Positions 1 through 64,000 of a stretch of 64,000 nt of DNA are shown here, in pieces. The notes beneath the pieces are model-generated. The model was not told the origin of the DNA, searched no databases, and saw only the letters and a program-made list of their open reading frames with translations. The stretch is from Cytobacillus gottheilii (GTDB taxonomy: Bacteria > Bacillota > Bacilli > Bacillales > Cytobacillaceae), in the NCBI RefSeq assembly GCF_001636345.1, contig NZ_KV440945.1, positions 3,553,354 to 3,617,353 on the forward strand. The letters are read 5' to 3'. How positions within the stretch are numbered: position 1 is the stretch's first letter; every line of letters starts with the position of its first letter. The position numbers were made by a program, and so were the translations under genes.

Positions 1-162
1 TGAGTCGAACTCCAAAAATAAATCATCTTTTGCTTAAAAATAGTCACCACATCATAACCAGTGACTGGTTTTTTAGAGATTATTCCTAACAAAGCATAAC
101 GTATGCTCATACTAGATCCATTCCTTACTATTTTGTCAATATTGAAATTATAGCATATTTAC

Positions 163-228
163 TTGACCATATTCATAATCCTTGGTTATTATAACTATAG
201 TTTCATATGTCTAAAATGACATATGAAA
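163..228 (+). promoter_or_regulatory. Putative promoter with 11-bp inverted repeat operator
   Basis: A TTGACC hexamer at 163-168 is followed after 18 bases by TATTAT (187-192). Immediately downstream, TTTCATATGTC (201-211) and GACATATGAAA (218-228) form a perfect 11-bp inverted repeat with a 6-base centre, the size and placement of a TetR-type operator. No regulator gene is in the window to pair with it. The rest of 1-424 shows no convincing gene; a 67-codon frame begins inside the palindrome and lacks a ribosome binding site. Confidence 0.45.
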
Positions 229-424
229 TAAAGATGTCTTACTTTTGCATGTTCGCACCGTCATGTGATAATACCTCACGATTTTTAACCCATACATGGG
301 TAATCCCTGCAGCAAACGAAAGCTACATCATTAGAAAAACAAAGGAAAGGATTATTATTCCTGTGTTCGTGGACTGGCAACCGATCTTAAGCCAACTCAA
401 TTTGGAATAATTCGGTACAATACA

Positions 425-1177
425 ATGAAAAAAATACTCAAGAGCAAAAAGTTAATCATCATAGTTTCTACTATATGTATATTGGTCATTTTGGGCTTGT
501 CTGCCTTTTTGATATGGTCTCAAGATACGTACGAGGCAATTGATGCTAATCAAATCGCAGTAGAGGAAGTCAGAGATTTAAAGGATGGCTGGTTTCTCAA
601 TACCGTTGAAAATGCTGAGAAAGGCATTATCTTTTATCCTGGCGCCAAAGTTGAGCCTGAAGCATATGCCTTTTTAGCTCAAGAATTATCTAAGCAAAAC
701 ATTTCAGTAGCTATACCCTCCGTTAGATTAAATCTGCCGATATTTGATGTTGCGAAGGCAGATGAAATACTAGATCAGAATGACAGCACTGAATGGTATA
801 TCGCCGGGCATTCAATGGGAGGCGCTGCAGCAGCGATGTATGCAGATCAAAACTTAGATCGGATTCATGGACTGATATTACTTGGCGCATATGCAGCCGG
901 AAACGATTTTTTACATGAGTCCAACTTGCCCGTTTTATCTATAAGCGGATCAGAGGATGGCTTAAGCACGCCAGAAAAGATAAAAGATAATAGCCCCCAC
1001 TTGCCAGCAGACACTACATTCTTTGAAATTGAAGGCGGAAACCATGCTTACTTCGGTGTATATGGCAGCCAATCTGGTGACAACGAAGCTCAATTAACTG
1101 TAAAAGAACAACAAGAAGCAATTATTGATTCTATTGTTAATTGGCTTGAAAGTGATGAAGGTACTAGCAAAGATTGA
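425..1177 (+). CDS. Membrane-anchored alpha/beta hydrolase
   Basis: The 250-residue product has a short basic N-terminus and one hydrophobic segment at about residues 9-31, so the catalytic part probably sits outside the membrane. The nucleophile elbow GHSMGG places the catalytic serine at about residue 130, and GGNHAYFG near residue 207 supplies the likely histidine. This is the alpha/beta hydrolase fold of the dienelactone hydrolase-like group; the substrate cannot be told. No clear Shine-Dalgarno precedes the ATG, so the start is less certain than the frame. It is one of the few plus-strand genes and stands alone, followed by a strong terminator. The palindromic promoter some 200 bases upstream may control it. 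Confidence 0.8.
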   Translation: MKKILKSKKLIIIVSTICILVILGLSAFLIWSQDTYEAIDANQIAVEEVRDLKDGWFLNTVENAEKGIIFYPGAKVEPEAYAFLAQELSKQNISVAIPSVRLNLPIFDVAKADEILDQNDSTEWYIAGHSMGGAAAAMYADQNLDRIHGLILLGAYAAGNDFLHESNLPVLSISGSEDGLSTPEKIKDNSPHLPADTTFFEIEGGNHAYFGVYGSQSGDNEAQLTVKEQQEAIIDSIVNWLESDEGTSKD

Positions 1178-1240
1178 AAGATCAAAATAGGGGTTTGATT
1201 TCGATAGATTGATCAACATAATTATATATTTTAATAGAAG

Positions 1241-1275
1241 AAAACCGCATTTTCACACAAAATGCGGTTTTTTCT
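1241..1275 (+). terminator. Rho-independent terminator
   Basis: Perfect 13-bp arms AAAACCGCATTTT and AAAATGCGGTTTT around a CACAC loop, followed by a T-run. It ends the hydrolase transcript and, being flanked by A and T runs on both sides, can also stop the minus-strand gene at 1377. Confidence 0.9.
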
Positions 1276-1376
1276 ATCATACAAGCAAGTTGGCACAGGC
1301 TTCACAAAACTATCATTAAATTAGATTTGAGAATCCATATTATTTCTTAAAGTTAGCATTAGTTTCAGGGGAAATC

Positions 1377-1754
1377 CTAATTCGCTATTCCCATAAAAAA
1401 CTCCCGAATATCCTCAGGCAATTCTTCGACAGCAAGTACTTTTAATTTCTCAGTTCCTGGAGAAGTCATAATGATATAAGATGTATTGTGATACTCAAAA
1501 AGTGAGAATTGCCCGACTCTTACGGCAGTATTATTTTGAATATTTTCAAAATCCTCTTCAGAAAAATTTTCTTCATACCCCTCTAAGATTAGGTTTTGAA
1601 TTTCCTCATAGCTGTCTGAGAAAGTCAATTCCTGATACAATTCAATTGTGTTTTTAGGTTTATAAAAATACATATAATACAGTAAACCAACTGTAACGAG
1701 AGCAAATATAGAGTAAATTACCCAGCTATTAATCTTTCTTTCCCTTGTAGTCAT
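1377..1754 (-). CDS. Single-pass membrane protein, unknown function
   Basis: A 125-residue protein with a basic N-terminus (MTTRERK), one membrane helix at about residues 11-30 and an acidic extracytoplasmic domain rich in Glu and Asn. No family was recognised. Its start overlaps the stop of the upstream small membrane protein by four bases (ATGA), so the two are translationally coupled and probably act together at the membrane. The terminator at 1241-1275 lies about 100 bases downstream. Confidence 0.65.
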   Translation of the reverse strand: MTTRERKINSWVIYSIFALVTVGLLYYMYFYKPKNTIELYQELTFSDSYEEIQNLILEGYEENFSEEDFENIQNNTAVRVGQFSLFEYHNTSYIIMTSPGTEKLKVLAVEELPEDIREFFMGIAN

Positions 1755-1975
1755 GACATCATTTGACTGAAAATATATAGTTGATAAAACCCAGGCGCTC
1801 CCAAAGCAAGGAAAAGAGTAAGAACAGCAAAGAGCTTTGATTGTTTTGTCAGTCGGTCATCACTCTTTTTGAGATGCTCAAAGTATGTAAGGATGAAGTA
1901 AAGACATGCAGTAAACATAATCGCTGAGAATACCCCTAACCAGATTCCAATTGACCCTAACGCTAATTGATCCAA
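1751..1975 (-). CDS. Small two-helix membrane protein
   Basis: A protein of about 74 residues with two hydrophobic helices separated by a charged loop (EHLKKSDDRLTKQSK). The frame opens with GTG at 1984, but the ribosome binding site AAAGGAAG abuts that codon, while a TTG three codons later (1975) lies 8 bases behind it. That TTG is the better start. The gene overlaps the next one by four bases, forming a two-gene membrane operon of unknown role. Confidence 0.55.
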   Translation of the reverse strand: MDQLALGSIGIWLGVFSAIMFTACLYFILTYFEHLKKSDDRLTKQSKLFAVLTLFLALGAPGFYQLYIFSQMMS

Positions 1976-2155
1976 AGAAAACACTTCCTTTCAGAACAGC
2001 TAAATAATTCCTAATTTTACCTTTTGTTATTTTACCATTGCTTCCGTTACTCTGTCTCTTTAGTAAAAAGAAAAAATCTGAGGTCATGGTATTATGTTCA
2101 AATTCACACCTAATAAAAAGAGGAGCTAATCATAGCCCCCCTTCTTGTAAAGAAA

Positions 2156-4540
2156 TTATTTAAAGTCCTGTTTTCCAGCCAAAATTTTATATCTGCTTCT
2201 GCCTAAGGATTCAACCTTTCCCTGCTCTGTGCCATTAAGTAATATGACGGCTTCATCGCTTATTCCATGTACAATAACCTGAACTTTCTCCCAGTCCGGA
2301 TCATATTTATCTTGTGCTAAGGATGTTGTAATTTCCAACCTATTATTCTTAAATTCGATATCAAATTTGCATTCAAAATAGGATCCTTCTTCATACTTAA
2401 ATGACTTCCCATCATCTTCGTAGTAGGTGAAAGAGGTTGAATGGCCATCTGCTGGATAAATATGAACATTCAGCTCACTTTCTTTTGTTTCTGTTGAGCT
2501 TTTTACTGTCCCATGTGTTAGAATTGCACCTTCCTTTACAAAAATCGGCAGTGTAGACAGGTCCGCTTCAACGAGATGGTGTTTTCCGCCTTCTAGCTTT
2601 TCCTCTGTCCAATAATTTACCCAGCTGCCTTCAGGTAAATAAACGACCCTATGATACGTATCAGGTGTAAGGATTGGGGCAACAATCATGTCAGATCCAA
2701 TCATGAATTGATCTGACAAATTAAATGTATTTTTATCAGTCGGATATTCCAATACTAGCGGTCTCATAACCGGCACACCTGTAACACTAGCATCCTTAAA
2801 TAAAGTATATAGATATGGAAGCCATACATATCTTTCCTGAATATACTTTCTAATTACCTTTTCGTACTTTTCACCAAACGACCAAGGCTCTTGAGAAATC
2901 GTGCTTTGTTCACTATGGTTTCTAAAATATGGAGTGAATGTTCCAAACTGTGTCCAGCGAGTCAGTAATTGACCATTTGAATCATGTGCAAATCCTCCAA
3001 CATCCGGCCCGCAGAATGGTACACCTGACATCCCTAAGTTCATACACATCGGAATGGCCATTTGCAAATGCTCCCAAAAGCTGCGATTATCACCCGTCCA
3101 TACCGATGCATAGCGCTGAACACCCGCATACCCAGCTCGAGTTAATAAGAAAGGACGGTTTCCATCAAGCTGCCGCTTCATCCCTTCATACGTTGACTCT
3201 TCCATAAGAAGACCATAAATATTATGCAGCTCTCGGTGCGTTTTAGGGTCACCATCATTTTCGTGGATTACTTTGACATCCATTGTTTTGGTTTCATTAA
3301 AGACGGCTGGCTCATTCATATCATTCCAGATACCTTCGATTCCCATTTCGGTATAAAACTGATATTTGTCGCCCCACCATTTTCGAACCTCACTGCTTGT
3401 AAAGTCAGGAAATGCGCTGTTTCCCGGCCATACAGGTCCAAAATAAATATTTCCTTCAATATATTTACAGAAGTAATCATTTCTAACGCCTTCTTGATAA
3501 ATGTAGTATTCTGGGTCTTCTTTTACGCCCGGATCTACAATTGGCACCACCTGTATTCCTGCATCCTTCAGCTCCTGAATTAATTTTTTTGGATTAGGAA
3601 ATCTGTCTTCATCAAATGTAAATACCCGATAGCCATCCATGTAATGAATGTCCAGATAGACAGCATCTAACGGAATGTCTTTTTCCTTAAATGCAGCTAC
3701 CAGATCCCTTACCTCTTGCTCGGACTTATAGCTATAACGGGATTGATGGTAACCTAATGACCATTTGGGCGGAAGCGGCATTCTTCCCGTAATGTCTGTG
3801 TATTGTTCCAGAACATCCTTTGGAGAAGGTCCAGCGAATACGTAATAATCCAATTGACCAGCTTCAGCTGAAAATGAATACATATCTGCCGATGATTTCA
3901 TGTCAAAAACCGTCTTCGATGTATTATCAAAGAAAATTCCATAGGCATTACCGTTTCGAATACTCATAAAATAAGGAATTGATTGATACAGAGCATCGAT
4001 TTCAGGGTTATGTGGCGCATAAACATCACTGTTCCACATCGTCATCTTTTCGCCGCGTTTATCAAGGAAGCTTGTTTTTTCACCAAATCCATAAAAATGA
4101 TCATCTTGATCCATTTTCTTATAGCAAATCACTTCTTGATTACTGGAATAGCCCATTCCTTCTTTTGCATCGCTGACAATTAACTGACCTTCTGAATCAT
4201 AGATCGAAATGAAAACAGGCGCTTTACTGATTACCAGTTTTATCTTTTGAGAGGTTATTGTAATTTCATCCTTGCCTTCATTAATCGTGTATTTAATTTC
4301 TTCCGGTTCCTTTATTACTGCTATGCTAGTTTTTTGAATTGGTATTGTTTTAGGGTTCATGATCAACCGAACAATATCATCCCGATAAAATTGAATGGAA
4401 ACATAACCATTCTCACACTGAAGCTCAACTGAATTATTTTCTTTAGACTTATAGGTAACAAGTGCACCTATATTTTTATAATCTGTATTCATTACTTTTT
4501 TTTCATTTTCAGGCAGTATTGCAAAACTAGTATCTTGCAT
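2156..4540 (-). CDS. Alpha-glucosidase, glycoside hydrolase family 31
   Basis: The 794-residue protein has the GH31 plan: an N-terminal beta-sandwich, a (beta/alpha)8 barrel from about residue 255, and a C-terminal beta domain. GIWNDMNEPAVF at 403-414 carries the nucleophile Asp407, and WTGDN at 481-485 carries the acid/base Asp484. There is no signal peptide, so it acts in the cytoplasm, releasing glucose from alpha-glucosides or maltodextrins brought in by the adjacent transporter. A strong AAGGAGGT site precedes the ATG. It is the last gene of the mdx-type operon, 48 bases after the second permease. Family specificity varies (maltose, isomaltose, xylosides), so the exact substrate is inferred from context. 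Confidence 0.93.
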   Translation of the reverse strand: MQDTSFAILPENEKKVMNTDYKNIGALVTYKSKENNSVELQCENGYVSIQFYRDDIVRLIMNPKTIPIQKTSIAVIKEPEEIKYTINEGKDEITITSQKIKLVISKAPVFISIYDSEGQLIVSDAKEGMGYSSNQEVICYKKMDQDDHFYGFGEKTSFLDKRGEKMTMWNSDVYAPHNPEIDALYQSIPYFMSIRNGNAYGIFFDNTSKTVFDMKSSADMYSFSAEAGQLDYYVFAGPSPKDVLEQYTDITGRMPLPPKWSLGYHQSRYSYKSEQEVRDLVAAFKEKDIPLDAVYLDIHYMDGYRVFTFDEDRFPNPKKLIQELKDAGIQVVPIVDPGVKEDPEYYIYQEGVRNDYFCKYIEGNIYFGPVWPGNSAFPDFTSSEVRKWWGDKYQFYTEMGIEGIWNDMNEPAVFNETKTMDVKVIHENDGDPKTHRELHNIYGLLMEESTYEGMKRQLDGNRPFLLTRAGYAGVQRYASVWTGDNRSFWEHLQMAIPMCMNLGMSGVPFCGPDVGGFAHDSNGQLLTRWTQFGTFTPYFRNHSEQSTISQEPWSFGEKYEKVIRKYIQERYVWLPYLYTLFKDASVTGVPVMRPLVLEYPTDKNTFNLSDQFMIGSDMIVAPILTPDTYHRVVYLPEGSWVNYWTEEKLEGGKHHLVEADLSTLPIFVKEGAILTHGTVKSSTETKESELNVHIYPADGHSTSFTYYEDDGKSFKYEEGSYFECKFDIEFKNNRLEITTSLAQDKYDPDWEKVQVIVHGISDEAVILLNGTEQGKVESLGRSRYKILAGKQDFK

Positions 4541-4588
4541 TTTATGACCTCCTTGCTGTTTTTAAAAAATATATACAAGCCAATGTGA

Positions 4589-5431
4589 TTAACCTTTTGT
4601 TGCTCCGGATGTTAGTCCGCTAATTAAATAACGCTGAAGCATAAGGAAAACGAGCGCAATCGGAATCGCAATTAAGATAGATCCGGCAGCAAACCTTGTA
4701 AAGTTATTGGCAAACTGTGCATTTACAAAGTTATAAAGCCCTAATGCCAAAGTGAAGTTCTCCGGGCTGCGCAAAATAATTCTAGGTAAGATGAAGTCCA
4801 TAAATGGAGCCATGAAATTAAATAAAGCGACAACTGCAAGAATTGGTTTTGCCAGCGGAAGCATAATCGTAAATAAAATTCTAAAATGACCGGCTCCATC
4901 CATTTTTGCGGACTCATCCAGCTCTCTAGGGATCGTATCGAAATAGCCTTTTACTAAAAAAGCATTCATCGGAATGGACCCGCCAATATAAACCAGGATT
5001 AATCCCCAGAGAGTGTCCAGCAAACCAACTAGATTCAATAATATATAGATCGCTACCATTGCCATTAAGACAGGAAACATTTGTAGTAATAGAAAAGTAT
5101 AAATTCCATACTTTCTGCCAAAGAAGCGATATCTTGAAAAAGCATAAGCAACTAATGAAACAAAAATCGTGGATCCAATAGAAGTCGCCGTTGCGACAAT
5201 AAGCGTATTTTTATACCAAATTAAATAATCACTATCCGGATTTGTAAATAACCAAATATAATGCTTAAAAGACCAGTTATCAGGAATGATATCTGCACCA
5301 TATAAACTCGACCCTGGATTGAGGGATAGTCCAAATGTCCAAAGCAGGGGATATAGAATGATAATAAACATGACCAGTAGAAACCCATAAATACCAGTCA
5401 ATTCTATGCCGTTTTTTAGTTTGTGATTCAT
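4589..5431 (-). CDS. mdxG: Maltodextrin ABC transporter permease, MalG type
   Basis: A 280-residue inner-membrane permease with six predicted helices. The EAA loop that contacts the ATPase is visible as ELDESAKMDGAG followed by LPLAKP. Its start shares a base with the stop of the preceding permease gene, so the two are coupled and form the channel heterodimer. In Bacillus the matching ATPase MsmX is shared and encoded elsewhere, and none is present here, which agrees. Substrate assignment as maltodextrin rests on the neighbouring GH31 enzyme, binding protein and LacI regulator. Confidence 0.9.
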   Translation of the reverse strand: MNHKLKNGIELTGIYGFLLVMFIIILYPLLWTFGLSLNPGSSLYGADIIPDNWSFKHYIWLFTNPDSDYLIWYKNTLIVATATSIGSTIFVSLVAYAFSRYRFFGRKYGIYTFLLLQMFPVLMAMVAIYILLNLVGLLDTLWGLILVYIGGSIPMNAFLVKGYFDTIPRELDESAKMDGAGHFRILFTIMLPLAKPILAVVALFNFMAPFMDFILPRIILRSPENFTLALGLYNFVNAQFANNFTRFAAGSILIAIPIALVFLMLQRYLISGLTSGATKG

Positions 5432-6714
5432 TACATTTCTCCCCCTTCTTTAAATGTCGATGTTTTTCTAAATTGGAAAAACGCAAATATCGCGACGATT
5501 AGACCGAGTATTAAGGAGATGGCTGCTGCAATACTGAATTGACTTGATTGAAATGTCAGATCGTATACCCAGGAAATGAGAATATCCGTTCCTCCAGCAT
5601 TTTGTCCCTGTACGGCAGGTCCGCCCTGATTAAACAAGTAAATTAAATTAAAATTATTAAAGTTTCCTGCATATTGCATGATCAACAATGGAGCAGTTGC
5701 AAACATTAAATGCGGAAATGTAATGAACCTGAATTTCTGCATACGGCTGGCACCATCCATATCTGCCGCCTCATACCATTCACTTGAAATACTCTGAAGA
5801 ACACCAGTAAATAGAGCAAATACAAATGGAAAGCCGAGCCAGGTTTGAATACCGATTAAAGCAATACGAGTCCAGAAAGGATCGCTCAGCCACGGAATAC
5901 CATCGCCGAATAGAGGCATGATAATATCTCTATTGATAGCACCAAAATTATCATTAAATAGCGCTGTAAAGATTAGAATCGTTACAAAGCCCGGTACTGC
6001 CCACGGTAAAATCAATACGGTTCGGATTAATCTTTTCATTTTTACTCTTGGGTCATTAACGATAACAGCAAGGAACATAGCTAATGCAATCTGGATGGTT
6101 GTTGCTACAAATGTCCAGATGAGCGTCCATGATAAAACCGAAAGAAAGGTACTTCTCCACATTGGGATCGTAACTAATGCTGTGAAATTATCAAAAGCCA
6201 CCCAATCTAATAGATTCTTTGGCGGCGAATTCATCAGCGTATAATTTGTAAACGCCAGAAACGCCATAAATAATAATGGGAAAATAACGATAAATACTAA
6301 TAAAAACAAACCTGGACCTACTAGTAAATATGGAAAAGATGAATCCCATGCATTTAAGAATGATTCTTTGATCGAAGTGATAGCTGAACCATCCTGTATT
6401 TTCTTTGCGTCTCTGCGCGCATCAAAAAGGTTAGCAACATAGAAGGTCAATCCAAAGCTTGTTAAAATTAACGCGATAATCCCCTGACTTAATAACAGCC
6501 TCGAATCATCAACTGCTGGAATTTCACCTAATGTAAATAGTCCCCAGTACCCTATGTTTAAGATGTCATAAAAGACGATTAAAAAGGCTGCTGAAAGTAT
6601 AAGGAATATTGTCCCCTTGATAAAACGTTTATTATATAATTGTCCAAGGCCTGGTATGATGGACAGCAAGGTGGCTATTTTCACGCTATGTGATCGAGTT
6701 TGATCAGATGCCAT
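5431..6714 (-). CDS. mdxF: Maltodextrin ABC transporter permease, MalF type
   Basis: A 427-residue permease with the long N-terminal extension usual for MalF/MdxF: extra helices occupy about the first 100 residues before the core domain. The EAA motif appears as EWYEAADMDGASRMQKF. It pairs with the MalG-type subunit encoded directly downstream with overlapping codons. It lies about 115 bases after the binding-protein gene, separated from it by a strong stem-loop that would let the binding protein be made in excess. Confidence 0.9.
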   Translation of the reverse strand: MASDQTRSHSVKIATLLSIIPGLGQLYNKRFIKGTIFLILSAAFLIVFYDILNIGYWGLFTLGEIPAVDDSRLLLSQGIIALILTSFGLTFYVANLFDARRDAKKIQDGSAITSIKESFLNAWDSSFPYLLVGPGLFLLVFIVIFPLLFMAFLAFTNYTLMNSPPKNLLDWVAFDNFTALVTIPMWRSTFLSVLSWTLIWTFVATTIQIALAMFLAVIVNDPRVKMKRLIRTVLILPWAVPGFVTILIFTALFNDNFGAINRDIIMPLFGDGIPWLSDPFWTRIALIGIQTWLGFPFVFALFTGVLQSISSEWYEAADMDGASRMQKFRFITFPHLMFATAPLLIMQYAGNFNNFNLIYLFNQGGPAVQGQNAGGTDILISWVYDLTFQSSQFSIAAAISLILGLIVAIFAFFQFRKTSTFKEGGEM

Positions 6715-6783
6715 TTCGCACCCCTCCCTCTTCTTTAAAAGGCATTGATGGATTTAAATATTCGTCTTTACTCATCATAATGG

Positions 6784-6821
6784 GCTTAAATGTTATCCAT
6801 TTTGCAGGATAACATTTAAGC
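6784..6821 (-). promoter_or_regulatory. Intercistronic stem-loop between mdxE and mdxF
   Basis: Perfect 15-bp arms GCTTAAATGTTATCC (6784-6798) and GGATAACATTTAAGC (6807-6821) with an 8-base loop, lying 10 bases behind the binding-protein gene. No T-run follows on the minus strand, so it is more likely an mRNA 3'-end stabiliser or partial attenuator that raises binding-protein levels over permease levels than a full terminator. Confidence 0.75.
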
Positions 6822-6830
6822 TGTGAATGA

Positions 6831-8093
6831 TTACTTATAGTTAAGCTGAATATCCTGATTTATTGTATCTACAGCAGCTTCCAAGCTTCCCTTCACATCA
6901 TCTTCTTGTGTAATGAAGGTTAATGCGTCAGCCATAGGATCCCAAACAGCAGATAGAGCAGGAACTGGCGGGAATGGGTTTGCATTTTCTAATTGTGTTG
7001 CAAATCCATTTAATAATGGATCGTTTTGGAATTCTTCACTGCTTAAAATAGCTGAGTTTGCCGGCATTTCACCCGTACTATCAAAATAAGCCTTTAATGA
7101 AGCTTCACTAGTTAAATAGATTGCTAAGTCAGTAGCTGCATCTGGATACTCTGAGTATGCTGATAGCATCCATCCTTTCGTCCCTAAGAAAGTAACTGGG
7201 TGCTCACCGTTTTCAAGTTTTGGAATTGGAGCCGTCCCTAGTTTATCTCCTAAGGCTTCCTTGTGCTCAGCTAAAGCCCAAGGACCATTTATAACAGCAC
7301 CGACTTTACCATCATTAAATAACCCGCCTACAACATCCATCGTAATACCAGTTGGAATGTATCCGTTTTCAAACCAACCCTGAATTAATTCTCCACCTTT
7401 TACTGCGCTCTCACTTGCCAATCCAAGCTCATCAATATTAAAAACATCTCCGTCTTTTCCAAAAATGTCAGCACCGTAACCTGCCATGAATGGGAAAGAG
7501 AAATAGAAATCTGTTGCCGGATAAAGGAAACCATATTCATCATTTGATGCATCTGTTAAATTCGCTGCAATATTTTCGATGTCTGCCATCGTTTCTGGTG
7601 CTTCTGGAACAAGATCCTTATTGTAGTATAGAGCCAGTGATTCTACGACAGCCGGTAAACCAAAGACTTCACCTTCATAACTTAACGCTTCTACAGAACC
7701 TTCAGAATACGTATCAAGAACTTCCTGATCCACAGTCATCGGCTGAACTAAACCTTTTACTGATAAGCTTCCAATTCCAGGCTGGAAGAACAAGTCAGGA
7801 CCATTACCTGAAGGTCCATCAAGTGACATGGCTTCTTCTTGTTCGTCCATTGCAAATGGAAGAACTTCTACATTAATTCCTGTCTCTTCTGTGTATCCTG
7901 CTACAATTTCTTCTATATCAGGTGCTTGATCAACAGGTGCCCAAATCAATAAACTCTCAGGGTTTTCTGCTTCAGTATTATTTTCGTTTTGATCTTCTTC
8001 TTGATCTTCACTTGTGTTGGTTCGATCAGGTCCACAGGCTGCTAAAAATAAAATCAGTAATATTGATATTAATGCAAGAAAACGTTTCTTCAC
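6831..8093 (-). CDS. mdxE: Maltodextrin-binding lipoprotein
   Basis: A 420-residue extracytoplasmic solute-binding protein of the MalE/MdxE family. The signal peptide ends in the lipobox LAAC with Cys20 as the lipidated residue, followed by an acidic Glu/Asn linker typical of Gram-positive lipoproteins. The start is GTG behind AAGGGGG. It delivers the sugar to the permease pair encoded downstream and heads the operon, preceded by a LacI-type operator and a possible catabolite site. Family membership is secure; maltodextrin is the inferred ligand. Confidence 0.9.
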   Translation of the reverse strand: MKKRFLALISILLILFLAACGPDRTNTSEDQEEDQNENNTEAENPESLLIWAPVDQAPDIEEIVAGYTEETGINVEVLPFAMDEQEEAMSLDGPSGNGPDLFFQPGIGSLSVKGLVQPMTVDQEVLDTYSEGSVEALSYEGEVFGLPAVVESLALYYNKDLVPEAPETMADIENIAANLTDASNDEYGFLYPATDFYFSFPFMAGYGADIFGKDGDVFNIDELGLASESAVKGGELIQGWFENGYIPTGITMDVVGGLFNDGKVGAVINGPWALAEHKEALGDKLGTAPIPKLENGEHPVTFLGTKGWMLSAYSEYPDAATDLAIYLTSEASLKAYFDSTGEMPANSAILSSEEFQNDPLLNGFATQLENANPFPPVPALSAVWDPMADALTFITQEDDVKGSLEAAVDTINQDIQLNYK

Positions 8094-8143
8094 TTCTATT
8101 CCCCCTTATAATTAGTTGAAATGTGAAACAATGATTGTGCTAT

Positions 8144-8160
8144 AAAACGCTTGCGCTTTT
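8144..8160 (-). promoter_or_regulatory. Possible catabolite-responsive element (cre)
   Basis: On the minus strand AAAAGCGCAAGCGTTTT, in the leader about 50 bases before mdxE, resembles the near-palindromic CcpA target of Bacillus (AARCG-YTT pattern). A CcpA site is expected for a maltodextrin operon, but the match is imperfect. Confidence 0.35.
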
Positions 8161-8188
8161 ACTTTTTACCTACCACCTCCTTTATTGG

Positions 8189-8208
8189 TTAACCGGTTAA
8201 ATTATAGT
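8189..8208 (-). promoter_or_regulatory. LacI-type operator and -10 of the mdx operon
   Basis: TTAACCGGTTAA (8189-8200) is a perfect 12-bp palindrome with the central CG step bound by LacI-family proteins. On the minus strand it lies just downstream of a TATAAT hexamer (about 8201-8207), so a bound repressor would block transcription of mdxE. A near-identical site lies before the regulator gene, which supports control by that regulator. A ribosome-binding-like AAAGGAGGTGG follows (8174-8184) without an open frame behind it. Confidence 0.7.
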
Positions 8209-8216
8209 CCAATAAC

Positions 8217-8244
8217 AAAGTGCTACTTTTATAAATAGCACTTT
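8217..8244 (-). terminator. Stem-loop behind the LacI-family gene
   Basis: AAAGTGCTA (8217-8225) and TAGCACTTT (8236-8244) form a 9-bp stem 14 bases behind the regulator's stop. The T-run on the minus strand is weak, so termination may be partial; the structure also lies close upstream of the mdxE promoter. Confidence 0.45.
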
Positions 8245-8257
8245 TCAGATGAAGTTT

Positions 8258-9286
8258 TTATAAGCTTCGTGTTGATTCTCTTACAATAAGTTCAACCGGC
8301 ATTTCAATTGTTTTTTGTTCAGAGTTAAGTGATTCTATTGCATTAACCAGCTGATCAGCTGCTAGTTTCCCTTTTTCAAAGATGTCCTGTCTGATGGTTG
8401 TTAAACTCGGTGTGATGTATTTACAAATACTCAGATCATCAAATCCAACGATTGAATAATCTTCAGGAACTTGTTTACCTTCCTGCTGAATCGCTTTGAT
8501 CATCCCAATTGCCAGCACATCAGACACTGTAACTATTCCTGTTATACCATGGTCAGAGCTCAGAAGTTCTTTCCCCACCTTTGCTCCATCTTCAAATGTA
8601 ATATCATGTGTTTCGAATATGAATTTGCTGCTAGGCTGAATTCCCGCTTCCTTGAGTGCTTCCTCAAACCCCTGATACCGTTTTCTGTCTACTGGACTCA
8701 TTGCAAGATTCGTTGCAACAAATGCAATATTTCTGTGTCCTAATTCCACTAAATGCTTTGCTGCTAAATATCCGCCATATTCATCGTTTACTTTTACATT
8801 GTTAAATAGATTCGTATAATCTTCATATGTATCAATAAGAGCAATAGGAATATTTATGTTTTTCAATTCATTATAGAGACTTTCAGGAAACATCCCTAAA
8901 ATAATCAGGCCATCGATATTTCTTTTCATTATCCAATTCTTGCATTCATCAAGATCTCCAACACCAGTAATCATTGTGTCAAATTTCCGATTACGTGCTA
9001 CCAGCTCCACGCCGCTAACAAATTCATTATAATAAAGGTTGTTCTTAAAGACCGATGCAGGTGAATCTTCTATAATCGGAAGCATGATTCCAATTAAATT
9101 TGACTTCTTCTTCGATAAACTAACTGCGGTGAAGTCAGGAAAATAATTCAATTGTTCAATCGCTTCAAGTACTACTGCTTTTGTTTTATCAGAGACTTTC
9201 TTCACATCATTCAATACATATGAAACGGTTGCTGGAGATACTCCTGCTTGCTTCGCTACGTCTCTTATCGTAGGTTTTTTGTTCAT
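8258..9286 (-). CDS. malR: LacI-family transcriptional regulator (MalR-like)
   Basis: A 342-residue protein with the LacI helix-turn-helix at its N-terminus (TIRDVAKQAGVSPATVSYVL, about residues 5-24), the hinge, and a periplasmic-binding-like sensor domain. Its place directly upstream of the maltodextrin transporter, and the twin operators before mdxE and before itself, mark it as the local repressor that responds to a maltodextrin-derived signal. Its ribosome binding site GGAGG lies between the autoregulatory operator and the ATG. The symbol is by context; MalR/MdxR naming varies among species. Confidence 0.85.
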   Translation of the reverse strand: MNKKPTIRDVAKQAGVSPATVSYVLNDVKKVSDKTKAVVLEAIEQLNYFPDFTAVSLSKKKSNLIGIMLPIIEDSPASVFKNNLYYNEFVSGVELVARNRKFDTMITGVGDLDECKNWIMKRNIDGLIILGMFPESLYNELKNINIPIALIDTYEDYTNLFNNVKVNDEYGGYLAAKHLVELGHRNIAFVATNLAMSPVDRKRYQGFEEALKEAGIQPSSKFIFETHDITFEDGAKVGKELLSSDHGITGIVTVSDVLAIGMIKAIQQEGKQVPEDYSIVGFDDLSICKYITPSLTTIRQDIFEKGKLAADQLVNAIESLNSEQKTIEMPVELIVRESTRSL

Positions 9287-9299
9287 TTTCGACCTCCGG

Positions 9300-9311
9300 T
9301 TAACCGATTAA
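9300..9311 (-). promoter_or_regulatory. LacI-type operator before malR
   Basis: TTAACCGATTAA differs by one base from the site at 8189-8200 and lies immediately before the Shine-Dalgarno of the LacI-family gene, pointing to autorepression. Confidence 0.65.
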
Positions 9312-9454
9312 CTTATTACTACCAATTTAATCCTTAGTTGTGGGAATGTCAATAAAAAATTGTAAGGGTTTTCAGATTGTTTTTTGATTTTTTGGATGGT
9401 TTTTGGGTTGTGGAGTATGGGATGGTTTCGTGTGGCTCAAGTTGCTTTTATGCC

Positions 9455-9613
9455 TCTGTTTTCCTTTTTTTAGGATTATAGGGGTGTGTTTCGGACGCTT
9501 TCATCCATCTGTTTTCCTTTTTTTAGGATTATCGCGGTGTGTTTCGCCCACTTTCACCCCTCTGTTTTCCTTTTTAAGGATTTTAGGGGTGGGCTTCGAT
9601 CGATTCCTTACAC
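9455..9613. repeat. Three tandem imperfect 53-bp repeats
   Basis: The block starting TCTGTTTTCC recurs at 9455, 9508 and 9561, an exact 53-bp period, each followed by a TTTTTAGGATT stretch and a GGGGTG(T/G)G(T/C)TTCG segment. The copies differ at several sites, so they are old or diverging. One plus-strand frame (9403-9636) stays open through them only because of the repeat; it has no ribosome binding site and a low-complexity Phe/Leu product, so it is not called a gene. Confidence 0.8.
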
Positions 9614-9761
9614 TTTTAACTTTTTTAGGATTCTAAATATGTAAGGAATCCGCATTGTTAAACTAATCAATTTCCTCTTTTAGAAAAAAGAAAAGTTTAG
9701 GCAGCTGATATAAAAATATCACCACAAACTCGTATTTTTTCAAAACCAAATATATTCCACA

Positions 9762-10250
9762 TCAGTCCATATACGGTGATGTATATTTTTCAACGAATAG
9801 GCCACTGTCTTCTATTTTCAAACGGGCATTTGGACAATCATATATAGCACCAATATACATATAATAGTCGTATCCAAAATGAACAAAGAAGTCTTTTTTG
9901 CTGCTTAATTTACACCAAATCGTTTCCCGCAAGGTTAGCTTGGCCAGCTTTTTAATTTCCCGTTTTGACACCGCTTTACCTACCCACAGGTTGTACAAAA
10001 ACACAGAGGCATTTTGCTCCTTCACTCCATCCGATTTCAGCTCTAAAGCATTCAAATACATCATAGCTATGTTCATTTCTTCCATAAAAGCAAAAATTGC
10101 ATTTATATAGTTTTCTTCTGTACTTAAATATTCATCTTTATGAACATTCCTGCCTATGTCTGAATAAGACGTCCATTCATCCTGATTTTTATAAGTTCCA
10201 TCAACATCTCTATGAATAGGATTATATTTTGTTACTCTCCATGAATACAA
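9762..10250 (-). CDS. Conserved hypothetical protein
   Basis: A 162-residue soluble protein rich in Tyr and Trp, with no signal peptide or recognised motif. It starts with TTG behind a strong AAGGAGGG, which supports translation. It stands alone between the tandem repeats and a small membrane-protein gene. No function can be assigned. Confidence 0.6.
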   Translation of the reverse strand: MYSWRVTKYNPIHRDVDGTYKNQDEWTSYSDIGRNVHKDEYLSTEENYINAIFAFMEEMNIAMMYLNALELKSDGVKEQNASVFLYNLWVGKAVSKREIKKLAKLTLRETIWCKLSSKKDFFVHFGYDYYMYIGAIYDCPNARLKIEDSGLFVEKYTSPYMD

Positions 10251-10470
10251 AGGATAAATCCCTCCTTAATATGCATCCAGCCGTTCAAGTTACAGCTAAC
10301 TATTTTACTTGAAAATTTTTATTACCGTCATGTCTTCCAAAGACCAAACAATAAAGATACCACTATTAATCCACTATACTTAAAATGCCTACTATAGTTA
10401 TACGATCGACTACATAAATGCTTTTAAAATTTTGGCTCTGTTAGAGTTTAAGTGTTAATATGGTTAAAAA

Positions 10471-10498
10471 TAGAACTTCCAATGATCTGGAAGTTCTA
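10471..10498 (-). terminator. Rho-independent terminator
   Basis: AGAACTTCCA and TGGAAGTTCT form a 10-bp stem (about 10472-10497) followed on the minus strand by ATTTTTAA. It serves the small membrane-protein gene that ends at 10540. Confidence 0.75.
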
Positions 10499-10539
10499 CT
10501 CTATATCCTTTTATCCTATCGATCAGGTTTGACCCACAG

Positions 10540-10770
10540 TTATCCAAGATAATAATGAAAACACCAAACAATTAAAAACATACTCACTATTCCCCAACCA
10601 GTGGTACTTACTATCCACCAAATGATGAATTTAGCTTTTGTTGAACTTTCCTCATCTTCCATATTAGCTGTTATAAAAGCAAGCTTACCTTCAGCACCCT
10701 TTTTCATAAAGTTCGGCACAGTAAATCCGATTGTTATGAAACCGATCGTAACCCAGAGTAATAAGTTCAC
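10540..10770 (-). CDS. Small two-helix membrane protein
   Basis: A 76-residue protein with hydrophobic helices at about residues 3-18 and 49-72 joined by a charged loop (ANMEDEESSTKAK). The GTG start sits behind GGGGGTGT. It is monocistronic with its own terminator. No family recognised. Confidence 0.6.
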   Translation of the reverse strand: MNLLLWVTIGFITIGFTVPNFMKKGAEGKLAFITANMEDEESSTKAKFIIWWIVSTTGWGIVSMFLIVWCFHYYLG

Positions 10771-10915
10771 CTTTTACACCCCCATTTTTGCGATTACTGT
10801 CCATAAATCCCCTGTCATTTGAATGAAATATTTAATAAATCACAAAATTAGTTAAATTAATTGTATCATAACTTTCTGAAAACTTTAAACACTCTCTAAA
10901 TCCTTATTGCAAACT

Positions 10916-11512
10916 TCATTTCTCATTAACTACATGACAGTAATCAATTTCTAAATAATATATTGCCTTACTTAAAGCGTCATAAAAGAAAGGATCAAAC
11001 TCCAGGTCTTTAAAAACATATACCTCTATTTGTTCATCATTATTACGATATGCTTCGAATATGCGATGGTTTCCATTGATACAATAAAGTTTGTTATGAG
11101 TCAAATAACGACTCTGCACTACCATTACAGGATTTTTATGATTTGGTTTTATGCGGTTTGGGTCTTTATTTAGATTGCCTTGATCAACAGCATTAATTAT
11201 ATCCGACGGATTAAACTGTACGGGCCTTAAATCTATTTCTTTTATAAGTGAAGCAGCTCCGTCAATGTCTAAAGCATATTCAAATACACCTGTGGGATAC
11301 TCGGCATATAATGAAAATGTCTCTTGCCCAATCGGATGAATGACAGGATAAATTTCACTATTAAGAGTCTGATTTAAAATTTCTGTCCACTTTTTTGCCA
11401 GCTTAGCCCCTCGAACAGATTTTTTCTCCATCTCATTAATACGTGAAATAAAATGGTCTTTGGGGCTGAAATATTGGGATTCGATTTCATATATTTGCAC
11501 TTTGCTTTTCAT
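10916..11512 (-). CDS. ParB/sulfiredoxin-fold-like protein
   Basis: A 198-residue soluble protein. Residues around 130-160 read NPVMVVQSRYLTHNKLYCI followed by NGNHRIFEAY, which resembles the ParB/Srx nucleotide-binding core, where a GNHR-type motif follows a strand. The N-terminal half is unique. It is preceded by AGGGGG and stands alone, so a chromosome-partition role is unlikely; orphan ParB-like proteins of this size occur in phage and defence settings. The assignment rests on one motif. Confidence 0.5.
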   Translation of the reverse strand: MKSKVQIYEIESQYFSPKDHFISRINEMEKKSVRGAKLAKKWTEILNQTLNSEIYPVIHPIGQETFSLYAEYPTGVFEYALDIDGAASLIKEIDLRPVQFNPSDIINAVDQGNLNKDPNRIKPNHKNPVMVVQSRYLTHNKLYCINGNHRIFEAYRNNDEQIEVYVFKDLEFDPFFYDALSKAIYYLEIDYCHVVNEK

Positions 11513-11761
11513 TTACAGGTCCCCCTTGATTCCTTTTTGATCCATTTTCGGTCATTGTAATGATTTTTTTCACTAACCTGCTCCAATTGTCAGATTAGAA
11601 AATCCTTAATTGGCATATAATCTCTAGAATTAATTTTACCATTTCCTGCAGCAGTTCACCTTTTATAATACAAAGGTGAGCCAATTCCCATTCTAAAAGT
11701 TAAGCAGATTCTAGTATCCTGCCGACCAGTAATCAAAGGAACAACATATACAAAAATGACC

Positions 11762-11812
11762 AAAAAAAGCGGCCGCATCCCAACTGGATGTTGAGAAAAG
11801 ACCGCTTTTTTT
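11762..11812 (-). terminator. Terminator of the phosphonate-type transporter operon
   Basis: AAAAAAAGCGG and CCGCTTTTTTT form the outer stem, with a nested CATCC/GGATG hairpin in the loop. It lies 32 bases behind the permease gene and carries T-runs on both strands. Confidence 0.85.
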
Positions 11813-11843
11813 CTGTAATGACTACTATATTAAAAAAACTTTA

Positions 11844-13457
11844 TTACTTTACCGCCTTGCGTGCACCTTCAGAAAATGCGTCCGCGATGAATACAAGCAC
11901 AATATAGCATAATAGCAGTTGTGTGATGCTTGAATAATGAAAAAAGCTCATACTCATTTTAAATTGCTGGCCAAGTCCTCCTGCACCAACAAATCCGACG
12001 ACAATGGTAGTACGCATGATAACTTCCCAGCGATACAGAATATAAGAAAGGAATTTAGGCAAAACAGAGGGAAGAATTCCATAGAATAATAACTGGTATT
12101 TTCGTGCGCCGGCAACAGCCAGATTTTTTATCGGCCGTTCATCACTATCCTCAATGGTTTCCGCGCACAGCTTGCCAAGAATACCAAAGTTATGCAGTGC
12201 AAGCGCTAGTGCGCCAGGAAGAATGCCAGGTTTAAATACAAAGATAATCATCATTGCCCATATCAGTTCTGGTATAGCTCTGCTAAAGATATAAATGATC
12301 CGAATAATACCATACAGCAATTGACTATACCAATTTTTTTGAAGTATTAATGATCCATCGGCTATATTCCGGGCAGCAGGCAGGACGGTAATCATCATTA
12401 AAACCGCCGATATTCCAATTGCCATAATGCTCATCTTCAGTGTTTCCCAGGTGAGCTGAAGAGCCTCCATCCAGGCTTGTCCGCTTAAAAAAGCTGGTTC
12501 TTCCTCCTCTAATCCCGCTAATCCGCTGAAAAATTCTTTCACATACAGTAGATTCTCTGAAGAAAATAATGACAGAAACTCAGCTTTCTGAACAAAAATA
12601 ATATAAATCCATGAACCTGACAAAAGGGCAGCTGGGATAAGAAACTTAAACCATTGTTTGGCTGCAGAAGCTGCATTAGAATGGCGTATGTATCTGCTCC
12701 AGAGGTCTATTAATAGAACCATGGCGATTAAACAATATAAAAAAGTCCACACTTCATTGTACGCCAAGTCATCTAAAGAAAGCTGAATCTGATAGCCGAT
12801 TCCCCCTAGCCCAACAAAACTCATAATAGCTGAAGATCTAATAGCACATTCAAAACGATACATCACATAACTGAGAATACCTGCTCGGACCTGCGGCAAA
12901 TATCCATACAGAAGGGTTTGCCATTTGCTTGCACCAGCCAATTTTAAACTCTCGATGGGTTCTTTTGGCACATCGGCAAGCAGGTCGGCAAAAATTCTTC
13001 CCAGAATGCCTGCGTAAGGAAGTGCTAACGCGAGGATTGCAGCATATGGTGATAATCCAAAGGACGCAACAAAAAGCCATGCCCATACTAGCTCATGAAT
13101 CGCTCGCATAAAACTCAAAATTCCTCTAAAAAAGCTGGAAGACACTATCTTTCCAGCCTTTGTTTCAGCTAGTATCCCCGAAGCAAAAATACCGAGGAAA
13201 AAAGCTAAAACCAATGCCAGTGACATACCTGCCACAGCATACACCACCGTGATGACAATTGATTCCAGTGCTACAGTAAGTATTTCTCCTGATAAATCCG
13301 GCATGAAAAGAGCTGTTACTATCTCCATTAGGGTATCCATGCCGCTTCCATGTACAAGATCACTGTTCCATGTAACTGAAGAAAGCGACCATAGAAAGAT
13401 TCCAATTAGGAGGAGCGTCAAAAATAAGCGTTTATGAACATCATAAATTTTAGTCAT
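11844..13457 (-). CDS. phnE: Phosphonate-type ABC transporter permease, fused dimer
   Basis: A protein of about 537 residues made of two consecutive PhnE-type permease domains, each with its own EAA-like loop (PIESLKLAGASKWQ in the first half, PIKNLAVAGARKYQ in the second). One polypeptide therefore makes the whole channel. The frame opens at 13511, but GAGGAAG lies just before an ATG at 13457 whose codon overlaps the stop of the ATPase gene, so translation is coupled and starts there. Phosphonate, phosphite and related oxyanions are all known ligands of the family; which one is carried here is unknown. Confidence 0.88.
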   Translation of the reverse strand: MTKIYDVHKRLFLTLLLIGIFLWSLSSVTWNSDLVHGSGMDTLMEIVTALFMPDLSGEILTVALESIVITVVYAVAGMSLALVLAFFLGIFASGILAETKAGKIVSSSFFRGILSFMRAIHELVWAWLFVASFGLSPYAAILALALPYAGILGRIFADLLADVPKEPIESLKLAGASKWQTLLYGYLPQVRAGILSYVMYRFECAIRSSAIMSFVGLGGIGYQIQLSLDDLAYNEVWTFLYCLIAMVLLIDLWSRYIRHSNAASAAKQWFKFLIPAALLSGSWIYIIFVQKAEFLSLFSSENLLYVKEFFSGLAGLEEEEPAFLSGQAWMEALQLTWETLKMSIMAIGISAVLMMITVLPAARNIADGSLILQKNWYSQLLYGIIRIIYIFSRAIPELIWAMMIIFVFKPGILPGALALALHNFGILGKLCAETIEDSDERPIKNLAVAGARKYQLLFYGILPSVLPKFLSYILYRWEVIMRTTIVVGFVGAGGLGQQFKMSMSFFHYSSITQLLLCYIVLVFIADAFSEGARKAVK

Positions 13458-14205
13458 TCTGCTCTTCCTCAATTGCATATAATTCGGATAGCCTATCCTT
13501 CGTAATTTCATTGCTTTTTAAATCAAAAAATAACTTTCCGTTTTTCAAAGCGATAATTCTTGAAAAATAGGTTAGAGCGAAATCAACAGAATGGAGACTG
13601 GCTATAAGGGTTTGATTTCCCTCTGCAGCAAGCTGTGTCAGCATTTGCAAAAGATCTTCAGATCGTGCCGGGTCAAGGGAAGCGACAGGCTCATCTGCTA
13701 GAATAATGGCCGGATTTTGCAGAAGCAAGCGGGCCATTGCCACCCGCTGCTGCTCTCCTCCAGAAAGCAGCCCCGTTTTTGTATATAGTTTGTCTGCAAG
13801 CCCAACTTTTTTTAAGGCTTGTACGGCTGCCTGTTTTTCCTGAGGGAAAACAAGTGACAGCAGTGATTTAAGCAAGCCCCATTCCGAAAGCCTCCCTGCT
13901 AGTACATTATGAATGACAGGCAGTTCGTTCACTAAATCAAATTGCTGCCGAATCATACCAATGGTTTTAGCACGCCGCTTCGGATCTTTCATATTGCGTA
14001 CATTCTGACCTAAAAGAGCAATTTCTCCTTCACTTGGAACAGTCAGTGCAGCTAAACTATTAAGAAACGTCGTTTTGCCTGCTCCGCTAGGACCTATTAG
14101 GGCGATTTGTTCACCGCTTTTTATAGAAAGAGAGAGGGAGGAGAGGGCATGTTTATGCCCATATGCCACCGTCATATTTGTAACGTCAATGCTGCTGTCA
14201 TTCAT
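13450..14205 (-). CDS. phnC: Phosphonate-type ABC transporter ATP-binding protein
   Basis: A 251-residue ABC ATPase. Walker A GPSGAGKTT lies at about 38-46, the signature is LSGGEQQRVAMARLL, and Walker B is IILADEP followed by the D-loop. It powers the fused permease encoded next, with overlapping genes, and follows the binding-protein gene after 12 bases. No C-P lyase, phosphonatase or phosphite dehydrogenase gene is in the window, so breakdown of the imported compound must be encoded elsewhere. Confidence 0.88.
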   Translation of the reverse strand: MNDSSIDVTNMTVAYGHKHALSSLSLSIKSGEQIALIGPSGAGKTTFLNSLAALTVPSEGEIALLGQNVRNMKDPKRRAKTIGMIRQQFDLVNELPVIHNVLAGRLSEWGLLKSLLSLVFPQEKQAAVQALKKVGLADKLYTKTGLLSGGEQQRVAMARLLLQNPAIILADEPVASLDPARSEDLLQMLTQLAAEGNQTLIASLHSVDFALTYFSRIIALKNGKLFFDLKSNEITKDRLSELYAIEEEQND

Positions 14206-14217
14206 CTACTTCACCTG

Positions 14218-15102
14218 CTACTTAATGATGCCAAGCTGTTTGGCTACTTCTTCAATATCTTTATAGTTGTCATTTTGTGTTTCAATAAAAGAATCCGTTT
14301 GGAACAAGTCTAGATAATCTGCTTGTCCGCTGCCCATGTTTAAAATCGCTTCTTTCACTTTATCCTTTGTTCCATCTCCGAAAGTGTCATCAACCGTATT
14401 AATTGTCCAGTTGTAATCATAGTATTCTGGTGTTGTATAAAAAGCTTTCACTTTTGATAGATCGACTTTTTTATCACTTATTGCACTTTCCCATACAGCC
14501 TCACTTAGAACACCAGCGGTAAAAGCACCTGATTCTACAAGCTTATAGGTTTTATCATGTGATCCAGAATAATTAGGCACTCCATCAAAATCTTCTTCTG
14601 GAGTAATGCCTGCTTCCATTAAAAAGTGTCTTGGCATTAAATGACCAGAAGTTGAACTTTCACTCCCGAAAGTAAATGATGCTCCCTCTAAATCTTCTAA
14701 GCTTTCTATTCCAGCATCACTCTGAGCAATAAAGACAGAAGTAAACTCCTCATCCCGAGGACGCTGTGCAATTGCTTCAGCTTCTGGAACTAAATTACGT
14801 GCTTGAACACCTGTCAAACCACCAAACCATGCTAATTGAATTTCTCCGCGATCAAACGCAGTAACAAGAGCAGAGTAATCGACCGAAGGAACATATTCAA
14901 CCTCTAACCCGGTCTCCTCTGCTATGTAATCCGCAATTCCATCCATACTCCTGCTTAATTCAGCCGCATCCTGATCTGGAATTGCACCGATTTTAAATGT
15001 TTCCTGTTCTTGTGTATCACTGTTATCCGCACTATTGTCTTGTCCACAAGCTGTAATAAGCAGCAAAAGCAATATAATAAATCCAATCTTAAAAGCCTTC
15101 AT
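14218..15102 (-). CDS. phnD: Phosphonate/phosphite-binding lipoprotein
   Basis: A protein of about 294 residues of the PhnD/PtxB binding-protein family. The start at 15102 is chosen because AGGAGG lies 8 bases before it; the signal peptide that follows ends in the lipobox ITAC with Cys19. A longer frame from 15168 would hide the signal sequence. The motif WFGGLTG and the spacing of the two lobes fit the family. It is the first gene of the transporter operon. Confidence 0.87.
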   Translation of the reverse strand: MKAFKIGFIILLLLLITACGQDNSADNSDTQEQETFKIGAIPDQDAAELSRSMDGIADYIAEETGLEVEYVPSVDYSALVTAFDRGEIQLAWFGGLTGVQARNLVPEAEAIAQRPRDEEFTSVFIAQSDAGIESLEDLEGASFTFGSESSTSGHLMPRHFLMEAGITPEEDFDGVPNYSGSHDKTYKLVESGAFTAGVLSEAVWESAISDKKVDLSKVKAFYTTPEYYDYNWTINTVDDTFGDGTKDKVKEAILNMGSGQADYLDLFQTDSFIETQNDNYKDIEEVAKQLGIIK

Positions 15103-15139
15103 TAGAAAACCTCCTATTATGTACTTGAAACAACTAGTT

Positions 15140-15168
15140 ATTATACTCCTCATGTCGACTGTTGTCAT
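15140..15168 (-). promoter_or_regulatory. SigA-type promoter of the phnD operon
   Basis: On the minus strand ATGACA (15168-15163) and TATAAT (15145-15140) are separated by 17 bases, an almost consensus vegetative promoter about 40 bases before phnD. Between here and 15583 there is no convincing gene. Confidence 0.7.
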
Positions 15169-15582
15169 AAAACATTATACGATAGATTCTGTTTAAATTT
15201 ATATTCATGGAGTGATCGGAGAAGAGTTATTTAAAAAATGTGTGAACAAAATCGAAATTTAATTCAAATTAACTCTGATGGATATATAGGAGGTGTGTAT
15301 TTAATACTTCGAGACTTTTACTTAGTCTAAAAAACACAGTTTCACTGAAACAATGCTTACTGTCTAATGGAGCATTAACCGAATTCGATGGATATCTCTT
15401 TGAAATCATGGTTAATTTATTTCATTTAATGACTCTTTATAAACACGAATACAAAAACCCATTTTTAAGTGTTCAAAATGGATTCTCTTTAAATAGCTTG
15501 GTTTGATTTTTTGGTAATACACATTGATTACCATTTAATCTTAATTGTATAGATGTACCCTTTTGGACTAATTGTTTTACAT

Positions 15583-15618
15583 AAAAAAAACAGACTCTAT
15601 AAAAAGTCTGTTTTTTTT
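15583..15618 (-). terminator. Terminator of the cold-shock gene
   Basis: AAAAAAAACAGACT and AGTCTGTTTTTTTT form a 14-bp stem with T-runs on both strands, 8 bases behind the stop of the cold-shock gene. Confidence 0.9.
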
Positions 15619-15625
15619 CTTGTTA

Positions 15626-15826
15626 TTAAGCTTTTTGCACGTTTGCTGCTTGAGCTCCACGTTGACCTTGCTCAACATCAAAAGTAACTGTTTGACCTTC
15701 GTCTAAAGATTTGAACCCTTCGCCTTGAATCGCTGAGAAGTGAACGAATACATCTTCTCCACCTTCACGCTCGATGAATCCGAAACCTTTTTCTGCGTTA
15801 AACCATTTTACTTTACCTTGTTCCAT
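15626..15826 (-). CDS. Cold-shock protein (CspB/CspD family)
   Basis: A 66-residue single cold-shock domain with both nucleic-acid-binding motifs, KGFGFIE (RNP1) and VFVHF (RNP2). It is an RNA chaperone that binds single-stranded RNA. The frame is open further upstream, but AGGAGGA lies before the ATG at 15826 and the family length is 65-67, which fixes the start. It has its own promoter about 120 bases upstream, a 5' leader of about 110 bases with a small stem (TGTGTGC/GCACACA, 15842-15858) beside the ribosome binding site, and its own terminator. Confidence 0.95.
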
Positions 15827-15945
15827 TATGTTTCCTCCTGCTGTGTGCTTTGCACACAATTTGGTACTATCCTTGCACTCAGTGATCATCAAGACGAAAA
15901 GCTAATCTTACTATCCTTTACACCGAACAAAAATAACTCTTCTAA

Positions 15946-15974
15946 AGTTTAACACTTTATATACACACTTGCAA
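15946..15974 (-). promoter_or_regulatory. Promoter of the cold-shock gene
   Basis: TTGCAA (15974-15969) and TAAACT (15951-15946) on the minus strand with a 17-base spacer, giving a 5' leader of about 110 bases. Long leaders are usual for csp genes and act in temperature control. Confidence 0.6.
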
Positions 15975-16164
15975 GAAACTATATACTCAGACATTTTTGA
16001 TACACTCTAATTTCGCACTTGGGTTAGTTTCTTTTATGGGTGTTATTCAGCAACACAACCGTTAGTTAAGAAGGTTTTCGTTGGGTTTAGTTAGGATGAT
16101 TTGATACAATAAATCGCTTGCTCCGCTCCCAATCTGCTAATTGTTCTTTCTGATTCCAGACTAC

Positions 16165-16215
16165 CTTGACCCGTTAGTAAAATGAAAGAAGCTGCCATTA
16201 GGCAGCTCTTATGCT
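16165..16215 (-). repeat. Dispersed terminator-like repeat, copy 1
   Basis: A short copy: CTTGACCCGTTAGT followed by the stem AGCTGCC/GGCAGCT (16190-16207) and, on the minus strand, a T-rich tail. It lies behind the kinase-like gene that ends at 16252 and probably serves as its terminator. Confidence 0.65.
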
Positions 16216-16251
16216 ATAAATTCAATCTATAATAAATAAAAAGAAAAAAAA

Positions 16252-16764
16252 TCATTCAACTTTTTTTAAAAACTGTTTAACTTCTTTGGGTGATTTTAAA
16301 ATGATAACTCGTTGATCTTTAGATATTTGATTGAGTTTCTTTAAAATTTCTGGTCTTTTCGTTTTGGGATAATTCCATATCCATTTTAAAAAGTTTAAGT
16401 CAAATCTTTCTTTGCAACCCTCACCCATATCAGGTCTTGTTTTGTTTCGGTATTGTAATATTCTTTTGAAAGCACGGTAAACACAGATTGTTCTTTGAAT
16501 ATCGAGAAAAATGATTGTATCTGCTGCATTCAATCTAATCTCCATTGTGCCACCATAATTCCCGTCAATAATCCATTCTTCTTTTTCCACTAGCTTATTT
16601 TGGATTTTCCTTTGATCATCCTTTGGAACACTTACCCAATTTGGCTTCCAAAATAAAGCATCTAGATGATAAACATCTATTTTAAGCTCTTCACCTAATT
16701 GCCTTGCTAATGTGGACTTGCCTGCTCCCCCTGAGCCTATAAGTACAATCTTTCTCATATTCAT
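16252..16764 (-). CDS. P-loop kinase-like protein (FlaR/topology modulation family)
   Basis: A protein of about 170 residues with an N-terminal Walker A GSGGAGKST, a DALFWKPNW segment and a C-terminal basic region, matching the adenylate-kinase-like family annotated as topology modulation or FlaR proteins. The cellular substrate is not established for the family. The start is set at 16764 (MNMRK) because GGGAG precedes it; a TTG seven codons earlier would place the ribosome binding site inside the gene. Confidence 0.75.
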   Translation of the reverse strand: MNMRKIVLIGSGGAGKSTLARQLGEELKIDVYHLDALFWKPNWVSVPKDDQRKIQNKLVEKEEWIIDGNYGGTMEIRLNAADTIIFLDIQRTICVYRAFKRILQYRNKTRPDMGEGCKERFDLNFLKWIWNYPKTKRPEILKKLNQISKDQRVIILKSPKEVKQFLKKVE

Positions 16765-16989
16765 ATGCTCTCCCTTTTTTAACAATCCTGCTCCTATTGT
16801 GAAACTGAAGAAGCAGCCTAATTCGTGGGCTGGAACTAAAATGAAACGTTTATCATATCGAGATAGACTTAATACTTTTTAGATATAAGCCCTGATTACC
16901 AAATTCAATTTCACCGATAAAGGTAAAAATGGAACTAAATTTCTTTCAACAAATGACTTTATAAGTATCAATGTACATCACTCCATTAG

Positions 16990-17085
16990 CAGCCAACGGC
17001 ATAAACAGCATCATTTATCATGACAAAAAGAGAAAAAGCCGCCTGTTTTGGCAGCTGATGAAGAATTTAAGCACTAGTTCACGTA
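16990..17085 (-). repeat. Dispersed terminator-like repeat, copy 2
   Basis: GAAAAAGCCGCCTGTTTTGG then CAGCTGATG; read on the minus strand this is CAGCTGCC-AAAACA-GGCGGCTTTTTCT, a stem with a T-run. The flanking AAGCACTAGTT block matches the right part of other copies. It lies behind the VOC gene ending at 17113 and explains most of the otherwise empty 16765-17112. Confidence 0.7.
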
Positions 17086-17112
17086 ATAAAGGTGATTTAT
17101 TTAGTTATAATT

Positions 17113-17484
17113 TTACCAGTGTACTTGAAGTTTATTGCCGTTTGGGTCATAAAAGTGGAAAAAGGCATGACCGTTATCTTCTTGTATCTCGTCGACCTTA
17201 ACTTGATGATCAATTAAGTGCTGATGAAATTTAGGTAATTCAGGACTTGTAAAGCCAATGCTAAATTCTTGTTCATTATCAATTGTAAAATGTGCAAATG
17301 TTTCATCTTTGGTAGGAACTAAGATCAGTAAAAAAGCGCCTTCATTTACTTTCAATATTACACGTTCCTCGGTATTGTTTAGTACCTGAAGCCCTAGTAC
17401 ATCACTATACCATTGTGCAGACAGGTCTAAATCTTTTACAGGAATTCTAATATAATGGACTTGATCAATAAATGATTTACTCAT
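17113..17484 (-). CDS. VOC-family (glyoxalase/bleomycin resistance) protein
   Basis: A 123-residue protein with the paired beta-alpha-beta-beta-beta modules of the vicinal oxygen chelate fold: VHYIRIPVKDLDLSAQWYSD at the start and FHFYDPNGNKLQVHW at the end, the latter holding the usual metal-ligand Asp/Glu region. The final Glu typical of many members is replaced by Gln. Substrate unknown. Preceded by AAAGGAGAG. Confidence 0.8.
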   Translation of the reverse strand: MSKSFIDQVHYIRIPVKDLDLSAQWYSDVLGLQVLNNTEERVILKVNEGAFLLILVPTKDETFAHFTIDNEQEFSIGFTSPELPKFHQHLIDHQVKVDEIQEDNGHAFFHFYDPNGNKLQVHW

Positions 17485-17580
17485 ATCATTCTCTCCTTTA
17501 TTTAATCCGCTATATCAAATATTCCCTTACTATATACCTTTTTCCTTCCAATTTTTGAATTAACCTGCCCAGTTTGATTC

Positions 17581-18018
17581 CTACTTTTTTATTAATATAC
17601 CAGAATTCATCTTCATCAACTGTGTTAAAAATCCATTCATATCCTTAGGTGAGATCTGTATCGTATTATATTTTCTGTAGTTAACTTCAATTCTGTTTAT
17701 TGAAAGTGAGGGAGCTGTAAATGGATTTGTGGTTTGCCTAATGCTTTGAATTTCTTCAATTTTGATTGCCTTCTTAAATGGCCCGTACTGGATTTTAAGT
17801 ATATTGTCTTTTATTGAATATCCTGTATTGAACCAAATCCATATTAAACTTAAACCAATTGGACATAAGATCACCACTTTTATCCACTGTTTATTTAAGA
17901 ACTCAGGAGTCATCCAAACGCCAAAATCAGGAAATAATATAGGCGGAACAATAAATAAAACGGCAAATAGCCAAATAACGATTGTCATCCATAAGTCTTT
18001 TTTCGACGGAAAATACAT
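17581..18018 (-). CDS. Membrane protein with PH-like domain
   Basis: A protein of about 145 residues with two close membrane helices near the N-terminus (around residues 10-30 and 43-62) and a C-terminal beta-rich domain (IKIEEIQSIRQTTNPFTAPS) that matches the bacterial PH-domain proteins of Bacilli. AGAGGTGAT before the ATG at 18018 decides the start over the upstream ATG at 18048. Its stop lies beside a partial copy of the dispersed repeat (AACCTGCCCAGTTTG, 17562-17576). Confidence 0.65.
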   Translation of the reverse strand: MYFPSKKDLWMTIVIWLFAVLFIVPPILFPDFGVWMTPEFLNKQWIKVVILCPIGLSLIWIWFNTGYSIKDNILKIQYGPFKKAIKIEEIQSIRQTTNPFTAPSLSINRIEVNYRKYNTIQISPKDMNGFLTQLMKMNSGILIKK

Positions 18019-18124
18019 TTTATCACCTCTGAACTTTTTACGATTCAAATGTATGTTTAGTTTCAGATAGACTTAAGAACTTTATGAACAGTCTTCTCGA
18101 TTCAATTCATTCACGCACAAACCT

Positions 18125-18175
18125 AAGTATTAAGTAAAAAAGAAGCTGCACCCTTCACAGCTTCTACTTAATAGT
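18125..18175 (-). repeat. Dispersed terminator-like repeat, short variant
   Basis: AGAAGCTG/CAGCTTCT stem (about 18141-18165) with a T-run on the minus strand (CTTTTTTACTT). It serves the GNAT gene ending at 18290 and resembles the central part of the repeat family without the outer blocks. Confidence 0.6.
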
Positions 18176-18289
18176 CTGAAACTCAATAGAATTGCAATGT
18201 CTAGTCATTTTCTGATGCAATATTGTTAGCTGCACGTAAAAACAAGGACACAATGGCCAAGGCAACCTTTTAACAACTTTAAGACCGTA

Positions 18290-18733
18290 TTATCTTTGTA
18301 AAAGCATATCGACGTGAGGGATATTATCCTCTAAATATGTTTCGGATATAGTTTGAAAACCAAAAGAACGATAGAATTTTCTTAAATAGTCTTGAGCTTG
18401 GATTTTAACATTTGTTTCTTTTAATTCGTTTTGAATAAAGTCGAGGCTATTCTTTAGAAGTTCCTCTGCAATTCCTTGTCCCCTGTATTCTTTCTTAACA
18501 AAGACTCTTCCAATTGAAGCTTCTTGATAGGAAACTCCCGCAGGTAAAATCCTTGAATATGCGATGATTTCTCCATTATCTTCTTTAAAAAGATGATATG
18601 AAGAAGGATCTTTACCGTCGACTTCTAGGTAAGGACAATTTTGTTCCACCACAAAAACTAAAGTTCTTTCTTTTAAAAGATTGTATAGTTCAATATTTGT
18701 CAACTCATCAAATGCCTTTAATTTCCATCCCAT
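18290..18733 (-). CDS. elaA: GNAT acetyltransferase, ElaA family
   Basis: A 147-residue protein with the ElaA N-terminal signature (FDELTNIELYNLLKERTLVF, then VVEQNCPYLEVDG) and the acetyl-CoA pyrophosphate loop YRGQGIAEELL. Members acetylate an unknown amine acceptor in the cytoplasm. AGAGGTGTA lies before the ATG. It is a single gene with its own terminator. Confidence 0.85.
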   Translation of the reverse strand: MGWKLKAFDELTNIELYNLLKERTLVFVVEQNCPYLEVDGKDPSSYHLFKEDNGEIIAYSRILPAGVSYQEASIGRVFVKKEYRGQGIAEELLKNSLDFIQNELKETNVKIQAQDYLRKFYRSFGFQTISETYLEDNIPHVDMLLQR

Positions 18734-18924
18734 TCAAATACACCTCTTGTTCTTTTTACAATCGAAAATAAACTTTATAGGATCAATAATTTCTTTTGCT
18801 TCCTTACTAATTAATTCCGATCAATTTCTACCTTTCCCCTCACTCTTTGGAGAAGTTTAAAATAATTTCCTGTCCACCAGGATCAGTCGATTCCTTTAAA
18901 TTATGCCGGTAACATAGTCACTTA

Positions 18925-19245
18925 TTAGGTTAGTATTGGTATTATATTTATTATAGGTTCTTCATAAGGATGAATACTTCTAATTAGCATTTCTGCTTCT
19001 TTGATTCTCCCAAATAAACATCTAAATTCCATTTTACACTCTGTTCCAGAAGAAACCTCTCCTTTTGTTCCGTTAAAAGGATTGGCCTCTTCCAATGGTC
19101 TCCAATACCCCTTTACAAAAGAATATGACACTACATTATCATATGCGCCAACTTTTAGAACACCTATATTATTTAGCTCATTTCTTACCTTTTCAATGTA
19201 CTCTTCTGGTAAAAGCACTTCTACTTTCACGTATTGAAACTCCAT
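18925..19245 (-). CDS. NIF3/YqfO insertion-domain-like protein
   Basis: A protein of about 106 residues matching the stand-alone form of the PII/CutA-like domain found inside YqfO (NIF3) proteins: it starts with YVKVEVLLPEEYIEKVRNEL, has the internal GAYDNVVSYSF segment and ends with the hallmark HPYEEPIINIIPI. The family's role is not known; it is a predicted trimeric ligand-binding fold. GGAGG before the ATG at 19245 decides the start. Confidence 0.75.
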   Translation of the reverse strand: MEFQYVKVEVLLPEEYIEKVRNELNNIGVLKVGAYDNVVSYSFVKGYWRPLEEANPFNGTKGEVSSGTECKMEFRCLFGRIKEAEMLIRSIHPYEEPIINIIPILT

Positions 19246-19313
19246 GTTAATTCCTCCATTCATATTTTTAATGCGCTAACAAAAAACTATTCCTCATTCG
19301 TTTTATCAAATCG

Positions 19314-19865
19314 TCAATTCGGACGATTTTCCCAAGGCTCAACCTGCCCAACAATAAGCACATGCTTTTTCTTCTTAATATTTTCAATTACACCCTCAGA
19401 AATTTCCCTATGCGTTAACCATCTTGACTGAGAACCTGCCATTTTAAAACCTAATTGAACTTGATAATATGCACAACTGGAAGATGCAGTAAGCTTCTTT
19501 TTTATTTCTCCTAGATTTGAACGACTGCCTAGTATATGAAATAACTCCCAAGAATTGCTTTCTTTTGAAACCTCACTAATAATACTTTGAAGAGCATTTT
19601 TCGTAATTGAATGGATCCATGCCACGACTATATTTATCTCTCCAGTTTGCTTGATTGTTACTTTTAGTTTCTCTATTAATTCATCATTATTCCTATAATC
19701 AACTAATAGCGGGGTTACTTGGCTGCTCGAACTCGCCTTTTCTTGAAGCTGCTTCACTTTTTCAGCATCTCTGGCAATGATCGACACATGATAGCCGTTA
19801 TCTATTAACCAGAGTGAAACGCCTGATAACATACCAGTCCCACCAACAACTAATGCGTGCTTCAC
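19314..19865 (-). CDS. Short-chain dehydrogenase-like protein
   Basis: A protein of about 183 residues with a Rossmann nucleotide-binding start HALVVGGTGMLSGVSLWLI and an NAD(P)-binding IIARD motif. The classical YxxxK pair is not clear, so its activity is uncertain; this group is annotated as SDR-like in Bacilli. The frame is open from 19925, but GGAGG lies directly before a GTG at 19865, which fits the family N-terminus. The product ends shortly after QVEPWENRP. Confidence 0.75.
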   Translation of the reverse strand: MKHALVVGGTGMLSGVSLWLIDNGYHVSIIARDAEKVKQLQEKASSSSQVTPLLVDYRNNDELIEKLKVTIKQTGEINIVVAWIHSITKNALQSIISEVSKESNSWELFHILGSRSNLGEIKKKLTASSSCAYYQVQLGFKMAGSQSRWLTHREISEGVIENIKKKKHVLIVGQVEPWENRPN

Positions 19866-20020
19866 TTGTATTTCCTCCATTCTGGGGACAGGTTCCTTAA
19901 TACAAAACACCATATTATTTACCAATGTCGATAATCACCTTATATCCTTTTGATAAAAGAAAAATCTTATCTGAAAATTGTTTAAAAACAACTAATTCTT
20001 AGGACGCTCTTTCTTTCCGT

Positions 20021-20692
20021 TCAGGCAAATATTTTTTCAATCTTCTTCATTCCCTCAATGCTGCACTTTTTTTGAAAATGACTGATCAAAAATTGTTTTG
20101 CATCTTCTCTCTCTATCTTTAAGGTCTGAATCCCATTTCTAATCACCCAAGAATCATAGGTCTCAAAAGCAGTACTGTTCCAGCCGCTTTTTTCTCCTTT
20201 TTCGTTGATTTTTTCTTGGATGCCGGAGATCAAGATATCCATTGAACCTTGCAATTCTAACAATGCATTTTCAAAAATCCTTTTTTGCTCTTTTTCCTTT
20301 AGTCCTGCTCTAGCTCTTAATGTTCTTGTATCTATTCCAGCCTCTTCACTGACTATATTATAGATTTCGAAAGCTTCTTTTGAAACATTTCCATTGTAGT
20401 AACGCTCCTCAACTGAGTCAGCAGAACCTAGCACACTTTTTACATAAGGTAGAAGTTCACGAGAGACCAATATAGATTTTTTCTTTATGAATTTGCCATA
20501 TCCAGCGATTCCATCAGCTGAAAATTGTGTTCTCCATAACCAAGGATCATACTCTGTTCCTGAATGCCAAGAATCGGAATCAGTGACGCTATCTAGCGAA
20601 GGAAAGTCTGGAAATAGAGGAGCAAGAGGAAGTAGACCGATCTCTTCTATCACACGTACTGCCTGATCATAAGTTTTCACTTCATCATTCAT
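20021..20692 (-). CDS. AlkZ-related protein
   Basis: A 223-residue soluble protein beginning with a helical segment, then WHSGTEYDPWLWRTQF, a pattern I associate with the short AlkZ/YcaQ-related proteins of Bacillus. AlkZ proper is a DNA glycosylase; catalytic competence of this shorter form is not known. An AGGAGGGA site precedes the ATG. Single gene. Confidence 0.6.
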   Translation of the reverse strand: MNDEVKTYDQAVRVIEEIGLLPLAPLFPDFPSLDSVTDSDSWHSGTEYDPWLWRTQFSADGIAGYGKFIKKKSILVSRELLPYVKSVLGSADSVEERYYNGNVSKEAFEIYNIVSEEAGIDTRTLRARAGLKEKEQKRIFENALLELQGSMDILISGIQEKINEKGEKSGWNSTAFETYDSWVIRNGIQTLKIEREDAKQFLISHFQKKCSIEGMKKIEKIFA

Positions 20693-20761
20693 AAATGTCC
20701 CTCCTGATTAGAGTAAAGTTAAAAGGTTATTTCGATATGTATACACTGCTTTCCTTCTAAA

Positions 20762-20805
20762 ACGAAAAGAAGCTGCCCAATAGCAGCTGTTCTTTTAGAT
20801 TATTA
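20762..20805 (-). terminator. Terminator, short member of the repeat family
   Basis: AGCTGC/GCAGCT stem with flanking AAAAGA and TCTTTT arms (20765-20796) behind the MerR gene; the same GAAGCTGCC core as the dispersed repeats. Confidence 0.7.
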
Positions 20806-20823
20806 CTGAATGCAATTTACAGT

Positions 20824-21594
20824 TCAGTAATCCTCCTCTATCTGATTTTTCTTTTCCTCATAATAAGCCTTCATTTCTTTATAAATATAATTAGCAATAT
20901 CTTCAGGGAAATAATTATTAAATTCGTGAATATGCTCGGTGATAAATATATCGTCATCCGTCATATTTAAGAAGGTTACAGTGCCTGGAAATAAAGCATC
21001 CATTTCAGTTAGAATTTCTTGTACTTTTTTTCTGCTTTCAGAATCATTAAACTGGATGGAGCTTTTTATGGCCTGCAGCAAGTTCCATATTTCTCTATCC
21101 ATCTTTTTTTTGAATTCAGGATCTTTCAGTAAATTCAATTGCTGCATGAGCTGTTCGTCATCGTTAAAATGTTTTTCAAATGATTGAATTTGTGATTTTT
21201 CTCTCCTAAATAAATCGAGCATGATAAAGGCGAACTCATCTAGATCTTCATCAGAAATGTCTTTTATATTGTAAAGACGTTCCATTCTTGTGATCACGTC
21301 AAGAATTTCATTCAATTCCTCCTGTTTTTTTAAAATTAATTGCTTTTGCAACAGCAGCAGCTCCCGATTCTTCGATCTCTCATTCTTCATTTGTTCCTTA
21401 ATTTCTTTTAAAGACAATCCAAGATGTTTATAAATATTAATTTGCTGAAATTGTTCCCACTCAGCTGCTGTATATATTTTATTTCCATTGTCATTGTAGT
21501 TTTTTGGGCAAAGTAATCCAATTTTATCGTAGTACCGTAAAGTTCTGACTGTTGTTCCTGCCATTTTTGCAAATGGACCGATGGTTACTTCCAT
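20824..21594 (-). CDS. MerR-family regulator (TipAL-like)
   Basis: A 256-residue protein with an N-terminal MerR winged helix (FAKMAGTTVRTLRYYDKIGL) and coiled coil, then a helical C-terminal domain like the TipAS antibiotic-binding domain. It is divergent from an MFS exporter gene whose promoter has the 19-base spacer characteristic of MerR activation, so it very likely activates the exporter when it binds a drug. An AGGGAGGG site precedes the ATG. Confidence 0.85.
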   Translation of the reverse strand: MEVTIGPFAKMAGTTVRTLRYYDKIGLLCPKNYNDNGNKIYTAAEWEQFQQINIYKHLGLSLKEIKEQMKNERSKNRELLLLQKQLILKKQEELNEILDVITRMERLYNIKDISDEDLDEFAFIMLDLFRREKSQIQSFEKHFNDDEQLMQQLNLLKDPEFKKKMDREIWNLLQAIKSSIQFNDSESRKKVQEILTEMDALFPGTVTFLNMTDDDIFITEHIHEFNNYFPEDIANYIYKEMKAYYEEKKNQIEEDY

Positions 21595-21684
21595 ACAAAT
21601 CCCTCCCCTCGTTTCATTTTAACCTGTTACGTAACGTCACATGCAAAGCGTAAATCTCCTATTAAATTTTTTAACGAAAAACTC

Positions 21685-21715
21685 TTGCTTACGACATAAC
21701 GTCACCATTTAAGAT
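21685..21715 (+). promoter_or_regulatory. MerR-type promoter of the MFS exporter gene
   Basis: TTGCTT (21685-21690) and TAAGAT (21710-21715) are 19 bases apart, the overlong spacing that MerR proteins correct by twisting DNA. The spacer contains TAACGTCAC, which recurs as TAACGTCACA at about 21628-21643 nearer the regulator gene. Confidence 0.75.
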
Positions 21716-21749
21716 TGGTTACATATTCAATTTGAGAGGAAGATGTTAG

Positions 21750-22970
21750 ATGGAACAGCAGCAATCACTTTTCCGTAATCGCCCTTTTATATTTCTATTT
21801 ATTGGCGCTTTTTTGGCGATCATCGGTTTTAGCATGTTTTTTATGACAACGACTTGGTTTGTCATTTCGGATTTAGGTTCTGCCAGCTCGTTGGGCATTA
21901 TACTTATTGCCACTACTGTGCCACGCATTTTAATGATGGCATTTGGCGGAGTTCTCGCAGATAAATTCAAGAAGACAACGATTATGTTTAGTACGAGCTC
22001 CATTCAAGGGGTTCTGCTCGTTATCTTATTCCTACTGAACCATGCTGGTCAATTAACCTTTATGTATCTAGTCATTCTTGGATTCCTGTTTGGAACATTG
22101 GATGCTTTTTCTGGACCAGCTGGAACATCATTAATTCCAAAGCTAGTGCATCAAAGCCAGATCAAACAGGCAAATGCCATTATTCAGGGTCTGGGTCAGG
22201 CCGGGTTTATAGTTGGGCCAATTATATCTGGAAGTATCATGGAGTTCGGCGGCGTAACAATTGGGTATTCAGTGTCCGCTATTGTTGTTCTTTTGTCAGC
22301 CTTCTTTATGTTTCCTCCTTTCTTAAAAGAAGGTCCAGTAGACAATACAATTAAACAAACGCCGCTTAAAGATATGATCGAGGGATTTTCCTATGTGAAA
22401 GAGAATAAATTTTTGATTACGGGAATTCTGGTCTTAATTACTTTAAACTTCTTTGCCTTCGGGGCGATATCGATTGCCATTCCTATTTTAGTAGAAACGT
22501 ATGGAGGGTCACCGATTAATCTTAGTTACATTGAGACCGCTTTAGCGATAGGGATGCTTGTAAGTACTGTCATCATTGGAATCGTAAAAATACGACATAG
22601 AGGATTAACATCAATGATTGGATTAGTTGCCACATTAATCACAGCTATCGCATTTAGCCAGATTCCTAATTTATATGTTTTGACTGCATTAGCGTTCTTA
22701 ATTGGCTTCACTATGACTTTTGTTTCGATCCCATTTTTCACCTCAGCACAGGAGGATACAGATCCCCGGATCATGGGAAGAGTTATGAGCATAGTCTTTC
22801 TGGCAATGAATGGCTTCGATCCGCTTGCATATGCAAGTGTAACCTTGCTTGTGTCCAAAGGTATTGATATTCAGCACGTTATTTTGTCCTTTTCTACTGT
22901 TGGGCTGCTGATCGCTCTGGTCATTTTATGGAAAGGGAAAACATTTAGACAATATAAGTCTGCTTATTAA
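21750..22970 (+). CDS. MFS efflux transporter
   Basis: A 406-residue membrane protein with about 12 predicted helices and the MFS loop motif GGVLADKFKK between helices 2 and 3. It belongs to the MFS_3-like exporter group (MefA/enterobactin-exporter type). GAGAGGAAG precedes the ATG. The divergent MerR gene and the 19-base-spacer promoter suggest drug-induced export; the substrate cannot be read from the sequence. Confidence 0.88.
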   Translation: MEQQQSLFRNRPFIFLFIGAFLAIIGFSMFFMTTTWFVISDLGSASSLGIILIATTVPRILMMAFGGVLADKFKKTTIMFSTSSIQGVLLVILFLLNHAGQLTFMYLVILGFLFGTLDAFSGPAGTSLIPKLVHQSQIKQANAIIQGLGQAGFIVGPIISGSIMEFGGVTIGYSVSAIVVLLSAFFMFPPFLKEGPVDNTIKQTPLKDMIEGFSYVKENKFLITGILVLITLNFFAFGAISIAIPILVETYGGSPINLSYIETALAIGMLVSTVIIGIVKIRHRGLTSMIGLVATLITAIAFSQIPNLYVLTALAFLIGFTMTFVSIPFFTSAQEDTDPRIMGRVMSIVFLAMNGFDPLAYASVTLLVSKGIDIQHVILSFSTVGLLIALVILWKGKTFRQYKSAY

Positions 22971-22997
22971 TCTAGTAACTTACAGAAGTATGGCAAG

Positions 22998-23029
22998 AAA
23001 GACCACTTTTGATTTGGAAGTGGTCTTTT
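22998..23029. terminator. Bidirectional terminator
   Basis: AAAGACCACTT and AAGTGGTCTTT arms with T-runs on both strands between the converging MFS gene and the small membrane-protein gene. Confidence 0.85.
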
Positions 23030-23087
23030 CTGTTTAGTCACTATTTGTATGGCCTTTTGTTTAAATAGGTTAAATCTAGTTAATTCC

Positions 23088-23318
23088 CTACAGGATGTTA
23101 TTAATGACAAACATCCCTAAAAGCCAGCCCACAATCCCGCTTAAACCCCCAAAAATAATGAGAGCCGAACCTCCCTGGTAATCTCGCTTTAATACAACTC
23201 CGAGAGCTATAGGGATAAATAAAAACACAGGCGGCATTAAATTTAACATTAATAATGCCACTGTTAACCACCCAATTGTCAGGAGTATTCCTTTGCCGCT
23301 TTTTTGTTTCTCTTCCAT
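23088..23318 (-). CDS. Small membrane protein with two hydrophobic stretches
   Basis: A protein of about 76 residues: charged N-terminus (MEEKQKSGKG), then two long hydrophobic stretches with Gly-rich C-terminus (GGLSGIVGWLLGMFVI). AGGGGG before the ATG at 23318 decides the start over the ATG at 23345. No family recognised. Confidence 0.6.
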   Translation of the reverse strand: MEEKQKSGKGILLTIGWLTVALLMLNLMPPVFLFIPIALGVVLKRDYQGGSALIIFGGLSGIVGWLLGMFVINNIL

Positions 23319-23408
23319 TATGATGATCCCCCTAAAATTCAACACGATTTGTCTATTTGTTGTTTATAATTATTCTTTGAATTAATCCTAATAAATTTTT
23401 CAAAGGCA

Positions 23409-24077
23409 CTAATTATTGTGTCTTTTGTTAGCTTCAATGGCAATGAACTCAGGCAAATAACTTGGTGTACATCCTTTTGCTACTTTTTCATCTTTATATA
23501 GACCCGTTTTCTCACCAAGTGTAATGCAGCGTGCACGTTGCTTTTCATCATAAACGCCTATCCAGCCTGCAGTGAAATTCATTGCCCATTGAACTTCCCG
23601 TTCTTCCTGGGCAATATTCGCTTCTAATGCAGATAGCAAGTATTCGGTATTATCAGGCGGTGTTTGTCCAGTCCATCTCAAACGTGCTTGATAGTACCAG
23701 AAAGTTCGCCTTTGGAGCGCAGAAGAGCTATTCTCCCATGACTCCATTAAAGCAATTGTCTTCTTGTCTTTGCTGAGCTGATTAGCCATTAACCAATCCA
23801 TTAAGTTGTTTCGCTCATCAAAAGTGTGGGTCTGCATATCCTGACCAAGCTTATTTAGCACGTCTTGTGAAAGATTTTTTTTGTCCATTATTAAAATAGC
23901 TAATAGCCTCGGCAAATACGCTTCGGTTGACCAAAGTTCCATAGCTAGTTCATGATCTTTTTTAATGTCCTTTGCGATTTTACGTAAATCGCCTAGCTTC
24001 GTTTTACTATTGATTCGAGTTAGAATGTTTTCTGCTTTTGAAGAGGATTTTACTTCTGTACCTTTATTTTCAATCAT
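23409..24077 (-). CDS. DNA alkylation repair protein (AlkD-like)
   Basis: A 222-residue all-helical protein with HEAT-like repeats as in the AlkC/AlkD glycosylase family, including the NLMDWLMANQLSKD and ALQRRTFWYYQARLRWTG segments seen in the Bacillus group annotated as DNA alkylation repair. It would excise alkylated bases from DNA. An AAGGAGTG site lies before the ATG. Single gene. Confidence 0.7.
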   Translation of the reverse strand: MIENKGTEVKSSSKAENILTRINSKTKLGDLRKIAKDIKKDHELAMELWSTEAYLPRLLAILIMDKKNLSQDVLNKLGQDMQTHTFDERNNLMDWLMANQLSKDKKTIALMESWENSSSALQRRTFWYYQARLRWTGQTPPDNTEYLLSALEANIAQEEREVQWAMNFTAGWIGVYDEKQRARCITLGEKTGLYKDEKVAKGCTPSYLPEFIAIEANKRHNN

Positions 24078-24224
24078 TTTATGTCACTCCTTGCTTATGT
24101 TTTTTATAAAATTTAATTCTAGTTTATAAATGATTCATTCAGTTAACTTCCATTCTGGTCATAAGAATCCCTTCTTTTACCTATTCATTTGATCTTTAGA
24201 ATGGTACAGAAGCTTAATTGTTTA

Positions 24225-24264
24225 CAGAAAAGAAGCCGACCAACGCTTGTTGACCAGCTCTCAC
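24225..24264 (-). terminator. Terminator related to the dispersed repeat
   Basis: GAAGCCGACCAA...TTG(A)CCAGCTC forms a wobble-containing stem with a TTCTTTTCTG tail on the minus strand, behind the carboxypeptidase gene. Its layout follows the dispersed repeat core. Confidence 0.55.
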
Positions 24265-24280
24265 TTTAAATCTGTTGATG

Positions 24281-25228
24281 TTATAGCAAGCTTTCATATA
24301 CAAGAATAGCATCCATTATATGGTATGGAGGAGTTTTATTTGAACCGTGCGCTCCAGCTGTTATTAAAATATACTCAACATTATTGATAATTGCGTAACT
24401 AGCAAGACATAAGCCTGCTTGACTTGTGTAACCAGTTTTGCCTCCATAAACCTGTATAGATGAATCAATCGTTTGATCGGACATCATTTGAAACATCGTA
24501 CTATGCATGGTAATTCCTTCGGTTCTTAAATTAGTACTTGCAGTAGAGTGACGCTCACTTGTAAAGATCTCTTTAAAAGTAGGATTCTGTAATGCCTCTT
24601 TTAGTAAAATAGCTATGTCTTCTGCTGTAGAGTAATGCTTTGCCTGATCGTTACCTGTTACATTTGAAAAAGACGTATGATTCATATTTAAAGTTTTTGC
24701 TTTATCATTCATTAGTTTAACAAAGTTATCTTCAGAACCCGCTAAGTGTTGAGCTAATGCAAGAGCAGCATCGGCACCTGAAGGCAGCATGACTCCATAA
24801 AGCAAATCAATTGCACGAACAGATTCATTTGGTAAAAAACCAGCTACAGAAAGATTTTCTTCATACAGTTTTGAAAACATTTCCGAAGAAACTGTCACAG
24901 GTTCATGAATTTCATCAAGCTGCTCAATTGCAACAAGTGTTGTCATGATCTTAGTTAAAGAAGCAATGGAAATTTCTTTTTGAGGCTGTTTTTGATAAAG
25001 GACTTTATTTTGATCTAACCTAAGTAAGTAGACATTTTTACTAGCTATATTTTCTTCTAATTCTCTCTCATTTAATAAACCATTATTTTTATCTGAAACT
25101 TTTTCTACTCCAATTAATTTTTTATCAATGTGTTCGTTCAAATGAATTGATTCTAATCGAAAAGTAGGATTTATAAGTAAAAATAACACAATTATCCCTG
25201 TGATGCTTACAATGATCTTTTTTGTCAT
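24281..25228 (-). CDS. D-alanyl-D-alanine carboxypeptidase (peptidase S11)
   Basis: A 315-residue exported protein with an N-terminal signal anchor and the penicillin-binding motifs of S11 peptidases: SLTK (the SxxK catalytic serine and lysine), and KTGYTSQAG (KTG box). The second box reads SGA where SGN is usual, so the Asn is replaced. It trims the terminal D-Ala of cell-wall peptides outside the membrane. It lacks the large C-terminal membrane-binding domain of vegetative DacA, so it is a short accessory form. Single gene. Confidence 0.83.
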   Translation of the reverse strand: MTKKIIVSITGIIVLFLLINPTFRLESIHLNEHIDKKLIGVEKVSDKNNGLLNERELEENIASKNVYLLRLDQNKVLYQKQPQKEISIASLTKIMTTLVAIEQLDEIHEPVTVSSEMFSKLYEENLSVAGFLPNESVRAIDLLYGVMLPSGADAALALAQHLAGSEDNFVKLMNDKAKTLNMNHTSFSNVTGNDQAKHYSTAEDIAILLKEALQNPTFKEIFTSERHSTASTNLRTEGITMHSTMFQMMSDQTIDSSIQVYGGKTGYTSQAGLCLASYAIINNVEYILITAGAHGSNKTPPYHIMDAILVYESLL

Positions 25229-25505
25229 AGTATTTATTTACTCTCCTTTCTAGTACTAGTAAACCACTATAACAAAGGACTTTTATTAATAATTACTGTA
25301 TAAAATCTTACTTTTTTCTTACATTTTTAAAAAGACTCTGTGACAAGTAAGCGTAATAGTATATTTAATCATCGTGTATGATCTTTTTGTAATAAAATAA
25401 CAATTACTAAATCTAGCATATACGCCTTTCTACGACTTTGAGGAATAAGTGCACTTAAACGATTCTGTCCTGCTAGTCATACGCTATTTAGTAACCTAGG
25501 AATCT

Positions 25506-26273
25506 TCAATTATTGCAATCCTGTTTATAATATTCTTTATATAAGTTCCTTAACACTTCCATGATTATTTCATCTGCATGTTGTTCATATAAACGATTTG
25601 GTAATTCCTTAGCAGCCAATACATATAAGAATGGTTTATTTGAAAATTCCCCGATAATCCCAATATCGACAACCACGGTATCCAATCCACCGGTGATATG
25701 GTTTAAATGATAATGTGGGATGCCTTCTATTTCTCCGCGCTGTCTAACTAATCCGTTAATAATAGGATTCCATATCTCAGGTTTGGTATCATAGCCTTCA
25801 AAAATCAACTTTAAAACTTCAAGCAATTGATTCAGTTCACCATTATTTTTAATATCCCTTGGATTCTGAGTAACATTTATTTTTGAGAAATGGCAGCTAA
25901 TACCTTGACTTACATTTTTCCACCCACCACAGAACTCAACAATGTGATTCGCAATATAACTATCATGGCACGCAATCATTACCTCAACTGCATCTTCTAG
26001 TGATAAACTATATCTTTTTTGAAAATGAGGGTACAATTCCTTACTATCTTCTTTTGGATTAAAACTTATCTCCTTAATTTCGTCAGTCCATTTATATACA
26101 TTTTCTTCAACCAGACGTGCAACCCAGTAACCAAGCACTACTTTTGCAGTTGAAGCAAGCGGTACGGACAAGTCTTGTTGAAATGAACATTCAATTTTTC
26201 TTTTTAAGCTTGAATAAATAAGGATTCATTCTTCTGATTTAATTTCTTTTAGTTTCTCTATTAAATGGTCCAA
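25506..26273 (-). pseudogene. Class A beta-lactamase-like serine hydrolase with in-frame stop
   Basis: The open part (from a TTG at 26171, 221 codons) holds STAK, the SxxK motif of serine beta-lactamase-like hydrolases, and HITGGLDTVVVDIG, the KTG-equivalent region (here TGG). Reading further upstream in the same frame gives a natural-looking N-terminus that starts with TTG at 26273 behind AGGAA and begins MDHLIEKLKEIKSEE, but codon 16 is TGA (26228-26226) where TGG would restore the frame. A shortened protein from 26171 would lack the first strand and helix. It is therefore called broken, though low-level readthrough or internal initiation is possible. Confidence 0.65.
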
Positions 26274-26609
26274 TCATATTCCTACTTTAAATCTTTAGTC
26301 ATATTTATAAGCATTAGCTTATAGTCTTCCAATTAAATTACAAATAAGACTTCAACAAAAATAAGCATTAACTTTTATCTAATTCCTTCATGCTTATTGA
26401 ACTACCCTTTACCGTTACTTGAATAAGAACATTGTGGTAAAAGAACAAAACCTAAAATTTTTAGTATAGCAAATTTTTAAAACAGCTACTTTTTACTATT
26501 GCTGAGGAAACACAAATCATTGCATAGCTTACGGTGTGTGAAAAGTTCTCCAGAGGATTTATTTGAGAAGGAAAAGCCTATTATTCTTCTTTAACTGTCG
26601 TGTATTTTA

Positions 26610-26682
26610 CAGAAAAAAAGCCACCTTAATTGGTAGCTGATCTTGAACTAACGCACCCGTTAGTTTAAGTGTATTGGTTCAC
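26610..26682 (-). repeat. Dispersed terminator-like repeat, copy 3
   Basis: AAAAAAAGCCACCTTAATTGG, TAGCTGATCTTGAAC, TAACGCACCCGTTAGTTTAA: a full right-hand copy. On the minus strand the stem CAGCTACC/GGTGGC is followed by TTTTTTT. The remainder of 26274-26772 shows no gene. Confidence 0.75.
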
Positions 26683-26734
26683 AATCCTATTCTGTCACAA
26701 ACAGTTATTTAAGGATATTGCACCTTTTATGACC

Positions 26735-26764
26735 TAAAAAAGACCCTAGGAACGCCTAAGGTCT
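26735..26764 (-). terminator. Terminator of the arsenic/CoA-disulfide reductase operon
   Basis: AGACCCTAGG/CCTAAGGTCT (one mismatch) with TTTTTTAGG on the minus strand, directly behind the reductase gene. Confidence 0.8.
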
Positions 26765-26772
26765 ACTATTGA

Positions 26773-28416
26773 TTATTTGTTCTTCATATAATTTTGGTAA
26801 TTCTTATTACCACCAGAAAGATTATAGATATCATTAAAGCCTAAGTTACGCATCACATTTTGAGCAGCATTCCCAGTCACTCCACCATTACAGTAAGTTA
26901 CTGTTGGTAAATCAGGATTAAGTCCTGTGCATTTTTCACGCAATTCGCCTAATGGTATATTAATTGCAGTTTCCACTTTTGAAAAATCATATTGCTTTGG
27001 AGAACGGGTATCAATTACTTGAATCGCTTCTCCCTTTTCAATTTTCTCCGATAGTTCCTTCGGTGTAATTAGCTTATTTTTCTTTTCAATAGCATTATGC
27101 AAGGCCATTCCCGTGTACATCACTGGATCTTTCGTTGTACTGAATGGGGGAGCATAGGCAAGATCAAGATGGAAGAGGTCCTCTGCTTTGGCCTTAAAGG
27201 TTATTGCTGTTACGAATACATCAATTCGTTTATCTACGCCATCTTCTCCTATTATTTGTACACCTAATACTCTGCCAGTGTCCCTATCAGCAATGGCTTT
27301 TATGACTAATTCTTTTCCTCCGAGGTACTCTGCTCTGGATGGTTTAATATTATGAAGTATTTCAATATCATAACCTTCTTCTAATGCCTCCACTTCATTC
27401 ATACCAGTTTGACCGACAGCCAAATCAAATACTCTTAAAATACCAGTACCTAAAATACCCCGATGTTCTAAAGAACCTCCTGTAATTACGTCTCCAGCTA
27501 TTCTTCCCATTTTGTTTGCTGTACTCCCTAATGGGCGATAAATAGGTTTGCCTGTAATAACTGAGTAACTTTCAGCCACATCGCCGACAGCATATACATT
27601 AGGAATATTAGTTTGCATCTTACTGTTAACGGCAATAGCCCCGGAAGTGCCAATAGTTACACCAATCTCCTTAGCTAGTTGTGCATTTGGACGAACACCG
27701 GTTGCTAATAAGACAATATCCGTAGCAATCGTTTCACCTGATTTAGTTAATACTTCTTTCTTACTTATCTCAGTTACTTCATCATTTAAGATCAGATTTA
27801 CTTTCTTTTTCACCAAATGTTCTTCCACGCGGCAAGCCATATCCTTATCGAGGTGTGCCATTACCTGATTACTACGTTGTACAATTGTAACTTCTAATCC
27901 CCTTTGAGTAAGTTGCTCTGCCATTTCAAGACCAATATATCCAGCCCCAATTATCGTTGCCTTCTTTGGCTGATTTATTTTTATAAATTGGTCAATGGCT
28001 GCTGTATGTTGTATCGTACGTACTTGGAAAACATGTTCTTTATCTACTCCAGAAACATCAGGAGTTAATGGTGATGCTCCAGTTGCAAATACTAATACAT
28101 CATAACTATCTTCTTTTACTTCGTCCGTATCTAAATTTTTCACTTTCACTTTTTTCTGTTCTGCATCAATAGTAGTTACTTCATGACGAGTAAAGATATC
28201 TACGTTGTATCGCTTTTTAAACCATGAGGCACTTCTAGGAGTTAATGTATCCAGATTCTCAATCTCACCCCCTAGAAAATAAGGAATACCGCATGCAGAA
28301 TATGAAATATCATAATCTGCATTATAAAGTGTGATTTCTGCTTCTTCATCGTTCCTGCGTGCTTTAGCTGCTACGGATGTACCTGCTGCAACAGATCCTA
28401 TAATAATTACTTTCAT
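26773..28416 (-). CDS. CoA-disulfide reductase with C-terminal rhodanese domain
   Basis: A protein of about 547 residues: an FAD/NAD(P)H pyridine-nucleotide-disulfide reductase with the single active-site Cys in SYSACGIPYFLGGE (about residue 42), two dinucleotide-binding GxGxxG regions, and a C-terminal rhodanese domain with its own Cys in YCNGGVTG. It reduces CoA disulfide or per- and polysulfides in the cytoplasm. GGAGG before the ATG at 28416 decides the start over 28431. It lies about 65 bases behind arsB and is probably cotranscribed, suggesting thiol repair under arsenic stress. Confidence 0.88.
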   Translation of the reverse strand: MKVIIIGSVAAGTSVAAKARRNDEEAEITLYNADYDISYSACGIPYFLGGEIENLDTLTPRSASWFKKRYNVDIFTRHEVTTIDAEQKKVKVKNLDTDEVKEDSYDVLVFATGASPLTPDVSGVDKEHVFQVRTIQHTAAIDQFIKINQPKKATIIGAGYIGLEMAEQLTQRGLEVTIVQRSNQVMAHLDKDMACRVEEHLVKKKVNLILNDEVTEISKKEVLTKSGETIATDIVLLATGVRPNAQLAKEIGVTIGTSGAIAVNSKMQTNIPNVYAVGDVAESYSVITGKPIYRPLGSTANKMGRIAGDVITGGSLEHRGILGTGILRVFDLAVGQTGMNEVEALEEGYDIEILHNIKPSRAEYLGGKELVIKAIADRDTGRVLGVQIIGEDGVDKRIDVFVTAITFKAKAEDLFHLDLAYAPPFSTTKDPVMYTGMALHNAIEKKNKLITPKELSEKIEKGEAIQVIDTRSPKQYDFSKVETAINIPLGELREKCTGLNPDLPTVTYCNGGVTGNAAQNVMRNLGFNDIYNLSGGNKNYQNYMKNK

Positions 28417-28483
28417 GAATTTATCCTCCATAAGGTTAGTATTTATATTATGGTGTTTGTAATTAAAATTTTTACTTCATATT

Positions 28484-29782
28484 TTATGAAATAATAGAAA
28501 GCCATAAGTATAGTCCAATTAATGTAATTAAAAGAGTTGGAATTGTTAGGATGATACCTGTTTTAAAATAAGTACCCCATGAAATTTTCACTCCCTTTTG
28601 TGATAAAACATGAAGCCATAATAAAGTAGCTAGTGAACCAATTGGTGTAATTTTAGGACCCAAATCGGAACCGATAATGTTAGCGTAAATTAATCCTTCT
28701 TTAATTACCCCAGTAGCATTTGTATCAGCAATTGCTAAAGCATCTATCAGTACTGTTGGCATATTATTCATAATGGATGAAATGATGGCAGCAATGAATC
28801 CCATACCTAGGGTAGCAACGAATAGACCTTGGTCTGCAGCTGCTTGAATAATATTGGATAGTAAATCTGTTAATCCTACATTGCGAAGTCCATAAATGAC
28901 TACATACATTCCGATCGAAAAGAAGACGATTGCCCATGGGGCACCTTTTACTACCTGCTTAATGGAGACGGCAGGACTTCTTCTTGCAAACAAAAGAAAG
29001 ACGATTGCAATTACACCCGCAACAAATGACACTGGGATGGAAAGAAACTCACTCGCAAAATATCCAATGAGCAGTATAGCTAAAATACCCCAAGATATAC
29101 GAAACATTTTTTGATCTTTAATAGCATCAACCGGAGTTTTTAGATGGCTTAAATCATATGACTTTGGAATACGTTTGCGGAAATATAGATACAGGACAAG
29201 AATACTTGCTAATAATGAGAAGATATTAGGGACAATCATTCTAGTAGCATATTCTACAAAACCAATATCAAAGAAATCAGCAGAAACAATATTAACTAGG
29301 TTACTTACCACCAAAGGCAAAGAAGTTGTATCTGCAATAAATCCACTTGCTATAATAAACGGAAAGACCATTTTTTCCTCAAATTTTAATGCTCTGACCA
29401 TTGCCAGAACGATTGGAGTCAGTATAAGTGCAGCACCATCATTCGCAAATAGTGCTGCAACGATTGAGCCTAATATAGAGACGTAAATAAACATTTTTAA
29501 ACCATTACCACCTGCAACTCTAGCCATATGTAAAGCTGCCCATTCAAAAAAGCCAATTTCATCTAAGATTAGTGAAATGATTATTATTGCTACAAATGCC
29601 AATGTGGCATTCCAAACTATGCCTGTCACGTCGATCACATCATTGAAATCAACTACTCCTACGAGAAGAGCTAAAATCGCTCCTCCACATGCTGACCAAC
29701 CAATTGAAAGATTTTTTGGTTGCCAGATAACTAATGTCAGTGTTAATAAAAAAATAATCGTTGCTAAAAATGTTTGTATCAA
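28484..29782 (-). CDS. arsB: Arsenite efflux membrane protein ArsB
   Basis: A 432-residue membrane protein with about 12 helices and the ArsB family marks [13 protein letters not shown] and [10 protein letters not shown], and [20 protein letters not shown] near the C-terminus. It exports arsenite or antimonite across the cell membrane. It follows arsR by 15 bases, the common arsR-arsB pair. No arsA or arsC reductase gene is present here. Confidence 0.92.
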
Positions 29783-29797
29783 AGCTGTTAACCCCCA

Positions 29798-30145
29798 TTA
29801 ATTACATATAATTCTAAATCCATTTTTCTCTAGCCAAGTAAATTTATCTCGTTCACTCGGTACATGATTTAAAACATCTTTTATCAGTAAGTAATATTCG
29901 CTTTCAGTATTTAAGGAATAGACTACCCATTGTCCTTTTCTTTGCTCTTTTACAATACCAATATCCTTTAACTTGCGGAGATGCTGGCTAATTGCAGGTT
30001 GTGACATTTGAAAAATCTCCACAAATTCACATACACAACATTCCTGTTCCGATAACATGTTAACCATAGATAATCTGGTTTTATCTCCTAAAAGTTTTAG
30101 CACATTTGCAGTCTCTTTTAAGTCTTGAGTATTTTCTTCTTTCAT
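29798..30145 (-). CDS. arsR: ArsR arsenic-responsive repressor
   Basis: A 115-residue winged-helix repressor of the ArsR/SmtB family. The As(III)-binding cysteines are in ECCVCEF (Cys36, Cys37, Cys39), at the start of the DNA-recognition region as in classical ArsR; the recognition helix is SQPAISQHLRKLKDIGIV. It represses the arsR-arsB operon and releases on arsenite binding. The intergenic region upstream carries a TA-rich palindrome. Confidence 0.92.
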   Translation of the reverse strand: MKEENTQDLKETANVLKLLGDKTRLSMVNMLSEQECCVCEFVEIFQMSQPAISQHLRKLKDIGIVKEQRKGQWVVYSLNTESEYYLLIKDVLNHVPSERDKFTWLEKNGFRIICN

Positions 30146-30178
30146 ACGGTTCCACCTACCTTTTAAAAAATAAAATAT

Positions 30179-30190
30179 ATATAATTATAT
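30179..30190 (-). promoter_or_regulatory. Possible ArsR operator
   Basis: ATATAATTATAT is a 12-bp palindrome in a longer AT-rich dyad about 35 bases before arsR. Placement fits autorepression, but AT-rich palindromes are common by chance in this genome. Confidence 0.35.
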
Positions 30191-30209
30191 GCTTATATCT
30201 TAATGAAAG

Positions 30210-30248
30210 AAAAGGATTAATGTCAATCTCCAATACATTAATCCTTTT
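30210..30248. terminator. Strong terminator between the two arsenic operons
   Basis: AAAAGGATTAATG and CATTAATCCTTTT form a perfect 13-bp stem with T-rich tails on both strands. It ends the marR-arsN1-flavoprotein unit, so arsR-arsB is a separate transcript. Confidence 0.85.
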
Positions 30249-30285
30249 CCACAATTTCTATATACAATATTTTTAATTTGCCTTC

Positions 30286-31662
30286 TTAAGAACAACAACT
30301 ATCTTTATCACAACTATTTTTATTTATTACACTATTAGCATGTACTAAATTAACACTGCAGACTCCTGTTTCTGGTAAATCAAGTTCTATTTTTTCTGAT
30401 GCTTCTATGTCCCCTGCAATATAAGCAGCTATTGAACGTACCTGTTCGTAACCCGTGGCCATTAAGAAAGTTGGTGCTCTTCCGTAGCTTTTTGAACCTA
30501 CAATGTATAGGTTTTTTTCCGGTTGTCTCAATTCCTTTTCACCGTGTGGTCGAACTGTTCCACAACTGTGTAAATTAGGATCGATTAAGGGAGAAATCGC
30601 CTCTACACTTTCCGTAGCAAAATCTATACTTGTGCGTAATTCACTTAAAAAAGAATAGTTAGGTCTATTTCCGGCATTAACGATAACTTCATTAATAGAC
30701 TCTATTGTGATATTGGAATCTTTGACTTCACCTACAATCTTTAAGGTTGCGTTAGCTCCACCTAATATACGTTCTACTTGAAAGGAAGTGTACACTTGAA
30801 CCTGACCACTATCTACCAATTCATGAATTCTACTACCTAATAATCCCCTTGCCTCTAGCGCGTCCTTTTCTTCCCCCCCATATGCCTGCTCAACATGTTC
30901 TTTACGTATAATCCAAAGGATTTCTGTTTGAGGATAATTTTCTTTTAATGCTCCTAATTCCAATAAAGCATTAATAGCTGAGTGTCCACTCCCTATTACG
31001 GCCGTTTTATTATTTATATAACGCTTCCTATTCTTTCCTAATATGTCGGGTAATCCATAGAAGATCTGATCCTTTAGTTCTTTCTCTGATTGTAACCAAA
31101 CTCCATTAGAGTTAGATGGATTGGGATTTCCCCATGTTCCGGTAGCGTCTATAACAGCTCTTGCTTCAATGAATTTAGGACTGCCTTTGTGCACCGTATA
31201 AATAACAAATGGAACGTTCTCTCTGTTTGCTGTTTTCATTTTATCGATGTTTTTTCTGGCTATAGAAATGACCTTTGTATCCAGTGAAATTACGTCTTTT
31301 AATTCTGGAGTTTTAGCTAAGGGAACTAAATAATTTTCCACAAGCTCTTTACCAGTAGGTATATCTTCAAATTTTGGTTGATTCCAATCGTATTTCTCTA
31401 ATAAAGATAATGCAGCTTTATCAATATTATATTTCCATGGAGAGAATAGTCTTATATGTGACCAAGTTAGAATATTGGATCCAACTTCGGAACCGGCTTC
31501 TAATATAATAACTTTTTGATTGTATTTAATTAAATGAGCTGCTGCAGCTAAACCTACAGGACCAGCACCGATTATAGCTACAGGTAAATCTAAATCAGGT
31601 TTTTTCTCCTCGAAATCATTAGATGATTGACAGCAATTAGACAAAATTTTAAATTCAGACAT
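30286..31662 (-). CDS. Flavoprotein monooxygenase-like protein of the ars cluster
   Basis: A 458-residue FAD/NAD(P)H enzyme. GAGPVGLAAAAHL is the FAD-binding glycine loop and GSGHSAINALLELG the NADPH loop, spaced as in flavin-containing monooxygenases. Both ends carry thiols: Cys10-Cys11 at the N-terminus and a tail with Cys451, Cys456 and Cys457 (NSCDKDSCCS). Flavoproteins of this kind occur in arsenic islands (ArsO-like), but the reaction is not established, so no symbol is given. It follows the ArsN1-like gene by 17 bases. Confidence 0.75.
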   Translation of the reverse strand: MSEFKILSNCCQSSNDFEEKKPDLDLPVAIIGAGPVGLAAAAHLIKYNQKVIILEAGSEVGSNILTWSHIRLFSPWKYNIDKAALSLLEKYDWNQPKFEDIPTGKELVENYLVPLAKTPELKDVISLDTKVISIARKNIDKMKTANRENVPFVIYTVHKGSPKFIEARAVIDATGTWGNPNPSNSNGVWLQSEKELKDQIFYGLPDILGKNRKRYINNKTAVIGSGHSAINALLELGALKENYPQTEILWIIRKEHVEQAYGGEEKDALEARGLLGSRIHELVDSGQVQVYTSFQVERILGGANATLKIVGEVKDSNITIESINEVIVNAGNRPNYSFLSELRTSIDFATESVEAISPLIDPNLHSCGTVRPHGEKELRQPEKNLYIVGSKSYGRAPTFLMATGYEQVRSIAAYIAGDIEASEKIELDLPETGVCSVNLVHANSVINKNSCDKDSCCS

Positions 31663-31679
31663 ATTTATTAATCTCCTTT

Positions 31680-32189
31680 TTATAAGTAATATTCTTCATT
31701 AAACAACAACTTTTCCATAATCATAACGTCCACAAATCTCTCATTTAATCTGCCTTGATTTTTAAGCAGACCAACCTCCCGATAACCTAACTTTTGGTAA
31801 AGAGCCAGCCCCAATGTATTAATTGGAAATGTAAAGAGTATTATTTTATAAAAGTTATGTATTCTTGCCTCGTCTTCTAGCACATTCAATAGTATTTGTC
31901 CTATCCCTTTTCCTCTAAATTCCCTATGTATATATATAGAAAGCTCACCTACCCCATCATAGACATGCCTTGTGTTATAAGGGTTTATAGAAGCCCATCC
32001 AATAATTTCCCCATCTGAATCTACAGCAACAAATACAGCATACCTTCCCTGGTGAACAGCAAACCAATTCTTCATATAGTCTGTGTCTTTTAAACCTTCC
32101 TCAAATGTTGCCAATCTGTCTTCTATTCCTTGGTTATAAATTTCAAGTATTTCGTTTAAATCTTCTATAGAGGCTCTCCTAATAAGCAT
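31680..32189 (-). CDS. arsN1: GNAT acetyltransferase, ArsN1-like
   Basis: A protein of about 169 residues of the phosphinothricin/arsinothricin acetyltransferase family: IRRASIEDLNEILEIYN at the start, a central ELSIYIHREFRGKGIGQILL acetyl-CoA loop, and a C-terminal GYREVGLLKNQG segment. In arsenic clusters this family (ArsN1) acetylates the amino group of arsinothricin. GGAGG before the ATG at 32189 decides the start over 32222. The MarR gene upstream and flavoprotein downstream lie in the same unit. Phosphinothricin or another amino acid analogue could also be the substrate. Confidence 0.72.
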   Translation of the reverse strand: MLIRRASIEDLNEILEIYNQGIEDRLATFEEGLKDTDYMKNWFAVHQGRYAVFVAVDSDGEIIGWASINPYNTRHVYDGVGELSIYIHREFRGKGIGQILLNVLEDEARIHNFYKIILFTFPINTLGLALYQKLGYREVGLLKNQGRLNERFVDVMIMEKLLFNEEYYL

Positions 32190-32261
32190 TATTACCCTCC
32201 TTTTTTTATTTGACTTCAACATTAATTGACTTTATCAAATATAATATTTAATGAAAGCCAC

Positions 32262-32720
32262 CTATCTGGTGGCGCAACTACCTAATCCATCATTTTTATT
32301 CATTGCATCAAGCAATAAACTTAGACTTTCTAATACTTGTGAATGCTTATCTTCTTGAATATGAGCTAAGATGTTACCTAAGTAATCTAACATTTGGTTC
32401 GATATTTCTTCAGCTTTTGCCTCACCTAACTCTGTCAAAGATAAAAGTACATATCTTCGATCATTCGGATCTGGGACCCTTAATATATACTGAAGTTCCA
32501 CAAGTTTATTAACCTGTCTGCTCAAAAGGCCAGTATCCATAATTAATTTTTCAGCTAAAGTATGAAGAGAAATATTTGGATATTTTCCTAATTCATAAAC
32601 GATATGGCTTTGTGTTACTGTTATTCCACAACAATCAGAGCCATCTTTTTGGAGAAGTCCAAAGTCACGAACTAGTTGTTGCAGTAATTCTCTAATTTGT
32701 ATTTTATCTTGTGTTCTCAT
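32262..32720 (-). CDS. MarR-family regulator with terminal cysteines
   Basis: A 152-residue winged-helix protein with the MarR DNA-binding core (LHTLAEKLIMDTGLLSRQVN) and wing DPNDRRYVLLSLT. A vicinal Cys pair near the N-terminus (Cys30, Cys31) and one Cys four residues from the C-terminus (Cys149) are unusual for MarR and could form a trivalent arsenic or redox site. It heads the unit with arsN1 and the flavoprotein, and its own promoter is overlapped by two short palindromes. Confidence 0.8.
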   Translation of the reverse strand: MRTQDKIQIRELLQQLVRDFGLLQKDGSDCCGITVTQSHIVYELGKYPNISLHTLAEKLIMDTGLLSRQVNKLVELQYILRVPDPNDRRYVLLSLTELGEAKAEEISNQMLDYLGNILAHIQEDKHSQVLESLSLLLDAMNKNDGLGSCATR

Positions 32721-32741
32721 ATATCATCGCCTCTTATTTAG

Positions 32742-32770
32742 ATGATATCGTCATTAATTGATAATGTCAA
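32742..32770 (-). promoter_or_regulatory. Promoter of the marR unit with overlapping operators
   Basis: On the minus strand TTGACA (32770-32765) and TATCAT (32747-32742) with a 17-base spacer. TTGATAATGTCAA (32758-32770) covers the -35 and ATGATATCGTCAT (32742-32754) covers the -10, two 13-bp dyads of the same GA-N5-TC form, so the MarR protein probably represses itself here. Confidence 0.75.
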
Positions 32771-32796
32771 TTACTTTCCTTTCCACTAATCTTCCC

Positions 32797-32858
32797 CCTT
32801 AGCGACATAAGAAAAAGGCTTCCCTTTAACTTAAGGAAAGCACCCTATAGTTTAGGTG
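32797..32858 (-). repeat. Dispersed terminator-like repeat, GGCTTCC variant
   Basis: CATAAGAAAAAGGCTTCCC then GGAAAGCACCC and TAGTTTAGGTG. The central stem is AGGCTTTCC-like rather than GCTGCC, but the outer blocks CATAAGAAAA and CACCC...TTTA match the family. It lies directly behind the flavin monooxygenase gene at 32862. Confidence 0.65.
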
Positions 32859-32861
32859 TAG

Positions 32862-33932
32862 CTATTGACAATCAGTCTTTTTATAATCTGTATAATATGC
32901 TGTAATAAATTGCGCTAAATATTCAGCATCTTTACTAACTCCACATATTAGAGCTGAACCACGTTGATGCTGCCAAGGTAGTCCAATAAAATAAAGTCCT
33001 TTAACATCTGCTATGCCTCTGTTATGTACAGGTTTACCATTATGGGTAACATGTTCAATTTGAATCCATTCATAAGATGGAACAAATCCTGTTGCCCAAA
33101 TTATGCTATCAAATTTCTGAAGGGTCTGGTCTTCAAATACAACACCTTTATCACCAACTTGAACAACTCTCGGCTTTACAGTAATCTTTTGGTTTTTAAT
33201 TAACGTTTGAAGCTCTTTTCCAAATATAGGATCTTTCTGTTTTCTAAACCATTTCCCCTTTATTGTATCTGCTCCTGCATATAATAGCCCCGTTTTTTCT
33301 AGCAAGCTAAAAATACTGATCCCCAATATTGATAAAGGTAGAAATTTAAACTGGTGACTAACTGCAATAGTAACATTCTTGCTTTTTGACAGTTCTACAG
33401 CAATTTGTGCTCCAGAATTCCCTCCGCCAACAACCAATATTTCATTTCCAGATGCATCTGCCGGTGAACGATACTCAGAAGAATGCAGCTGAATCGCCTC
33501 AGTATGTGTTTTTGTGACATCGGGAATAAACCCTTGTTGGAATGCACCTGATGCTACAATCACTTGCTGAGTTTTCATTCTTCCTTTATTCGTTTCTATG
33601 AAAAAGGATCCGTCTTCTTCCTTTTTCAACTTATCAACAGTCGTATTAAGCATCATCGGAATGTTATAGTGCTGTACATAGTCCTCTAAATAATCAGCCA
33701 TTTCATCTTTTGTTGGGAAGTCTTTTTTTGATAAACCCTTCATTTGCAGTCCTGGCAAAACACTATATTGATGAGGAGTAAATAAAACGAGGGACTCATA
33801 GCGATTTCTCCATGATTCACCCACCCTATGATGTTTATCTATGATGATAAAAGGAATATTTACTTTTTTTAAGTAATATCCGATCGTTATACCTGCTTGT
33901 CCTCCTCCAATGATTCCAACAGAATACTCCAT
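32862..33932 (-). CDS. Flavin-containing monooxygenase/CzcO-like oxidoreductase
   Basis: A 356-residue protein with the FAD loop GIIGGGQAGITIGYYL, the segment GESWRNRYESLVLFTPHQYS typical of CzcO/flavin monooxygenases, and the NADPH loop VVGGGNSGAQIAVEL. The ATGF motif IWATGFVPSYEW is present. Such genes often travel with metal-resistance operons, as here behind the cadC-cadA-SCO set. The substrate is unknown. Confidence 0.78.
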   Translation of the reverse strand: MEYSVGIIGGGQAGITIGYYLKKVNIPFIIIDKHHRVGESWRNRYESLVLFTPHQYSVLPGLQMKGLSKKDFPTKDEMADYLEDYVQHYNIPMMLNTTVDKLKKEEDGSFFIETNKGRMKTQQVIVASGAFQQGFIPDVTKTHTEAIQLHSSEYRSPADASGNEILVVGGGNSGAQIAVELSKSKNVTIAVSHQFKFLPLSILGISIFSLLEKTGLLYAGADTIKGKWFRKQKDPIFGKELQTLIKNQKITVKPRVVQVGDKGVVFEDQTLQKFDSIIWATGFVPSYEWIQIEHVTHNGKPVHNRGIADVKGLYFIGLPWQHQRGSALICGVSKDAEYLAQFITAYYTDYKKTDCQ

Positions 33933-33997
33933 CAGCTTCCTCCCTATACTGAATAATCAAGAATTTTAAAAAACAAGAAAATTAATTCATCCTCTTT

Positions 33998-34297
33998 TTA
34001 CCAATTCCATTTAGAGCCCGTTAAAAATTCAATTAACGTCATTTTCTCAGGTGCCAGTATATCCTCAGTGCAAGTTGACCTAGAATTGTAGTTTGTTACC
34101 TTTACATCTTTTAAAGTCGTTTCTTCAAGATAGTTCGTTGCTTCTGACTCCTCAAAACATGGAGGTGCCATATATGTACTAGTATTATGATCAATGATCA
34201 TCCTTGTATCACCTGGCGGATTAAAAGTAAAAGGGACGTAATAAAGAGTAACAATTAATAGTACTAAAACTATACTGATGACCCGAATCGTTTTCAT
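33998..34297 (-). CDS. Small exported protein, unknown function
   Basis: A 99-residue protein with an N-terminal hydrophobic signal or anchor (residues 5-22) and an extracytoplasmic domain with two Cys residues (PPCFEE and SRSTCTED) that could form a disulfide. It lies 23 bases behind the SCO gene and is probably cotranscribed with it. No family recognised. Confidence 0.6.
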   Translation of the reverse strand: MKTIRVISIVLVLLIVTLYYVPFTFNPPGDTRMIIDHNTSTYMAPPCFEESEATNYLEETTLKDVKVTNYNSRSTCTEDILAPEKMTLIEFLTGSKWNW

Positions 34298-34320
34298 AAT
34301 TAATTCCTTTCATGGATAGA

Positions 34321-34896
34321 TTACTTATAAGAATTTGATAATGACTTAATATCTGAAACAATCTGATCAAATGGGACATTTTGGACTCCACTATAATTTT
34401 TTACTACAGTTCCTTCTTTATTTACTAAATAAAAGCTTGTACCATGATTGACTTGATCGGATTGATTATCTTTTACTACAACAGTTTTAAATGAATCCAT
34501 TGCAAATGTCTCTATGACATCCTGTGTATAGCCCGTTAGTAAATCCCAGTTTTCCAAATTGACATCATATTTCTCAATATACTCTTTTAAAATTTCAGGA
34601 GAATCGACTTTTGGATCAACACTAAATGAAACAAATTTTATGTCATCAAGTCCTTCATCAGTGAGTTTTTGTTGTATTTGTGAGAGATTATATGTCATTG
34701 GCGGACAAACCGTTTCACAGTTTGTAAAAATAAAGTCGGCCAGCCAGATGTCACCTTTATAATCATTCAAAGAAACCTTTTCATTATTTTGGTTTGTATA
34801 TTCAAAACTCTGTACTTTCCAGTCTGTCTCTGCCTCAAATGAAGTTGAACAGGCGGACAAAATAAGAATTGATAAAATAAATAACATTCTTTTCAC
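34321..34896 (-). CDS. SCO1/SenC-family lipoprotein
   Basis: A 191-residue thioredoxin-fold lipoprotein. The lipobox LSAC gives Cys16 as the anchor; the copper-binding CxxxC is TNCETVC (Cys60, Cys64) and the third ligand His151 lies in VNHGTSFYLV. SCO proteins deliver copper to cytochrome oxidase or act as thiol reductases outside the membrane. Here it follows cadA, so a role in metal stress is possible. An AAGGAATTA-type weak site precedes the gene behind it, and the pair looks cotranscribed. Confidence 0.87.
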   Translation of the reverse strand: MKRMLFILSILILSACSTSFEAETDWKVQSFEYTNQNNEKVSLNDYKGDIWLADFIFTNCETVCPPMTYNLSQIQQKLTDEGLDDIKFVSFSVDPKVDSPEILKEYIEKYDVNLENWDLLTGYTQDVIETFAMDSFKTVVVKDNQSDQVNHGTSFYLVNKEGTVVKNYSGVQNVPFDQIVSDIKSLSNSYK

Positions 34897-34933
34897 AATA
34901 AAACCTCCGGCTGCACTCTAATATATTTTTGTT

Positions 34934-34976
34934 AGAAAGTTGTTCAGTTGAATTAAATATTTCTGAACAACTTTCT
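34934..34976 (-). terminator. Stem-loop behind cadA
   Basis: AGAAAGTTGTTCAG (34934-34947) and CTGAACAACTTTCT (34963-34976) are perfect 14-bp arms 7 bases behind cadA. No T-run follows on the minus strand, so it may stabilise or attenuate the transcript between cadA and the SCO gene. Confidence 0.65.
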
Positions 34977-34982
34977 AGGTAA

Positions 34983-37523
34983 CTACTTAACTCTTAATAA
35001 CCGCAGCGCATTTAAGATGACGATGATCGCCGCGCCAGTATCACTTAGAACAGCTAACCAAAGTGTAAGCCAACCGGGGAAAATGAACGCAAGAGCAATA
35101 AATTTTATTATTAATGAGAACCAGATATTTTGTTTGATAATCGTTAGAGCTTTTCTGCTTAGCTTGATCGTATGAGGAAGCTTCTCAAGATTATCAGCCA
35201 TTAATACTATATCGGCTGTTTCCATCGCTGTATCTGTCCCAGCTCCTCCCATTGCAATCCCTAAATCTGCAGTAGCTAGGGCAGGGGCATCGTTAATACC
35301 ATCACCAACCATTGCTACCTTTTGTCCTTCGCTTTGTAATTTCTTAATCGCATCTACTTTATCTTCTGGTAAAAGATCAGCAAAGTAACGATTAACCCCA
35401 GCTTCGTTTGAAATCATTTTAGCTGTTCCTTCGTTATCTCCCGTTAACATCACGACTTCATTGACGCCAACCTGCTTTATGCCTTCTAATGCTTTGATGG
35501 TTGTTGTACGTATAGAATCAGCAACTGAAATAACACCAAGTAATTTATCTTCTGTACCGATAATAACAACCGTCTTACCTGTCTGCTGCATTTCTTCCAC
35601 ATATTCTTTTACTTCATTTATAGAGATATTGAGTTCATTGAATAACCGACTGTTACCAGCATAGTAAATTACACCATCAATAGTAGCCTGAACACCTTTT
35701 CCGACAATGTTTTTGAATAATTCACCCTGCTTAGGCTGGGTTCCGTTATCCTTTGCATATGAGACAATGGTTTGAGCGATAGGATGAGTTGAGTATTCTT
35801 CAAGTGTTACTGCAATGGATAGTAGCTCTTGTTCCGAAATTGTAGTTGTCTTAATCTCAGACACTTTCGGTTTACCTTCCGTTAAAGTCCCTGTTTTGTC
35901 AAAAGCTATAGCATGAATAGCTCCTGCCTTTTCTAAGAAAGTTCCCCCTTTAATGAGGACACCATTCTTCGCGGCATTTCCGATTGCAGATACTATTGCA
36001 ACAGGTGTAGAGATAACAAGAGCACATGGGCAAGCCACAACTAATAGTTCAAGACCTTTATAGAACCAATCTCCCCAAGTCCCAAACCCAATTAGTGGAG
36101 GTACGACTATCACAACTAGGGCTAATACAAAAACAATCGGCGTATAAATACTTGCAAACTTATCAATAAATGCCTGTGTAGGTGCTTTTTGTTCCTGTGC
36201 TTCCTCTACTAAATGAATAATTTTCGCTATCGTGGTATCTTCAACTAGCTTCGTTACGCGTACTTCAATCGATCCATTTTGGTTAATGGTTCCCGCGAAG
36301 ACTGTATCCCCAGCCTGTTTATCGACAGGTATAGATTCGCCTGTAATGGGCGATTGATTCACACTTGATTCTCCAGCAATAATTTCACCATCTAACGGAA
36401 TTTTATCACCTGGTTTAACAACTAAGATTTCACCTATCGCTACATCCTCAACTGATTTTTTAATCAATTGTGTCCCATTCTTGATCCAAGCTTCTGATGG
36501 GGCTAAATTCATCAGACCCCGAATCGAATCTCTTGTTTTCTCAATCGACATATTTTGCAAAGTGGTGCCAAGTGCAAATAACCATACTACGGTTGCTCCT
36601 TCAAACCATTCGCCAATGAATGCTGCACCAATCGCAGCAGCCGACATTAGGACATTCATATCTAACGAACGACTTTTAATTGAATAATAAGCACTTTTTA
36701 TTGGCTTATAGCCGCTGATTACCATAGCTAGGGCATATAGCAAGTTCGATGCTAAGGGAGATACTCCTGCAAAAGACCCTAAAAAACCTAATGCAAGAAG
36801 GATCCCAGATGAGATAATAATTCCTTTGCCTTCTGTGTTTCTTGAAACATCAGCTGGTTTATTCTTGGATGCCAATGAAGCCTTAAAACCAATTTTGGAA
36901 ACCTCTGAGATAATATCATCAACGCTATTCTCATGTTCAGCCTTCATTTTTCCTGTAGAGAAATTTACACTTACATTTTTCACCTTAGGAATTATACTGA
37001 GGTGGTTTTCGATGGTTTTTGCACAACTACCGCAATCCATGCCTTCAATATGGTAAATGCGTTCATTTTTATTTTGGTTCATTGGTTCAATCTTATAGCC
37101 AAGCTTTTGTATTTCTGGCTCAATATGCTCTAAATTCGCATCTCCAATAACTTGCAGTTTGCTTGTATTATAGTTAACTTGTACTGTTTCTATATTCTTC
37201 ATCTTATTTAGTGCCTTTTCAATTGTCACTGCACAAGATGGGCAATCCATGCCGAAGATCCGATATTCCGTTTTATCACCTTTAGTTGAGAGGGTGTTTA
37301 ATTGATCGTTTCCCCTATTACTTGCTGTACTGCAACAAGCGTGACTTTGTTTTTGACTGCAGGATGAGTCAACCACTTTAAGTTCAACGTTAGAACTGCA
37401 TTCCTGAGTATCTAATTTAATATTTGAAGCTGCTTTATCATCATTCGTCTTGCTGCAGCAGCTTGTTTCTGTGTCCTCATTTAATGGTTTTTGCTGGTTT
37501 ACTCCACAACATTTTTCCCCCAT
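34983..37523 (-). CDS. cadA: Heavy-metal P1B-type ATPase, CadA-like
   Basis: An 846-residue export ATPase for Cd/Zn/Pb. A Cys-rich N-terminal tail of about 80 residues with several CC pairs precedes two heavy-metal-associated domains (GMDCPSC at 91-97 and GMDCGSC at 161-167). The membrane metal site is ACPCAL, the phosphorylation loop DKTGT, and the family SxHP motif STHPIAQ. Dual HMA domains make it longer than plasmid CadA of about 727 residues. It follows the ArsR-type repressor by 14 bases. Confidence 0.92.
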   Translation of the reverse strand: MGEKCCGVNQQKPLNEDTETSCCSKTNDDKAASNIKLDTQECSSNVELKVVDSSCSQKQSHACCSTASNRGNDQLNTLSTKGDKTEYRIFGMDCPSCAVTIEKALNKMKNIETVQVNYNTSKLQVIGDANLEHIEPEIQKLGYKIEPMNQNKNERIYHIEGMDCGSCAKTIENHLSIIPKVKNVSVNFSTGKMKAEHENSVDDIISEVSKIGFKASLASKNKPADVSRNTEGKGIIISSGILLALGFLGSFAGVSPLASNLLYALAMVISGYKPIKSAYYSIKSRSLDMNVLMSAAAIGAAFIGEWFEGATVVWLFALGTTLQNMSIEKTRDSIRGLMNLAPSEAWIKNGTQLIKKSVEDVAIGEILVVKPGDKIPLDGEIIAGESSVNQSPITGESIPVDKQAGDTVFAGTINQNGSIEVRVTKLVEDTTIAKIIHLVEEAQEQKAPTQAFIDKFASIYTPIVFVLALVVIVVPPLIGFGTWGDWFYKGLELLVVACPCALVISTPVAIVSAIGNAAKNGVLIKGGTFLEKAGAIHAIAFDKTGTLTEGKPKVSEIKTTTISEQELLSIAVTLEEYSTHPIAQTIVSYAKDNGTQPKQGELFKNIVGKGVQATIDGVIYYAGNSRLFNELNISINEVKEYVEEMQQTGKTVVIIGTEDKLLGVISVADSIRTTTIKALEGIKQVGVNEVVMLTGDNEGTAKMISNEAGVNRYFADLLPEDKVDAIKKLQSEGQKVAMVGDGINDAPALATADLGIAMGGAGTDTAMETADIVLMADNLEKLPHTIKLSRKALTIIKQNIWFSLIIKFIALAFIFPGWLTLWLAVLSDTGAAIIVILNALRLLRVK

Positions 37524-37537
37524 GTTTTTTCATCTCC

Positions 37538-37864
37538 TTAGACAATGTGATTTTCACAGCAGGCCACATCGTTTTGAACATCATCAAGGACATGATTAAA
37601 CATCTGTAATAGTTCCCTGACTTTTTGACTGCTCAAGCTGTAGTAAATAAATTTTCCCTCTTGTCTGCCATTTATTAATCCGCACCCCTTCAAACAAGCT
37701 ATATGTTGAGATACACTTGATTGACTACAGCTAAGAGAAGTTAATATTTCGGATACCGTTTTTTCTTCATCCTTTATCGATTCAAGAATCTGAATTCTTA
37801 TTTTATGAGCAAATCCTTGTAGGAATTTTACTTTTGTATCTATATCAATTTTTTCTTCTAACAT
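37538..37864 (-). CDS. cadC: ArsR/SmtB-family metal-responsive repressor (CadC/CmtR-like)
   Basis: A 108-residue winged-helix protein: recognition helix SQSSVSQHIACLKGCGLI with cysteines within it (ACLKGC) and a C-terminal CC pair (VACCENH), both possible metal ligands. It differs from classical CadC in lacking an N-terminal Cys arm, so the sensing site is probably CmtR-like. It precedes cadA, and two copies of an ATATTAGAA dyad flank its promoter. The symbol is by role. Confidence 0.83.
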   Translation of the reverse strand: MLEEKIDIDTKVKFLQGFAHKIRIQILESIKDEEKTVSEILTSLSCSQSSVSQHIACLKGCGLINGRQEGKFIYYSLSSQKVRELLQMFNHVLDDVQNDVACCENHIV

Positions 37865-37878
37865 AAAATACCCTCCTT

Positions 37879-37940
37879 ATATTAGAAAATTCTAATATGA
37901 TGTGTGATATTATATTAGCAATTTCTAATATGTGTGTCAA
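37879..37940 (-). promoter_or_regulatory. cad promoter with two ATATTAGAA operators
   Basis: TTGACA (37940-37935) and TAATAT (37917-37912) with a 17-base spacer on the minus strand. ATATTAGCA-AT-TTCTAATAT (37912-37931) fills the spacer, and ATATTAGAA-AA-TTCTAATAT (37879-37898) lies 33 bp further on, overlapping the ribosome binding region. This is a classic dual-site ArsR/SmtB control region. Confidence 0.85.
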
Positions 37941-38040
37941 ATTGGAGTATAAAAATTAAAAGTAGAAAATTATAAACCTTGCTACATGTATTGTAGCAAG
38001 GCTCTAAAGAGACAAAAATTTATGTCGATTTCTTAATAAA

Positions 38041-38118
38041 TAAAACTGCCCCGTTTATGGAATAAAACAAGCCGCCTAGAGTTTGGCAGCTGAGTTTGAA
38101 CTTAACACTTGTTAATTG
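38041..38118 (-). repeat. Dispersed terminator-like repeat, copy 5
   Basis: ACTGCCCCGTTTATGGAATA, AAACAAGCCGCCTAGAGTTTG, GCAGCTGAGTTTGAAC and TTAACACTTGTTAAT, a complete copy directly behind the DUF523 gene (stop at 38125). Confidence 0.75.
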
Positions 38119-38124
38119 AAAACA

Positions 38125-38592
38125 TTATTGTAATTCATAAAGAAAATCAGACAGATTTTCTTCGGAAATTACTTTTAAACCATTTCTTTTAAGCAAAGCC
38201 GTAGTGACACCTATTCCAGTAACTTTAATTCCTTTAAACTCACCATTATAAATAAGTGAACTACCGCAAGATGGGCTGTATTCCTTAAGTATAATAGTTG
38301 TTGCGCTTAACTCTTGAGCTTTCTTTAATGTTAAGTATGCACCGTTTATATATAATTCAGTAACATCTTTACCTGACTTTTCAATAACTATTGCCTTCCC
38401 ATCTAATACATCTTCCCCATCTCCTCCGACGATTTCAGCAGGCTCTCTTGGAGTTGAAAAACCTCCAAGTAGTTCTGGACAAACAGTTATAGCTTTATTT
38501 TCTGATAAAAGGTTAAGTATTCTATCGTCTAAACTATCTGTTCCGTTATACCTTACTTTAAACCCTGCTAAACAAGAGCTAACTAATATCAA
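38125..38592 (-). CDS. DUF523 family protein
   Basis: A 155-residue protein with the DUF523 marks: an N-terminal SSCLAGFKVRYNGT, a central VCPELLGGFSTPREPAEI and a later LKEYSPSCGS. The conserved cysteines suggest a metal or cluster site. The biochemical role of the stand-alone form is not established. Single gene followed by a repeat-type terminator. Confidence 0.85.
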   Translation of the reverse strand: MILVSSCLAGFKVRYNGTDSLDDRILNLLSENKAITVCPELLGGFSTPREPAEIVGGDGEDVLDGKAIVIEKSGKDVTELYINGAYLTLKKAQELSATTIILKEYSPSCGSSLIYNGEFKGIKVTGIGVTTALLKRNGLKVISEENLSDFLYELQ

Positions 38593-38668
38593 TTTTTACA
38601 CCTCGAATATAAAAGAATAATGTTAATTTTAGCACTTTTTCAACATATTAACTATTTTTTCCTATGGA

Positions 38669-38772
38669 GCTAACCTGCCCGTTTCTACCATAAGCAAAGT
38701 TTCATTTATTACAGGAATGCTGCCCCTTTAGTGAAATAGTAGAAGCTGCCTCAGTGGCAGCCAGGGCTTCAT
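38669..38772 (-). repeat. Dispersed terminator-like repeat, copy 6, with IS110-like right end
   Basis: GCTAACCTGCCCGTTT at 38669-38684 is followed by a stretch ending TTTATTACAGGAATG (38705-38719) and then CTGCCCCTTTAGTG and the stem AGCTGCC/GGCAGC. The ACAGGAATG-CT junction matches the right end of the IS110 copies in this window (21 of the last 23 bases), without a transposase. It lies behind the TrmO-like gene. Confidence 0.65.
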
Positions 38773-38833
38773 ATAGATCCTTTAAGCTAAATAAAAAAGT
38801 ACTTTAATTCATACTTGAATTTTAGTTTTTGAT

Positions 38834-39298
38834 TTAGGCGTTCCAATATTTATCCATCAAAGATATTGACCAATTCGGCTGAATCACTTCACCTTTTGGC
38901 AAAAATTCTTTCATTACTGGTTTGATGTCTATTATAGGAGTCCCATCTATTGCATCTAACCCTTTTACAATTAATTGTTTATTATTACTATCTAAGAGTT
39001 CAACAATAGTAACTCCTAACTTATTAGGTCTATTTTTACCCCTTTGTGCAAAAATACCTACTTTAGGATACTCTTTGTTATTTCTTGGATGTCTTGCTTC
39101 AAGTTGAATTTTATCATCTGCAACCTTATCAAAGTAAAAGATGATTTCCAAATGAGAGAATTCATTAATACCTTCCAAAGAAGATTCACTCATATTGTCT
39201 GCTAACTCAATAGTTGATATAACTGACCCCCAATTGTCATCCTCAATAACTATACGATTATTATTCACTTGAGCTATTGGAACAATAGCAATTTGCAA
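38834..39298 (-). CDS. TrmO-family tRNA methyltransferase (TsaA/UPF0066)
   Basis: A protein of 154 to 166 residues with the TrmO fold marks: SHLEIIFYFDKV, the RHPRNNKEYPKVGIFAQRG segment and NRPNKLGVTIVELL. TrmO methylates N6-threonylcarbamoyl-A37 in tRNA with SAM; short stand-alone members of the family may differ. Two starts are possible: GTG at 39334 behind AAAGGGGG, or TTG at 39298 behind GGGAGGGG. The second matches the family N-terminus (LQIAIVPIAQVNNNR) and is preferred. Confidence 0.75.
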   Translation of the reverse strand: MQIAIVPIAQVNNNRIVIEDDNWGSVISTIELADNMSESSLEGINEFSHLEIIFYFDKVADDKIQLEARHPRNNKEYPKVGIFAQRGKNRPNKLGVTIVELLDSNNKQLIVKGLDAIDGTPIIDIKPVMKEFLPKGEVIQPNWSISLMDKYWNA

Positions 39299-39589
39299 AG
39301 TTACCCCTCCCATTCCTACTAAAGTGGATTTCACTTAAAACCCCCTTTTTCCAACATACACAATGTGGAATTTAAATAGAATAAGGGATTATTTATAAAT
39401 ATCCATAAGCTTAACTTATTGAACTAACCTCCCTCAATAAACAAACACTTTTCTCTTAAATACGCAGTTTTTCACCGTATTGCTATCTAACTTATTTTAC
39501 TTTACAGATTTGATTAGAGAGAAAAGTACACAATCAAGCTGTTTACGAAGAAAATGAGCGCAAGAAACTAGCCAACCTTCGGTTAATTT

Positions 39590-39800
39590 CTAAAAGTTGG
39601 ATAAATAGGTATGTACGCACCAATGGATATCCACATTTCTTATGGGGGTCTACCCTCCCAAGTCTCACAGAGTCTACGCTCCTACATTCCTTCGTTCAAC
39701 CTTTCCATAAGGTGGATGTCAGTCATGCTGCCCCACAGGATCTAAGTCCTTACGTTAGTTGCGTTGCCAACTAATCCCATGCTGATTTTGTCTGTTCATC
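39590..39800 (-). ncRNA. Putative bridge RNA of IS110 copy A
   Basis: Within the non-coding 3' part, plus-strand CCCTCCC (39653) matches the left end CTCCC, CATTCCT in CCTACATTCCTTCGTTC (39681-39697) is the complement of right-end AGGAATG, and GCTGCCCC (39727-39734) equals the right side of the insertion site. RNA from the minus strand could thus pair with both element ends and the target. Exact RNA ends are not known; the span is approximate. Confidence 0.6.
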
Positions 39801-39839
39801 TTTTCAAATCTATTGGTTAAATCGTTAGTTTAATAGTGA

Positions 39840-41135
39840 TTAAGCTGCTATTGGTTCTTGGATAAATGCATGCATATGGGGGATGTCCTTCAACATCTTC
39901 TCTTCTTGAAACACAAACTGTTTCTTACCAATAGAGAAGAGTATACGGATGATCTTATTACATAAAGCAATTAAAGACTGCATCTTTTTCAACGGATTTT
40001 CAGGTCTCGTTGTGTAGTAATGATGGAGGGCTTTAAAGGCTTTGTTCTTGGCTACTAGAATCATAGATGCCCGGAATAACAATGCTCGTAATTTCTTTCG
40101 ACCACGTTTGGTTATCCTGGTTCTCCCTTTATGCTTACCTGATGTATTTTCTTTTAAGCTAAGTCCAGCCAGTTTAGTTATCTGGCGAGGATGATTGTAT
40201 TCACTCAAATCGCCTACTTCAGCGAAGAAACCCGCCACTGTATCGCGGCCAATTCCTGTTATTTCTAACATTTGATCAACGCCTGGAATATCTTGAAGTA
40301 GTGTATCCAGAGTTTGGTCAAGTTCCTCAAACTTGTTTTGAATGAGTTCATACTTTTGGATTAACGTTCTTAACTCCATTTTAGCCATCATGGCACCCTG
40401 ACGGATGCCAATCGAGCGATTGGCTGCTTCTTTTAAAGCACGAATCTTCTTAATCCCTATACTTCGTTTCACTGCTTGCCTAAGATATTCAAGCAATTCT
40501 TCTTCTGTATATCTCACCAGTTCTTCCGGTAATGCTTCAAGCTTTAATAAATGAAGAGCTGCCTTCCCTTCCCAACTTTTAAAGACGGTAAAGAACTCTG
40601 GAAAATATCGATCAATCCAGTTGTGTACCTGTCCTTGCACTATTTGTAAGTCTACATTTAATAGATCACGTAATTTCTTAGCCACACGCAGTTCTGCAAA
40701 AACTCCTTGTGGTATCGTTGGTTCGGAGTATCTACCATCTTTGACTAGTTGTGCAATGACTTTTGCGTCTTTCACATCATTCTTAGTTGGAGAATTATCG
40801 TCTAGCTCCTTACTGTGCTTGACGTGTAAGGGGTTGACCGTGACGAACTTAATCTGTTCTTCCTTTAAAATATGAGCTAAATTGAGCCAATAATGGCCTG
40901 TTGGCTCCATTCCAGTAATGACAGACTCCATTTCGTATGAATCTTTTATTTGATTAATCCAATTAATAAATGTCCTGACTCCCTCTTGAGTATTATCAAA
41001 AAAGCAAGTAGAACCTAATTCTATTCCACGATAATCCTGTGCTCTAGCTACATGATGATGTTTGGCAATATCAATACCAATGATTAAGGTTTTTGGTGTA
41101 ATTTGAGCTATTTTATGATTTTGGTTATAATTCAT
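39840..41135 (-). CDS. IS110-family transposase, copy A
   Basis: A 431-residue DEDD-type recombinase. The N-terminal RuvC-like domain has GIDIAKHHHVARAQD, MEPTGHYWLNLA and NDVKDAKVIAQL (the acidic residues), and the C-terminal Tnp20 domain has ITGIGRDTVAGFFAEVGDL and AGLSLKENTSGKHKGR with the conserved serine. GGAGG precedes the ATG. It catalyses RNA-guided insertion and excision in known family members. Confidence 0.95.
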   Translation of the reverse strand: MNYNQNHKIAQITPKTLIIGIDIAKHHHVARAQDYRGIELGSTCFFDNTQEGVRTFINWINQIKDSYEMESVITGMEPTGHYWLNLAHILKEEQIKFVTVNPLHVKHSKELDDNSPTKNDVKDAKVIAQLVKDGRYSEPTIPQGVFAELRVAKKLRDLLNVDLQIVQGQVHNWIDRYFPEFFTVFKSWEGKAALHLLKLEALPEELVRYTEEELLEYLRQAVKRSIGIKKIRALKEAANRSIGIRQGAMMAKMELRTLIQKYELIQNKFEELDQTLDTLLQDIPGVDQMLEITGIGRDTVAGFFAEVGDLSEYNHPRQITKLAGLSLKENTSGKHKGRTRITKRGRKKLRALLFRASMILVAKNKAFKALHHYYTTRPENPLKKMQSLIALCNKIIRILFSIGKKQFVFQEEKMLKDIPHMHAFIQEPIAA

Positions 41136-41249
41136 TTTGAGACCTCCGAGTAGATATTTTGTCCCTTTTAGCTAGCCGGCTTAGGACACATTTATCTTAT
41201 CAAGAGGTCTTTTTTCTATCAAATCTCATTTTCACTTATTACAGGAATG

Positions 41250-41328
41250 CTGCCCCTTTTGTTACATAAGAAAAGCCGCCTGAATTGGCAGCTGATCTTG
41301 AACATAAGCATCTGTTTGTTTAAGTGAA
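41250..41328 (-). repeat. Dispersed terminator-like repeat, copy 7 (split by IS copy A)
   Basis: CTGCCCC, CATAAGAAAAGCCGCCTGAA, TTGGCAGCTGATCTTGAACA and GTTTGTTTAAGTG form the right part; its left AACTAACCT lies at 39422-39430 on the far side of the element. It lies behind the VOC gene ending at 41399. Confidence 0.8.
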
Positions 41329-41398
41329 GTTTATTACAAACTTCTTTTTTTACTACAGCTATAAAGTTTTGAAAGTAATAAATATCATGATTATGGTA

Positions 41399-41776
41399 CT
41401 ATTTTCGTTTAGAGGACACTCTTATATAATAACCATCAGGATCAATGACTCTAAAATCAAGCATCCCCCAAGTTTGTAGTTTTAAATCAGATTCAATTGA
41501 ATTAGGATTTTTTTGTTTTATATTTTTATATATCTCTTCAACTTGATCTGTTATAATGATAAATTCTACACCACCACCCATTTTAGCAAAGTTATGCTTT
41601 TTAAAATAATGATTGTCATCTAAAACCTCAATTGAAGTTAAAAGAAGAAAAGATTCGTTGCTAATAAAACTTACACTTTTTTCTCCCTGTTGTGATAATT
41701 CAAGCTTTAAAAGGTTTTGATAGAAAAAAATTGATTTCTCAATATCGTTTACAAAGAACTCAATTCTAAATGCCAT
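41399..41776 (-). CDS. VOC-family protein
   Basis: A 125-residue protein of the glyoxalase/bleomycin-resistance fold: FRIEFFVNDIEKSIFFYQNL at the start and LDFRVIDPDGYYIRVSS at the end, each a beta-alpha-beta-beta-beta module. The substrate is unknown. It lies between two dispersed repeats, like a one-gene unit. Confidence 0.8.
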   Translation of the reverse strand: MAFRIEFFVNDIEKSIFFYQNLLKLELSQQGEKSVSFISNESFLLLTSIEVLDDNHYFKKHNFAKMGGGVEFIIITDQVEEIYKNIKQKNPNSIESDLKLQTWGMLDFRVIDPDGYYIRVSSKRK

Positions 41777-41860
41777 ATTAATACCTCATATTATTTATAG
41801 ATTGGTCAAATTCTTTTCAAACTTCTAAATTCAATATATTCTATTAAAATCCTTTTTTCC

Positions 41861-41940
41861 TTAGCTAACCTGCCCCGTTTAGTCCATTAGAAAAAAGCCG
41901 CCTAAATTGGCAGCTGTTCTTGAACATATCACTCTAAATG
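41861..41940 (-). repeat. Dispersed terminator-like repeat, copy 8 (intact reference copy)
   Basis: TTAGCTAACCTGCCCCGTTT, AGTCCATTAGAAAAAAGCCG, CCTAAATTGGCAGCTGTTCT, TGAACATATCACTCTAA. This uninterrupted copy shows what the IS110 target looked like before insertion. It lies directly behind the VOC gene ending at 41963. Confidence 0.8.
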
Positions 41941-41962
41941 GTAAAAGCAAAACGGATTTTTT

Positions 41963-42421
41963 CTATTTACCTATGTAGAGTTCTTCCCATTCTTCTATAG
42001 ATACCTTATCAATATTTCTTAAATGTTCAGGTATTTCAATGTAACACATTAATTCTAAACTGTTTCCATCAGGATCTTCAAAATATACAGAAGCATTTCC
42101 TTGATATGGTCTTACAAAAGGTTCTACTGATGTTCTACCTCCGAAAGGAACAGCTGAAATACCTTTACTTTTTAACCATCCTAACGAACTTTTCATATCC
42201 TCATAAGAAATAGTAAAGGCTAAATGCCTTAAAGAAGGGTGGTATAGGGTTTTAACTTCTTTCCCTTCCCATAACCCTACCCAACTTTCCCCTTCAACTA
42301 TCCAGAAGAATGCGGTATCTGAACTACGCCAGGCAAGCTTTAATTCTAAATTATAATAAAACTCTATTGATTTATCTAAATCTTTTACAGGTAAATGGGC
42401 TTCATAAATCCCTTTAATCAT
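41963..42421 (-). CDS. VOC-family protein (glyoxalase/dioxygenase-like)
   Basis: A 152-residue protein: YEAHLPVKDLDKSIEFYYN opens the first module with a His metal-ligand candidate, LRHLAFTI the second, and FEDPDGNSLELMCY carries the final Glu. IS110 element D begins 10 bases before the ATG, and the present ribosome binding site (GAGGGAGG) is partly made by the element's left end. Without the element the site would read AAGGAGGT. The gene may now be transcribed from within the element. Confidence 0.82.
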   Translation of the reverse strand: MIKGIYEAHLPVKDLDKSIEFYYNLELKLAWRSSDTAFFWIVEGESWVGLWEGKEVKTLYHPSLRHLAFTISYEDMKSSLGWLKSKGISAVPFGGRTSVEPFVRPYQGNASVYFEDPDGNSLELMCYIEIPEHLRNIDKVSIEEWEELYIGK

Positions 42422-42599
42422 TTATATAACCTCCCTCTATAAATGTTGATTTATCAACGGTTTGACCCGTTGGTGGGGTGTCAAAAAAATATTTTTCGAC
42501 ACGTCTTCTAACAAAATTTTAATAATATGTGAAACTATTCCAACGTATGGGTACGCTACGCGGTCACTACTGGATAATGATGGTAAGTAGTGCTAGGAA

Positions 42600-42780
42600 A
42601 ATATGTGATGCACAATGGATCTCTGCGTAGCTTATGATGACGTACCCTCCCATGTCTCTGGGCATCTAAGTGCCTACATTCCTTCGTTCGGTCTAGTCAT
42701 AAGGCAGAGGCTAGCGAAGCTCCTTTAGGGACTCGAGGTCGAATGGAAAAAATAATGCCAGCTTCTCCGTGTCATCCTGT
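42600..42780 (-). ncRNA. Putative bridge RNA of IS110 element D
   Basis: CCCTCCC (42645-42651), CCTACATTCCTTCGTTC (42673-42689) and GCTCCTT (42719-42725) occur with the same 28- and 46-base offsets as the matching segments in copies A-C. GCTCCTT equals the right flank of D's own insertion site, where A-C have GCTGCCCC. The span is approximate. Confidence 0.6.
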
Positions 42781-42810
42781 TGTCTAGGTCTGTTAAGGGG
42801 ATGTAGAACT

Positions 42811-44088
42811 TTACATAGCCTCTGCGAGACTAGGAATATCCTTCATCATTCGCTGTGCGTCAAATGCTTTGTGCTTGGTACTGATCCCATGTAACACTTT
42901 TAATAGTTTTCCGCATAGAACCACGATGGATTGCTTCTTACGTAACGGATTAACCTTACGGTTTGTGTAATACTCATGTAGCTTTCGAAAGGCTTCATTA
43001 TGGCGAATCATTGGCATCATCACTCGGAAAAGGAGGGCGCGTAGCTTTCTTCTGCCCCGTTTGGAGATGCGTTTTTGTCCTTTGTGCTGACCGGAGGAAT
43101 TTTCACGTAATGTTAATCCCGCGAGTTTAATGATTTGGCGTGGATCTTCATAGTGTGAAAAGCTACCGATTTCAGCTAACAAATCGACAATTGTGGTATC
43201 ACCAAGTCCTTGAACCGTTGAGAGCCATTCGTACTCTACAGATGTTTGAACGAGCTCAACTAAGTGCTGTGTAATACTTTCAATTTCTTGTTCCAATTGG
43301 TTGTAACGACGAACGAGTGTGGCGATTTCAATACGGGCCATTTCACGTCCCTCTGTTACTCCGATGGAATTAGCAGCGACTTCAATAAGGCGAATTGCTT
43401 TCGGTCGTTGGGGAGATTTGAGCCCATCAACCTGGCGGTAAAGTGCTAATACTTCATCGGGATGTTTCTGGTGAAGATCACTAGGAAATGGGGTACACTC
43501 TAGTACTGCCATTGCCATCTTTCCGAATGACGGAAAGACCTGGGTGAACTCAGGAAAATAGCGATCTAACCAGCGAATCATCATGTTTTTAACAGCTCCA
43601 AGTTCCTCTGTCAACTTACTTTTAAACGTTGACCCAACACGAAGTTCTGCCTCCACGTCTTTCAAGATTCGCGGATAACTAAAGCGTCCATCTTTAACAA
43701 GACGAGCGATCACTAAAGCATCTTTGCGGTCATGTTTGGTTGGTAAATTGTCATCCAACTCCTTTGACCGTTTGACGTGCATAGGGTTGGTCATAGCCAG
43801 GGGAATCCCCCGATCCTCGAGGAAATAGGCTAAATTAAGCCAGTAATGGCCTGTAGGTTCAATCCCGACAATGACTTCCGTTTTTTCGTATTCTTTCATT
43901 GCAGCCAAAATACGTTGATAAAAACTCAAGAAACCATCACTAGATTGTAATACCGAGAAAGATTTTTGTAGTACCCGTCCACGATCATCTACAAAGCAAG
44001 CAAAATGTTTTCGCTTGGCAATGTCGATTCCGACTACGAGTGTTTTTTCGGTGACTTGATTTATTTTCTGATTTTGTTTAAAATCCAT
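42811..44088 (-). CDS. IS110-family transposase of element D
   Basis: A 425-residue DEDD recombinase clearly related to, but divergent from, copies A-C: GIDIAKRKHFACFVDDRG, IEPTGHYWLNLA, HDRKDALVIARL in the RuvC-like part, and LGDTTIVDLLAEIGSF and AGLTLRENSSGQHKGQ in the Tnp20 part. The frame appears complete. An AGGAGG-like site precedes the ATG. Confidence 0.93.
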   Translation of the reverse strand: MDFKQNQKINQVTEKTLVVGIDIAKRKHFACFVDDRGRVLQKSFSVLQSSDGFLSFYQRILAAMKEYEKTEVIVGIEPTGHYWLNLAYFLEDRGIPLAMTNPMHVKRSKELDDNLPTKHDRKDALVIARLVKDGRFSYPRILKDVEAELRVGSTFKSKLTEELGAVKNMMIRWLDRYFPEFTQVFPSFGKMAMAVLECTPFPSDLHQKHPDEVLALYRQVDGLKSPQRPKAIRLIEVAANSIGVTEGREMARIEIATLVRRYNQLEQEIESITQHLVELVQTSVEYEWLSTVQGLGDTTIVDLLAEIGSFSHYEDPRQIIKLAGLTLRENSSGQHKGQKRISKRGRRKLRALLFRVMMPMIRHNEAFRKLHEYYTNRKVNPLRKKQSIVVLCGKLLKVLHGISTKHKAFDAQRMMKDIPSLAEAM

Positions 44089-44484
44089 TTTGGAGTCCTC
44101 CTTGGTTACCTAAGTTAGGGGTCATTTCGCCACACGATTTGACACCCCGAATCATACCAAGAGGGCTCTTTTTTGTTCAAGTCCCCGAAAATCCTTCTAA
44201 CAGGAATGCTCCTTACATTTAATTTTAAATAGTCACCAAATTATTACCTCCATGTATAGATTGAAATCCCCTACAACTTTAGCTGTAGAATTAATGGGAC
44301 CTTATATTCTCTATTCAACAAACCTCCCTCAATAAACAAACACTTATCTCTTAATTACGCAGTTTTTCACCGTATTGCTATCTATCTTGTTTTACTTTAC
44401 AGATTTGATTAGAGAGAAAAGTACACAATCAAGCTGTTTACGAAGAAAATGAGCGCAAGAAACTAGCCAACCTTCGGTTAATTT

Positions 44485-44695
44485 CTAAAAGTTGGATAAA
44501 TAGCTATGTACGCACCAATGGATGTCCACATTTCTTATGGGGGTCTACCCTCCCAAGTCTCACAGAGTCTACGCTCCTACATTCCTTCGTTCAACCTTTC
44601 CATAAGGTGGATGTCGGTCATGCTGCCCCACAGGATCTAAGTCCTTACGTTAGTTGCGTTGCCAACTAATCCCATGCTGATTTTGTCTGTTCATC
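44485..44695 (-). ncRNA. Putative bridge RNA of IS110 copy B
   Basis: Near-identical to copy A: CCTACATTCC at 44576 and GCTGCCCC at 44622-44629, 46 bases apart. The span is approximate. Confidence 0.55.
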
Positions 44696-44734
44696 TTTTC
44701 AAATCTATTGGTTAAATCGTTAGTTTAATAGTGA

Positions 44735-46030
44735 TTAAGCTGCTATTGGTTCTTGGATAAATGCATGCATATGGGGTATATCCTTCAACATCTTCTCCTC
44801 TTGAAACACAAACTCTTTCTTACCAATAGAGAATAGTATACGGATGAGCTTATTACACAAAGCAATTAAAGACTGCATCTTTTTCAACGGATTGTCAGGT
44901 CTCGTTGTGTAGTAATGATGGAGGGCTTTAAAGGCTTTGTTCTTGGCTACTAGAATCATAGATGAACGGAATAACAATGCTCGTAATTTCTTTCGACCAC
45001 GTTTGGTTATTCTGGTTCTCCCTTTATGCTTACCTGATGTATTTTCTTTTAAGCTAAGTCCAGCCAGTTTAGTTATCTGGCGAGGATGATTGTATTCACT
45101 CAAATCGCCTACTTCAGCGAAGAAACCCGCCACTGTATCGCGGCCAATTCCTGTTATTTCTAACATTTGATCAACGCCTGGAATATCTTGAAGTAGTGTA
45201 TCCAGAGTTTGGTCAAGCTCTTCGAACTTGTTTTGAATGAGTTCATACTTTTGGATTAACGTTCTTAACTCCATTTTAGCCATCATGGCACCCTGGCGGA
45301 TGCCAATCGAGCGATTGGCTGCTTCTTTTAAGGCACGAATCTTCTTAATCCCTATACTGCGTTTCACTGCTTGCCTAAGGTATTCTAGTAATTCTTCTTC
45401 TGTATATCTCACCAGTTCTTCCGGTAATGCTTCAAGCTTTAATAAATGAAGAGCTGCCTTCCCTTCCCAACTTTTAAAGACGGTAAAGAACTCTGGAAAA
45501 TACCGATCAATCCAGTTGTGTATCTGTCCTTGCACTATTTGTAAGTCTACATTTAATAGATCACGCAATTTCTTAGCCACACGCAGTTCTGCGAAAACCC
45601 CTTGTGGTATCGTTGGTTCGGAGTATCTACCATCTTTGACTAGTTGTGCAATGACTTTTGCGTCTTTCACATCATTCTTAGTTGGAGAATTATCGTCTAG
45701 TTCCTTACTGTGCTTGACGTGTAAGGGGTTGACCGTGACGAACTTAATCTGTTCATCCTTTAGAATATGAGCTAAATTAAGCCAATAATGGCCTGTTGGC
45801 TCCATTCCAGTAATGACAGACTCCATTTGGTATGAATCTTTTATTTGATTAATCCAATTAATAAATGTTCGAATTCCTTCTTGAGTATTATCAAAAAAGC
45901 AAGTAGAACCTAGCTCTATTCCACGATAATCCTGTGCTCTAGCTACATGATGATGTTTGGCAATATCAATACCAATGATTAAGGTTTTTGGTGTAATTTG
46001 AGCTATTTTATGATTTTGGTTATAATTCAT
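44735..46030 (-). CDS. IS110-family transposase, copy B
   Basis: A 431-residue DEDD recombinase differing from copy A at only a few residues (for example Gln for Glu in KDSYQMES, Asp for Glu in RPDNPLKK). All recognised catalytic motifs are intact, so it may be active. Confidence 0.95.
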   Translation of the reverse strand: MNYNQNHKIAQITPKTLIIGIDIAKHHHVARAQDYRGIELGSTCFFDNTQEGIRTFINWINQIKDSYQMESVITGMEPTGHYWLNLAHILKDEQIKFVTVNPLHVKHSKELDDNSPTKNDVKDAKVIAQLVKDGRYSEPTIPQGVFAELRVAKKLRDLLNVDLQIVQGQIHNWIDRYFPEFFTVFKSWEGKAALHLLKLEALPEELVRYTEEELLEYLRQAVKRSIGIKKIRALKEAANRSIGIRQGAMMAKMELRTLIQKYELIQNKFEELDQTLDTLLQDIPGVDQMLEITGIGRDTVAGFFAEVGDLSEYNHPRQITKLAGLSLKENTSGKHKGRTRITKRGRKKLRALLFRSSMILVAKNKAFKALHHYYTTRPDNPLKKMQSLIALCNKLIRILFSIGKKEFVFQEEKMLKDIPHMHAFIQEPIAA

Positions 46031-46144
46031 TTTGAGACCTCCGAATAGATATTTTGTCCCTTTTAGCTAGCCGGCTTAGGACACATTTATCTTATCAAGA
46101 GGTCTTTTTTCTATCAAATCTCATTTTCACTTATTACAGGAATG

Positions 46145-46221
46145 CTGCCTCTTTAGTGCATTAAAAGATAGAAAGGCATTCATTCGTTCATCTTGAATCA
46201 ATGCCCCCATTTGTTTAAGTA
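46145..46221 (-). repeat. Dispersed terminator-like repeat, diverged copy (split by IS copy B)
   Basis: CTGCCTCTTTAGTGCATTAA, AAAGGCATTCATTCGTTCAT, CTTGAATCAATGCCCCCATT and TGTTTAAGTAC. The outer blocks match the family, while the stem is AGGCATT/AATGCC-like. It lies directly behind the Nudix gene. Confidence 0.65.
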
Positions 46222-46228
46222 CAATGAT

Positions 46229-46681
46229 TTACATATTCTTATCAATATAGTCAAGTACCTTTTTATCAACGGAGTCAATGAAACCTATTTCTTCATTTAA
46301 GTCCCAAAGTTTTATTTCTGATGTTTCTATGTTTTCTTTAAAAGGAAGTAGATTTTCAATTGTCGTGAAGTAAACTGGGTTATATTTAATGTGTCCGTCT
46401 GATATTTTTCGCACTTTTATTAAACCTATAAAGACTAGTTTAGTTACATATTGACCTGTTTCCTCATTCAGTTCTCTTATGGCACATTCCTTTGGTGTTT
46501 CATTACTTTCTCTACCACCCGCAGGTAGTTCCCATTGTTTACGTAAGGTGTTATATCCTAGGAGATATTTTCCATCGCATTTCAATACTGCAAAAGAACC
46601 TGCTAAGGGAGTATATTGGCATATACTTGTCTCCTTTACATTAATAAAGTCGAGAAATTCAAATCCATTATTTTTTAACAA
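46229..46681 (-). CDS. Nudix hydrolase
   Basis: A 150-residue protein with a Nudix box, GGRESNETPKECAIRELNEE followed by TGQ (GX5EX7REUXEEXGU), which binds Mg and cleaves nucleoside diphosphate-linked compounds. The substrate is not predictable. It begins with TTG behind AGGAGG. It is a single gene bounded on both sides by dispersed repeats. Confidence 0.85.
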   Translation of the reverse strand: MLKNNGFEFLDFINVKETSICQYTPLAGSFAVLKCDGKYLLGYNTLRKQWELPAGGRESNETPKECAIRELNEETGQYVTKLVFIGLIKVRKISDGHIKYNPVYFTTIENLLPFKENIETSEIKLWDLNEEIGFIDSVDKKVLDYIDKNM

Positions 46682-46747
46682 TTAGTTCGAGTCCTCCTTT
46701 TATATTCTCAAATGATTCCACAATATTCACGTGAATTCCTTCTTCAA

Positions 46748-46825
46748 GTAAACTGCCCCTATAGCACCATAAGAAAAAGGCTTCCCCTTTTATCTAAGGA
46801 AAGCACCCATTACTTTAAGTACATC
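46748..46825 (-). repeat. Dispersed terminator-like repeat, GGCTTCC variant
   Basis: AAACTGCCCCTATAGCACCA, TAAGAAAAAGGCTTCCCC, AAGGAAAGCACCCATTAC and TTTAAGTAC. It is closely similar to the copy at 32797-32858 and lies in the gap behind the GAP-family gene. Confidence 0.7.
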
Positions 46826-46937
46826 TTTTCACAAATGTATTGGTTATAGCTTTAATATGCAAAATATTTCAGTGAGTATCTTTCGCATGCAAAATCGATA
46901 TTCCTTAAATAATCGTGTCATAAGGTCTGTTATTTTA

Positions 46938-47053
46938 TGTTAGCATTTCAAAAGCTACCTGTTCATTTGCTAGGAATATATCTTCAAGATGTCCAACATA
47001 TTGAGAATTTTCTGTACGACCAATGATAATTTCTCCTTCCCCCGAAAGATTAA
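46938..47053 (-). other. Possible gene remnant of about 40 codons
   Basis: A frame ending with TAA near 46938 reads LSGEGEIIIGRTENSQYVG then HLEDIFLANEQVAFEML, a non-random, protein-like sequence without a start of its own and adjoining the stop of the GAP-family gene. It may be the tail of a lost gene. The rest of 46826-47053 shows nothing. Confidence 0.3.
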
Positions 47054-47710
47054 TTATAAATAATCTATGGTGTAAAATATTAAAATGACCCCTACTATAC
47101 ACATAACCCAGGATAATACTGAATTGGAACTTTTTGATATTTTATTCCGGATCTTAACTAAGATATGGTTTATCGACTTTCCAAATAATCTATATCCTAA
47201 AAATATAAGCAGGGCTGGAAAAATCATTATAATATTATAAGTTGCTATAATTGGAATCCATTGATAAAAAGGAATATCAATTGAAGTTAATAAACCAATT
47301 GCGGCATAATACGGTAAAGCTGTGCCTGCCTCAATGATAAAAGTGATAAAACCAATGATTATAATTGATAAGGTGCTTTGAGACTTAGGCTTAGGAATAT
47401 TACTTTTTTTATTTGCGGGTACAAGAAAACTAGAAATAAATAAAATCATCCCTATAATGAAGATTACCCAGCTAAAGATTTTGTTTTGAAAGATATTTGT
47501 AAATGCCTCTATAATATAATTCAAGCCAAACATCATCAGGATACCTAGTGAAAAATACAAAAGTGCAACCGTAAATAGATATGCTAATAGCCTTGTTGTT
47601 AAGTTTTTATTATCTGTTAAAACCAGATATAGCGTAACTCCAATTATTGTAGGGCTTAATGTATCTAAAAGTGCTAAACCACCCATATAAATTAATATAT
47701 CTATCTCCAT
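47054..47710 (-). CDS. GAP/Sap-family membrane protein (LysE-like fold)
   Basis: A protein of about 218 residues with six predicted helices and the N-terminal DTLSPTIIGVTLYLVL motif of the GAP (Sap, LysE-related) family, which is linked to export of small or lipid molecules in other bacteria. GGAGGGGG before the ATG at 47710 decides the start over 47740. It follows a MerR gene by 32 bases and is probably an exporter under its control. Confidence 0.75.
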   Translation of the reverse strand: MEIDILIYMGGLALLDTLSPTIIGVTLYLVLTDNKNLTTRLLAYLFTVALLYFSLGILMMFGLNYIIEAFTNIFQNKIFSWVIFIIGMILFISSFLVPANKKSNIPKPKSQSTLSIIIIGFITFIIEAGTALPYYAAIGLLTSIDIPFYQWIPIIATYNIIMIFPALLIFLGYRLFGKSINHILVKIRNKISKSSNSVLSWVMCIVGVILIFYTIDYL

Positions 47711-47742
47711 TTCCCCCTCCACATGAGCATTTGTGTTCAAAA

Positions 47743-48489
47743 CTATGATTTATTATCGAGATAATACTTATAAGCCATTTCCATAAAGTTAAGGGCTTCA
47801 TGGTCAATTGGATATAGATTATAATCTTTTGATTCCTTTGGTGACATTCTAATGCCCCAAAGTTTGTCTAAAAAAACTTCTTCGTTTTTAAAATCTTCAC
47901 CTTTTTTTACATCCATTCTCTTTATGATATTTTGTATTCTTGAATTTCTAAACCCAAGGTGCATATATTTTTTTATTTGCCCTACTAAAGCAATCCACTC
48001 CAAGGAGTCAGGATCGCTACTAGCCATATTGGGAAGTTTTTTTAATACTTCCTTGTTTTTGACATTTAATTCATCTCGATAATAATTTAATATTTTTTTA
48101 GAGTCCCTAGAGTCCCTAGTATATAGATTCATGATTTTTTTAATCTTAAATTCTTCCCCATCAATCGCTATACCGTTTATTAGTTCCCTTAAACTCATTT
48201 CTATCTTTGAGAGTCGATCCTTTTCATGCAAAACGTGAGATAGTTGTTTCATTAAACCGTTGGACCAATCCCATTCCTCAGACTCTAACATAATTTTGAT
48301 CTCACCTAATTTAAAGCCTATAATTTTTAGGAATTGTATTTGCTGAAGTTTCTTCAACTCAGTGCTGGTGTATAATCGATGGCCTCCTTCAGTTTTTGAT
48401 ACAGGTTTTAGAAGTCCTATCTTGTCATAATATCTCAAGGTTCTAACTGATACACCGCTTAGCTTTTTAAATTCGTTAATATGAAACAA
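47743..48489 (-). CDS. MerR-family regulator (TipA-like)
   Basis: A 248-residue protein with MerR winged helix (FKKLSGVSVRTLRYYDKIGL, then RLYTSTELKKLQQI), a coiled coil, and a helical TipAS-like effector domain. It lies between a 49-residue membrane protein gene and the GAP-family gene, all behind a promoter with a 19-base spacer, so it probably activates its own operon in response to a drug-like ligand. Confidence 0.85.
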   Translation of the reverse strand: MFHINEFKKLSGVSVRTLRYYDKIGLLKPVSKTEGGHRLYTSTELKKLQQIQFLKIIGFKLGEIKIMLESEEWDWSNGLMKQLSHVLHEKDRLSKIEMSLRELINGIAIDGEEFKIKKIMNLYTRDSRDSKKILNYYRDELNVKNKEVLKKLPNMASSDPDSLEWIALVGQIKKYMHLGFRNSRIQNIIKRMDVKKGEDFKNEEVFLDKLWGIRMSPKESKDYNLYPIDHEALNFMEMAYKYYLDNKS

Positions 48490-48506
48490 GCTAATATCCT
48501 ACCTTC

Positions 48507-48656
48507 TTATTCATTAGTATTATTAAAAAACATGATTTTAAATAGGTAACCAATTCCTAAGCCAATAAGTACTCCTGGAAAAGCATTATCAAAAAATAAA
48601 CCTATTCCTGCTCCAATAATAACGCAAGCATAAATAATAATATCGTCTTTCTTCAA
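48507..48656 (-). CDS. 49-residue small membrane protein heading the MerR operon
   Basis: TTG start at 48656 behind AAAAGGAG, stop at 48507, 17 bases before the MerR gene. After KKDDIIIY the product has two hydrophobic stretches rich in Gly (IIGAGIGLFFDN and GVLIGLGIGYLFKIMFF), as in small transporter subunits or regulatory membrane peptides. It is shorter than common gene-calling limits and is supported by its ribosome binding site, coding character and promoter. Confidence 0.65.
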   Translation of the reverse strand: MKKDDIIIYACVIIGAGIGLFFDNAFPGVLIGLGIGYLFKIMFFNNTNE

Positions 48657-48704
48657 ATTAGGATTCTCCTTTTCAATAAATTGTAAAGTAAAAGTATTAA
48701 TAAC

Positions 48705-48735
48705 AGTATAAAAGATGACGTAAGGTCACTTTCAA
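48705..48735 (-). promoter_or_regulatory. MerR-type promoter with 19-base spacer
   Basis: On the minus strand TTGAAA (48735-48730) and TATACT (48710-48705) are 19 bases apart, with the dyad GTGACCTTACGTCA in the spacer. This is the MerR activation geometry, upstream of the small membrane protein, MerR and GAP-family genes. Confidence 0.8.
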
Positions 48736-48814
48736 CTAATTTAAACATCTCATTGAAAAAAATTGAAACTGACCCTGCGTCATTTAATATAATCAGGTTT
48801 AAGGAGGGAGAAAA

Positions 48815-49480
48815 ATGATCAAACCAACAACCATAAGTTTATTTTTAGTACTAATTATGCTTGCAGGCTGTTCAACAGGAGAGGAAGAAGTAATCGTAAA
48901 TAAAGAATCCGTAGAAGATATTGAGGAGATCAAGATAAATTTTGCAAGTACAGATGTAAAAATTTCGCCGGGTGAATCAGATCAACTAGAAACACATTTA
49001 AATGTTTACGATGACGGAACCGGTGCAATATTAGATAAGTCTTCAAAACGGTTATCAATTGATTTAGATAAGGATATTACACGCCTGTTTAACCTTAAAA
49101 ACCAAACATCTTTAGAGGTAAAGGTACCACAGCAATTTAAAGGGAAAATAATTATGGATGGATCTTCCGGTAATGTTTCTGGTAAGGAATTGATTCAAAA
49201 TGATATTGAAGTACGAACAAGCAGTGGTAATATTAAACTTTATTTTGTAGAATTAAATAACGATGTAAAATTAACAACCACAAGTGGTAAGGTATCAGTA
49301 AATTTTAAAGAACAACAGCCTAATTTAGAGTTAAATATAAATACAAACAGTGGTAGACAATCAATTGACTTAACTTTAAACGGCAAAACACAAACGAATA
49401 AAAAGTTACAAGGTTTCTCCGGAAATGGTGAGAATAAGATGGAAATTACAACGAAGTCAGGAAGTACAAATGTGAATTAA
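48815..49480 (+). CDS. DUF4097-type lipoprotein
   Basis: A 221-residue lipoprotein: signal peptide with lipobox LAGC (Cys19), then a beta-solenoid with repeated SSGN/TSGK/NSGR turns (for example VRTSSGNIKLYF, LTTTSGKVSVNF, INTNSGRQSIDL), the DUF4097 (adhesin-like) pattern. It is anchored outside the membrane; function unknown. AAGGAGGGAG lies before the ATG. It is divergent from the MerR operon and shares its intergenic region. Confidence 0.8.
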   Translation: MIKPTTISLFLVLIMLAGCSTGEEEVIVNKESVEDIEEIKINFASTDVKISPGESDQLETHLNVYDDGTGAILDKSSKRLSIDLDKDITRLFNLKNQTSLEVKVPQQFKGKIIMDGSSGNVSGKELIQNDIEVRTSSGNIKLYFVELNNDVKLTTTSGKVSVNFKEQQPNLELNINTNSGRQSIDLTLNGKTQTNKKLQGFSGNGENKMEITTKSGSTNVN

Positions 49481-49540
49481 TGATTTACGGTATTTTCTAA
49501 TACTTTTTATTTATCGGGCTTGTCAACTAAAGTGTGTAAG

Positions 49541-50712
49541 TTATTCTAAGTACTTTAACACACGATCTTTAAGGTGATCATGAAGGAGTAGTTGATTCAT
49601 CACCATAGCCCAGTGTTGAATATGGCCGCCATTCCATTTGTTTTCTAACTCTTTAATCCGCAAATATAATACTTTTAACAGAGCGTTCTCATGGGGAATG
49701 CTCCTTTTTTCGTGACTTTTCGAAAGCTTGAGTGAATGCTTTCAACGGCATTGGTTGTGTACATGATTTTACGAATGTTACTTCCATAATCGTATAATTG
49801 TTCTACATGTTGAAAATTTCGTTTCCATACATCTACTGCACCAGGGTACGCGGACCACTGATTTTTAAAGGATTCAAACGCACTGTGACAAGCCTTAAGG
49901 CTTGGAGCTCCATATACTTTCTTTAAGGAAGCAGTAAAAGGCTTATAGTCTTTGCTTGGGATATACTTGATGGAATTTCGAACCAAATGAACGATGCATC
50001 GCTGAACGGTGACATCAGGAAAAATTGCACATGCTCCTTCTTCCAGACCACTAACGCCATCCATCGAAATAAAGAAAATATCTTCTACACCACGTGATTT
50101 GATTTCATCAAAAATTTACAACCAATTATGCTAACTTTCTGTTTCATTTAACCATAAACCCATAATCTCTTTCTTGCCTTCTATGGTATAACCTAATTTC
50201 ATACACGATACGAATTGTTGTATAGAAGCAAACTACAAATACAAATGGGTAATAGTTACTGAAAGGACGATTTTGCCATTCGGCTAATTCAGGAAGAACA
50301 GTGTCTTTTATATCAGAAATCATTTCATGAGACACGGTGAAGCATAGATTTCCTCATTATTGGAAGAAATATCTCGTTGAGTCATTCCTCCGGCATACTT
50401 ACAAATCACCTTATCCTCGATTGCTGAAACGTCTCTTTTACGCACAGCTGCGTTACAAAAGAGCCATCTCAATCACGCGGTACAGAAATTTCAACATCTC
50501 CAGCAGTTGTTTTTACGGACTTTCTCCCTATTGCTTGCTTTCTTATCTCTTTTGTCATTTGCTTCATAGCCCAAATGATGGTTCATTTCACCTTTTAACA
50601 TAGACTCAAACATAGGATATATCTTTTAATGCTTTTTGCATATCCTTTACAGAGTTGGGTTGATACTGTTCAATAATCTTGTTCGCTAATTCTACGGAGT
50701 TCGGATCAGTGG
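49541..50712 (-). pseudogene. Decayed IS256-family transposase
   Basis: Reading the minus strand in pieces gives an IS256-type (mutator) transposase: an N-terminal part with SVELANKIIEQYQPNSVKDM and HHLGYEANDK, then KSVKTTAGDVEISVPRD, a central MDGVSGLEEGACAIFPDVTV and TTNAVESIHSSFRKV, and a C-terminal NKWNGGHIQHWAMVMNQLLL ending at TAA 49541. Several stops and frameshifts interrupt it (near 50640, 50480, 50335, 50110 and 49690), so it is dead. The 5' end is truncated near 50712; a terminal sequence GGGCTTGTCAACTAAAG remains at 49517-49533. Confidence 0.85.
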
Positions 50713-50735
50713 ACTTTCACCACCTAGATAGTCGC

Positions 50736-50800
50736 CATGCCTGGCGCACATAAGAAAGCCGCCTGATTCGGCAGCTGATCTTGAACATAAGTACCCTTCG
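50736..50800 (-). repeat. Dispersed terminator-like repeat, copy upstream of IS110 E
   Basis: CACATAAGAAAGCCGCCTGA, TTCGGCAGCTGATCTTGAAC, ATAAGTACCC: a good right-hand copy. Here it lies between the dead IS256 and IS110 E, so its original gene partner has been lost. Confidence 0.75.
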
Positions 50801-50808
50801 TATTATAA

Positions 50809-50843
50809 GGTCAGCCAGAGAAACCTGGTTGACTATTTTTTAT
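50809..50843 (+). terminator. Terminator upstream of IS110 E
   Basis: GTCAGCCAG (50810-50818) and CTGGTTGAC (50825-50833) followed by TATTTTTTATT on the plus strand. It would shield the element from outside transcription. Confidence 0.7.
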
Positions 50844-50857
50844 TCAATTTATAGATT

Positions 50858-51030
50858 GATAGTAGCCGGGGTAGAACGGAAGCACCCGTGGGACTTGATC
50901 CCGACAACTAAACTGTTCGCCCTCTACTTGTTAACACATGATTAGGCTGGTTGGGACATGATGATCCCGTATAACAAGCGAAGATATGAATGACAAGCTA
51001 GATAGAGGTTACCGGTCAATCCACTACACT
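50858..51030 (+). ncRNA. Putative bridge RNA region of IS110 E
   Basis: The non-coding stretch before the transposase contains several G/C-rich complementary segments (GCCGGGG, CACCCGTGGGACTTGATCCC, GGTTGGGACATGATGATCCC) in otherwise AT-rich DNA. IS110-subgroup elements encode their bridge RNA in this 5' position, unlike A-D where it lies 3'. Ends and guides were not resolved. Confidence 0.45.
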
Positions 51031-51045
51031 AGGAGGAGATAATTT

Positions 51046-52281
51046 ATGAATCCAGTTGTTGGTCTGGATGTAGCTAAAGGTGAAAGTCAGGTTCAAATGT
51101 TCTTGGATAAAAAAATACCCTATAAAAACAGTGTGAAAGTTGAACATACGGTGGATGGTTTAAAAGAGTTATACTCTTATTTACTAGATTTAGAGCATCA
51201 AACAGGGATGAAACCACCAGTTGTCTTGGAATCAACGGGTCACTATCATGCCCCAGTTGTACAGTTTTTAGAAGCAAGAGAGTACATTGTCATTATCGTA
51301 AATCCATTGGTATCTTACCGAGCAAAAAGTTCTAGTTTAAGAAAAACCAAAACAGATGCCATTGATGCTTATCACTTAGGCGAACTGTATTACAAAGAGG
51401 ATTTAGAGCCGCAGAAAAAGCGTGGTGTTCAGTTATTAAACCTTCGGTATCTGACAAGACAACATGAAAATATGACGGGAATTATGGTTCAAACAAAGCT
51501 TCAATTTCAATCTGTGTTAGATCAAGTATTTCCAGAGTATAAAGGCGTTTTTGGCGATCTGTATGCCGAGGTTTCATTAAGAACTTTACAAACTTTCCCT
51601 ACCTCGGAGACTGTCTTAAAAGCTTGTGTGGAGGAAATTGCACAATTTATTGATAGGCATTGTAAAGCACGATCGTTTAATTGGGCGCTTGAAAAAGCAG
51701 AGGGATTAATCGCAGCCGCAGAACGCAACCCATATCAGTCAACGCTTTATCAAAGCCTTCTTGTCAGTCTGAATATGTATATTGATTTACTTCAAGTGTA
51801 CCACCAACAGCTTTCTACGTTGGAGCGTGAGATTGATCAGTTAGCAGTACAACTCGAAGAATATGAACTACTCCAAACAATTCCCGGTGTAGGTGAAAAA
51901 ATCGCTGCAACGATTATTTCTGAAATTGGGGAAATTGATCGGTTTAGTCATCCCAAAAAGTTAGTTGCCTTTGCAGGACTTGATCCTAGTGTATTTGAAT
52001 CAGGTCGCTTTAAAGGCACGAAGAATCATATTACTAAACGAGGCTCTGCAAGGCTTCGCCACATGCTTTTCACAGCAGTTCGGTGTTCCATTCGAGATAG
52101 TCGTAAAAAGAAAACAACTGAAGAAACCATTGCACGAAATAAGCGATTACGTGCCTTCTACGATTTAAAACGTGAAGAAGGTAAGCCTTATAAGGTAGCC
52201 ATTATTGCATGTGCTAATAAGCTTTTACACTGGTTTTATGCGATGTTAAAAACGAAAACTCCATTCCAAGAAACTATTTAG
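51046..52281 (+). CDS. IS110-family transposase E
   Basis: A 411-residue DEDD recombinase, only distantly related to A-D: NPVVGLDVAKGESQVQMF, VLESTGHYHAPVV and KTKTDAIDAYHLGELY in the RuvC-like domain, then LQTIPGVGEKIAATIISEIG and AGLDPSVFESGRFKG in the Tnp20 domain. AGGAGGAG precedes the ATG. The frame is complete. Element ends were not established, though a structured 5' region and an upstream terminator belong to it. Confidence 0.93.
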   Translation: MNPVVGLDVAKGESQVQMFLDKKIPYKNSVKVEHTVDGLKELYSYLLDLEHQTGMKPPVVLESTGHYHAPVVQFLEAREYIVIIVNPLVSYRAKSSSLRKTKTDAIDAYHLGELYYKEDLEPQKKRGVQLLNLRYLTRQHENMTGIMVQTKLQFQSVLDQVFPEYKGVFGDLYAEVSLRTLQTFPTSETVLKACVEEIAQFIDRHCKARSFNWALEKAEGLIAAAERNPYQSTLYQSLLVSLNMYIDLLQVYHQQLSTLEREIDQLAVQLEEYELLQTIPGVGEKIAATIISEIGEIDRFSHPKKLVAFAGLDPSVFESGRFKGTKNHITKRGSARLRHMLFTAVRCSIRDSRKKKTTEETIARNKRLRAFYDLKREEGKPYKVAIIACANKLLHWFYAMLKTKTPFQETI

Positions 52282-52485
52282 TAACAGCATTTTCCTATAC
52301 AACTAAAACCTTCCAAAATGAATCAGGAGGGTTATTTGAGTTGTGCATTTTTAGTATAGCATTTAGTGATTATAAATTTAAAATATATATATTGACAAAC
52401 TATTAGCTGGTTTAGTTTAAGTGATAAAATTCACAATATTAATTACTTATGTAAGTTATGAAAATAATTAATACAGAGATGATAA

Positions 52486-52518
52486 AAAAGGAGACTTCCA
52501 ATTTCCTGGAATCTCCTT
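52486..52518 (-). terminator. Terminator of the AraC-family gene
   Basis: AAGGAGACTTCCA and TGGAATCTCCTT (one bulge) followed on the minus strand by TTTTTTATC. The remaining 52282-52485 shows nothing beyond possible IS110 E end sequence. Confidence 0.8.
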
Positions 52519-52551
52519 CTTCTATCTCTGATTCCTTTTTATAACATGAAA

Positions 52552-53397
52552 TTATGTTGGGATTACCGGAACCCAAAGTTCGTTTCTCGGTTTATGTTTT
52601 GGTGGGTAATAGCATTCGATACAAGGAATATCAGCAAGTTCATATCCAGAAGTTGGAACCCACTCTGTGTATAATCGCTTCCAAGCATTTGTTATGCCTG
52701 GAAAAACAGCCCAAGTGCGGTGGGTAATAATTAGCGTTTCCATATCACTCGGTACCTCTCCGTCATATCTGACACCCATAAAGTATGTAAATTCTTCGTC
52801 CATAATGGCAGCTTCTTTTCCGCAAACGCCTAAAAGACTTTCAAGAGAGCATTTTGGTTCCTCCCAGGACATATCAATCAATTGTTGCATAAATCCATCT
52901 TTTTTAGCACTGCTCCAAAGCGTGGGTATTTTTTTAAAGGCTCTACTTGTTTTGACTACCTCACCTTTTCCTATAACTTTTAAATCAAAATCAAGATTTT
53001 CAATCCGGTACTCCATTTCAGTATCCCCTTTTATTGAAATTTGGAAGGTGATTCTTGGAAAGGCTTTTAACTGCACCCCTTGATTACGGGCTTCAGAAGG
53101 TTTAATTCCATGTGTCTTTTGAAAAGCACGAGAAATAGAATCAGCCGACTCATAGCCATACTTAATGGCTACGTCTATAATTCGGATGTCACTTTTTTGA
53201 ATATCAAATGCAGCAAGGGTTAAGCGTCTCCGTCTAATATATTCAGATAGAGATAGTCCCGAAATTGATGAAAACATTCTTGGAAAGTGATACTCGGAAC
53301 TGTGAGCTATTTGTGCAATTTTCTTATAATTTATTTCGTCCTCAAGATTTTTTTCAATGTAATCCAAAGCACTATTCATTCTATCTATCCAATCCAT
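52552..53397 (-). CDS. AraC-family regulator with GyrI-like effector domain
   Basis: A 281-residue protein: N-terminal AraC double helix-turn-helix (about residues 8-105, with LSEYIRRRRLTLAAFDIQKS and AIKYGYESADSISRAFQKTH) and a C-terminal GyrI-like ligand-binding domain (from about residue 125, with WVPTSGYELADIPCIECYYP). This layout is shared with Rob and drug-sensing regulators. AGAAGGAGAGGG lies before the ATG. No target gene is adjacent, except that IS copy C has landed upstream. Confidence 0.87.
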   Translation of the reverse strand: MDWIDRMNSALDYIEKNLEDEINYKKIAQIAHSSEYHFPRMFSSISGLSLSEYIRRRRLTLAAFDIQKSDIRIIDVAIKYGYESADSISRAFQKTHGIKPSEARNQGVQLKAFPRITFQISIKGDTEMEYRIENLDFDLKVIGKGEVVKTSRAFKKIPTLWSSAKKDGFMQQLIDMSWEEPKCSLESLLGVCGKEAAIMDEEFTYFMGVRYDGEVPSDMETLIITHRTWAVFPGITNAWKRLYTEWVPTSGYELADIPCIECYYPPKHKPRNELWVPVIPT

Positions 53398-53699
53398 TAT
53401 CCCTCTCCTTCTACTTTTTAAATTTACTGGAAAAGGTATTTAATTATCCGACATTTCATGCACAAATATGTCGGGTTATTTCAATACCAATGAATTAATT
53501 CTATTTCTTTCAAGAAACTCCTTCTTCCACAAACCTCCCTCAATAAACAAACACTTATCTCTTAATTACGCAGTTTTTCACCGTATTGCTATCTAACTTG
53601 TTTTACTTTACAGATTTTTACTAGAGAGAAAAGAACACAATCAAGCTGTTTACGAAGAAAATGAGCGCAAGAAACTAGCCAGCCTTCGGTTAATTTCTA

Positions 53700-53905
53700 A
53701 AAGTTGGATAAATAGGTATGTACGCACCAATGGATGTCCACATTTCTTATGGGGGTCTACCCTCCCAAGTCTCACAGAGTCTACGCTCCTACATTCCTTC
53801 GTTCAACCTTTCCATAAGGTGGATGTTGGTCATGCTGCCCCACAGGATCTAAGTCCTTACGTTAGTTGCTTTGCCAACTAATCCCATGCTGATTTTGTCT
53901 GTTCA
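53700..53905 (-). ncRNA. Putative bridge RNA of IS110 copy C
   Basis: CCTACATTCC at 53788 and GCTGCCCC at 53834-53841, 46 bases apart as in the other copies. The span is approximate. Confidence 0.55.
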
Positions 53906-53945
53906 TCTTTTCAAATCTAATGGTTAATCGTTCGTTTAATAGTGA

Positions 53946-55241
53946 TTAAGCTGCTATTGGTTCTTGGATAAATGCATGCATATGGGGGATGTCCTTCAAC
54001 ATCTTCTCTTCTTGAAACACAAACTGTTTCTTACCAATAGAGAAGAGTATACGGATGATCTTATTACATAAAGCAATTAAAGACTGCATCTTTTTCAACG
54101 GATTTTCAGGTCTCGTTGTGTAGTAATGATGGAGGGCTTTAAAGGCTTTGTTCTTGGCTACTAGAATCATAGATGCCCGGAATAACAATGCTCGTAATTT
54201 CTTTCGACCACGTTTGGTTATCCTGGTTCTCCCTTTATGCTTACCTGATGTATTTTCTTTTAAGCTAAGTCCTGCCAGTTTAGTTATCTGGCGAGGATGA
54301 TTGTATTCACTCAAATCGCCTACTTCAGCGAAGAAAAAAGCCACTGTATCACGGCCAATTCCTGTTATTTCTAACATTTGATCAACGCCTGGGATATCTT
54401 GAAGTAGTGTATCCAGAGTTTGGTCAAGCTCTTCGAACTTGTTTTGAATGAGTTCGTACTTTTGGATTAACGTTTTTAACTCCATTTTAGCCATCATGGC
54501 ACCCTGACGGATGCCAATCGAGCGATTGGCTGCTTCTTTTAAGGCACGAATCTTCTTAATCCCTATACTGCGTTTCACTGCTTGCCTAAGGTATTCTAGT
54601 AATTCTTCTTCTGTATATCTCACCAGTTCTTCCGGTAATGCTTCCAGCTTTAATAAATGAAGAGCTGCCTTCCCTTCCCAACTTTTAAAAACGGTAAAGA
54701 ACTCTGGAAAATATCGATCAATCCAGTTGTGTACCTGTCCTTGCACTATTTGTAAGTCTACATTTAATAGATCACGTAATTTCTTAGCCACACGCAGTTC
54801 TGCAAAAACTCCTTGTGGTATTGTTGGTTCGGAGTATCTACCATCTTTGACTAGTTGTGCAATGACTTTTGCGTCTTTAACATCATTTTTAGTTGGAGAA
54901 TTATCGTCTAGTTCCTTACTGTGCTTGACATGTAAGGGGTTGACCGTGACAAATTTAATCTGTTCCTCCTTTAGAATATGAGCTAAATTAAGCCAATAAT
55001 GGCCTGTTGGCTCCATTCCAGTAATGACAGACTCCATTTCGTATGAATCTTTTATTTGATTAATCCAATTAATAAATGTTCGAACTCCTTCTTGAGTATT
55101 ATCAAAAGAGCAAGTAGAACCCAACTCCATTCCACGATAATCCTGTGCTCTAGCTACGTGATGATGTTTGGCAATATCAATACCAATAACTAAGGTTTTA
55201 GGAGTAATTTGAGCTATTTTATGATTTTGGTTATAATTCAT
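53946..55241 (-). CDS. IS110-family transposase, copy C
   Basis: A 431-residue copy nearly identical to A and B. It differs in the helix-hairpin-helix-like segment, where DTVAGFFAEVG reads DTVAFFFAEVG (Gly to Phe from a small codon change), and at some other sites. Gly is conserved in the other two copies, so C may be impaired. Confidence 0.93.
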   Translation of the reverse strand: MNYNQNHKIAQITPKTLVIGIDIAKHHHVARAQDYRGMELGSTCSFDNTQEGVRTFINWINQIKDSYEMESVITGMEPTGHYWLNLAHILKEEQIKFVTVNPLHVKHSKELDDNSPTKNDVKDAKVIAQLVKDGRYSEPTIPQGVFAELRVAKKLRDLLNVDLQIVQGQVHNWIDRYFPEFFTVFKSWEGKAALHLLKLEALPEELVRYTEEELLEYLRQAVKRSIGIKKIRALKEAANRSIGIRQGAMMAKMELKTLIQKYELIQNKFEELDQTLDTLLQDIPGVDQMLEITGIGRDTVAFFFAEVGDLSEYNHPRQITKLAGLSLKENTSGKHKGRTRITKRGRKKLRALLFRASMILVAKNKAFKALHHYYTTRPENPLKKMQSLIALCNKIIRILFSIGKKQFVFQEEKMLKDIPHMHAFIQEPIAA

Positions 55242-55355
55242 TTTGAGACCTCCGAGTAGATATTTTGTCCCTTTTAGCTGGCCAGCTCAGGACACATTTA
55301 TCTTATCAAGAGGTCTTTTTTCTATCAAATCTCATTTTCACTTATTACAGGAATG

Positions 55356-55420
55356 CTGCCCCTCTAGCTACATATTATTTATAGGAAGCACTCTGTAGTT
55401 TTCACTAGTTTAAGAAAATA
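55356..55420 (-). repeat. Dispersed terminator-like repeat, diverged copy (split by IS copy C)
   Basis: CTGCCCCTCTAGCTACATA, TTATAGGAAGCACTCTGTAG and TTTTCACTAGTTTAAG. The outer blocks are recognisable, the central stem is worn. It lies 12 bases behind the DapA-family gene. Confidence 0.55.
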
Positions 55421-55431
55421 ATGCTCTCTTA

Positions 55432-56259
55432 TTAAATATTTCCGATTGGTCTTCTGCAAATTCCCATTGAAAATCCCTTTTGATTAATACTTTTCTTTAG
55501 GTTCACTATAGGTGATCCTTTATAAACTTGTTGAATAATAGTTTCTATCTTTACTCTTTCTTGTTGAGTCATAGTTTTTTTCGTAAGCATTTTATTAAAC
55601 CATTGATTGATTTCATTAGGTGAAATATTTCCGGCGATTGAAGAAAGACGATCAAACCCCATTAATACTTTTTCCTCTAATTCCAATTCTCCACCCGCAT
55701 AAAAATGAAAGTTGCTTCTGTGAATATTGTTTTTTAGTTGTCCAACTTTTTCTATATTGCCAGCTTCTTTTAATCCAACTACTAACTTTATCTTACTTAA
55801 CTGAATGATACTGTTCACTGATAAATCAAATCCAGTTCTTTTTGGATTGTTATATAAGATAGTAGGCTTATTACTCAAATTAATAATGCTTTTTGTATAA
55901 ACTAATGCCTCTTCTTGTGTTGGCAGAACATAAGGCGGGTACCCAAGCAAAATACCTGATATTTTTGTAGTACGAATCTTTTTAGCTAGTTCTTCTGCTT
56001 CCCTCTGTCTAATAGATGACACTCCAAATAAAATTTCCATATTATTAATGAGTTCTTCTTCCAATACTAAACTGTTTATTATTTCAATTTTCTCTTCTAG
56101 ATTAAGACTATGTTGCTCACCAGTAGATCCTGATACAAGAACAGACTTTACCCCTTGTTTATACAGGTCTCTTATATGAGCGATTGTCCCTTGAATATTT
56201 ACTGATTCATCTTCAAAAAATGCAGTCGGAACAGCAATATGATAAGTTTCTTTTAGCAC
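55432..56259 (-). CDS. Dihydrodipicolinate synthase (DapA) superfamily protein
   Basis: A protein of about 275 residues with the TIM-barrel marks of the DapA/NAL family: VSGSTGEQHSLNLEEK near the N-terminus, YNNPKRTG with the catalytic Tyr, and VGLKEAG with the Schiff-base Lys. These aldolases act on pyruvate with varied partners, so the substrate is open. AAGGAG lies 8 bases before a GTG at 56259, preferred over the ATG at 56280. No lysine pathway genes are nearby. The C-terminus (GFSMGICRRPIGNI) is slightly short for the family. Confidence 0.8.
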   Translation of the reverse strand: MLKETYHIAVPTAFFEDESVNIQGTIAHIRDLYKQGVKSVLVSGSTGEQHSLNLEEKIEIINSLVLEEELINNMEILFGVSSIRQREAEELAKKIRTTKISGILLGYPPYVLPTQEEALVYTKSIINLSNKPTILYNNPKRTGFDLSVNSIIQLSKIKLVVGLKEAGNIEKVGQLKNNIHRSNFHFYAGGELELEEKVLMGFDRLSSIAGNISPNEINQWFNKMLTKKTMTQQERVKIETIIQQVYKGSPIVNLKKSINQKGFSMGICRRPIGNI

Positions 56260-56474
56260 AATATGATCTCCTTGATCCATTTATTTTATATTTCAACTAA
56301 TCAGATTTTTTAAGGAATAAGAAATGACGCATGATCTTTTTTTCCTTGTTTTAAATATCAGTTGTCCTAAGTTTAAACAACCATCTATTTAAGTACACCA
56401 TTTTAACACCTTATATTTAACAAAGTTGACTCACCTAAATCTGTCTGCAATTGATAACACAAGAAACAAAATCA

Positions 56475-57277
56475 TTATTTCTGCAGAATGGAATTAACAA
56501 TATGTATAGAATCCCATTCACCCAACGAAAAACGAGTAATCGGATATTTTTTTGGGAACAGAATCTCGTTAATTTGCTTAGGTGTTTTGCCCTCATCATA
56601 TAGCTTTATAATATTTCCTTGAAGATCCAAAAGGTACTCCATCTTTGACTTTAAAGCAGAACGGCCATTATTCAAGAAACCAGCGTGGGAACAAAATACA
56701 TCATTAAAATCATGAGTTAATACCTTTCGCAATGAATCGATAATCTCGGGAATACTTTCCTCTTTTAAGGTTACCTTTGTTTTCTCTTGACAGTATAGAT
56801 CCCCAGTAAAAAGCTGACCAGTTTCACTATTTAAAAAAGTGATGTGATCTTGCGAGTGACCTGGCGTCTTGATCACATGCCATAAAGCATTAGCTGTAGA
56901 AAAAGAATCTCCAATTGATCCCGCCTGAAAAGGACGACGTCTCCCCCAATATAATTTACGATAAAATGGATAATCGGGTTTATTTTTGCAATATTCAATC
57001 ATTTTATTATCCATTAAAAGCGGAACTTGATGTTTTGAAAATAATCAGCACAGCCAGTATGGTCCTCATGATAATGTGTAATTACAACTTGTTGAGGTTT
57101 GAATTTTTTAAAAAATGCGATAAATTCACTTTCTAACGACTTTGCCCCTGTATCAATAAGTACTCCATCGAGGTAAAAACTATGGACATTTAATTTCACA
57201 TTTTGAAATGAGATTGATCCGTTTCCCATCTGTACTCCATTTATTGTTTTTTGGATAAAGTTTTTTTTGAATAGCAT
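56475..57277 (-). pseudogene. MBL-fold metallo-hydrolase with frameshift
   Basis: Two frames abut: the first (57277-57014) carries the metal site THYHEDHTGCADYFQ, and the second (from 57014) carries HVIKTPGHSQDHITF, LFTGDLYC and SHAGF, all parts of one metallo-beta-lactamase hydrolase. They join if one base is added to an AAAA run (plus strand TTTT at 57033-57036): ADYFQKHQVPLLMDNK. A one-base deletion or a sequencing error therefore splits the gene. Confidence 0.8.
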
Positions 57278-57563
57278 AGGCTCAGCTCCCTCTGATTATT
57301 TTTGTAATAACAAAAAGTGAATTAAAATTCATTTTTTGCGAACTAAAATAATGTCTATTTAAGTACTCACTTTCCAGACCTATTGTATAGCATCAAAGAG
57401 TATAGACCATCTGTTATGTAAAGCGAAGACTAATAGAAAATGTGTTAAAGGCCTTTCTACTATCCAACTTAAAAATATTTATTAAAGCTTAGTCAACTAG
57501 TTATACAAGTCAATGGCTGCCAAGAAGCTTAACTTAACATAAAACCAAGTTGATTTTTCTATT

Positions 57564-57622
57564 GACCTGCCCGTTTGTTACATAAGGTCAGTTGTCTGAT
57601 TTGGCAGCTGATTCAAACACAG
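57564..57622 (-). repeat. Dispersed terminator-like repeat, last copy
   Basis: GACCTGCCCGTTTGTTACAT, AAGGTCAGTTGTCTGATTTG and GCAGCTGATTCAAACAC, directly behind the DUF5412-like gene. Nothing else is seen in 57278-57632. Confidence 0.7.
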
Positions 57623-57632
57623 AATTATGATA

Positions 57633-58178
57633 TTACTTTTGATAGCAAGTTTCATATTGGTCTTTCATTAACAAACTTTTACATGCCAAACCATTTTCGT
57701 GATAAATTTCTTTACCTATTTCTAATTTAATACTTCTATTTGAATTAGGGAAATCAGGCTCGTCATTTAGAATATACAACGTATCTTCATCCAACCATTC
57801 CATAGAAAAGTTACTTTTTGCATCACCATAGTAAATAGTTTTAGCTTTATTTTTCTCATTATTGTTTTTGATTTCGACCCATACGTTAACACCGCCTGCT
57901 GCGCCACCATACGGTTCATAATAAGCATTAGCTGTGTATTCTTCAGTGGGTGATGTTACAGGTCCAGGTCCAAATTGAATGTTTTCTCTATCAATTGCAT
58001 TAAAAGTAAAAAAGTACGAATCATACAAATAAATCAAAGAAACCAAAATAACACTAGAAAGTGTTCCAATCAGTAGTTTTTTGGGAAAAGGTTTCTTTTT
58101 AATGTAAGAAAATATTATCCTTGCACATAAGTTTAATAATATAGCGGTAACTAAAAGTGCTAATAAAGCAAATAACAT
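57633..58178 (-). CDS. DUF5412-like membrane protein
   Basis: A 181-residue protein with two N-terminal membrane helices (about residues 3-20 and 30-52) and an extracytoplasmic domain with AYYEPYGGAAGGVNVWVEIK, which matches a Bacillus family I know as DUF5412. Function unknown. It is followed by a dispersed repeat. Confidence 0.65.
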   Translation of the reverse strand: MLFALLALLVTAILLNLCARIIFSYIKKKPFPKKLLIGTLSSVILVSLIYLYDSYFFTFNAIDRENIQFGPGPVTSPTEEYTANAYYEPYGGAAGGVNVWVEIKNNNEKNKAKTIYYGDAKSNFSMEWLDEDTLYILNDEPDFPNSNRSIKLEIGKEIYHENGLACKSLLMKDQYETCYQK

Positions 58179-58428
58179 TAAATTTATAATCCCCCTGTTT
58201 TATTTAATACTAACTCAATAACAAAGTAGTTTACTCCTTTGTTAAACCAGATTTTTTATTGTGTTAGATTACAAGGCCATTTCTATTATTCTTATGATTT
58301 GGTCTTCCTTTTCTTCAATGTTAACCCTTTACTCAGGGATTTGTTTAATCTCAAAATTTCTGAAACTATACTGACAATTGCTTTTAGAATTTGATTAATG
58401 CTGCGTCCATATTTGTAACAAAAATAAT

Positions 58429-58713
58429 TTATTTCTTACTTCTTATTTCTAAAAGCATGGGTGCTATATTCAGTAAAATAGAAACAGCTGTCAAAAACCA
58501 TAATGCCCTTTCCATACCAGGTACTACATCCAATAAAGCTGCCCAATCTTCCACTTTTACCCACCGGGATACAAGACTGTATTCTGCACAGAGTGTTAAT
58601 GCTGTAAATGATAACCCCAGCGCCATTGCAAGCTTATAGTCCTTTCCAGCTTTATACATAAAAAGATTTACTAAAGTCGCTATTATAGCCATAACGCCTA
58701 ATATTATCCACAT
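58429..58713 (-). CDS. Small membrane protein
   Basis: A 94-residue protein with three hydrophobic stretches and a central VSRWVKVEDWAALLDVVP segment; the end is basic (LEIRSKK). No family assigned. AGGTTAG is the only, weak, ribosome binding match. The 250 bases on its downstream side hold no gene. Confidence 0.55.
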   Translation of the reverse strand: MWIILGVMAIIATLVNLFMYKAGKDYKLAMALGLSFTALTLCAEYSLVSRWVKVEDWAALLDVVPGMERALWFLTAVSILLNIAPMLLEIRSKK

Positions 58714-58893
58714 AGCTAACCTCCAAATATTTTTTTATAGTCATGTGATCATACCAATTCACTTCATCCTAATTTTTGGTATTATTTTATTAGACGTTAA
58801 TCTTTCTAATCTTGTTTCAAAATTTCTAAGAAAAGTTCTCCTTGTCTGTAATTCTGCCTAAATTATAGTGAATATCTTTAGTCAGTCATATCT

Positions 58894-59169
58894 TCATGCA
58901 ACCCATTTTTTATATTTACTAATCTCTAGGATTATAAAGTTAATCCAGCTAATGATTGGAATCGCAATTACCAAGACAACATGCACGTATCCAAACATTT
59001 TTGCTTCCTCATCTGTTATGTATAACAACCATGTTGCTGTCGCTAAAATTAGTGTATTTATAATAAATGCTGACAACCTGCTTTTCCATTTACTTTTTGT
59101 CTTTTTTAATATTAAAACCGACACAATAGTTGAAACGATAAAAGAAAATGACAAGATGACAATATCCAA
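58894..59169 (-). CDS. Small membrane protein
   Basis: A 91-residue protein with three predicted helices and a basic loop (KKTKSKWKSRL), ending ILEISKYKKWVA. It resembles small integral proteins common in Bacilli but no family was recognised. Confidence 0.55.
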   Translation of the reverse strand: MDIVILSFSFIVSTIVSVLILKKTKSKWKSRLSAFIINTLILATATWLLYITDEEAKMFGYVHVVLVIAIPIISWINFIILEISKYKKWVA

Positions 59170-59333
59170 TTCTAAGACACCCTTATATTTTATTTGTTTA
59201 AGCGATCTTACTTTATGGAAAAATAATTAGTTTAGCTGAATGTACTGGAGAAAACGTTAGTAATGTAATTCTGAGTAGAGATCATCCTTTTTGAACAAAC
59301 GCAATAAACTCGAGGAAAACCAATTCCTACATT

Positions 59334-59681
59334 TTATCTTTGTTTATAATTAAAACCTAAGTGGGAATTATGTTCCTTCATTTTAATGAAAAATAAAACA
59401 CAATATACAAGTAAGTATAGATTCCCTACTACGGTGTAAATTGACCACATCGCCCCTTGTTGAAGTTGAGCAACTAAGTGTTCAAGCTCATTGACCCCCT
59501 CCGCTCTTCCTATACTATTAACTGTACTAATTATTGGAATAGTAATCGCAAGGCAAATGGTCATAATCGATAAGGCAAACATTCTTTTTCGACTAGCATT
59601 TAAAATTCCCACTCCTATTGTTAGAAATAAAAATAAATAGTAAATTACCCACACCCAACTAGGCAGTGTTTCCCAATACAT
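59334..59681 (-). CDS. Small membrane protein with four helices
   Basis: A 115-residue protein with about four hydrophobic stretches and a soluble loop (SIGRAEGVNELEHLVAQLQQ). AGAGGTGAT precedes the ATG. It is the third of three monocistronic small membrane genes in a row. Function unknown. Confidence 0.6.
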   Translation of the reverse strand: MYWETLPSWVWVIYYLFLFLTIGVGILNASRKRMFALSIMTICLAITIPIISTVNSIGRAEGVNELEHLVAQLQQGAMWSIYTVVGNLYLLVYCVLFFIKMKEHNSHLGFNYKQR

Positions 59682-59880
59682 TTGATCACCTCTATAAGAT
59701 ATGAATTTATGTCTTAACGGATGGAAAAAACCTCATTACCGTTGACTTCAGTTCTTCATTTTTTCGATGTGAAATTTCCGTTTATAATTTATTTCCAATA
59801 TAAGTTCTCCTTTTAATTACCAATTCCTTCTAATTCATCCTGTTGGTTTTAAAAAGAATAATATTTTTAATGAAAATTGA

Positions 59881-61766
59881 GATAGGGGGAGGCGATTAAC
59901 CTCCATTTATCCCTCTCACACCACCGTACGTACGGTTCCGTATACGGCGGTTCCGATTAAGTCGAACGCTGTAAGTCATATCTAGCAGAAATACTTTTTA
60001 ACCCAAGGGAAAGCCAGTAGGCTTTCCCTAATGTTTTATGAAGAATTGGACTTTTGGATATCCTCCAATAAGCCTTTCTTGTATTTCCCCATTCATATGC
60101 TTTCCCTTTCGAAACACCTAGTTTAATAAGTTTCTTGACCTTCGTTTGGGGAAGTTTCCATTCCTTCCATCGAATCATTCTTAACCTTCGATTAAGCCAT
60201 CCTTCGAGTTTTGCGATTACTGAACGGGTATCTGCTAAATGATAATAATTAACCCATCCCACTAGATATTGGTTAAGGTTATGAATCCTATCTTCCATGG
60301 CAATTGACCTTCGTCTGCTTGTAAGCTTTCTTATTTTATCTTTAAACCGTTTAACTGATTGGGGAGATATTCTCACCTTCGGTTTTAGATTACTTGTAAA
60401 ACTGAACCCAAGAAATTTCCTTTTCCAAGGGCGGTCTACAGCACTTTTATCCTTGTTAACCTTCAGTTTAAGATTCCTCTCGATAAAATGGGTCATTGCC
60501 TTCATAACTCTTTCTCCAGCTCTTTTAGATTTCACATAGATATTACAATCATCGGCGTAGCGGACAAAGCGATGTCCTCTGCGCTCCAGTTCTTTATCCA
60601 GTTCATCCAACACAATATTCGAAAGTAAAGGGCTTAAAGGTCCACCTTGCGGTGTCCCCTCAAGGTTAGGACTGACAAGTCCGCCTTCCATAACACCAGA
60701 GGTTAAGAACCGTCTTATTAGTTTGAGGAGAGTACTATCCTTTATCCTCATGGCTAATTTACTCATTAATCTATCGTGGTTAACCTTGTCAAAGAACTTT
60801 TCAAGGTCAATGTCGACTACCCATCGATAACCCTCTTCTATATAGCTTTGGGCTAATTTAACAGCCTGGTGCGCTCGCCTGTTAGGGCGAAAGCCGAAGC
60901 TACATTCAGAGAAACTAGGGTCATACATTCTGGTAAGCACTTGGGTGATTGCTTGTTGAATGAAACGGTCTGTCACGGTTGGGATTCCCAGTTTCCTCTT
61001 CCCTTTGCCGTCTGGTTTCGGGATTTCGACTCGACGGACGGGGGATGGGATATAGGTTCCCTCGAAGAGGGATTTTCGCAGTTCGCTCCAGTTGAGCATA
61101 ATATGTCCACGAAGAGCAGTGACGGGCATTTCGTCCACTCCATGTTTTCCCTTATTCTTTTCTACTCTTTTAATCGCATTAAGTAGGTTTTCCCGTGACA
61201 TGATTCGTTCCATTAACATTGATATAACCTCCCGCGTAAATAGGTGTTCTGTTTGTGTCCTTTTCATTCTCCACCCTGTTTAATGACCCCCGCGGATTCA
61301 CCGTTTCTTTCATTAAACAGGTACTATGTTTTCTGTTTCATCGAATGGAAAGATACGCCTAGTTCCTATTTTCCATAACCGGTTCAGCCCTTCCTTATCC
61401 TCTTAAGCGAATAAGTACTATGGCTTCTGCTGACGCCTGTCGTTCAACTTATCCTCACGGATAGGCTTACCGCATGAGTACGGCATATCGACAGGTTCTC
61501 CCCGGGTAAGAGTACAGACTTTCCTTCCATGTCTCCGCCTCATTTACTATGTGACACCTTTGGCAGTATGGACTTTGTCTTGTATTGCAGACTCACCCAA
61601 TGTCATCTAGCCTCATATGAGATTCGTGTTCCTCAGAGCGGAAGTTTGCCGCCGACTTCCTTCAGATAGGAGGGTCACCCCGCATATCCTTGTCTTAAGC
61701 TACGGCTACTACTGCCTTCGCCGTTCGGGACTCGCACCCTAGAGCCTGCACCCATGCCGGGCACAC
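59881..61766 (-). mobile_element. Group IIC intron
   Basis: The 5' end GTGTGCCCGGC (from 61766) and a long structured domain I precede a reverse transcriptase gene; the 3' part holds a domain V-like hairpin (GCCGTATACGGAACCGTAC and GTACGGTGGTGTGAG pairing region, about 59915-59950) and a domain VI ending near CCCCTAT at 59881. The intron starts directly after the T-run of a terminator, the standard target of class C introns. The 3' boundary may be off by a base or two. Confidence 0.85.
59957..61219 (-). CDS. ltrA: Group II intron reverse transcriptase/maturase (class C)
   Basis: A protein of about 420 residues with RT motifs GIPTVTDRFIQQAI, FGFRPNRRAHQAV, TPQGGPLSPLLSNI and the catalytic RYADDCNIYV, then the maturase domain (AVDRPWKRKFLGFSFT and NQYLVGWVNYY) and no endonuclease domain, the class C type exemplified by the Geobacillus GsI-IIC enzyme, which also has about 420 residues. 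GGGAGG before the ATG at 61219 supports this start over 61267. It splices the intron RNA and copies it into new sites. Confidence 0.92.
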   Translation of the reverse strand: MLMERIMSRENLLNAIKRVEKNKGKHGVDEMPVTALRGHIMLNWSELRKSLFEGTYIPSPVRRVEIPKPDGKGKRKLGIPTVTDRFIQQAITQVLTRMYDPSFSECSFGFRPNRRAHQAVKLAQSYIEEGYRWVVDIDLEKFFDKVNHDRLMSKLAMRIKDSTLLKLIRRFLTSGVMEGGLVSPNLEGTPQGGPLSPLLSNIVLDELDKELERRGHRFVRYADDCNIYVKSKRAGERVMKAMTHFIERNLKLKVNKDKSAVDRPWKRKFLGFSFTSNLKPKVRISPQSVKRFKDKIRKLTSRRRSIAMEDRIHNLNQYLVGWVNYYHLADTRSVIAKLEGWLNRRLRMIRWKEWKLPQTKVKKLIKLGVSKGKAYEWGNTRKAYWRISKSPILHKTLGKAYWLSLGLKSISARYDLQRST

Positions 61767-61799
61767 AATAAAAAGCTGAAGACGCTCACGTCTTCAGCT
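61767..61799 (-). terminator. Terminator used as group IIC intron target
   Basis: AGCTGAAGACG (61789-61799 read on the minus strand) and CGTCTTCAGCT with a 4-base loop, then TTTTTATT, after which the intron begins. It serves the HEAT-like gene ending at 61812. Confidence 0.9.
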
Positions 61800-61811
61800 A
61801 AATTCGTAACT

Positions 61812-62357
61812 CTACTTCCATATATCCTTATACTTTTTATTGTACTTTTTGTCTTCTACTGTATCAATTAAATCCATAGCGGTTTGTTTGATTGTCTCGT
61901 CATTAAAATGTTCATATAGGTATTTCATGTTTTGAAGGATATCATTACGAATTAACGTGTAATTCTTTTCGTCAGTTCCATTTTTAAAACGGTCAACCAT
62001 ATATGTCATAACCATTTCTTTTTGAGGAAAACCTGCAATTCCCACCTTCCAAATCGACTGGAGGCTATGTCTAGCTGTTACGAACTTTTCATCTTTTGTT
62101 ACTTCCCACAGCTTAGGGAAATCCTGCATCATTTTCATCTCTGGATCGCTTTTAGCCAGATTGGCCAGATATTGTGCTGCACGCGAGCGTTGATGCGGAT
62201 CTTTATGAGTCAGATCCTCTATTAATTGATTCCATACATCATACGCCCAATCCACTACTTGATCAGTTGCCTTTAAAATGTTCTGATATGCTTCATAACG
62301 CTCATCTTTATCGCCTGATTTAGATTTTTCAAACTCCAGCTTCATCTGACTATCCAT
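61812..62357 (-). CDS. HEAT-like repeat protein
   Basis: A protein of about 181 residues, all-helical with repeated units (QRSRAAQYLANLAKSDPE and TARHSLQSIWKVGIAG) resembling HEAT repeats, which mediate protein or nucleic-acid binding. It is probably cotranscribed with the VOC gene, whose stop lies 9 bases upstream. AGGG lies 7 bases before the ATG at 62357, better than the GTG at 62363. Confidence 0.65.
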   Translation of the reverse strand: MDSQMKLEFEKSKSGDKDERYEAYQNILKATDQVVDWAYDVWNQLIEDLTHKDPHQRSRAAQYLANLAKSDPEMKMMQDFPKLWEVTKDEKFVTARHSLQSIWKVGIAGFPQKEMVMTYMVDRFKNGTDEKNYTLIRNDILQNMKYLYEHFNDETIKQTAMDLIDTVEDKKYNKKYKDIWK

Positions 62358-62366
62358 TTTCACACC

Positions 62367-62756
62367 CTAATCTTGCTGTATAATCTGTATAAGGTTGCCG
62401 CAAGTATCATCGAAGACAGCTATTTGGATATCGCCCATTTTTGTAGGCTCCATCGTAAACCGCACGCCTTTTTCCACTAGTCGGCTATACTCTTTTTGAA
62501 TATCTGCAACTCCGAACATGGTTACTGGTATGCCATCGTCCATCAATTTCTGCTGATATTCTTTTGCGGCAGGGTGTACATTCGGTTCAAGTAAAAGCTC
62601 AGTTGCTTCTTCTTTATCTGAAGAAACAAGAGTGATCCACCTATGTGCTCCTGAAGGAACATCATGCTTTTTCATAAATCCTAAAGTTTCTGTATAAAAT
62701 TTTAATGCTTTGTCCTGGTCTTCTACAAATATACTGGTAATAATGATGTTTAACAT
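62367..62756 (-). CDS. VOC-family protein
   Basis: A 129-residue glyoxalase-fold protein: ITSIFVEDQDKALKFYTETL, HRWITLVSSDKEEATELLLE and IQIAVFDDTCGNLIQIIQQ. Members of this PhnB/glyoxalase-like group often lack a known substrate. GGGAGG precedes the ATG. It forms a two-gene unit with the HEAT-like gene. Confidence 0.8.
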   Translation of the reverse strand: MLNIIITSIFVEDQDKALKFYTETLGFMKKHDVPSGAHRWITLVSSDKEEATELLLEPNVHPAAKEYQQKLMDDGIPVTMFGVADIQKEYSRLVEKGVRFTMEPTKMGDIQIAVFDDTCGNLIQIIQQD

Positions 62757-62816
62757 TTTGAATCCTCCCTTAGTATTTCCACAGTAAAGTCTTAAACAAT
62801 AATCATTAATTAAAAC

Positions 62817-63095
62817 TTATTCTACCCAGCCTTTCAGCAAATCTTTGAGTGGTTCCCTGTTAAAAATAAGCACTCGAAATTTACCATTTCGCTTTGACAT
62901 AACAAGCCCAGCTGCTTCCAATGCAGAAAGGTGTTTTGCTATCGCCTGTCGTGTAATGGTAAGGTTGTGCTTCATAATAAGCCGTGTGGTAAGGTCATAT
63001 AAAGTTAATTCGTCACGTTCAGAAAGCTCGTCTAGTATAACTCGCCTATTCGGATCACTTAGTGCTTTAAATATAGCGTCTTTATCCCAATTCAT
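62817..63095 (-). CDS. ArsR-family transcriptional regulator
   Basis: A 92-residue winged-helix protein starting MNWDKDAIFKALSDPNRRVI, with recognition helix TRQAIAKHLSALEAAGLV and wing KRNGKFRVLIFN. No metal-ligand cysteines are seen, so it belongs to the non-metal ArsR-like group often paired with VOC, SRPBCC or glyoxalase genes; here it precedes the VOC gene by 60 bases. A longer frame to 63413 is an overrun into the upstream region. Its promoter lies among GCAAC/GTTGC dyads. Confidence 0.8.
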   Translation of the reverse strand: MNWDKDAIFKALSDPNRRVILDELSERDELTLYDLTTRLIMKHNLTITRQAIAKHLSALEAAGLVMSKRNGKFRVLIFNREPLKDLLKGWVE

Positions 63096-63101
63096 AGATG
63101 T

Positions 63102-63153
63102 ATTATATGCAACCTTATAGTTGCTCGTCAAGTAGAGGCAACTAAAAAGTTGC
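63102..63153 (-). promoter_or_regulatory. Promoter with two GCAAC-GTTGC operators
   Basis: On the minus strand TTGACG (63131-63126) and TATAAT (63107-63102) with an 18-base spacer. GCAAC-N6-GTTGC (63109-63124) fills the spacer and GCAACT-N4-AGTTGC (63138-63153) lies just upstream, suggesting autorepression by the ArsR-type protein. Confidence 0.75.
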
Positions 63154-63284
63154 GTAACAATAACTGGATTAAAACGGCTGTACCTCAAAAATCGGTATTT
63201 TTTGTATTTTCTAATGAGTAAGCTCATCTTGGGGCAGCATGGATTTCTCATGATAGCATTTCCTTTAACTTGATTTGACTTCAC

Positions 63285-63314
63285 TTGACATATCGAAAAA
63301 TCCAGATATATAAT
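63285..63314 (+). promoter_or_regulatory. Consensus promoter next to a start codon (probable leaderless mRNA)
   Basis: TTGACA (63285-63290) and TATAAT (63309-63314) with an 18-base spacer lie so close to the ATG at 63322 that transcription would begin at or within a base or two of it. ATATC-N10-GATAT overlaps the promoter and resembles the dyad behind the gene. Confidence 0.7.
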
Positions 63315-63321
63315 TACACAC

Positions 63322-63636
63322 ATGGAACCGATTAATGTATTCAAGGCGTTATCAAATGAAACTAGGCTCAAGATCTTAGAATGGTTAAAGGAACCAGAGA
63401 AGAATTTTCCCAAACAAGGTGCTCATCTGCCAAAGGATGTAAGTTATAAAGGCGGAGTTTGTGTTGGGGATATTCAAGAAAAAGCTCAAATATCTCAATC
63501 AACAGTATCCAGTTACCTAAACATGATGCAAAAAGCTGGTTTACTTGAATCGATTCGACATGGGCAATGGACATACTACAGACGTAATGAAGAATTTATT
63601 CAAGAGTTAGCTAAATATTTTAAAACAGAGATCTAA
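63322..63636 (+). CDS. ArsR-family transcriptional regulator
   Basis: A 104-residue winged-helix protein: MEPINVFKALSNETRLKILE, recognition helix SQSTVSSYLNMMQKAGLL and wing RHGQWTYYRRN. One Cys (GGVCVGD) is present before the recognition helix. It has no ribosome binding site and appears to be translated from a leaderless mRNA. It is followed by a YdcZ-like transporter gene with an operator-like dyad in between, so it probably controls that transporter and itself. Confidence 0.82.
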   Translation: MEPINVFKALSNETRLKILEWLKEPEKNFPKQGAHLPKDVSYKGGVCVGDIQEKAQISQSTVSSYLNMMQKAGLLESIRHGQWTYYRRNEEFIQELAKYFKTEI

Positions 63637-63664
63637 TTTAGGTTGGATTTCTTTTTTTGAAGTA

Positions 63665-63688
63665 ATATATCTATATTTCTAGATATAT
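63665..63688 (+). promoter_or_regulatory. Inverted repeat before the YdcZ-like gene
   Basis: ATATATCTA and TAGATATAT are perfect 9-bp arms with a 6-base centre, about 27 bases before the transporter start, related to the ATATC/GATAT dyad at the regulator's promoter. Confidence 0.65.
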
Positions 63689-63714
63689 AATTTTTTAGAA
63701 AAGGAGATTTATTT

Positions 63715-64000
63715 ATGCGTATTATATTCTACTTCCTGGCCCTATTAGCTGGAGCAGCACTTAGCTTTGAAGGAGGCATTTATGCTGAACTGGGCAAGAC
63801 CATTGGGAAACTGGAAACAAGTTTTTATAACTTCTTTATGGGTTCAATTATCATGGGGCTGATCTGGCTTTTTTTTGGTAAGGGAAGACTTACTTACACA
63901 CTTGAAGCACCAAAATGGTCATTACTTGGAGGTGCCTTAGGTGTCGTATATTTAACCTCCATTGTTGTGAGTGTTCCATTTGTTGGTGTGGGGATCACAA
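63715..64000 (+). CDS. DMT-family transporter, YdcZ-like (partial)
   Basis: The first 95 codons of a membrane protein cut by the window end. It starts MRIIFYFLALLAGAALSFEG behind AAGGAG and shows the helices of the DMT_YdcZ family (KLETSFYNFFMGSIIMGLIW and GGALGVVYLTSIVV). These are small transporters with unknown substrate. It follows the ArsR-type gene on the same strand. Confidence 0.8.
   Translation, partial: MRIIFYFLALLAGAALSFEGGIYAELGKTIGKLETSFYNFFMGSIIMGLIWLFFGKGRLTYTLEAPKWSLLGGALGVVYLTSIVVSVPFVGVGIT

Follow-up and report, generated by a model that had tools for sequence, protein, structure and literature searches.

Four insertion sequences in the window, the 64,000-nucleotide stretch of Cytobacillus gottheilii DNA analyzed here, belong to the IS110 family and, judging from sequence, very probably encode a bridge RNA 3' of the transposase gene (tnp), the guides of which select the insertion site. 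RNA-guided insertion by IS110 and IS1111 elements is already known (2024), and these elements, here termed A, B, C, and D, are a variant of it. Their ends, AGGAATG/CT and CT/CCCTC, are present at 4/4 copies (Table 1). The transposases show the DEDD_Tnp_IS110 and Transposase_20 domains and match the IS110 RNA-guided transposase model (PF01548, PF02371, and NF033542, respectively), with NF033542 scores of 208 and 216 bits against a cut-off of 140. The catalytic residues D22, E77, D120, and D123 and the distal serine S332 are shared by A and D and align with IS621, which is also the best PDB match of the transposase (6e-14). Element E, also of the IS110 family, provides a contrast: it has a long noncoding region 5' of tnp, where the left target guide (LTG) precedes the right target guide (RTG). 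The flanks of 4 copies served to infer its left end, and its right end past tnp is excluded.

Table 1. Positions in the window of the elements, their transposases, and the predicted RNA features (LT and RT, left and right target; LDG and RDG, left and right donor guide)
Feature	Position	Strand	Remarks
Element A	39429..41249	-	right end CT/CCCTC (+ strand) to left end AGGAATG/CT; one core copy included
A transposase	39840..41135	-	431 aa, IS110 family; PF01548, PF02371, NF033542; tnp on the same strand as element A
A segments	39653 / 39681 / 39727	+	CCCTCCC / CCTACATTCCTTCGTTC / GCTGCCCC
A predicted bridge RNA core	39628..39775	-	covariance-model match, 156.2 bits; near-identical A copy in model
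A RTG	39754..39761	-	RNA CAACTAAC pairs RT GTTAGTTG; moderate
A LTG + core	39728..39734	-	RNA GGGGCAG = LT
A RDG	39685..39691	-	RNA AGGAATG, complementary to left-end CATTCCT
A LDG	39653..39657	-	RNA GAGGG = right-end GAGGG
Element D	42431..44208	-	inserted in Shine-Dalgarno sequence upstream of VOC/glyoxalase ORF 41963-42421
D transposase	42811..44088	-	425 aa; 46% identity to A transposase
D segments	42645 / 42673 / 42719	+	CCCTCCC / CCTACATTCCTTCGTTC / GCTCCTT
D predicted bridge RNA core	42620..42766	-	102.8 bits; model built without D-type sequences
D RTG segment	42745..42752	-	RNA TTTTTTCC; weak
D LTG + core	42720..42726	-	RNA AAAGGAG (Shine-Dalgarno)
D RDG	42677..42683	-	AGGAATG
D LDG	42645..42649	-	GAGGG
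Element B	44324..46144	-	A lineage
B transposase	44735..46030	-	431 aa
B segments	44548 / 44576 / 44622		CCCTCCC / CCTACATTCCTTCGTTC / GCTGCCCC
B predicted bridge RNA core	44523..44670	-	158.7 bits
B RTG	44649..44656	-	
B LTG	44623..44629	-	
B RDG	44580..44586	-	
Element E	50798..52281	+	contrast, IS110 family; tnp 51046-52281
Element C	53535..55355	-	A lineage
C transposase	53946..55241	-	431 aa
C segments	53760 / 53788 / 53834		CCCTCCC / CCTACATTCCTTCGTTC / GCTGCCCC
C predicted bridge RNA core	53735..53882	-	160.6 bits
C RTG	53861..53868	-	
C LTG	53835..53841	-	
C RDG	53792..53798	-	

The sequence-only reading had reported three spaced segments 3' of tnp, which we found at offsets of 28 and 46 in all four elements; the offset of 28, which it had claimed for A and D alone, thus holds in B and C as well. 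It had also taken the third segment to be identical to the flank of its own element in every case, which is not so for B (flank GCTGCCTC, with one mismatch to the guide). Among the copies in the genome, A copies L001, L002, L003, and L005 and the truncated L006 have the left flank GGGGC, B (L004) has GAGGC, one mismatch away from its guide, and 3/3 D copies have an AAGG flank. The tests named in that reading as able to refute a bridge RNA, the flanks of other copies and a conserved fold around the segments, were both run, and neither refuted it.

A covarying fold is indeed present around the segments, and it is predicted to consist of two loops. The RNA set comprised 35 sequences, the remainder of 136 after removal of near-identical ones. 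Double changes occur in 27/36 pairs, against 19.8 ± 1.6 in shuffles, and 86.3% of cells are paired, compared to 75.0 after shuffling and no more than 47.7 after sliding, while one of the five covariation measures, further pair types, showed no excess. In the de novo consensus fold, which is the basis of stem P3c, 19/24 pairs have compensatory changes. Single-sequence folding, which had been suggested as a check, gave energies no better than those of shuffles (z of +0.10 and +0.19), and we therefore argue the fold from covariation only. A covariance model from 16 other sequences, chosen by hand, found one match per locus in 29 loci outside its set and recovered D-type sequences although trained without them. 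In the source genome, it gave 8 matches, 5 of them A and 3 D (150/969 candidates scored), and its matches extend to Negativicutes and Clostridia, with elements found in Bacilli. Rfam scans of positions 38000-57000 and of L239 and L240 gave no match to a bridge-RNA family, and a promoter scan around the RE-LE-like junction of L031 gave two promoter-like matches, neither spanning the junction.

We then compared guides with flanks in 139 distinct near-full-length copies (query start ≤15, end ≥400), with copies sharing identical flanks collapsed and loci L015-L026 dropped as lying at the same places as loci already counted. Two copies (L092 and L071) have no RNA region, which left 137 elements, with the exact RE motif at the expected place in 130. 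The loci, made up of the best 80 of 130 from genome contigs, loci from the genome search, and 60 chosen regions mostly from multi-copy genomes, are a nonrandom sample in which many elements share genomes. In this set of 137 related elements, the +46 segment, i.e., the LTG, tracks the flank of the same copy, with an agreement at positions -5 to -1 of 81, 89, 92, 98.5, and 100%, respectively, and at least one mismatch in 47/137. For the 20 LTG variants, 89.8 of 100 letters match the flank, whereas shuffling gave 41.5 ± 5.7 (maximum of 68 in 5,000 draws). Seven plasmid elements were also chosen by hand. In the three plasmid elements with readable left ends, guide letters agree with the flank at 5/5 positions in Priestia (AAACT) and Geobacillus (AAAGG) and at 3/5 in Sporomusa. 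The guides thus covary with the target, as those of a bridge RNA or seekRNA do. Taken together, this concerted change of guide and target, the covariation of the fold, and the sequence agreement support the bridge-RNA explanation.

Could the transposase protein alone read the target, with the 3' region acting as a regulatory or structural RNA and the matches being by-products of relatedness? Close relatives do have both targets and RNA in common, and the single-sequence fold energy is unremarkable. However, when all RNA columns are scanned, the best ones for LT positions -5 to -1 are collinear and fall on the LTG. Moreover, in 40 disjoint sister pairs each element's own guide is favored in 36, with a tie in 4 and the partner's guide favored in none, and the flank letters match the own guide 80 times, the partner's 5 times, and neither once. 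Outside the guide, the aligned RNAs of four of these pairs show 100% identity. In three of the four (L205/L211, L203/L209, and L202/L208) the differing guide letter is matched by each element's own flank, while L204/L210 is a tie. Reading by the protein alone is thus very improbable. Even less credible, in our view, is that the segments are not guides but copies of the flank acquired by the element through transduction or gene conversion. Left guide and left flank do coincide letter for letter on one strand. However, some 290-330 nt separate the target guides from the right end (in A and D), these guides sit within the conserved fold, and one guide is common to several copies at different sites (in genome G186, H. 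sporothermodurans, and others), which implies that the guide precedes the site. Within G186, TAGG targets accompany guide ATAGGAG in 5/5 cases and AAGG targets accompany guide AAAGGAG in 3/3.

A third alternative retains the bridge RNA but places its RTG at ACCT (A) or CCT (D) near stem P3, where the sequence-only reading had put the second target pairing, with the LTG then preceding the RTG as in IS621. These letters are complementary to target AGGT or AGG, and the IS621 RTG is also short, at 4 nt in the passages of PMC11208160. However, they are base-paired within the covarying stem P3a/P3b, with compensatory changes, and in copies like L148 remain CCT even though the target is AGTTTAG, while it is an upstream segment that changes with the RT instead. 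We consider this placement unlikely and rejected ACCT/CCT as the RTG. This other candidate, located some 20 nt upstream of the LTG, tracks the right target half: it reads CAACTAAAC with AGTTTAGTT in L148, L196, L197, and L218, ACTTAAAC with RT AGTTTAAGTA in L044 and L045, and GCGAGAC with RT AGTCTCGC in L108. A register test on 123 elements gave z of 5.2 at register 6, 2.9 at register 5, and 4.0 at register 0, the last unexplained, and the best register shifts by one base between sublineages. A fixed-column scan of 125 elements had antiparallel best columns only for RT positions 2 and 3, which we would attribute to a one-base slip of the alignment between sublineages. In D, this segment specifies little beyond GG, and only the CC pairing with it seems used. 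Thus, an RTG 5' of the LTG is, with moderate confidence, the better candidate, and it would give the guide order of IS1111. As for the donor guides, their pairing is invariant, so covariation says nothing for or against them, and the AG core finds no pairing partner in the bases adjoining them (T, TA).

We therefore propose, for the bridge-RNA explanation, that the region 3' of tnp encodes an RNA closed by stem P1. Its target-binding loop would comprise stem P2a, the RTG, hairpin P2b, and the LTG, and its donor-binding loop stems P3a-c, the RDG AGGAATG, hairpin P4, and the LDG GAGGG. The donor guides would match the invariant ends of the element and join them across the AG core, which reads CT on the opposite strand. 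Insertion sites would be chosen by the target guides: those of A specify GGGGCAGGTTAG, an intergenic box that is repeated, and those of D the Shine-Dalgarno sequence AAGGAG/G. A few changed guide letters could retarget an element with donor guides and ends constant. Transcription, ribonucleoprotein (RNP) assembly, circle formation, and strand exchange of A-D are steps that we infer.

How do A-D compare to known systems? As described in passages of PMC11187229, the IS1111 group (the seekRNA of ISEc11, ISKpn4, and ISPa11) also has its RNA 3' of the transposase and a top-strand match 5' of the bottom-strand match (moderate for the RTG part in A-D), and its relatives have been redirected in nature. 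Like A, some of them target repeats: attC sites in the case of ISKpn4 and ISPst6, a REP in that of ISPa11. The resemblance to IS1111 drawn by the sequence-only reading thus holds for RNA position and guide order but not for the transposase, 330-350 aa in that source versus 425-431 aa in A-D, or for the subterminal inverted repeats, 7-17 bp in IS1111 (PMC11208160) and usually 11-13 bp (PMC11187229). The longest repeat is 4-7 nt in 14 elements (3-8 when shuffled), and among 130 elements it is 3-6 nt in 121 and 7 nt in 9, with 5 in A and D. Those 9 form a single borderline sublineage (L188-L195 and L036), in which AATGAAG occurs at equal offsets. Judged by repeats or transposase length, A-D therefore fall outside the IS1111 group. 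The seekRNA text describes target matches, whereas a donor loop is proposed for A-D. With the bridge RNAs of IS621 and the IS110 group, as presented in parts of PMC11208160 and PMC11208158, A-D share the DEDD and serine residues, a pair of internal loops in which target and donor each have a left and a right guide, a dinucleotide core that is part of the target pairing, and weak or absent subterminal repeats. In contrast, the RNA is 5' of the transposase in these systems, and in E, but 3' in A-D, and the A-D transposase is longer. In the transposase frame, the core is AG versus CT in IS621 (our reading of passages in PMC11208160) and the guide order in both loops is reversed, RTG-LTG and RDG-LDG instead of left then right, the RTG part being weaker. 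A-D would accordingly combine an IS110-type transposase with guides in the order of IS1111. The "green group" of IS110-type elements (Fig. 1b of PMC11187229) has its RNA region downstream and is possibly the same group as A-D or a neighboring one; the passage on it gives no guide order or targets.

We see it as possible, at slightly less than even chances, that an IS1111-type layout does not depend on the IS1111 transposase but arises by inversion of the donor site (core and ends) relative to the tnp-RNA transcription unit. On this reading, D and its relatives would home to ribosome-binding sites by means of an RNA that spells out the Shine-Dalgarno sequence, and their right end, GAGGG/AGG, would provide the downstream gene with a substitute for it. 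Viewed with a CT core, the RNA would run from left to right target and then from left to right donor, the same order as in IS621, with its gene again beside the left end but transcribed toward it. A single inversion would thereby account for the "translocated" RNA as well as for the reversal of guide order. This opens the question of whether RNA-gene position, rather than enzyme class, sets guide order and core orientation. With 20 left-guide variants and fixed donor guides, these elements form a naturally occurring series of bridge RNAs with changed targets, and the guide pairs and per-position tolerance, from 100% next to the core to 81% at -5, offer designs for a programmable recombinase.

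Finally, the D lineage is apparently aimed at Shine-Dalgarno sequences, i.e., an RNA-guided element directed to gene start signals, a genome-wide target that its own end may restore. In the Shine-Dalgarno test, which covered 125 elements, 44/75 D-type insertions lie directly before an ORF, compared to 11-12 in shifted controls. A possible parallel is found in IS900-type elements of mycobacteria, which insert close to the Shine-Dalgarno sequence and the start codon.

The window holds one IS110-family element in three copies (A, B and C) and a single copy of a second (D), with 46% protein identity between the A and D types and all four transposases on the minus strand. The whole genome has six copies of the A type, five of them full and one truncated, and three of the D type with 100% identical proteins. 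In the transposase frame, full copies read target-left / AG / CATTCCTGT ... GAGGG / AG / target-right. We searched one genome per species for homologues, adding extra copies mostly from multi-copy genomes, and obtained 139 distinct near-full-length copies, of which 137 were analysed (two have no RNA region); this sample of loci is non-random, and many share genomes. Element ends are nearly constant down to 38% transposase identity, with the left end AGCATTCCTGT in 139/139 copies and GAGGGAG at the expected right-end place in 130 of the 137, and target-side flanks are variable. At L031 and L158, the right end runs straight into a sequence resembling the start of a left end (GAGGGAGCATTCCTG), a pattern like the predicted circle junction.

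The segments at offsets 28 and 46 that the sequence-only reading had noticed in the predicted bridge RNA, 3' of the transposase gene, were found in all four elements. In an alignment of the 137 RNA regions, each flank position was compared with every column, and no place for the guide was assumed. Flank positions -5 to -1 had their best RNA columns at 92, 93, 94, 95 and 96, a single diagonal adjoined by the core AG (columns 97-98). At these positions the left target guide (LTG) agrees with its own flank in 81, 89, 92, 98.5 and 100% of the elements, and at all five in 90/137. When one element was drawn for each of the 20 LTG variants, 89.8 of 100 letters matched, compared to 41.5 ± 5.7 with flanks shuffled (maximum 68 in 5000 draws), which bears out across copies the guide-flank agreement proposed earlier. 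We also paired the most similar elements differing in guide, each used once; in these 40 disjoint pairs, in which guides are inherited, 80 flank letters match the element's own guide, five the partner's and one neither, the own guide being favoured in 36 pairs, the partner's in none, with four ties. In four pairs the aligned RNAs differ nowhere but in the guide; in three of these, each member follows its own guide (for example, L205 with TGAGG and L211 with CGAGG), and L204/L210 ties. Within one genome (G186), guide ATAGGAG goes with TAGG sites (five copies) and AAAGGAG with AAGG sites (three copies). Three plasmid elements outside these sets have a readable left end, and LTG and flank agree at 5/5 letters in Priestia, with a quite different target (AAACT in both), 5/5 in Geobacillus and 3/5 in Sporomusa. 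Exceptions among the 137 include L106 (guide AAAGGAG, flank ATAGG) and, with one or two mismatches, L028, L044, L045 and others. The LTG core in the target loop is followed by C in 136/137 elements (GGGGCAG-C in A, B and C; AAAGGAG-C in D), the letter with which the left end (CATTCCT) begins; by analogy, it could have a role like the IS621 handshake base (PMC11208158).

The other target guide had been placed at ACCT in A and CCT in D. These letters lie within stem P3 of the predicted RNA, whose pairs change compensatorily, which speaks against them as the right target guide (RTG). Complementarity to the right flank sits instead 5' of the LTG, where upstream segment and flank are CAACTAAC and GTTAGTTG in A, CAACTAAAC and AGTTTAGTT in L148, L196, L197 and L218, ACTTAAAC and AGTTTAAGTA in L044 and L045, and GCGAGAC and AGTCTCGC in L108. 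A register test on 38 segment variants (123 elements) peaked at 3.44/7 matches versus 2.35 (z 5.2); the neighbouring register, that of the A lineage, gave z 2.9, and a further, unexplained one z 4.0. In the D lineage, the segment specifies little besides GG. On these comparisons, the segment 5' of the LTG is likely the RTG, which would give the RNA the order RTG, LTG, right donor guide, left donor guide.

The fold was tested on 35 divergent RNAs with a structure drawn from D. In this structure 86.3% of cells are paired; shuffles reach 75.0%, and sliding the partners by 1-3 columns leaves no more than 47.7%. In the alignment, the donor-guide stretches ACGAAGGAAT and GGAGG form the longest invariant or nearly invariant runs. 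The predicted fold is supported as a set of conserved, covarying stems, with both-sided changes in 27/36 pairs versus 19.8 ± 1.6 in shuffles, but folding energies of single sequences are unremarkable (z +0.10 and +0.19), and further pair types, one of five covariation measures, are not in excess (56 vs 57.1). De novo, RNAalifold found 24 pairs, of which 19 change compensatorily; its stems include P3c, which closes the donor loop. A covariance model built from 16 homologues, none D-type, gave a single match (66.7-112.2 bits) in each of 29 loci outside the training set and four matches in the window, where A, B and C are nearly identical to one model member and D is not. Scoring 150 of 969 candidates in the whole genome gave at least eight matches, of which five belong to A and three to D. 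Of seven plasmid elements at greater distance, the model recovers five (Priestia, Geobacillus, Sporomusa, Roseburia and Lachnospira), all 3' of the transposase gene, and misses those of Sulfobacillus and Lactococcus. On sequence comparison, A-D are very probably RNA-guided elements.

D and those of its relatives whose guide ends in GGAG tend to insert into Shine-Dalgarno sequences. Requiring ATG, GTG or TTG 5-16 bases past the core and an open reading frame of at least 40 codons, 44/75 such elements pass, versus 12, 11 and 12 of the same 75 with windows shifted by 30, 60 and 90, and 3/47 A-type elements. Since insertion leaves GAGGG/AGG ahead of the start codon, the downstream gene probably keeps a ribosome-binding site. 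IS900 inserts at ribosome-binding sites. The A target is an intergenic box that has the sequence GGGGCAGGTTAG and flanking arms. Allowing up to two mismatches, the extended pattern ACGGGGCAGKTTAGTTGA is present in 30/36 genomes of the genus, with as many as 40 occurrences, versus 0-1 when the pattern is reversed.

Both the bridge RNAs of IS110 (PMC11208160, PMC11208158) and the seekRNAs of IS1111 (PMC11187229) are already established. PMC11187229 describes a match order reversed between the two families and an RNA region that usually follows the transposase gene in IS1111 and precedes it in IS110, with some IS110-type elements having it downstream. A-D resemble IS1111 in RNA side (downstream of the transposase gene) and match order. 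However, because their transposases are of the IS110 type (425-431 aa; D22, E77, D120, D123, S332) and, unlike in IS1111, subterminal repeats are absent or short (≤7 nt; 7 nt in 9/130 elements), they belong in the IS110 family, not the IS1111 group. Their guide order equals that of IS621 once the frame has the core reading CT, and a single donor-site inversion would explain both differences, RNA side and guide order. The contrast element E, also of the IS110 family, has a long non-coding region 5' of the transposase gene (four copies). Its first segment ends in AAGCACCCGT, with flank AAGCACCC in 3/4 copies and AAGTACCC in one; its second, CAACTAAAC, follows and pairs with GTTTAGTT, the L012 right flank, from which the other three right flanks differ by one letter. 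As read in four copies, with no statistics, E shows what appear to be the usual IS110 layout and order, side by side with the opposite in A-D. In L010 and L012 (lineage E), the covariance model does not match E's own RNA; its sole match in L012 is truncated by the locus boundary, where element C starts. In the open-access literature, with few subscription papers and no bioRxiv preprints, we found no description of the guides of the A-D clade and no Shine-Dalgarno-guided IS110 element; the available portions of PMC7823733, PMC11616780 and PMC3196728 contain nothing on either.

Elements A and E both insert in a unit of gene, hairpin and box. Small unrelated genes (TrmO-like, VOC, NUDIX) lie in same-strand runs; behind many of them come a terminator-like hairpin and a box with by-eye consensus TTCAACTAAC-GGGGCAG-GTTAGTTGAA. 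The arrangement resembles a cassette array or a REP-like repeat; PMC9024848 reports integrons to be extremely rare in Firmicutes. Two tyrosine recombinases lie near the arrays, and the one in L235 reaches 214 bits against NF040815 (XerA/integron integrase), slightly below the cut-off of 220, and only 108 against integron integrase TIGR02249 (cut-off 265). Folding of five stretches gave one strong local hairpin (z -5.1), the others ranging from -1.7 to +0.2.

Coordinates of element E, target boxes and neighbouring features
Feature	Position	Strand	Remark
E transposase	51046-52281	+	IS110-family element, in-window control
Box sites	window near 32797, 38056, 38681, 38730, 41880, 46763	-	also L239, L240 (G016), L235-L237
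Tyrosine recombinase 1	L235:12450-13298	-	adjoins A copy L002, near arrays
Tyrosine recombinase 2	L238:4161-4985	-	near arrays
Solo A left-end fragment	window 38668-38731; L236 near 10580-10627, 11447; L237 near 12584-12630		

In several places, a left-end fragment of A (CATTCCTGTAATAA..., about 45 bp) lies between two target boxes and the rest of A is missing, a solo-end or deletion product that may have been duplicated. Elsewhere, IS110 transposase pieces lie within open frames of 1022-2056 codons (G180:C10:1676376-1683516 and G180:C11:8914-11955), an unusual fused or tandem arrangement. At 59957-61267 of the window (minus strand), a 436-aa open reading frame resembles, by eye, a group II intron reverse transcriptase.
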